IMG/VR virus record: IMGVR_UViG_3300022929_002779
Coordinates: 1 to 22,336 of that record
DNA from: a virus
Length of the DNA stretch: 22,336 bases
Direction: 5' to 3' (one strand)
Each line of letters opens with the position of its first letter. Position 1 is the first letter of the stretch. The position numbers and the translations under genes are program-made. Below the pieces are notes generated by a model. It was not told the origin of the DNA. It searched no databases and worked only from the letters and a program-made list of their open reading frames with translations. Positions 1 to 22,336 of this stretch are shown piece after piece.

Positions 1-429
1 TGAACCTGTAGCATCACTACCCCAACCTGATCTGTTGGTGCTTTCTATGTGTCTCAATAGTCCCCAACTTCTGTGGCTAACCGAATAGTTTATTGCTGGA
101 CCTGTGCCGTCTGCTCTTGTGAATGTTGCCGCCCCTGTGGCAAGACCAGCAGGGCTTTTGTCAAATCTACCTGTGTAAGTTGATTCTGTGATTGTGATAT
201 CTCTATCTAAAACTGATTGTGGCATTACCTGTTGAACACGTTCGTCAGCCGCAACCATTTGTGCTTCTTCCATTGTGAGCATATAGCCTGTGGTTCTTGA
301 AGTTGGTCGTCTGTCCTCACAAGCAACACTCCTATCTGGAATGTGTAGAGCACCACCTGGTGTTTCCATATCGTCATAAAACGCTTGTATGTCTTCACCA
401 CGTTTGAGTGTGACTTGGAATAACTCCAT
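1..429 (-). CDS. Subtilase-like virion structural protein, N-terminal part (runs off window)
   Basis: An open minus-strand frame starts with ATG at 429 and is still open at base 1, giving 143 residues without a stop. It begins MELFQVTLKRGED and contains a segment resembling a subtilisin propeptide (LTMEEAQMVAADERVQQVMP, about residues 52-71). It then has SWGLLRHIESTNRSGWGSD near residues 118-136, which corresponds to the WGLDRI segment that opens the mature domain of S8 subtilases. From memory, T4-like marine phages carry a virion protein with this N-terminus followed by a DxG catalytic motif; the catalytic residues would lie beyond base 1. It sits one base downstream of the fibre gene's stop codon, so the two are probably co-transcribed late genes. 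The reading frame is sure, the subtilase assignment fairly so, and protease activity unknown. Confidence 0.72.
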   Translation of the reverse strand, partial: MELFQVTLKRGEDIQAFYDDMETPGGALHIPDRSVACEDRRPTSRTTGYMLTMEEAQMVAADERVQQVMPQSVLDRDITITESTYTGRFDKSPAGLATGAATFTRADGTGPAINYSVSHRSWGLLRHIESTNRSGWGSDATGS

Positions 430-430
430 A

Positions 431-2893
431 TTACGCCTCCAGTTGTAGTATGTTTAGAGTTACCTGCACTGTGGCGGTGCCACCGCTCTTATTTGTGACC
501 CTACAAGGTATAGTTGTTGTTGGTGTGCTTTCCAAGTTGAATCCATAAGCACCCGGGCTTATAGTAACTGTTTCAGAACCTGTTGTAATAACTTCTGCTA
601 TTAGTCCTGCGTCTGAAGTAGGATCAACACCTTCGGCTCTGCTTGCGTCTGCTGTTCTTGTTGCGGCACTAACATACAATCTCACACGAGCCGCTCTATC
701 TGTTGTGATAGTGAGTAGTGCGTATGATTTGAATCCTGTGATGTCCAAGTCTGCTTCAGCGGCATCTGCCAAACTATTAGTATTGCCTGTTGCTGTGCTT
801 CTGCTTTGTAGTCCTGAACCACCTGCATTAGCATCTACATATGCTTTGGTTGCCGCATCTTGTGCCGCAGTTGGATCTGTAAGTCCTGTTATCCTACCTG
901 TAACAGCAACACCATCTGTGGTTGTTTCCAATTTTGTTGAGTTTAAGTGATAAAGTGTAGCAATACCGTTGGAGGCAGAAAAGGCTGACTGTGCCAATCC
1001 GCCATCTTGTATTCTAACTGTGCCACCTTGTAAGACTAGAGTGCCTGTGGTGTTTTTGATCACACCTGTTACGCCACTGTGATATATCAGCATATCATTG
1101 TCAGTGCCAAACCTAACTTCCTCACCGTCGTCAAGGTCAATAGGTTTAGTAAGTGCTGATGAGTTTATTGTGCTATTCACACCGTCTACTAATAGTGTTG
1201 AATCATCTCCAAATACTGAACCTTGTATATCACCAGTGCCACCACCGCCACCACTTACACCTGTAAGAGCACTGCCATCTAATGCTGGTAATGTTCCTAC
1301 CAACAAACTCGCATCAATTGTGCCGTCTTCAGCGTTTATCATCATTGTGCTGTCTTGAGCAAATACTGAACCGTGTAAGTCGCCATAGAAGATTCTATCA
1401 ATACCGTCTACTAATAATGAACTATCATCGGAGAATACACTACCAATAACATCACCAGTTAGTGAACCGTACAGTTTTCCTGATACACCGTCAATTATAA
1501 CAGAACTGTCGTCAGCAAACACACTACCTATAACGTCACCTCTAATACTGCCTTCAAACGATCCTGAGATAGTAGACGGTAGCGCAACAGTAACAATACC
1601 GTCAGCATCTATAGTGGTATCAACATTGTTGCCACCTAGAATTTGTAGAGTATCGTCCATGCCAATTTGTACAATTGTTGAATCATCGGTAGCAACATTA
1701 ATGTGTAGATCGGTTGTGTTAACAACTATGTTTCCATCAGCATCACTAGCGGTAGTTATTCTATCACCGCCAATAATTTGTACTGTGCTACCTTGAGTCA
1801 CTGTTCTTGTGGTACTGTCATCTCCAGTTAAATCAAACAATCCGCCTTGAACATTCTCTGCTGGAATAATTGCTTCTTCTGGTGGAGTTCTTGCTGCTAG
1901 AGCATCAATAGCATCTGATACACTGGTTGGTGCTCCGCCTTCTTCTGTCCAGCTGTCACCACTAGCAGCATTATACGAACTGTCACCTTGTAAAGGTGCT
2001 TCAACTGGAAACGCATGAGCGTATATGTACATATCTGTAATAAAGTAAGTTTGACCTTGATACGTATATGTTTGTGTTCCTGATATAACACCTGCTTCGA
2101 CAGGACTTTCTGTAACAGGAATAATAATTACGCCATACTCTTCGCTTTGTGGTATTGGATCACCCGGAGCATAATTACCTTTTCTTGGAGAGAAAATTGG
2201 ATCGCCGGCATGAGTCACTTCGTATGGTGGTCTACGCAACACATTAGTATAAGCTGTTCCGTTGTATTGTTCAGGATCAACCAAACTGTGTCCATTGCCC
2301 GATTTAACTGCTAGAACAGCATCTTTAAATCCAATAGTATCTCTAGATTGATTGAAGCTAATTTCTATGTAGGCTGTGTCTGATATAACATCATTATCTT
2401 TGACATAATTACCGTCTTCGTCCCATATAACATAAGCTGGAACAGATCCTGCTGGTTTCCATACACTGCTGTTAACACCTGAATTAAACAAGTCTGGAGA
2501 TTCACCACCTAGTATATCAATACCAATTTGTAATCCGTTGTTTCTGTATCTAAGTTTTAAGCCACCTAAGTCAAGTGTGGTTCCTGACAAAAACAAATCT
2601 TTCCATCTACGAGAAGGACTACCAAGATCATATTCAGAATCTAATGCTGGAACAATATCGCCTTTGATTGTACCATCAAAGTTAAAAGTGTTGTTTGGTC
2701 CGTCAATTAAGAGAGAACTATCGTCACCAAAAACAGATCCTTTAAATTGCCCTTCATAATTACCTGCTGTAAGGTCAGCAAGACTAGCGTAGTTTTCATC
2801 AAAGTTTTCGTTGATTTTTTTAAAGGCAGCACGTAAACTTTCGCCGTCTCCTGTTAATTCACCTGATCCAATGTTTATTGTCTGCTTTGCCAT
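431..2893 (-). CDS. Large virion structural / tail-fibre-like protein with GSVFxDDS repeats
   Basis: 820-residue protein starting MAKQTINIGSGELTGDG, an N-terminus typical of large fibre-like structural proteins of T4-like marine phages. A GSVFxDDSxxxxDG motif occurs at residues 52-65, 456-469, 484-497, 508-521 (degenerate) and 558-571. Residues 82-108 (LGSPSRRWKDLFLSGTTLDLGG) and 531-546 (LVGTLPALDGSALTGV) are further repeat types seen in such fibres. ITGLTDPTAAQDAATKAYVD (669-688) is the linker usual before distal fibre domains. Residues 715-820 form a beta-rich terminal domain (YALLTITTDRAARVRLYVSA and following). There is no signal peptide or membrane segment. ATG at 2893 is preceded by an AGGTGG ribosome site. 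A role in the tail or a fibre is inferred from composition and context; the receptor and exact position in the virion are unknown. Confidence 0.85.
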   Translation of the reverse strand: MAKQTINIGSGELTGDGESLRAAFKKINENFDENYASLADLTAGNYEGQFKGSVFGDDSSLLIDGPNNTFNFDGTIKGDIVPALDSEYDLGSPSRRWKDLFLSGTTLDLGGLKLRYRNNGLQIGIDILGGESPDLFNSGVNSSVWKPAGSVPAYVIWDEDGNYVKDNDVISDTAYIEISFNQSRDTIGFKDAVLAVKSGNGHSLVDPEQYNGTAYTNVLRRPPYEVTHAGDPIFSPRKGNYAPGDPIPQSEEYGVIIIPVTESPVEAGVISGTQTYTYQGQTYFITDMYIYAHAFPVEAPLQGDSSYNAASGDSWTEEGGAPTSVSDAIDALAARTPPEEAIIPAENVQGGLFDLTGDDSTTRTVTQGSTVQIIGGDRITTASDADGNIVVNTTDLHINVATDDSTIVQIGMDDTLQILGGNNVDTTIDADGIVTVALPSTISGSFEGSIRGDVIGSVFADDSSVIIDGVSGKLYGSLTGDVIGSVFSDDSSLLVDGIDRIFYGDLHGSVFAQDSTMMINAEDGTIDASLLVGTLPALDGSALTGVSGGGGGTGDIQGSVFGDDSTLLVDGVNSTINSSALTKPIDLDDGEEVRFGTDNDMLIYHSGVTGVIKNTTGTLVLQGGTVRIQDGGLAQSAFSASNGIATLYHLNSTKLETTTDGVAVTGRITGLTDPTAAQDAATKAYVDANAGGSGLQSRSTATGNTNSLADAAEADLDITGFKSYALLTITTDRAARVRLYVSAATRTADASRAEGVDPTSDAGLIAEVITTGSETVTISPGAYGFNLESTPTTTIPCRVTNKSGGTATVQVTLNILQLEA
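1181..1528 (-). repeat. Cluster of four GSVFxDDS coding repeats in the fibre-like gene
   Basis: Four in-frame copies of a 14-residue motif lie at 1487-1528 (GSVFADDSSVIIDG), 1403-1444 (GSVFSDDSSLLVDG), 1331-1372 (GSVFAQDSTMMINA, degenerate) and 1181-1222 (GSVFGDDSTLLVDG). A fifth copy stands alone at 2699-2740. Starts of the first three clustered copies are 84 and 72 bases apart, and the fourth follows after a longer insert. Each copy is followed by a short glycine-containing strand segment, as expected for beta-helical or beta-prism fibre repeats. Confidence 0.85.
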
Positions 2894-2901
2894 TTGCCCA
2901 C

Positions 2902-3306
2902 CTAATGATTCAATTTTATACTGTTTATATTGCCTTCAGTCCAGTCTGACGCCATTGCTCTAACCCAAACAAAGTTACCAATAAAATTGTATATTTCAGC
3001 ACTAGTTTCCTGCGCTACGTGTGTAATTTCGCTCACGGTTGAATTTACAAATTTACCTGTAGTGTCAACTGTTTTCTCAGTACCTAATTTAATGTTGAAC
3101 CAATCTGTGTCGCCAGGATTAGTTTCTAACGATCCTTGAATTTCAATGGTTCCTACAAAATCTGATAGACTAATTTGAACAGTGTGTAATCCATCTGCTC
3201 TACTGTAATATCCATCACCTTTATATTTTTCACCTTCTACAGACTGAGCACTACTGTCGCCTGGATGTGATTGTAATGATAAAATTGTTGTACTATTTAC
3301 GGCCAT
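2902..3306 (-). CDS. Small virion structural protein, beta-sandwich-like
   Basis: 134 residues, starting MAVNSTTILSLQSHPGD. The body (about residues 39-134) alternates polar and hydrophobic strands and contains GLHTVQISLSDF, VGTIEIQGSLETNPGDTDW and FVWVRAMASDWTEG. The same pattern recurs in the C-terminal third of the next gene upstream (3319-4107), so the two proteins share a domain. It lies between two structural genes with gaps of 8 and 12 bases. There is no catalytic motif, signal peptide or membrane segment. Proteins of this kind in T4-like marine phages are, from memory, annotated as virion structural proteins; the precise position in the particle is unknown. Confidence 0.7.
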   Translation of the reverse strand: MAVNSTTILSLQSHPGDSSAQSVEGEKYKGDGYYSRADGLHTVQISLSDFVGTIEIQGSLETNPGDTDWFNIKLGTEKTVDTTGKFVNSTVSEITHVAQETSAEIYNFIGNFVWVRAMASDWTEGNINSIKLNH

Positions 3307-3318
3307 ACTGTATTTACC

Positions 3319-4107
3319 TTAATTCCTGATTAGCACCTTTGTGACTTTGTCTGTAGGATTTGCTGTGGCTTTTAAACGCAAATAACTAAACACACCAGTT
3401 ACATTAGCAAACACAGGTTCAGTTTCACTACCATCAAAAGTTACTGTTTCTATAGTATCCCATTCATTGTTACCTGTAATTTGATTATCCAATGTACCTT
3501 GTATTTCAATATTACCTATGTACGAGCTAGTGTACATAACTAAAGTATGTAACGCATCATTTCCATTTAATCCAGGATGCGCAGTTATTTTATTGGCATC
3601 ATCACTACCAGCATACCATAAGCTATTGTTTTCAATAAAGTTTGTTATAGTTACACTTTTCTTTGGACCAGGATATGTACGGCCATCTAAATAAATTGTA
3701 CCAGCACTATCAAAATTTCTATTGGCATAAGTGACTGAGTTACTATTACCATCTGACATGTATATACTGTAATTCAAATATTGTTGATCTAAGTTTAATA
3801 AATCGTTTTCGGTTATATCAACTTTAAATAATCCTTTAAGTGTAGCAGTAGCACCATCGTCTTGAACTGTACAAGCACGTTCTAAAACTTTGCTGTCATT
3901 TTCATCAAAAATTACTATGTACGGTGTCTCTGTCACTAGTACTGGTTTTTGATCTGCGTTTAAATATCTAAATTGAATTGTATTATCTATACCTCTATAA
4001 ATTTTTAATTGTCTACTATACACTGGTCTATACTCCACGGTTAACCCAGAATCGTTAGCGATTACATCAACTTTGTTTTCGACTAAATATCTAGGTATTA
4101 GTTGCAT
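3319..4107 (-). CDS. Virion structural protein with duplicated C-terminal domain
   Basis: 262 residues, starting MQLIPRYLVENKVDV. The N-terminal two thirds contain a beta-rich domain (YRGIDNTIQFRYLNADQKPV around 37-56, then IFDENDSKVLERA) of the type seen in phage baseplate or tail accessory proteins. Residues 185-262 (ALHTLVMYTSSYIGNIEIQG onward) match the body of the neighbouring 134-residue protein: shared (A/G)LHT, (I/V)G(N/T)IEIQG(T/S)L and a following Trp. ATG at 4107 has an AAGGA ribosome site 8 bases upstream, and a late-promoter-like GATAAATA lies just behind it. This is the first gene of the minus-strand structural block. A virion role is inferred from neighbours and the shared domain. 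Confidence 0.72.
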   Translation of the reverse strand: MQLIPRYLVENKVDVIANDSGLTVEYRPVYSRQLKIYRGIDNTIQFRYLNADQKPVLVTETPYIVIFDENDSKVLERACTVQDDGATATLKGLFKVDITENDLLNLDQQYLNYSIYMSDGNSNSVTYANRNFDSAGTIYLDGRTYPGPKKSVTITNFIENNSLWYAGSDDANKITAHPGLNGNDALHTLVMYTSSYIGNIEIQGTLDNQITGNNEWDTIETVTFDGSETEPVFANVTGVFSYLRLKATANPTDKVTKVLIRN

Positions 4108-4123
4108 TGGGGATCCTTTTTTG

Positions 4124-4131
4124 TATAAGTA
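4124..4131 (+). promoter_or_regulatory. Candidate T4-type late promoter for the plus-strand gene
   Basis: TATAAGTA matches 7 of 8 bases of the T4 late promoter element TATAAATA. It lies in the 33-base divergent gap, 9 bases before the ATG at 4141. In T4, transcription starts about 6 bases after this box, so the message would be nearly leaderless; no ribosome site is visible before that ATG. Candidate only. Confidence 0.4.
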
Positions 4132-4137
4132 TTTATC
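4130..4137 (-). promoter_or_regulatory. Candidate T4-type late promoter for the structural block
   Basis: On the minus strand the bases read GATAAATA, 7 of 8 matches to the T4 late element TATAAATA. The box ends 22 bases before the ATG at 4107, leaving room for a short leader carrying the AAGGA ribosome site. It would drive the virion genes from 4107 leftward, which fits late expression. Confidence 0.55.
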
Positions 4138-4140
4138 GGC

Positions 4141-4515
4141 ATGTTATTAAAAGAAATAGAAGATCAGTATCCATATATTAGTGTTGTTGCCTACGGCGGG
4201 CACGAATATGTTGGAATAATTTCTAATCAAGATCAGACAGTTACAAGTATGTTTGTATACACTGATTGTAAGTCAACTGAGCATAAAAAATTGCTAGTGG
4301 ATTTAGGAGAAATTTGGTGGTGGGAATCAAATAGAATGATTCCAATTAACATTTTTCTTAAAAAAGAAATGGAAGCATTATCGTATACATTAATAACTAT
4401 GAATAGTAAAAATGTTAAGGTTGTAATAGGACCTTGTGTGAATGTTAATAATCTAGCTGTAAAACGAATAAAGCGTAAAAGTGTTCAATTGCTAAGACGA
4501 ACTACTATCAAATAA
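4141..4515 (+). CDS. Conserved hypothetical protein of T4-like marine phages
   Basis: 124 residues, starting MLLKEIEDQYPYISVVAYGG. A small alpha/beta protein with a VGIISNQDQTVTSMFVYTD strand-turn-strand, an aromatic LGEIWWWESNRMIPINIF segment (about residues 56-73) and a basic tail (VKRIKRKSVQLLRRTTIK). The tail might contact nucleic acid, but no known domain is recognisable. I recall similar proteins in T4-like cyanophages without assigned function. It is one of only two plus-strand genes in the window, and its last 24 bases overlap the 3' end of the DnaE-like gene tail to tail. There is no Shine-Dalgarno sequence before the ATG. Confidence 0.75.
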   Translation: MLLKEIEDQYPYISVVAYGGHEYVGIISNQDQTVTSMFVYTDCKSTEHKKLLVDLGEIWWWESNRMIPINIFLKKEMEALSYTLITMNSKNVKVVIGPCVNVNNLAVKRIKRKSVQLLRRTTIK

Positions 4516-5064
4516 TTGTTCGCAAATTAAATTCATGTGTACTACAACACTTACAGCATAAGCAAAAGCATGTGCCTTCTTAAAGTAATAGCTACCGTCT
4601 TCTGGCTTAATCCAAACTTCTGTTAGTATCGTTTGCCAAGTTTCGTTGACAAGATGCCTCTTCGCAGGCCGTATTATCGCTAACACTGCTGCTAGTTGTT
4701 CTACCGATGTTGGCTTGAGCTTTCTTAGTATCTCTCCATGTCCGCTGACGTGAAACAGCAAGTCGGTAAAATCGTTGTGCTCCAGTAAGTCCCATTGTGG
4801 TTCCTTCTCCATTAATTGTTGTAAATGTGCTTCATCTTTTACATCGTTGTACATGCTAACATTTAAAAAATCTAGTTTAAAATAGCCTCTGTCTTCAGCA
4901 GTTTTATAATCAATAGTAGATAAGTTGTCCACAGGATTATGCGGACACTCTGTAACGTATACACCAGTGTTGTGTTTTTTACCTGTATCTAGTTTTGCCA
5001 CACGATGTTCGATTAAATGTAACACCTTGTTTCTATCAGCAAAGTCTATATCAATATCAGGCAA
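4492..5064 (-). CDS. Miniature DnaE-like (DNA polymerase III alpha) core protein
   Basis: 190 residues that follow the catalytic core of bacterial DnaE in order. PDIDIDFADR at residues 2-11 matches the PDxDxDF metal-binding motif. IDYKTAEDRGYFKLDFLNVS at 51-70 matches the AGLVKFDFLG segment that carries the third catalytic Asp (here D65). SGHGEILRKLKP, then AAVLAIIRPA at 97-123, matches the SRGMxxLIxxLxPxxFEDxxALxALxRPG fingers segment. FKKAHAFAYA at 161-170 matches the NKSHSxAYA helix. The PHP, thumb, beta-binding and OB domains of the roughly 1100-residue enzyme are absent. The start is TTG at 5064 with a strong GAGGAAG ribosome site; it overlaps the nucleotidyltransferase gene by 8 bases. 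Polymerase activity is unproven; a repurposed palm domain is equally possible. Confidence 0.78.
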   Translation of the reverse strand: MPDIDIDFADRNKVLHLIEHRVAKLDTGKKHNTGVYVTECPHNPVDNLSTIDYKTAEDRGYFKLDFLNVSMYNDVKDEAHLQQLMEKEPQWDLLEHNDFTDLLFHVSGHGEILRKLKPTSVEQLAAVLAIIRPAKRHLVNETWQTILTEVWIKPEDGSYYFKKAHAFAYAVSVVVHMNLICEQLFDSSSS

Positions 5065-5464
5065 GTTTGCCTTCCTCTCTCATTTCTGCTCTAATTTTTG
5101 TAGCACTAATATCATGTATATCTTTACCCAAGTCGTGTTCTGTAAATGTATAACCTACACCACGACCATAACTAATATCCACAATGTTGGGCACTATCAT
5201 TATAATATATTCTTTTTGATATGTAAAGCCTTCTTTTGCTAATTCTTTTTTAATATTTTCTTCAACGTCTGTAACAATAAAAGGATTATCATCCTGTACC
5301 ATTGTACGTCCGCCGGAAGCATCTGTATCTTGTGGCACTGTTCTAATTTGAATACACACTTGTCCTGTTTCTGCTAAAGCACGTTTAAACAATTCTGTAT
5401 GTCCAGCATGCCACGGTTGCCAACGTCCTAGCATTTGTGTAGTTGGTTTAAATCGATTAAACAT
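5057..5464 (-). CDS. HxGH-type nucleotidyltransferase (cytidylyltransferase-like)
   Basis: 135 residues with the two signatures of the nucleotidyltransferase superfamily: GRWQPWHAGH at 13-22 (the nucleotide-binding HxGH loop) and ISATKIR at 119-125 (the ISxTxIR loop). The length equals a single catalytic domain. The substrate is not readable; family members join nucleoside triphosphates to phosphorylated small molecules (CDP-glycerol, NAD, CoA and FAD precursors). It overlaps the kinase gene upstream by 8 bases and the DnaE-like gene downstream by 8 bases, so the three are translationally linked. A kinase placed directly before it suggests consecutive steps, phosphorylation then nucleotidyl transfer; this is inference. 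Confidence 0.8.
   Translation of the reverse strand: MFNRFKPTTQMLGRWQPWHAGHTELFKRALAETGQVCIQIRTVPQDTDASGGRTMVQDDNPFIVTDVEENIKKELAKEGFTYQKEYIIMIVPNIVDISYGRGVGYTFTEHDLGKDIHDISATKIRAEMREEGKLA
5071..5077 (-). promoter_or_regulatory. Ribosome binding site deciding a TTG start
   Basis: GAGGAAG on the minus strand lies 6 bases upstream of the TTG at 5064. It supports the TTG as the true start of the DnaE-like gene, whose protein would otherwise lose its PDIDIDF motif. Confidence 0.7.
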
Positions 5465-5882
5465 TATTTCTCTCCATCCAAGTTGCTACAACAGGCATTA
5501 ATTGTGTATGAGTATCTTCAAACCATTGTGCTACGTGGTAATCACAATGCGGAGGCTTTACGAACATTTTATTTGTATCTTCAAACCGTCCTTCCTTGAT
5601 AGTATCCATCCAAACTGTAAAGTCTGGATTAAATTCTAATCGGGCTTGTTCGGTTGGGCACACAAAATCTGCTATAGCAACTTTACCTGCCATTACTACA
5701 CCGTCTGCTAAGTAGCGCATACGTGCCGCTTGTCGCATACGACCTTCTGGTGTAAAGTCCCAATCATTATATTGATTTCTAACATTGTCAGCATTAATAT
5801 GAACCCCGCCAATAAGTTCAGCAAATGGCTTTGCTAATGTAGTTTTTCCACTTCCAGGTAATCCAAAAATTAATATTTTCAT
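5457..5882 (-). CDS. Adenylylsulfate-kinase-like P-loop kinase
   Basis: 141 residues. Walker A GLPGSGKTT is at 7-15; ADNVR at 31-35 corresponds to the DGDNVR motif of APS kinases; ADFVCP at 71-76 occupies the place of the FISP strand-loop; and a basic lid-like FVKPPHCDY follows at 107-115. It is shorter than bacterial CysC (about 200 residues). The resemblance to APS kinase (ATP plus APS to PAPS) is clear at motif level. However, the small size and the nucleotidyltransferase next door leave the acceptor open, including small-molecule or nucleotide-linked hydroxyl groups. It begins with an ATGA overlap with the zinc-finger gene's stop, so it is the downstream partner in one operon. Confidence 0.75.
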   Translation of the reverse strand: MKILIFGLPGSGKTTLAKPFAELIGGVHINADNVRNQYNDWDFTPEGRMRQAARMRYLADGVVMAGKVAIADFVCPTEQARLEFNPDFTVWMDTIKEGRFEDTNKMFVKPPHCDYHVAQWFEDTHTQLMPVVATWMERNNV

Positions 5883-6574
5883 AACTTTGCTTCTTTTGCT
5901 ATTTGTTTAACAAGTTCTACATCTTTTGTTTGTCTTTTAAAACGCATTGCCCAATGACTTGGATCTAATACAGCGTTTAACATTGTTAACTGCTCGTCAT
6001 TAAAATTATTTAATACTTGTTTACCTGAATCACAATTGAAAACTAACCACGGTGATATTTTACCATCTTTTATATCCCAAGTAATTCTATTTGTACTTGC
6101 GTAGAGAAAATAATGACTGTATATACTATTATTTTCTTTTGCCCAAGTTACCATTGTTTTTATACTTCGTTCTAATGCTGTTTCAACTCCTTCTTTGCGA
6201 ATTAGTTCGATAGCATATTTTTCATACATAGTTTCTCGACACCAATGATCAAGTTTTACATTGCTTGTTACAACATAGTCAATATACTTGTCAGGATATA
6301 AAGGCCTAACATTATTAATAAAACTGCCAAACTTAACAAAAGCATTGTAAAACGATGACTTAACAAAGTCTTCATATGTCTTTTCTTTCTTATGTCCTGC
6401 GCTTAATGTATAGAATCTTTGAAAAGCATACATTCCAAGTTGTACACGTTTTTCATCTTTTTGTAACCAACGTCTTTTTGTTTCGCACATATGGGCTAAC
6501 AATGTGCTTTCTTTTACATAACTTTTTCCACAGTATTCGCATGTGTGTTTAGATGTTGATTTTGTCAAATCCAT
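5879..6574 (-). CDS. Zinc-finger protein, conserved hypothetical
   Basis: 231 residues from ATG at 6574. An N-terminal finger, CEYCGKSYVKESTLLAHMC (residues 12-30), gives C-x2-C-x12-H-x-C, a C2HC variant of the classical finger. The rest is mainly helical (AFQRFYTLSAGHKKEKTYED, FVKFGSFINNVRPLYPDKYI), with no catalytic motif I can name. The frame stays open to 6622, but the extra 16 residues (MLEYLQKKKSKSLLSN) lie inside the preceding gene and the finger begins soon after 6574, so I chose the shorter form. I recall similar finger proteins in T4-like cyanophages without known function. DNA or RNA binding is plausible from the finger alone. Confidence 0.72.
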   Translation of the reverse strand: MDLTKSTSKHTCEYCGKSYVKESTLLAHMCETKRRWLQKDEKRVQLGMYAFQRFYTLSAGHKKEKTYEDFVKSSFYNAFVKFGSFINNVRPLYPDKYIDYVVTSNVKLDHWCRETMYEKYAIELIRKEGVETALERSIKTMVTWAKENNSIYSHYFLYASTNRITWDIKDGKISPWLVFNCDSGKQVLNNFNDEQLTMLNAVLDPSHWAMRFKRQTKDVELVKQIAKEAKL

Positions 6575-7019
6575 GTTGCTCAGCAAGCTCTTTGATTTCT
6601 TTTTTTGTAGATATTCTAGCAAGTGTTTCTACCTCGTCCATTTTCATATCTGGATATATTTGTGACAATAGTTTAACAGTTTTGCTACTATCGTCTTTCT
6701 TTTTCTTCAGCCCTATCCAAGGATGAAATTGTTTCTTTCCTGTCTTACCAGCAACACATAACAATTGCCATTGTAACTTAACATGATTAGTTCCACCAAG
6801 CACATTCCAGTTTTTATTATAATATTCATTAACTTTAAATACTGCTAATGCTGTTTTTTCAAAGTTGCCTTTTACACTGCTAATGTAACGGTTTAAGTTC
6901 CACAAATCGCCTTTAATATCTTTTTTGCCATCTTCTCCAGCAGCATCATACAGTTCTTTGAAGCCCATATCAATGCTTGGAATAAGTTCTTTGAACAAGT
7001 CTAATTCTTTGTTAGGCAT
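6549..7019 (-). CDS. Conserved hypothetical protein, mostly helical
   Basis: 156 residues starting MPNKELDLFKELIPSIDMGF. Predicted largely alpha-helical, with a central aromatic segment (NEYYNKNWNVLGGTNHVKLQ) and a charged C-terminal half (GLKKKKDDSSKTVKLLSQIY, MDEVETLARISTKKEIKELA). No signal peptide, membrane segment or catalytic motif. The C-terminal pattern, a helix then a short LAxxxTxxEIxxLA helix, faintly recalls the small clamp-loader subunit gp62 of T4-like phages, but the match is too weak to claim. It overlaps kdsB upstream by 8 bases and the zinc-finger gene downstream by 26 bases. Function unknown. Confidence 0.65.
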   Translation of the reverse strand: MPNKELDLFKELIPSIDMGFKELYDAAGEDGKKDIKGDLWNLNRYISSVKGNFEKTALAVFKVNEYYNKNWNVLGGTNHVKLQWQLLCVAGKTGKKQFHPWIGLKKKKDDSSKTVKLLSQIYPDMKMDEVETLARISTKKEIKELAEQHGFDKINI

Positions 7020-7680
7020 TTTGTTTGTGCCACTTCACTACATCTTCTGGAGAGTTAATTTCAATACCATCAAACTCTACTTCTACTACACCAATTTTTT
7101 GTCCGTTTTGTATCCAACGTAGCTGTTCTAGTTTTTCAATATCTTCTTCTGGAAACTTTGTGCTTGTTGTATACACAATTTTTGACTCTCTATTGTATCC
7201 ATATACACCCAAATGATGATCTCCGTATTCTAAACTAGCACGTAAGAACCAATGAGCTCTACCTCTGCTGTGTATCATTTTAACACTGTTTGGATCAGAA
7301 CGCAAGTTAAAATCCATCGGTGTGTAAGCAGTTGCTACATCGCTGTGTTGTAATGCGCCTTCTACAGCACGAATAATTTCAGGTGTAATATCCGGCATGT
7401 CTCCTTGGACATTAATGTACTTATCATATTGTAACACTTCATCAATAACACTCATACATCTGTCGGTGCCGTTTGCCAGTCTATAGTCTGTCATTATAGC
7501 ATGATCACCAAACAGTGCCATTACTTCTTCGCTGTCAGCCAATACGTATGTATCTAAGCCAGTCTCAACGCATCTATCATACACACGTTGTATCAGTGGC
7601 ACTCCGTTAAGTGGACAAAGCATTTTACGTGGTAATCTTGTGGCGTTTAGTCTAGCGGGTATTAGTATAGCTGTAGTCAT
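7012..7680 (-). CDS. kdsB: 3-deoxy-manno-octulosonate cytidylyltransferase (CMP-Kdo synthetase)
   Basis: 222 residues. Would transfer CMP from CTP to Kdo. The CTP-binding loop IPARLNATRLPRKML is at 7-21, NVQGDMP at 90-96 (D94 equals the Mg ligand D98 of E. coli KdsB), HHLGVYGY at 155-162, EEDIEKLEQLRW at 178-189 and EINSPEDV at 207-214. In the last motif the family has DTPEDL, whose Asp (D235 in E. coli) binds metal; here it is Asn 209. The E of NVQGDEP is also replaced by Met. It is about 25 residues shorter than E. coli KdsB (248). The ATG at 7680 has an AAAGGAC ribosome site and lies 29 bases inside kdsA, so the two are coupled. The family is sure; full activity is likely but not certain. 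Confidence 0.88.
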   Translation of the reverse strand: MTTAILIPARLNATRLPRKMLCPLNGVPLIQRVYDRCVETGLDTYVLADSEEVMALFGDHAIMTDYRLANGTDRCMSVIDEVLQYDKYINVQGDMPDITPEIIRAVEGALQHSDVATAYTPMDFNLRSDPNSVKMIHSRGRAHWFLRASLEYGDHHLGVYGYNRESKIVYTTSTKFPEEDIEKLEQLRWIQNGQKIGVVEVEFDGIEINSPEDVVKWHKQNA

Positions 7681-8428
7681 GTATGTCCTTTATTACACTT
7701 TCGAAGTCTGCGAGTTTTACCATGTTAGGTCCGTCGCTGGGTGCGTTATCCGGGTCAGGATGGACTTCTAAAAAGAAGTGACGGATACCCAGTGCCGCAG
7801 CTCCTCTACTGAGAGGAGATACATAATCACGATTGCCGCCGCTACTACCACCTTGCCCACCAGGCTTCTGGACACTATGGGTAGCATCAAAAACAATAGG
7901 GTTGCTGTAATTATTAAGCATATAGCATAAACCGGTATAGTCGACAACGAGTGTGTTGTATCCAAAACTTGTACCTCTCTCTGTAATCCAAACTTCTTTA
8001 GCACCTTCTGTTTTACTTAATATACCTTTGACGTCCCAAGGTGCTAGGAACTGTCCTTTTTTAATGTTTACAATACAATCTGTCTTACATGCTTCAACAA
8101 TCAAGTCAGTTTGTCTACACAAGAAAGCAGGTATTTGTAGTATATCTACTACACCTTTACATCTGTTTATCTGTCCTACAGTGTGAACATCTGTAAGTAT
8201 TTTAAATCCTGCTGCTTTCATCTTTTGAAAGTGCGGAAGTGTGTCATCAATACCTACACCACGTTCACCTGACATACTAGTGCGATTTGCTTTATCAAAG
8301 CTGGCCTTGAAATAGTAGTTCATGCCGTATTGATCGCAAATACGTTTACACACAGTGGCTATTTCCATACTGTGCTGTAAACCTTCGTGCTGACAAGGGC
8401 CAGCTATGATTGTAAGTTTATTATCCAT
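7652..8428 (-). CDS. kdsA: 3-deoxy-8-phosphooctulonate synthase (Kdo-8-phosphate synthase)
   Basis: 258 residues, full family length. Condenses phosphoenolpyruvate with arabinose 5-phosphate to Kdo-8-phosphate in the cytoplasm. Motifs in order: AGPCQHEG (9-16), FKASFDKANRTS (40-51), TDVHT (79-83), FLCRQTDL (102-109), KKGQFLAPWDV (123-133), TERGTSFGYNTLVVD (149-163), DATHSVQKPGG (181-191) and EVHPDPDNAPSDG (221-233). Cys12, His184, Glu221 and Asp232 match the metal ligands of the Aquifex enzyme (C11, H185, E222, D233), so this is the metal-dependent class, unlike E. coli KdsA, which has Asn at the Cys position. It overlaps kdsB downstream by 29 bases and the small unknown gene upstream by 8. 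Confidence 0.95.
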   Translation of the reverse strand: MDNKLTIIAGPCQHEGLQHSMEIATVCKRICDQYGMNYYFKASFDKANRTSMSGERGVGIDDTLPHFQKMKAAGFKILTDVHTVGQINRCKGVVDILQIPAFLCRQTDLIVEACKTDCIVNIKKGQFLAPWDVKGILSKTEGAKEVWITERGTSFGYNTLVVDYTGLCYMLNNYSNPIVFDATHSVQKPGGQGGSSGGNRDYVSPLSRGAAALGIRHFFLEVHPDPDNAPSDGPNMVKLADFESVIKDIHDYSYTNTR

Positions 8429-8702
8429 CTTTTATAATATAATACAGATTTAGTGTTTTGTCAAGTTGTTTTTTTAATGTAGGATATTCATCTGCTAGAG
8501 CAAACAACTCTTTCCATTGATCATAACTGACTATTCCTAGTGCTTCGTTAACTGCTTCAGGATCTCCTCCTATAACCCAACGTCCGTTATATGTAGTCTT
8601 TTTAGGCTCATCTCTAAATCTAGCATATACCACACCATTGGCACGTTCATATATCAAACTTTCATGTGCTAAATCTGTCTTAGGAGGCGAATCAATTATC
8701 AT
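8421..8702 (-). CDS. Small conserved hypothetical protein between kdsA and the UDP-sugar dehydrogenase
   Basis: 93 residues, starting MIIDSPPKTDLAHESLIYER. A short beta hairpin (ANGVVYARFRDEP) is followed by WVIGGDPEAVNEALGIVSYD and two helices ending LNLYYIIKDG. No known domain, signal peptide or membrane helix. Its ATG overlaps the dehydrogenase stop as ATGA, and its stop overlaps the kdsA start by 8 bases, so it is translated as part of the sugar operon. I cannot name a function; its position may be accidental or it may be an accessory factor. Confidence 0.65.
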   Translation of the reverse strand: MIIDSPPKTDLAHESLIYERANGVVYARFRDEPKKTTYNGRWVIGGDPEAVNEALGIVSYDQWKELFALADEYPTLKKQLDKTLNLYYIIKDG

Positions 8703-9490
8703 TTACGCATACCCGAAAATGTTGTAGTTTTTAATTTTTCATTATCGTTCTTAATGCTATCAATTATATCAAACTCCAGGTCATTTTGTTTTAGAGTGTG
8801 TGCTAGTGCTGCTACATCTTTTGGCAAGCACATACCGCCGTAACCACGCAATCTGTTGTTTACATCCAAGTAAATATTTTTGGTTTTGCCTGTTTGAACA
8901 TACGCATCTTTTACTTGTGAGTAATCACATTCAAACTTTTCACATAGTTCGTAAAATACATTAGCAAACACAATACGCAATGCCGCATATGAATTGTTAA
9001 AGTATTTTAATATTTCAGCTTCTGTAGGCGCCAGTTGCTTAACTGCTTTGGGTAAATGTCCATGTGCTTCCACAATCTTTTTGTACACATACGGATCGTC
9101 TGTTCCAATTGCCAACAGTTCGTGATTGTTGATAAAGTCGTCTGCTGCTGCTCTTTCACGCAAAAACTCTGGAGCACAACAGATTGTAAGTGATGGATAT
9201 TCGTCAATCATGCGTTCAGTAAATCCTGGTTCAACTGTGCTGCGAATACAAACAACACCTCCGTAGTTAATTTGTATTAAGTCTTGTAGCACACCCTCGA
9301 TAACACTAGTATCACAAGCGCCGTTTACTTCTGGAGTAGGCAAGCATAAAAACACTACTTCTGTATCTGCTACATCTTTTAGTTCAGTATCAAATTTAAT
9401 ATCGTGTTCAAATACTTCGTGTTCAAGTAATCTAAACCCTGTAGCGTTTGCGTTTCCTACAACGCCCATTCCAATAATACCTATTTTCAT
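8699..9490 (-). CDS. Short UDP-glucose/GDP-mannose 6-dehydrogenase family protein
   Basis: 263 residues. An N-terminal Rossmann fold with GMGVVGNA (7-14) binds NAD. STVEPGFT (84-91), PEFLRERAAADD (107-118), a helix TEAEILKYFNNSYAALRIVF (156-175) and GGMCLPKD (218-225) follow the family order. Cys221 is the catalytic thiolate for the two-step oxidation of a nucleotide-sugar C6 alcohol to the acid. Family enzymes usually have 390-450 residues; this one ends about 40 residues after the Cys motif, so the C-terminal UDP-binding Rossmann domain is missing. The frame is intact with ATGA overlaps at both ends, so the short form looks native. UDP-glucose is the likeliest substrate given the decarboxylase-like gene before it. 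Confidence 0.85.
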   Translation of the reverse strand: MKIGIIGMGVVGNANATGFRLLEHEVFEHDIKFDTELKDVADTEVVFLCLPTPEVNGACDTSVIEGVLQDLIQINYGGVVCIRSTVEPGFTERMIDEYPSLTICCAPEFLRERAAADDFINNHELLAIGTDDPYVYKKIVEAHGHLPKAVKQLAPTEAEILKYFNNSYAALRIVFANVFYELCEKFECDYSQVKDAYVQTGKTKNIYLDVNNRLRGYGGMCLPKDVAALAHTLKQNDLEFDIIDSIKNDNEKLKTTTFSGMRK

Positions 9491-10350
9491 AATAAACTTT
9501 CCAATGTCTTTTTTAGTCCTACTTCTAAAGGTGTATAATCTGTAAATCCTGTAAGTGTTTGTACCAATGTAGTATCAGGACATCTACGTGTTGCGCTGCC
9601 TACAGGACCAGAACGTATTTCCAGTCTATCTGGATTAATACCCATATAACCCATTATGAGTTTTGCTACAATACTTATACGTGTTTCTACGTCTTGTCCT
9701 ACATTCACGGTAGTGTTACTAGCAGTTTTTATTAGTATATCTGTCATACGAACAGCATCGTCTACATAACAGAAACTACGTGTATCGTCACCATTAATAT
9801 AGTATTCACCTTGCTTACAACGTTCTACAAACTCATTTACAAAGTGATCAATTTGTCCTGGTCCATACACGTTAAAGTAGCGTATGATAAGATATTCTAA
9901 ACCACTATTTGCTACCAAGTTTTCACCAAGTGCTTTTGGTATGCTATAACTCCAACGTGGGTTTGTAATGTCATTATACATCACAGGCACTGATTCGTCT
10001 GTGGGCACATGATAGTATCCGTTATCAATTGTGCTGTTGAATATTTCACAAGTGCTGGCAAATATGAACTTAGTTTTTGTGCTGTGATAGCGTTTTATTA
10101 AGTTTATAGTTGGCAGTGTGTTGTTGATACAAACATCTGTTGGATGTTGATAGAATAATTTAGTGCCGTTGGTTGCTGCTAGATGAACAACTACATCAGT
10201 GTCAGGCAATTGGTTAGCCACGTCAGAACATTTTAAATCACTTTCAAAACCATCTTTTTGATCGTAACCAATTACATCATATGTATCCTTTACATAGTTG
10301 TAATAATGACTGCCTATGAATCCTTTATGTCCGGTGACTAATATTTTCAT
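9487..10350 (-). CDS. NAD-dependent epimerase/dehydratase (extended SDR), UDP-sugar decarboxylase- or epimerase-like
   Basis: 287 residues from ATG at 10350; a TTG two codons earlier is possible but less likely. NAD-binding TGHKGFIGS is at 6-14, ASTCEIF at 98-104, catalytic Tyr135 and Lys139 are in YSIPK, RYFNVYGPGQ spans 157-166, and DDTRSFCYVDDAV is a later substrate-loop motif. The C-terminal RRCPDTTLVQTLTGFTDYTP then PLEVGLKKTLE resembles UDP-glucuronate decarboxylases and UDP-glucose epimerases. Directly preceding a UDP-sugar dehydrogenase with a shared ATGA, a UDP-glucuronate to UDP-xylose step is attractive, but an epimerase cannot be excluded. The ATG overlaps the SGNH gene's stop as ATGA. 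Confidence 0.85.
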   Translation of the reverse strand: MKILVTGHKGFIGSHYYNYVKDTYDVIGYDQKDGFESDLKCSDVANQLPDTDVVVHLAATNGTKLFYQHPTDVCINNTLPTINLIKRYHSTKTKFIFASTCEIFNSTIDNGYYHVPTDESVPVMYNDITNPRWSYSIPKALGENLVANSGLEYLIIRYFNVYGPGQIDHFVNEFVERCKQGEYYINGDDTRSFCYVDDAVRMTDILIKTASNTTVNVGQDVETRISIVAKLIMGYMGINPDRLEIRSGPVGSATRRCPDTTLVQTLTGFTDYTPLEVGLKKTLESLL

Positions 10351-11027
10351 GACCAATTAGCATCCTCTTTACTTTGTGAAACAGTATAAAATTGATTAGG
10401 TTGAACAAATGTACTATGAACGTCAAAATCTGTTTCAATATGGCGTTTCATATAATTAGCAAATTCTTGATTTTGTTTGTTACTCATATGACAAACTCTA
10501 TCATTTTGATATTCAGGTAATCGTAACTTATTACAATCTAACATACTTATATTACGCATACACCCTTGACTAACCGTTGGAAAATCAAAAGCAAAAATTA
10601 TATTAGCATCTGGACGATGATATTTAATGCTGTCTAAGTAACTCAAATGATAAATGATGTTACTTTCATAATATGTATTTTTTATAATTTCACTCTTTAC
10701 TATTTTTAATAATCTATCATCAATTCTACTTTTAGTTTGTCTGTTTAAAGATCTTAAAGATTTTAAATCTATATTTTGGTAAAATGCTAAATGCTTTGGA
10801 TTATTATCTTCTAATGTAAAAATACTTCCTCGATTTATACTTGTTACTATAAAAATTATTTTGTCAAAATATTGATTATATTTTCTAAATTGGAAATACG
10901 AATAATCAAAGCTACTACCTCCTACGCTATAGTTAGACATATCGCTTTTTAGCTGCTCATTGAGTATACCTACCCAAGATTTTTCTCCATCTAAAGAATA
11001 ACTATCTCCAAACACACCTAACTTCAT
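10347..11027 (-). CDS. SGNH/GDSL-hydrolase-like protein, copy B
   Basis: 226 residues from ATG at 11027, which shares ATGA with the stop of copy A. An upstream in-frame start at 11045 would add MERRHK and lies within copy A. VFGDSYS (5-11) carries the nucleophile-type Ser of block I, VGGSSFDYS resembles block II, and CHMSNKQNQEFANYM near the C-terminus resembles block V with its His. The Asp three residues before that His in the usual DxxH is not present (RVCH). Homologous to the following gene over its whole length, including a near-identical 46-base stretch. It might deacylate or modify a surface sugar; activity is unproven given the altered acid residue. Confidence 0.72.
   Translation of the reverse strand: MKLGVFGDSYSLDGEKSWVGILNEQLKSDMSNYSVGGSSFDYSYFQFRKYNQYFDKIIFIVTSINRGSIFTLEDNNPKHLAFYQNIDLKSLRSLNRQTKSRIDDRLLKIVKSEIIKNTYYESNIIYHLSYLDSIKYHRPDANIIFAFDFPTVSQGCMRNISMLDCNKLRLPEYQNDRVCHMSNKQNQEFANYMKRHIETDFDVHSTFVQPNQFYTVSQSKEDANWS
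10445..10490 (-). repeat. Near-identical 46-bp repeat, copy in SGNH gene B
   Basis: Pairs with 11134-11179: 45 of 46 bases are identical, the only difference being at 10457 versus 11146. It encodes the block V-like CHMSNKQNQEFA region. Confidence 0.9.
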
Positions 11028-11725
11028 CTTATGTCTTCTTTCCAACCTGCTTGCTTAATTGTTGTGCTTTTTGTATAATGTTGTTCTGGAGATATCATAG
11101 TATTATGAATATCGATTTCTCCTTTTATATGTTGTTTCATATAATAAGCAAATTCTTGATTTTGTTTGTTACTCATATGGCAGCATCTAAAGTCATCGTG
11201 TTCTGAAAGATTTAGAGCATTCCAATCTAACTGACTGATGTTTATCATTCCTACATCACTACGATTTGGAAATGGAAAGGCATAAATTATGTGTGCGTCT
11301 GGACGTTGAAATTTTATACTGTCAATATAAGCATTGTGATACATTATATTGCTGTCAAATAATTTTAATTTTTTTATTTCATTATTAACTATTGGCCAGA
11401 TTTTATTATAGTATTTTTTGTATACTTTACGTTCATTCCTATCCATTTTATCAGTGTTAGAAAATTTTAAATCTTCTATATCCGCATTTTGATAAAATGC
11501 TAAATGGACAGGTTTATTTTCTTCTAGTGTAAACAAACTTCCTCTGTCAAAACTACTTACAACAAAAATTATTTCGTCAAATTGTTTCTGTGTTTCGCAA
11601 AATTTGTAATAGGAATAATCTATACTGCTACCGCCTTTGCTAAAACATTTGAAATTTTTGTCAAGATAATCTATCCACGAATATCCTCCGGGTTCAGCGT
11701 AGCTATCACCGTAAATACCTAACAT
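11024..11725 (-). CDS. SGNH/GDSL-hydrolase-like protein, copy A
   Basis: 233 residues. IYGDSYA (4-10) is block I with Ser8, KGGSSIDYSYYKF resembles block II, VSSFDRGSLFTLEENKP gives a family-specific loop, and CCHMSNKQNQEFAYYM is the block V-like segment. As in copy B, the His is retained but the usual DxxH Asp is not at its place (the sequence is DDFRCCH, with Asp five and six residues before). The start ATG at 11725 overlaps the stop of the GT-A gene as TAATG. Tandem copy of the adjacent gene and clearly homologous to it throughout. No signal peptide, so it is probably cytoplasmic or virion-associated. Substrate unknown; an acyl or acetyl group on a glycan is a guess from neighbours. Confidence 0.72.
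   Translation of the reverse strand: MLGIYGDSYAEPGGYSWIDYLDKNFKCFSKGGSSIDYSYYKFCETQKQFDEIIFVVSSFDRGSLFTLEENKPVHLAFYQNADIEDLKFSNTDKMDRNERKVYKKYYNKIWPIVNNEIKKLKLFDSNIMYHNAYIDSIKFQRPDAHIIYAFPFPNRSDVGMINISQLDWNALNLSEHDDFRCCHMSNKQNQEFAYYMKQHIKGEIDIHNTMISPEQHYTKSTTIKQAGWKEDIR
11134..11179 (-). repeat. Near-identical 46-bp repeat, copy in SGNH gene A
   Basis: Partner of 10445-10490, one mismatch in 46 bases. The flanking parts of the two genes are much more diverged, so this stretch stands out. Confidence 0.9.
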
Positions 11726-12435
11726 TATAAGTACCTTTCAAAATAAGTAAGAGGCAACCTTTTCTTTATAGGTCCCTTTTCGTGTAGCATGTATTCATTT
11801 AACATAGAGGTATTTAACGGTGTATGTGTATTTTTATCATTACTTAATTGTGACAAATCGTTATACTTAACATGACTAGCAGAAAACATACACACTTGTC
11901 CGTCGTACCATTTTTGTATTTCTTTAGGTTTATTTACATATGACGATTTGTATAGGTTAACAAATTTTGTAAAATCTTTATGATTTTTATTTACAATTAC
12001 AAAGCCTGACTCTGAACTATACAATTCGCCTAGATAATCATGACTGAATAAAGCAACACAGTATTTTTTTGGACACAAGTCTGTAATTAAACTTGTGTTA
12101 AAATCTTTAAGATATAAAATATCAGCATCAGACCAAATTAAATAATCAGTGTCAATGTTTTCTAATGCGTGTAAGAACGTATAACCTTTTTTCGCAAACT
12201 TTATTTCTTTAGGAATTTCAGATTTAAACTGTTTCCATAAAGGCTTTACAACATAGTTCCAATCATATATTTTAAGTTTGTCTGTTTTTGTAAACTCAAA
12301 CTTAACATTTTCAGCATAAAAATTTATTCTACAATTACTTGGAGAATGTTTTATATAGCTATTCAGCATAATTTGACCAACGTTATCGTAATAATGTTGA
12401 TCCATTGTTGTTACAAATTCAAACCTCAGTGCCAC
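11725..12435 (-). CDS. GT-A fold glycosyltransferase (GT8-like)
   Basis: 236 residues. RFEFVTTMDQHYYDNVGQIM gives the first strand and helix of a GT-A nucleotide-sugar-binding domain, and DTDYLIWSDADILYLKD contains the DxD metal motif (DAD, residues 103-105). A later segment, SESGFVIVNKNHKDF, is the usual acceptor-side strand. It shares its layout with the plus-strand glycosyltransferase at 16856-17689 (NSY...INFYAE, then DxD). The start is GTG at 12435, 17 bases inside the cupin gene; the next ATG (12405) would remove the first beta strand, so GTG is preferred although no ribosome site is visible. No signal peptide. Donor sugar and acceptor unknown. Confidence 0.8.
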   Translation of the reverse strand: MALRFEFVTTMDQHYYDNVGQIMLNSYIKHSPSNCRINFYAENVKFEFTKTDKLKIYDWNYVVKPLWKQFKSEIPKEIKFAKKGYTFLHALENIDTDYLIWSDADILYLKDFNTSLITDLCPKKYCVALFSHDYLGELYSSESGFVIVNKNHKDFTKFVNLYKSSYVNKPKEIQKWYDGQVCMFSASHVKYNDLSQLSNDKNTHTPLNTSMLNEYMLHEKGPIKKRLPLTYFERYL

Positions 12436-12763
12436 TTGTGCGTCTTACGATATCATCGTGGTTAAATTCTGCCCAGTATAATTCAAATGCTACACCATCT
12501 TCTAGTCCTTCAAACTGGTGTACTTTACCTGGTTTAACTTGTGTAAAGTCGCCTGCTTCTAAAATTGTCTCGTCTACTAGTCCTTGATCATCTTGCCAAA
12601 CACGAACAAGCATCTTTCCTGACTCAACAAAAAAGCCGTTCCATTTAAATTGATGCTCATGTTCTGAACATTTATATCCTTCTTTGTATTCGATGCGGTG
12701 AAATTCTAACACACCGTTCGCATGGATCAATTCTGTTTGACCCCAGATTTTTCCTGCTTTCAT
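12419..12763 (-). CDS. Single-domain cupin protein
   Basis: 114 residues. Cupin motif 1 is around KCSEHEHQFKWNGFFVESGK (31-50, His35 and His37), and motif 2 is AGDFTQVKPGKVHQFEGLED (70-89, His82). Length and motifs fit a one-domain cupin related to sugar-nucleotide or sugar-phosphate isomerases, or a binding protein. A second cupin in this window, fused to a nucleotidyltransferase (20261-21025), is a more typical ManC C-terminal type. ATG at 12763 has a strong ribosome site that overlaps the stop codon of the gene before it. It leads into the GT-A gene with a 17-base overlap. Probably part of sugar metabolism by context; catalytic role unproven. Confidence 0.75.
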   Translation of the reverse strand: MKAGKIWGQTELIHANGVLEFHRIEYKEGYKCSEHEHQFKWNGFFVESGKMLVRVWQDDQGLVDETILEAGDFTQVKPGKVHQFEGLEDGVAFELYWAEFNHDDIVRRTSGTEV

Positions 12764-12769
12764 ATTATT

Positions 12770-12776
12770 CTCCTAT
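12770..12776 (-). promoter_or_regulatory. Ribosome binding site overlapping the upstream stop codon
   Basis: ATAGGAG on minus precedes the ATG at 12763 by 6 bases. The TAG within it is the stop codon of the gene at 12773-13279, so termination and initiation share bases. Confidence 0.65.
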
Positions 12777-13279
12777 AATAATTTTCCAAAATCTATTACT
12801 TCACTTTGTCTATTAATATCTTTTACAAAAAAAGCACACAACGAATTATTGTTTTCTGTAATAGGTATGCTTAGTAAGTGACCATTTCGCATTTTTGGAA
12901 AGTACCATTTTACATCATTGTAAAAATTAGTAATTTCAATTTTGCCAAATTGTGGATGTGTGCTAGTTAATGGGTTAAACAAAAAGGATTCAAATCCACG
13001 TTCATTTAAACTTGTTAATGGTAGTACTTCTAAATCACTACCAGCTTGACTACAACCTACAGCTACACACCAATCTAATGGCATTGTAATTTCATTGCCT
13101 GAAATTTCCATTACTATCGCAGGCGAATTAAACGATTCTAGGAAGATCAACGGGTTGAAGAAAAAATCTGGATCGCTAGGATCACTGTTATCTAGTACAG
13201 CAAATCTCAAATCATCTTCTACAATTTCAGGTAATTTACTTAGTGAAAAACTTTTGTTTTCTAATGTTAATATTCTCAT
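12773..13279 (-). CDS. Conserved hypothetical protein next to uvsW
   Basis: 168 residues, starting MRILTLENKSFSLSKLPEIV. Contains DNSDPSDPDFFFNPLIFLES, EITMPLDWCVAVGCS and a C-terminal NNSLCAFFVKDINRQSEVID. Mixed beta/alpha, no signal peptide or membrane helix, no motif I can link to an enzyme. I recall related proteins in T4-like cyanophages beside uvsW, without assigned function. Its ATG directly abuts the uvsW stop (TAA then ATG), so it is translationally coupled to the helicase. Confidence 0.7.
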   Translation of the reverse strand: MRILTLENKSFSLSKLPEIVEDDLRFAVLDNSDPSDPDFFFNPLIFLESFNSPAIVMEISGNEITMPLDWCVAVGCSQAGSDLEVLPLTSLNERGFESFLFNPLTSTHPQFGKIEITNFYNDVKWYFPKMRNGHLLSIPITENNNSLCAFFVKDINRQSEVIDFGKLL

Positions 13280-14788
13280 TTATTTCCAATCCACTTTTTC
13301 TATTGTGAATGGGTATTGAGCTTCCTTATAAAACTTTTTACGTTGGGTAAGGTGCCGCTTCGCAAACTTACAAGTGCTTGTAAGATCCCATATTTGAACG
13401 AAGTCTTTGTCCTTTGCCTTTCTAACGCCTCTACCTATACTTTGAATAACTCTAACAAAACTTTTTCCGGGCTCAATAAGAACAAGATTGAAAATGCGAG
13501 GAATGTTAATACCAACAGCAGCGACACCATAAGTGGCAATAACCACGTGATTAGTTCCTTCGTTGATTTCGTCATACGCATCTTTTCTATCCTTCAGTTT
13601 TACGTCTCCTTTTACAAAGACTGATCCTGGAATAAGTTCTTGTAGCATTTCGCCTGCGCTAATCCTATCTACAAGTATTAGAGTGTTGCCTGATTCTTTT
13701 ACTGTGTTTAATAATTTGCCTAAATAATTTATTCTGTCTTGATTTGTAACTAGATATTTTAATTCTTCTTGATAGCCTCTGTGTGCTACCGTGTCAATAA
13801 GTTGTACTATGTTTACATGACATTGTGATAGCACACCTTTGTCTTGTAATTCTTTAGCTGATATTTCTCCAATCACTGGACCTAAACTTGCGTGTATACT
13901 TTCAAACTCAAACTTCTCTTTAGGAATAGTTCCAGTAAGACCCCAACGTATTGGAGCATTACGCAAGTTGCGTGTAAGCAAGTTTTTCAATACTTCTGCT
14001 TTTGCTTGGTGTACTTCATCAACAATAACTGTGCTTACACCATCTAGAAATTCTGCTAAGGATAGTACTGCTGAACCGTCCTTGTGTTTCTTGTCTAGTA
14101 TGTTGAGAGATTGCCAAGTACATATTGTATGACTTCTGCCCAGTTCTTTCCTATCGCCAAAATATACACCTACATCTAATCCACAGTTGATATAATCTTC
14201 TTCAGTTTGTGTAACTAAACTTTTGTTTGGTACAATAACAAGACTACGTCCATACTTTTCGCTCATATGCGATAGTGTAGCAGTTGTAATAGTCTTGCCT
14301 GCGCCTGTAGCAATTTGTTGTAGGCTCTGTGGATTATTAGCAAAGCTGTTAATTGCTTCAACTTGATAGTCACGTAAAATAATTTCTTCGCCTTCTGCGG
14401 GGTGTCCTTTAGGCCAGCATACGCCTTGATCTGCCCAGTAGCGTTCTGTAACTTGTGGAAAGTTTAGTTGTATAGGATGTCGTTTATCTTCAATATTTAC
14501 AATACTTACTTTGTTTTTCTCAAGTACTGAAACAATAGTATCAAGATGATTGACATAGCCAGTACCGCCAATACCAAAGAAAGCAACTTTGCCATCCCAA
14601 CGCCCGAGCTTATACTGAGGCATATATCGTGCGTATGGTACTTCGAACTTGAGTGCGTTACTAAGTTTTCGTCTGACGTCTACGTCTAGCCCTTCTAGTT
14701 TGATATTTACTTCGTCCTCGATTATCAGTTTACATGTAGGCACTAGTTGATCTCCAAAAAATACTTTTATTTTTTTCATGATATACAT
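13280..14788 (-). CDS. uvsW: UvsW-type superfamily 2 DNA/RNA-DNA helicase
   Basis: 502 residues, about the length of T4 UvsW. The N-terminal domain includes YKLGRWDGKVAFF (59-71), matching YGNWDGRIRL of T4. Then RDYQVEAINSF (139-149), Walker A ATGAGKT (160-166), VDEVH (256-260, motif II), GLTGT (283-287, motif III), TYGVAAVGINIP (419-430, motif V) and QSIGRGVRK (449-457, motif VI). In T4 this enzyme unwinds R-loops and branched DNA, shutting off origin replication and driving recombination-dependent replication and fork regression. Starts at 14788 or, equally possible, the ATG at 14779 (MKKIKVFF); neither has a clear ribosome site. Its 5' end overlaps the preceding gene by 59 (or 50) bases. 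Confidence 0.95.
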   Translation of the reverse strand: MYIMKKIKVFFGDQLVPTCKLIIEDEVNIKLEGLDVDVRRKLSNALKFEVPYARYMPQYKLGRWDGKVAFFGIGGTGYVNHLDTIVSVLEKNKVSIVNIEDKRHPIQLNFPQVTERYWADQGVCWPKGHPAEGEEIILRDYQVEAINSFANNPQSLQQIATGAGKTITTATLSHMSEKYGRSLVIVPNKSLVTQTEEDYINCGLDVGVYFGDRKELGRSHTICTWQSLNILDKKHKDGSAVLSLAEFLDGVSTVIVDEVHQAKAEVLKNLLTRNLRNAPIRWGLTGTIPKEKFEFESIHASLGPVIGEISAKELQDKGVLSQCHVNIVQLIDTVAHRGYQEELKYLVTNQDRINYLGKLLNTVKESGNTLILVDRISAGEMLQELIPGSVFVKGDVKLKDRKDAYDEINEGTNHVVIATYGVAAVGINIPRIFNLVLIEPGKSFVRVIQSIGRGVRKAKDKDFVQIWDLTSTCKFAKRHLTQRKKFYKEAQYPFTIEKVDWK

Positions 14789-15947
14789 GTAAGTCGCAAG
14801 TATCGTTCATGTATACAGAAACTATAGTATTAATTCTAGTACTTGTCAAGCACAAAACACTCATTGGTTGCCAATCAACTGTAAATAAAATCTTAGGAAG
14901 TTTTTGTTTGCTAAGATATAAAACTTTTGTTTTTTTGTCAAACCAATTATTCAAATTATTTTTATGAATATAATTATTGAAATTTTTATCATTTTCTGTT
15001 TTATTTTCTGTTCTAAATAATACAGTTTGTTGCTCAGTTGGTATACCACAAAGTGCTGTATGTACTTTTGAAAGCTGTGCGTATTCTTCATTTGTATCTA
15101 AAAGAACTAATAACGGTAATCTATCTAAATATAATAAACTGTCGCATACATTTTGTAAACTATGTGTTTCGTTATCAATGTAACAATCTATCCATTCTCG
15201 ATGAGCAATAAAATTTGGTAATGTGTCATCTATGTCGTGAGTAATATAATTAAGTCCATATAGTCTTCTTCTATCAAATAGTTGTAAATTACTTAACTTG
15301 TTCATTTTAGATTCAATAAAGTCTGTGCCACTTTTAGAAATGTTTTTTATTTTTCCATTCCACAATCCAGGAACATAGTTACTAGGTTCTTCTTTAATAA
15401 TTTCTACTTCCTTAAACATATCAAGTAAATAGTTGTCAATTACAAATTCACTATCTTTAAAAGTTGTTACAAGTTCATATACTATATTTTCTTTTATTTT
15501 AAAAAAATGTTTGTGTGATCCTTTTTTATGACTATAATATTTTCTAAATTTATTTGCTATTTTTTCTAGTTTAACAATTGCTTTTTTAGAAAATGGAAAT
15601 CTAATTACAACCCATTGTGAATTATCTTTGTTTAATTCTTCACGTTCGTTTTTGTCAGTAATTTTTATATATTTTCTTCTATCGATTTGTCTAAGAGGTT
15701 GCCGTAATTCGTGTACAGCTACCTCATAGTTTGTATAATTATAGGCTAAAAATTGTGTAAAATAGTCACTAAGTTTTTGCTTCATTAATAAACATTGTCT
15801 ATCAGTTAGTGCTGTGCCTTTGAACACTTGTCTAGCAATACTATTAATTATTGTTTTATCATTTTCATGTATGATAAAATTATCAGTTGATGTTAATCCA
15901 GCAACCACTTCTAGACAATCTTCAATTGTTTGTAAATTTTTATCCAT
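14730..15947 (-). CDS. Conserved hypothetical protein upstream of and overlapping uvsW
   Basis: 405 residues, starting MDKNLQTIEDCLEVVAGLTS. The N-terminal third has KTIINSIARQVFKGTALTDR (about 31-50), a helical segment, then RQPLRQIDRRKYIKI and VVIRFPFSKKAIVKLEKIAN. The middle is lysine-rich (KKGSHKHFFKI), and the last third contains LPLLVLLDTNEEYAQL and VLYLSKQKLPKILFTVDWQP, beta-alpha elements that resemble a Rossmann-like fold without diagnostic motifs. I recognise no enzyme. A similar protein occurs, as I recall, in marine T4-like phages. It is very AT-rich compared with uvsW. Its last 20 codons are read over the uvsW start in another frame, a long overlap that suggests coupled translation. 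A DNA-transaction role is guessed from the neighbour only. Confidence 0.72.
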   Translation of the reverse strand: MDKNLQTIEDCLEVVAGLTSTDNFIIHENDKTIINSIARQVFKGTALTDRQCLLMKQKLSDYFTQFLAYNYTNYEVAVHELRQPLRQIDRRKYIKITDKNEREELNKDNSQWVVIRFPFSKKAIVKLEKIANKFRKYYSHKKGSHKHFFKIKENIVYELVTTFKDSEFVIDNYLLDMFKEVEIIKEEPSNYVPGLWNGKIKNISKSGTDFIESKMNKLSNLQLFDRRRLYGLNYITHDIDDTLPNFIAHREWIDCYIDNETHSLQNVCDSLLYLDRLPLLVLLDTNEEYAQLSKVHTALCGIPTEQQTVLFRTENKTENDKNFNNYIHKNNLNNWFDKKTKVLYLSKQKLPKILFTVDWQPMSVLCLTSTRINTIVSVYMNDTCDLHVYHEKNKSIFWRSTSAYM

Positions 15948-15960
15948 AGTTTATTATAAC

Positions 15961-15968
15961 ACTTTATA
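15961..15968 (-). promoter_or_regulatory. Weak late-promoter-like box before the uvsW operon
   Basis: Minus strand TATAAAGT matches 6 of 8 bases of TATAAATA and lies 13 bases before the ATG at 15947. In T4 uvsW is a late gene, so a late start here would make sense, but the match is weak and the region is AT-rich. Confidence 0.25.
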
Positions 15969-16821
15969 AGCTATTAGTCAATCTTTTCAAAGGCAACCCT
16001 AATTCTATTTCTTCAACTGTATATTCAGTGTGAGCATAATCATTAAGCCATTGTGTTCGATCTGGCATTAAGGGATCTTCTATGTCGTGAAAAAAATCTA
16101 TGTCGTTGCCAACATCGTAAGCAAGACTAGAGGGACTAACAAAAGCTGGAACACCATTGATACAAGAGTGAACTCCCGGATTAGAGCTGTGACTGATAGT
16201 AGCCCACACATTATCGAAGCCCATATCAAAATCGTCGTAAGTTCCATGAATATGTCTTGGTTCCTGTCTTTCTACATAACGCAACCCACGTTCTATATGC
16301 TCTAGCCTACAACGTGGATGAGGTCTAAATACAATAGGACGGTCAGTATGCTTACGTATTTCATCGTAGGTATTTAAAAACCAATTGCTCATACGAGGCA
16401 TATCATGCCATTGTAAACTTTTGTCGTGTTGTCCACAAACAAGAATATACTTGCCGTTTGTTCGCCAAGGTTGTAATTTAATACCTAACGCTTTTGCTCT
16501 TGACGCATCTTGTCCTGTATCACCGAAGTAGGCATCACGGTTGATCCCGTTGATTCCCACTTTCCACGTTTTGCCTCTTTTGATTCCGCCAACTTCGAGG
16601 ACGATAACCGGTCTGTTATTTGAAACACAATAGGACCAAATATCTTTGTTCCTAGCCATTCTGCCATGAAAAAGAACGCTCCAAATAACATGAACATCGG
16701 AATCCCCATAATCATTACTATTGCTAATACTCCAGCCATTGCGAATAATAGAATTGCTAAAAGCCCGAAAAATATCTTTGGAATTAAGTGCACCGTATTC
16801 TGTCCATAATCTAAACTTCAT
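15964..16821 (-). CDS. KpsC/KpsS-like capsule polysaccharide (Kdo-type) transferase-like protein, paralogue 1
   Basis: 285 residues. The C-terminal half has the pattern of capsule polysaccharide synthesis proteins of the KpsC/KpsS type: KYILVCGQHDKSLQWH (124-139), a helix, TDRPIVFRPHPRCR (159-172), then WATISHSSNPGVHSCINGVP with AFVSP (206-230), where His211 and Ser212/213 sit in the conserved HSS loop of a GT-B-like fold. Residues FHDIEDPLMPDRTQWLNDYA close the domain. It is homologous to the two genes at 17665-18600 and 18587-19501. KpsC and KpsS are Kdo transferases, which fits kdsA and kdsB in the same window. No signal peptide. Preceded by a perfect late-promoter consensus. Substrate is inference; the KpsC/S-like family is moderately secure. 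Confidence 0.68.
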   Translation of the reverse strand: MKFRLWTEYGALNSKDIFRAFSNSIIRNGWSISNSNDYGDSDVHVIWSVLFHGRMARNKDIWSYCVSNNRPVIVLEVGGIKRGKTWKVGINGINRDAYFGDTGQDASRAKALGIKLQPWRTNGKYILVCGQHDKSLQWHDMPRMSNWFLNTYDEIRKHTDRPIVFRPHPRCRLEHIERGLRYVERQEPRHIHGTYDDFDMGFDNVWATISHSSNPGVHSCINGVPAFVSPSSLAYDVGNDIDFFHDIEDPLMPDRTQWLNDYAHTEYTVEEIELGLPLKRLTNSL

Positions 16822-16822
16822 A

Positions 16823-16830
16823 GTTAAATA
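16823..16830 (+). promoter_or_regulatory. Weak late-promoter-like box for the plus-strand glycosyltransferase
   Basis: GTTAAATA keeps the TAAATA core of the T4 late element (6 of 8) and ends 25 bases before the ATG at 16856, leaving room for the AAGGAA ribosome site. Confidence 0.3.
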
Positions 16831-16836
16831 GTAACA

Positions 16837-16844
16837 TATTTATA
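16837..16844 (-). promoter_or_regulatory. T4-type late promoter, perfect consensus
   Basis: The minus strand reads TATAAATA, identical to the T4 late promoter element. It lies 15 bases before the ATG at 16821 in the gap between two divergent genes. It would restart minus-strand transcription after the plus-strand glycosyltransferase. Confidence 0.65.
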
Positions 16845-16849
16845 AGGAA
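16844..16849 (+). promoter_or_regulatory. Ribosome binding site choosing between two ATGs
   Basis: AAGGAA is directly adjacent to the ATG at 16850 but 6 bases from the ATG at 16856, so the second ATG is the better start. Confidence 0.7.
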
Positions 16850-16855
16850 ATGTCA

Positions 16856-17689
16856 ATGTCAATTACAGTAGTATCTACTTTTCACAAGCCAGTATTAGAA
16901 CTTTATGGACAGCGTTTTGTTAATAGTTTTAGTGAAAATATTGATCAAGACATTAATTTAAGATTATATGCTGAAGATTGTTCCCCTACTACAAAAGATC
17001 CACGTATACAAATATTAGATCAAAAAGAAAAATTGCCTAAATTAATGGCATTTAAAGAACGTTGGAAAAATGAACCAAAAGCAAATGGCAAATGTCCTCC
17101 TGAAATAAAGAAACGCAGACCTAGAGATTGGCACAAAGAATTTAAATGGGATGCCATACGTTTTGCTAACAAAGTATATGCTGTATTTGATGCTGCTGAA
17201 AATTGTAATACAGATTGGATTGTATGGATGGATGCTGATACAATTGTACATAGTAAGTTTTCTTATAAAGCATTTAAAAACTTTTTACCAGACAGAGCAT
17301 ATTTAAGTTACTTAGGAAGAGGTAAAAAATGGCCAGAATGTGGATTCTACGGAATAAATTTACGTAACAATATTGGATTAGAATTTTTAAAAGAGTTTGA
17401 ACACGTATATGAACATGCTGAGTATGGAATTTTTCGTATGGAAGAATGGCATGATAGTTATGTATTTGACGAAATATTAAAAAAGATAAAACGTAAATAT
17501 CCTAACGAAGCATTTTATAATATTAGTGGAAACTTAGTTAACGGCGAAGGTCATCCATTAATTAATAGTGGGTTAGGAGCCTACTTAGATCACTTAAAAG
17601 GCGATCGTAAAAATATTGGCAAAAGTAACAAACCTAGAGATTTGATAAAGCCTCGTAATGAAAGTTACTGGACAAACTCACGCATGTGA
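16856..17689 (+). CDS. GT-A fold glycosyltransferase on the plus strand
   Basis: 277 residues from ATG at 16856. SITVVSTFHK opens the nucleotide-sugar domain; WHKEFKWDAIRFANKVYAVF (92-111) and CNTDWIVWMDADTIVHS (117-133) follow, with the DxD motif DAD at 126-128. Later PECGFYGINLRNN and HPLINSGLGAYLDHLKGD fit the acceptor side and a metal-binding His near the C-terminus. Related in layout to the minus-strand enzyme at 11725-12435. This gene is inserted against the direction of its neighbours, between two paralogous KpsC/S-like genes, and its end overlaps the end of the next gene by 25 bases tail to tail. Low GC and A-ending codons stand out. Donor and acceptor unknown. Confidence 0.82.
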   Translation: MSITVVSTFHKPVLELYGQRFVNSFSENIDQDINLRLYAEDCSPTTKDPRIQILDQKEKLPKLMAFKERWKNEPKANGKCPPEIKKRRPRDWHKEFKWDAIRFANKVYAVFDAAENCNTDWIVWMDADTIVHSKFSYKAFKNFLPDRAYLSYLGRGKKWPECGFYGINLRNNIGLEFLKEFEHVYEHAEYGIFRMEEWHDSYVFDEILKKIKRKYPNEAFYNISGNLVNGEGHPLINSGLGAYLDHLKGDRKNIGKSNKPRDLIKPRNESYWTNSRM

Positions 17690-18600
17690 CGCCAACAAGT
17701 GCCGTCTTGAAGCTCAGATAATTTCCAATGAAACATGCTTATACGCTGTAACCATTTCTCTCTGTCAAACTCTTTGGGGTTCTCTATGTCTTCAAATCCA
17801 TAATGTGCTACTTCAGCACACTGACTACGTTCAGGATCTGTAACAAAAGCCGGATAGCCTTTGATTATTGGTCCTACAATGCTGCTACTATTATGATTTA
17901 CAACAGCATAACATTTTAACAAATCTTGTTCTAACGGAGTTCCAAATTGACTTATACTTACATTTGGTAAATGTTTTACTGGGTTAGATCGAGGATTTAG
18001 ATATACTCTAGCTTTTTTATCACCAGGATGTGCTCTTACAATAATATGACGATCGCTGTATTTTCTTATTTCTTTTACTGTGTTAACAATCCAATCAGTA
18101 ACATTATATCCTCCCATACTCCAGCCCTTATTACGTTGACAACAAAGTACTATATGTTTGCCTTTTTTATATTCTTCTAATCTTACACCCAAATCGTTTT
18201 GAATTTGTTGCCAACGATTAGGATCTGGATTTGTATCGCAATAATTACCTGTATTTGGAAACACGCCATTAAAACTATATCTTAGATAACAATGAGGTTG
18301 ATTAGTTTTTGTATGATATAAAAAAAGATTGCTATCAGCAGTTATTACAGCTTTATGTTTCATAGCACCTTGTGTATCTATTACTTGTTGTCGTAGTTTT
18401 AAATGGGGAGCACTTTTTCCTATTTCATGTGTCCATCCTTGTATTACTCCTACGTCACTATCAAGAACATCAAATCCCTTATGTAATATACCAGTATCGC
18501 CTACTGCGTTTACACCTTGTACAAAATTTTCTAATAAAAGATATTTTTCTCTATTGTTATTCACTGTAGGAACAACATTAAAATAACTAACTACTTTCAT
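17665..18600 (-). CDS. KpsC/KpsS-like capsule polysaccharide transferase-like protein, paralogue 2
   Basis: 311 residues. GKHIVLCCQRNKGWSMGGYN (147-166), YSDRHIIVRAHPGDK (181-195) and VVNHNSSSIVGPIIKGYPAF (233-252) reproduce the three conserved segments of the KpsC/KpsS-like group, including the RxHP motif and the HNSSS loop. The closing segment GFEDIENPKEFDREKWLQRI parallels FHDIEDPLMPDRTQWLNDYA of paralogue 1, and the C-terminal QDGTCWRHMREF parallels RNGTAWRILNES of paralogue 3. The N-terminal half diverges and probably carries the acceptor site. ATG at 18600 lies 14 bases inside paralogue 3. Probably a cytoplasmic, sugar-nucleotide-dependent transferase; a Kdo donor is suggested by context, not shown. 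Confidence 0.7.
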   Translation of the reverse strand: MKVVSYFNVVPTVNNNREKYLLLENFVQGVNAVGDTGILHKGFDVLDSDVGVIQGWTHEIGKSAPHLKLRQQVIDTQGAMKHKAVITADSNLFLYHTKTNQPHCYLRYSFNGVFPNTGNYCDTNPDPNRWQQIQNDLGVRLEEYKKGKHIVLCCQRNKGWSMGGYNVTDWIVNTVKEIRKYSDRHIIVRAHPGDKKARVYLNPRSNPVKHLPNVSISQFGTPLEQDLLKCYAVVNHNSSSIVGPIIKGYPAFVTDPERSQCAEVAHYGFEDIENPKEFDREKWLQRISMFHWKLSELQDGTCWRHMREFVQ

Positions 18601-19501
18601 TTAATATTCTCCAAGCTGTTCCATTACGAAGCTCGGGACTAGTAAATTGGCAATAAGACAAATGAGCAGCAAATGTTTCTACTAAATCCTTAGGATATTT
18701 TTGTAAAAATTCTATCTGTTCTATTCGTGTTTCACATATTACGGAAGCAGCGTTAGGAGCTAATGCTATTGCTGGTACATTAGCTAGAATAGCTTCACTA
18801 GCAGCGATACTATTATATGTAACTAAACAATAAGCATCATCTAACGCATTCCAAATTGTATCTGTTGTAACTCTTTCTCTACGTGTTGGTTTTTGTCTAA
18901 TAACAATAGGTCTATCAGAATATTTTTTTATTTTGGCAATAGTGTTTTGCATCCATACATTAATATCTTCTCCATAATATTTCATAACCTTTTCACTAGG
19001 TGGACATACTAATATATTTTCACCTGGATTCTTTCGCTTCCTATATTTCCATCTTAAACGTGAAAGACGATCAAAATCTCTTTCAATAAGAGGACCCATA
19101 TTTTGTAAAGCGTTGAAAGTTACTCTATGATACTCTTTTTTTGTACTTGGTTGTAAGTAACCAGTATCAATAGCATAAAAATCTCTATTATTTTCAACAC
19201 AATGTTTAAGAGCTTTTTGGCCGCCGCCTCCAAGTCCTCTTATGACTAGTGGATTTTTGTTATTTTTTTCGTATTCAAATGTGCTTAAATACCCACCACA
19301 ACCTGTAATAAAATCAGTTAGATACGGATCATAATCTACACCTTTTTTTGCTAGATTAAAATCTTCAGCATTTGGTGCTATAGCTGCTACTTTTATACCC
19401 ACAGTATCTTCCTTCCATTTACTTCTTAATTCTTTTTTTGTTTTCCAAACATACTCATAAGGATCAATTATAGTTTTAGTAGTAAGATCTAAAATTTCCA
19501 T
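18587..19501 (-). CDS. KpsC/KpsS-like protein, paralogue 3 with altered motifs
   Basis: 304 residues, starting MEILDLTTKTIIDPYEYVWK. ENILVCPPSEKVMKYYG (161-177), YSDRPIVIRQKPTRRER (194-210) and CLVTYNSIAASEAILANVP with AIAL (225-247) align with paralogues 1 and 2. However, the RxHP motif reads RQKP and the HSS loop reads TYNSIA, so both conserved histidines are missing. A GLGGGGQKAL loop lies near residue 90. The change may mean a different donor, a lost activity or a partner role for the neighbouring paralogue. The gap to the next gene upstream is 47 bases (19502-19548), one of the larger gaps here, with no clear promoter or hairpin seen in it. Confidence 0.65.
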   Translation of the reverse strand: MEILDLTTKTIIDPYEYVWKTKKELRSKWKEDTVGIKVAAIAPNAEDFNLAKKGVDYDPYLTDFITGCGGYLSTFEYEKNNKNPLVIRGLGGGGQKALKHCVENNRDFYAIDTGYLQPSTKKEYHRVTFNALQNMGPLIERDFDRLSRLRWKYRKRKNPGENILVCPPSEKVMKYYGEDINVWMQNTIAKIKKYSDRPIVIRQKPTRRERVTTDTIWNALDDAYCLVTYNSIAASEAILANVPAIALAPNAASVICETRIEQIEFLQKYPKDLVETFAAHLSYCQFTSPELRNGTAWRILNESS

Positions 19502-19548
19502 AGTACGTTTCGGATAAGAAAGATCAGTTAATGTGGCAGGCTTTTCTC

Positions 19549-20277
19549 TTAATGCGCTAGTCTTTTTTTTTGATCCTCGACTTCCTTTAAGAGGTAATCT
19601 CTTTCCATGGAATAATATTCAGTAGCATATTCACAATTTTTATATTCTTTGAACCAAGGACCGCCTTCGGTGTAGTGTAATGCTTGTGGTCTACCATCCT
19701 GTGGTTCTTTGTACCAACCTACTAACCAATTCCATTCATGACTGATTTTGCCAATTAGATTATCTGGCAACCAACTAAATCTATGTAAAAATGCTCCAGT
19801 TTTAAGTGGATCATTAACAAAGTCAGCGGTTACAATTTTATTAGCTGGATGTTCGCAGTTAATTAACATCATACTAGACCAGTTTTTTCTTGGATATTGA
19901 CTTTGTTGTTGACCATCCATTTTTGTGCCTTCTTTTGGCGTATAATCATGTTGGGCACACATAATAGCAAAGTTATTATTTTTTTGGGCAAACAATTGTC
20001 TAATATCTTGTTTAAACACAAAGTCACAATCTACAAATAAAGCCCAGCCTTTAAAATTACAAAGATGAGGAATTAAAAATCTTGTAAACGTAAATTCAGT
20101 ACTTGCTAATTGATCTACTTCGCGTGTGTATATACCTGCTTTCCGTAAATCTTTTTGTATCAAGGGTTCTATCTTGACAGGAACAGTAGACAACGATTCA
20201 ATACTGTGCTTACATACTCTGTATGCAATGTCTTCTCTTGTATCGTATCCTACAAATACTCTAATCTCTTCGCTCAA
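19549..20277 (-). CDS. GT8-like glycosyltransferase
   Basis: 242 residues. IRVFVGYDTREDIAYRVCKH (5-24) is the opening strand, loop and helix of this group; FTFTRFLIPHL precedes ALFVDCDFVFKQDIRQLF with DxD as DCD at 83-85. NWSSMMLINCEHPAN is the acceptor-side strand, and LHYTEGGPWFKEYKNCEYAT carries the late His-x3-GGPW motif seen in family 8-type enzymes that bind metal and donor phosphate. No signal peptide. The start is TTG at 20277, supported by a GGAG site 7 bases upstream; it overlaps the fusion gene by 17 bases. Transfers a sugar from a nucleotide donor; which sugar is unknown. Confidence 0.82.
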   Translation of the reverse strand: MSEEIRVFVGYDTREDIAYRVCKHSIESLSTVPVKIEPLIQKDLRKAGIYTREVDQLASTEFTFTRFLIPHLCNFKGWALFVDCDFVFKQDIRQLFAQKNNNFAIMCAQHDYTPKEGTKMDGQQQSQYPRKNWSSMMLINCEHPANKIVTADFVNDPLKTGAFLHRFSWLPDNLIGKISHEWNWLVGWYKEPQDGRPQALHYTEGGPWFKEYKNCEYATEYYSMERDYLLKEVEDQKKRLAH

Positions 20278-21025
20278 TGTCTTTCTCCGTTAATTCTTGT
20301 CCTAGCCAAACTTCAATAACTTTAGCGTTTTTGTTATCTATGTTTACTGCTTTATGCCACCAACCAAGTGGAATGTCTATGCTGTCTCCTGGAACTAGCA
20401 AGGTGCTAGTTTTGTTACCTTGTTTGTCTTCTAAAAACATATTGATAACACCGTCTACGACATGCCAATGTTCGCTGCGTTTAAAATGTCTTTGATCACT
20501 TAATGCTTTGCCTTCGTAAAATGTAAGTTCTTTAACTTGCCATTCTCCGTTGCGATCTAATACTTTGTATTCGCCCCAATCTCTGTATGTAACAGGCTTT
20601 TCCCAGTTTGACAAAATCCAGCTTGAACTATTTTTCTTATCTTCGCCTCCAACACCAAATACAAACTCAACATTAGGATGATCTCCGTATGTTTTTTGTT
20701 CTGGTATATCTCCGTCGATTCTGTCTCCACCATTAGCAACAATTATTTTATCAGTAGTAGTTTGTATCAAAACTCCAATTGCTTTAGAAGTTCCTCCTGT
20801 TTCGTCATCAGGGACTAACATAACGCTGTTAACTACTTCTAAATTTTCAATAATTTTAGCACGTTCTTCAAAAGGCATAAATGCTTTGCCTTTTTTGCGT
20901 TCTAACCACGGATCGCTATTCAAACCAACAACTAAAGTATCACCTAATTTTTTTGCTGCTTTGAAATATTCAATGTGTCCTGAGTGTAGTGGATCAAAAC
21001 CACCAGATACAAATACTGTCGTCAT
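20261..21025 (-). CDS. Bifunctional fusion: HxGH nucleotidyltransferase plus ManC-type cupin
   Basis: 254 residues in two domains. Residues 1-140 are a cytidylyltransferase/adenylyltransferase: SGGFDPLHSGH (7-17), LVVGLNSDPWLERKKGK (31-47), FMPFEERAKIIENL (49-62) and SSSWIL (133-138) as the second signature. This arrangement is like the HldE C-terminal (ADP-heptose) and glycerol-3-phosphate cytidylyltransferase enzymes. Residues 148-254 are a cupin like the C-terminal phosphomannose isomerase part of ManC: DWGEYKVLD, FYEGKALSDQRHFKRSEHWH (169-188), PGDSIDIPLGWWHKAVN and IEVWLGQEL. The pairing of an HxGH domain with this cupin differs from ManC, whose other domain is a GT-A-type guanylyltransferase. 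Probably makes and channels an activated sugar; substrate unknown. Confidence 0.82.
   Translation of the reverse strand: MTTVFVSGGFDPLHSGHIEYFKAAKKLGDTLVVGLNSDPWLERKKGKAFMPFEERAKIIENLEVVNSVMLVPDDETGGTSKAIGVLIQTTTDKIIVANGGDRIDGDIPEQKTYGDHPNVEFVFGVGGEDKKNSSSWILSNWEKPVTYRDWGEYKVLDRNGEWQVKELTFYEGKALSDQRHFKRSEHWHVVDGVINMFLEDKQGNKTSTLLVPGDSIDIPLGWWHKAVNIDNKNAKVIEVWLGQELTEKDIERRD
20285..20288 (-). promoter_or_regulatory. Ribosome binding site deciding a TTG start
   Basis: GGAG on minus lies 7 bases before the TTG at 20277, and no ATG is available before the conserved first strand of the glycosyltransferase. Confidence 0.6.
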
Positions 21026-21040
21026 GTAGGTATTTACTTG

Positions 21041-21661
21041 TTACCATCCGAAGATATAGTCTTTTCTGACATTAGTAATTTCTTTTGCACCATAAGACTT
21101 TAAAAAGCGTCCAGCACATTCTTTTGTATCAGCTTGTTGCTCACACACAATAATTGGTTTGTATTTTAATATTGTTTCTATGCCGCCTTGTAATACTTCT
21201 AGTTCGTGTCTTTCGCAGTCAATTTTTAATAATCCAAATTTAGGTATATCTAAATCGTCTAAACGTCTAATATTAATAGACCCAGTTCCAACTTCGCTGA
21301 CAAAACTGCCGCCTGTATTTTCTTCATCAAACACCATTTCAACTTTGCCGTTTATATTACCCAGTGCGTGTCTGTTTATTTTTACAGGTAATCCAAATAC
21401 ATTTTTTTCTAAGCAAGTATATACTTGTTTAAGAGGTTCGTATGCTATTACTTGTTTGAACTCTTTACATAACGGCTTTGCCCATAGTCCTACATTAGCA
21501 CCTACATCTAATGCTACATCAAAATCTGTAACATACTTGTAAGCTTCGGTACGTACATCATCTTGGTATTCAGGCGGACCACCCTTTTTTATTCTTTTTG
21601 TTATAAGACGTTCAAAGTGAATGTCAGTATCTGGCATCCAATAATTATGTACTAGTTTCAT
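21041..21661 (-). CDS. FkbM-family methyltransferase
   Basis: 206 residues. The S-adenosylmethionine loop DVGANVG is at 52-58, YEPL at 74-77, the family segment GLPVKINRHALGNINGKVEM at 90-109, and IRRLDDLDIPKFGLLKIDCE followed by RHELEVLQGG at 131-160, the diagnostic FkbM stretch. These enzymes mostly O-methylate sugars or related small molecules. By context the target is a hydroxyl on a surface glycan. The ATG at 21661 shares ATGA with the stop of the methyltransferase gene before it. No signal peptide. Confidence 0.88.
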   Translation of the reverse strand: MKLVHNYWMPDTDIHFERLITKRIKKGGPPEYQDDVRTEAYKYVTDFDVALDVGANVGLWAKPLCKEFKQVIAYEPLKQVYTCLEKNVFGLPVKINRHALGNINGKVEMVFDEENTGGSFVSEVGTGSINIRRLDDLDIPKFGLLKIDCERHELEVLQGGIETILKYKPIIVCEQQADTKECAGRFLKSYGAKEITNVRKDYIFGW

Positions 21662-22197
21662 TGCTTCAATACCGTAATATATTTTATTACATTTATGTCA
21701 AATTTTTCTACATAACGTTCTGTAATTTTTTCATGCTGAATTTGCCAGTTATACTTTTGTAACTGACGTTTCCACCATTTAGGGTTTTCAATAATTAAAT
21801 GTGCGTTCCTACCGTCACTTAGTTTTTTCTTAGCTGGATGACAAGCAATTAAATGATATTGATATTTTGTAACTCTGTTAAATAAATCTTCTAACGTTTC
21901 TTGAAGCAGCTCTGGTTCAATATGCTCTAATACATCGCTGCTATAAGTCATGTCAACTTGTTCGGGCAAGTCAATTGGACTTGTTACTGGGTCGTATGTA
22001 TACAATTTAATATGTGGATATGCTTCAGATATTGCTTGTGAAAGATATCCTTTACCACTTCCAAAATCTAAAAAACTATTTACTTCCCCACTATCAAGAA
22101 TTTCTTTAACTACCGCAGGAATGTCAGCGCCGCTTCCAAACGCTGACTTACTGTGTAAAGTTTTTAATTGTTTTAAATATTCTGCGCTATGTGCCAT
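21658..22197 (-). CDS. Class I SAM-dependent methyltransferase
   Basis: 179 residues from ATG at 22197. FLDFGSGKGYL (42-52) is the SAM-binding motif I, YTYDP (66-70) carries the acidic residue after strand 2, and SSDVLEHIEPELLQE (86-100) is the post-II/III region typical of small-molecule methyltransferases. A longer reading from 22257 exists, but 22197 is chosen because its ATG overlaps the previous gene's stop as TAATG and the extra 20 residues are encoded within that gene. The later residues (HLIIENPKWWKRQL) form a family-specific helix. Substrate unknown; sugar or lipid headgroup by context. Confidence 0.8.
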   Translation of the reverse strand: MAHSAEYLKQLKTLHSKSAFGSGADIPAVVKEILDSGEVNSFLDFGSGKGYLSQAISEAYPHIKLYTYDPVTSPIDLPEQVDMTYSSDVLEHIEPELLQETLEDLFNRVTKYQYHLIACHPAKKKLSDGRNAHLIIENPKWWKRQLQKYNWQIQHEKITERYVEKFDINVIKYITVLKQ

Positions 22198-22336
22198 TAC
22201 AGTGTTGCATCTTCCATTCCAGCTACTCTGAGTTTGACAACATTTGTAATTTGCCATTGCTTTTGATCAAGACCTTTTAATACTCCTAACCATTTGTTAC
22301 GCAATAACGCAAACTCATTAATAATCTTTTCATAAT
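22197..22336 (-). CDS. C-terminal end of an unidentified gene (runs off window)
   Basis: The last 45 codons of an open minus-strand frame enter at the right edge and stop with TAA at 22199-22197. The visible tail, YEKIINEFALLRNKWLGVLK followed by GLDQKQWQITNVV and ending GMEDATL, shows no recognisable motif. The TAATG overlap with the methyltransferase suggests one operon. Product unknown. Confidence 0.6.
   Translation of the reverse strand, partial: YEKIINEFALLRNKWLGVLKGLDQKQWQITNVVKLRVAGMEDATL

Follow-up and report, generated by a model that had tools for sequence, protein, structure and literature searches.

Retaining Kdo transferases are among the few well-characterised glycosyltransferases shown to act via a covalent adduct, and the aspartate nucleophile of their QxxxD motif is absolutely conserved (PMC9587256, PMC10148158, PMC12887879). 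The closest described enzymes are KpsC and KpsS (CAZy GT107; PF05159), which start the bacterial capsule, WbbB (GT99) and KrkA (GT140). WbbB, from Raoultella O-antigen, carries its Kdo-transferase module inside a larger multi-enzyme protein; it forms the adduct at Asp232 (PMC9587256). KrkA, from the E. coli K13 capsule (2026), has negligible sequence similarity to KpsC and WbbB, and is fused to a second transferase (PMC12887879). Among phages, pelagimyophages carry LPS-type glycosyltransferase genes, of which GT8 is the commonest family, together with rfaE and UDP-glucose 6-dehydrogenase; these were read as serving O-chain modification, and neither kds genes nor Kdo are mentioned in the text (PMC7029224).

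Here, we describe a 22,336-nucleotide stretch of viral DNA (IMG/VR record IMGVR_UViG_3300022929_002779, positions 1 to 22,336; the window) encoding three related proteins, A, B and C. The explanation that we prefer, with a probability of about 0.45 for the whole, is that they are anciently diverged paralogues within one phage glycosyltransferase superfamily, which shares descent and fold with KpsC/KpsS, WbbB and KrkA. Together with GT8-like, GT2-like and nucleotidyltransferase-cupin proteins, they would form a conserved glycan-assembly cassette of large aquatic T4-like phages, in which A and B use a CMP-ulosonic acid, likeliest Kdo, by altered, perhaps inverting, chemistry.

Gene layout and mutual homology of A, B and C

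The window contains the following features:

7012–7680, minus strand: kdsB-like CMP-Kdo synthetase, 222 residues; best family kdsB (1.3e-47), under every curated cut-off; overlaps kdsA
7652–8428, minus strand: kdsA, 3-deoxy-8-phosphooctulonate synthase (TIGR01362, 328 bits against a cut-off of 314); a frequent, not obligate, neighbour of the trio
12419–12763, minus strand: single-domain cupin, usually present between uvsW and kdsA
13280–14788, minus strand: uvsW-type helicase, a syntenic landmark
15964–16821, minus strand: paralogue A, GT-B fold, 285 residues; E76 in VLEVGG; Q131-H-D-K-S135 replacing QxxxD; RPHP (R166, H168, P169); SS at 212–213
16850–17689, plus strand: GT2-like (GT-A) glycosyltransferase, DAD motif at 128–130; conserved partner between A and B
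17665–18600, minus strand: paralogue B, 311 residues; D89; Q155-R-N-K-G159-W-S replacing QxxxDxS; RAHP (R189, H191, P192); NSS at 237–239
18587–19501, minus strand: paralogue C, 304 residues; D112 in IDTGY; PPSEK171; RQKP, with Lys for the HP histidine; S231
19549–20277, minus strand: GT8-like (GT-A) glycosyltransferase, DCD motif at 83–85; separate from C here
20261–21025, minus strand: nucleotidyltransferase (HldE-C/TagD-like) fused to a mannose-6-phosphate-isomerase-type cupin; the upstream member of the cassette

The three open reading frames of the trio lie exactly where the first-pass annotation had placed them, all on the minus strand. Genes B and C share 14 bp, and the 25 bp at the 3' end of the GT2-like gene overlap the end of B. 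The proposed paralogy is borne out far beyond chance, both by BLASTP within the trio (E = 5e-17 for A/B, 8e-13 for B/C and 2e-10 for A/C) and by hhalign of the family profiles (probability 99.6–99.95%, E 5e-24 to 3e-38 for the three pairs). All three genes are under purifying selection, with dN/dS of about 0.1–0.25.

The ordered set of segments ascribed to all three proteins is present in A (ILVCGQ; TDRPIVFRPHP; SHSSNPG-GVPAFV) and B (IVLCCQ; SDRHIIVRAHP; NHNSSSI-GYPAFV), which also share the closing-helix motif DRxxWL. It is only partly kept in C, where the HP region reads SDRPIVIRQKP, the loop reads TYNSIAA-NVPAIA, and motif inspection found no D/E-W closing helix.

Fold and kinship to bacterial Kdo transferases

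Structure models were obtained with mean pLDDT of 92.1 for A and 87.7 for C. In Foldseek searches of the PDB, the top 24 matches of A (E 4e-7 to 8e-5) and the top 25 of C (E 8e-5 to 1e-2) were retaining β-Kdo transferases only, among them WbbB, KpsC and KrkA. The best match of A is the WbbB GT99 module (8csd, E = 4e-7). TM-scores of A and C against Kdo transferases are modest, at 0.28–0.55. Unrelated GT-B enzymes using UDP sugars, named beforehand as the matches that would speak against the assignment, are not the best structural matches of either protein.

Searches of Pfam, PHROGs, NCBIfam and PDB sequences with A, B and C gave nothing above threshold. For Capsule_synth (PF05159; curated cut-off 20 bits), single family members reach only E 0.04–0.1. 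Direct hhalign of the trio profiles against those of KpsC/KpsS, represented by sequences from the Helicobacter family, gave probabilities of only 0–76%, and direct sequence proof of KpsC/KpsS membership thus failed. Because this direct comparison is weak, the sequence link runs via phage relatives that bear the QxxxD motif. These match KpsC/KpsS at 96.7% (E = 3.4e-10), compared with 92% for KpsC against KpsS itself, and match A, B and C at 100% (E 1e-42 to 6e-60); six of the 21 match Capsule_synth, the best at 1.7e-5. The structural matches of A and C and this profile bridge therefore support the KpsC/KpsS-like fold suggested by the first-pass annotation. KrkA, which has the same fold, provides a precedent for a sequence-divergent, fused Kdo transferase. 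Searching 200 genomes of the Helicobacter phylum with a QxxxD-bearing podovirus member gave no match; the search is uninformative, as the positive control was silent too.

Conserved partners and possible Kdo supply

The tightest-linked partners of the trio are the GT8-like and GT2-like GT-A enzymes, and not kdsA and kdsB. A, B, C, the GT8-like enzyme (often fused to C) and the GT2-like enzyme are all present in 93 of 99 dereplicated groups that contain A. C stands behind the GT8-like gene and is fused to it in 48 groups, about half, an arrangement comparable to the multi-enzyme organization of WbbB. The nucleotidyltransferase-cupin gene is located upstream in the conserved gene order. Outside the clade, Pelagibacter phage Mosig carries homologues of GT8, C and GT2, Caulobacter jumbo phages carry GT8 and C-like genes, and a 42-kb podovirus combines GT2 with a QxxxD member. 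Contigs of aquatic viruses that carry A number at least 149, and those with C at least 593. As the trio and its partners are kept as a fixed set in many viruses, it seems that the virus makes an unusual glycan of its own. The cassette suggests a role, open to testing, for gene sets present in hundreds of aquatic viral contigs and named by no family library used here. It resembles the pelagimyophage LPS genes (PMC7029224) in the presence of GT8 in marine T4-like phages, but the gene train differs and relatives of the cassette reach 230–382 kb. Unlike KpsC/KpsS, the trio is accompanied by GT-A enzymes instead of capsule export genes.

kdsA and kdsB adjoin the trio in 47 of 59 dereplicated groups that span the region, so the co-occurrence proposed for them is frequent. 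However, the two gene sets are separable: a 230-kb record contains the whole trio but no kdsA, family members occur in two isolated phages that lack kdsA, Mosig and Caulobacter C1, and the trio is missing from five of 12 kdsA-seeded records. KdsA exceeds the equivalog cut-off for Kdo8P synthase and a KdsB-like protein is present, but these are the only members found of the four-step pathway (KdsD, KdsA, KdsC, KdsB); a search of 16 long records, which include fragments, turned up neither KdsD (TIGR00393) nor KdsC (TIGR01670). Given this and the separability of kdsA/kdsB from the trio, the description of the locus as a nearly self-contained Kdo system was too strong.

Several other assignments were set aside. 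T4-type DNA glucosylation via hydroxymethylcytosine was rejected, since, of the 16 long records (fragments among them), only the two largest contain a thymidylate-synthase-family gene (PF00303), which the other 14 lack. A cyanophage origin was dismissed, with psbA in none of the 16, most of them from the same clade. A GP120 match on the gene at 11725 is below cut-off and was taken as chance.

Catalytic motifs and proposed chemistry

A and B resemble KpsC/KpsS in the (R)xHP motif, the Ser motif and the Gln of QxxxD, and the models of A and C in the modified GT-B fold. The RxHP motif, which corresponds to the CMP-binding (K/R)xHP of the retaining Kdo transferases, is present in 120/120 A and 127/127 B sequences. 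An acid in the N-terminal domain is invariant in all three families (E76 in 121/121 A; D89 in 129/129 B; D112 in all 143 C sequences with a letter there). In A and B it lies in a segment resembling EEGY of KpsS and EDGF of KpsC. Judging by sequence pattern, E76, D89 and D112 may be counterparts of the KpsC general base Glu66, with Asp in place of Glu in B and C. The trio differs from KpsC/KpsS in the lack of a PF05159 match, of a dual module and of the conserved QxxxD aspartate. In place of QxxxD, the 120 distinct A sequences have QHxKS, the 129 of B have QRxxG and the 145 of C have xPSxK; the aspartate is conserved in no family. The equivalent of WbbB Asp232 is not conserved in the trio, whereas KrkA has both QTLND and HP intact, and its general base is placed differently. 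Of the suggestion that the three are candidate Kdo transferases of the KpsC/KpsS type, the fold is upheld and the chemistry is not.

The three proteins could nevertheless be ordinary retaining β-Kdo transferases with the nucleophile shifted within the loop, using CMP-Kdo, boosted by the phage, to form a Kdo linker like that of KpsS/KpsC. The fold matches of A and C and the adjoining kdsA/kdsB would agree with this, as would D133 of A: 109 of 120 sequences have an acid (Asp or Glu) at this position, which one profile alignment sets on the nucleophile column; A may thus retain a displaced nucleophile in the majority of lineages. However, this column holds Asn, Lys, Ala, Thr or Gln in the other 11 sequences, B aligns to the QxxxD column gap-free with Gly in 129/129, and C has a nearby loop acid in only about two thirds of sequences and no HP histidine. 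Set against the absolute conservation of the published nucleophile, these differences make ordinary retaining enzymes quite unlikely.

A single loss of the nucleophile, our first guess, is disfavoured by a borderline AU test (p = 0.044), and the catalytic aspartate was probably lost at least twice. Such repeated loss would also suit pseudoenzymes that serve the two GT-A enzymes as scaffolds or as subunits that bind the acceptor. The DxD motifs of the GT-A enzymes are invariant (GT8 130/130, GT2 123/123 homologues), and the GT8-C fusion points the same way. Yet the putative acid-base and nucleotide-binding residues, needless in a scaffold, are invariant in A and B, and we consider this role decidedly improbable.

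In C, 139 of 145 distinct sequences have Lys instead of the HP histidine, and the other 6 have Arg. The Lys at this position is one of two near-invariant lysines that replace other residues of the known enzymes and would suit a diphosphate donor. It is conceivable, if somewhat doubtful, that the whole trio switched to another activated sugar, such as the product of the conserved upstream nucleotidyltransferase-cupin gene, and that kdsA/kdsB serve something else; the occurrence of the cassette without kdsA, and of kdsA without the cassette, fits such a switch. On the other hand, two motifs that are typical of CMP-sugar enzymes, RxHP and Ser, are kept in A and B, and the best structural matches of A and C are all CMP-Kdo users.

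We return to the preferred explanation, the cassette with altered chemistry. From the fold and the two motifs, the donor of A and B is probably a CMP-ulosonic acid, Kdo being likeliest, which would be bound via the RxHP and Ser motifs. The nearby kdsA and kdsB would raise the supply of CMP-Kdo, drawing on host precursors. As the Asp nucleophile has been lost, A and B would be unable to follow the known covalent double-displacement route. More likely, the invariant acid (E76, D89) would activate the acceptor. We hypothesize that the HP histidine serves as an acid and that transfer is one inverting step. C has probably acquired a different donor or role, working with the GT8-like enzyme, as Lys replaces both its histidine and a loop residue. 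The product would probably be a short, acidic oligosaccharide attached to the host envelope or to a protein of the phage virion. The superfamily also offers concrete grounds for examining phage particles or infected cells for glycans that carry Kdo. Counted against the preferred explanation are the modest TM-scores, the missing direct PF05159 match, trios without kdsA and D133 of A.

The more specific proposal, that the phage fold dropped the covalent nucleophile more than once and makes α-linked Kdo or another CMP-ulosonic acid product by a single inverting step, yielding a Kdo-containing phage-made glycan, is unlikely in our estimate; if true, the stereochemical outcome would have switched within a single superfamily. 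Some gene clusters contain both nucleophile-less A and B and QxxxD-bearing paralogues. Close paralogues with and without the nucleophile, at times within one phage cluster, constitute a natural experiment on the origin or replacement of the covalent-adduct mechanism.

Proposed glycan-assembly cassette of a probable jumbo phage

Proteins A, B and C, three KpsC/KpsS-like paralogues, are encoded exactly where the first-pass annotation had placed them, in the following setting:

431-4107: tail-fibre and structural proteins, T4-type genes
5057-5882: small kinase and small nucleotidyltransferase, frames overlapping; found in a subset of relatives
7012-7680, minus strand: kdsB-like gene, 222 aa
7652-8428, minus strand: kdsA
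10347-11045 and 11024-11725: tandem paralogues with a GDSY motif at the start, two genes with no informative family match
13280-14788: uvsW-type helicase, T4-type gene
14730-15947: 405-aa protein, function not assigned; separates A from uvsW in nearly every relative
15964-16821, minus strand: A
16850-17689, plus strand: GT2-like glycosyltransferase
17665-18600, minus strand: B
18587-19501, minus strand: C
19549-20277, minus strand: GT8-like glycosyltransferase
20261-21025, minus strand: nucleotidyltransferase-cupin

The window is a 22.3-kb virus record carrying T4-type genes. It is probably a jumbo-phage fragment, since its helicase is most similar (51-55% identity) to those from jumbo phages of Sinorhizobium, Agrobacterium and Pseudomonas, and contigs sharing its gene train can be as long as 230-382 kb. 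No psbA was found in 16 long records searched. In one relative (L113), uvsW is split into three separate ORFs, which suggests an insertion or frame break. In a Neomarinimicrobiota MAG, two contigs (L197 and L198, 153 and 335 kb) share this phage train over the stretch bounded by the 14730 gene and the polymerase-like gene, and their kdsA is 70% identical; they resemble phage sequence that was assigned to the MAG in binning.

B, C (alone or fused behind GT8) and the GT2-like gene accompany A in 93 of 99 dereplicated A-containing groups; several of the remaining six are short fragments. In the usual arrangement, nucleotidyltransferase-cupin is followed by GT8, C, B, GT2-like, A, the gene without assigned function, and uvsW. 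GT8-C fusions occur in 48 groups, and in 45 C is a gene of its own. The DxD motif is invariant in the homologues of GT8 (130/130) and GT2-like (123/123). Parts of the module are also seen in other phages; Pelagibacter phage Mosig, for example, has two C-type genes along with GT8 and GT2-like. The three paralogues are genes in use; their dN/dS against 60-93% identical relatives is ~0.1-0.25, and that of kdsA and the GT8 gene is similar.

Fold of the A, B and C proteins

The three proteins are true paralogues, with pairwise BLASTP E-values of 5e-17, 8e-13 and 2e-10 and profile-profile probabilities of 99.6-99.95%. The ordered segments ascribed to all three are present in A and B; C has no HP motif, nor does it have the closing D/E-W helix. 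None matches a Pfam, PHROGs or NCBIfam model above its cut-off, and PF05159 has no match in the window even at E<=10. AlphaFold models of A (from 39 sequences) and C (from 34) have mean pLDDT values of 92.1 and 87.7. In Foldseek searches of the PDB, the first 24 matches of A are all retaining beta-Kdo transferase chains (WbbB, KpsC, KrkA; E 4e-7 to 8e-5), followed by UDP-GlcNAc 2-epimerases; the first 25 matches of the C model are likewise retaining beta-Kdo transferase chains (E 8e-5 to 1e-2). TM-scores of the two models to the matched structures are moderate (0.28-0.55). These matches, led by retaining beta-Kdo transferases, bear out the proposed KpsC/KpsS-like fold, and profile homology to A and C would place B in the same fold group.

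Among the BFVD matches of the A model are at least four proteins of Tetraselmis virus 1, an algal giant virus, two of them annotated as capsule polysaccharide biosynthesis proteins. The scales of Tetraselmis are rich in Kdo-type sugars.

Missing aspartate at the catalytic centre

Known retaining beta-Kdo transferases have an absolutely conserved QxxxD motif, whose aspartate becomes covalently linked to Kdo, as well as a CMP-binding (K/R)xHP motif and a catalytic glutamate (PMC10148158, PMC9587256, PMC12887879). Fetched KpsC and KpsS sequences contain QVANDAS, QVEDDAS or QVYNDTQ, together with EDGF/EEGY and KxHP. The QxxxD aspartate is not conserved in A, B or C, and the first-pass proposal of Kdo transfer by known chemistry thus went too far. 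Among distinct relatives, A has QHxKS with RxHP (120/120), B has QRxxG with RxHP (Gln and Gly each 129/129), and C has xPSxK with RxKP. Acidic residues are retained at E76 of A (121/121), D89 of B (129/129) and D112 of C (143/143 with a letter), in a segment whose sequence resembles the KpsC Glu66 region.

A displaced nucleophile is possible in most A proteins, because an alternative alignment with two loop residues deleted puts D133 on the nucleophile column, and at this position 103 of 120 sequences have Asp, 6 have Glu and 11 have another residue. For C, an alignment of this type finds an acid in no more than about two thirds of the sequences. The alignment of B is gap-free at this column, where the residue is Gly.

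Of the 99 A-containing groups, 20 have, next to the shared gene train, phage relatives that possess QxxxD followed by [AS][SA] (e.g. QRPGDSS, QVPWDAS); such relatives also occur in podovirus-type contigs. By sequence comparison they are a bridge from the window proteins to the bacterial enzymes: their profile matches A, B and C at 100% and KpsC/KpsS at 96.7% (E=3.4e-10), a match as strong as that of KpsC with KpsS itself (92%), and 6 of 21 match Pfam Capsule_synth. When KpsC/KpsS are included in the tree, each of A, B and C forms one clade, with B nested among QxxxD lineages (support 97/91). Once long branches and the outgroup are removed, A clusters with seven QxxxD rows (97/94), and placing all nucleophile-less rows in one clade is rejected at p=0.044; this is a borderline value, for a group that was defined only after inspection of the first tree. 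At least two losses of the catalytic aspartate are therefore probable, with borderline support. A, B and C represent an already described type of enzyme, modified in a specific and checkable way at the catalytic centre.

Kdo supply, proposed chemistry and acceptor

The KdsA assignment is convincing by family score (TIGR01362, 328 bits, cut-off 314); the 222-aa neighbour has KdsB as best family, yet below cut-offs. The annotated neighbourhood recurs, with kdsA and kdsB both present in 47 of the 59 groups whose loci extend from A past kdsB to the next gene (kdsB alone 3, kdsA alone 1, neither 8); at least one kdsA-less locus (L259) belongs to a record with kdsA elsewhere. Of 25 long records retrieved with A, B or C as seed, 20 contain kdsA, and of 12 retrieved with kdsA, 7 contain all three paralogues; because the samples were seeded, these counts show a frequent but separable association, not background-corrected enrichment. 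Searches of Mosig and Caulobacter C1 found no kdsA. Neither KdsD nor KdsC turned up in 16 long records, so the host most likely supplies the precursors and the phosphatase step, and the supposed near self-containment was overstated. In Synechococcus phage S-SCSM2R (PQ898602.1, 244 kb), KdsA, KdsB and a GT8 homologue are encoded near psbA/psbD, and tblastn found no relative of A, B or C in it.

Because A and B retain the CMP-binding side of the fold and the acid/His pair, their donor would be a CMP-ulosonic acid, with Kdo as the first guess. As the aspartate is missing, the adduct route would be closed for B and probably for A, and one-step inverting transfer would be the simplest alternative. 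The donor of C may differ, since neither the His nor any conserved loop acid remains in it, and two Lys are present in that region. Fusion of C to GT8 suggests, by analogy to KrkA, sequential addition of two sugars.

We consider two possible acceptors. Pelagimyophage literature (PMC7029224) favours the host O-chain. A virion protein is favoured by the setting in Caulobacter jumbo phages, where GT8 and family members have a lysozyme on one side and, on the other, a fibre-like protein bearing carbohydrate-binding domains, and in a podovirus, where GT2-like and a QxxxD member adjoin terminase. Phage virion glycosylation has a precedent, according to Freeman 2023 as cited in PMC12619734.
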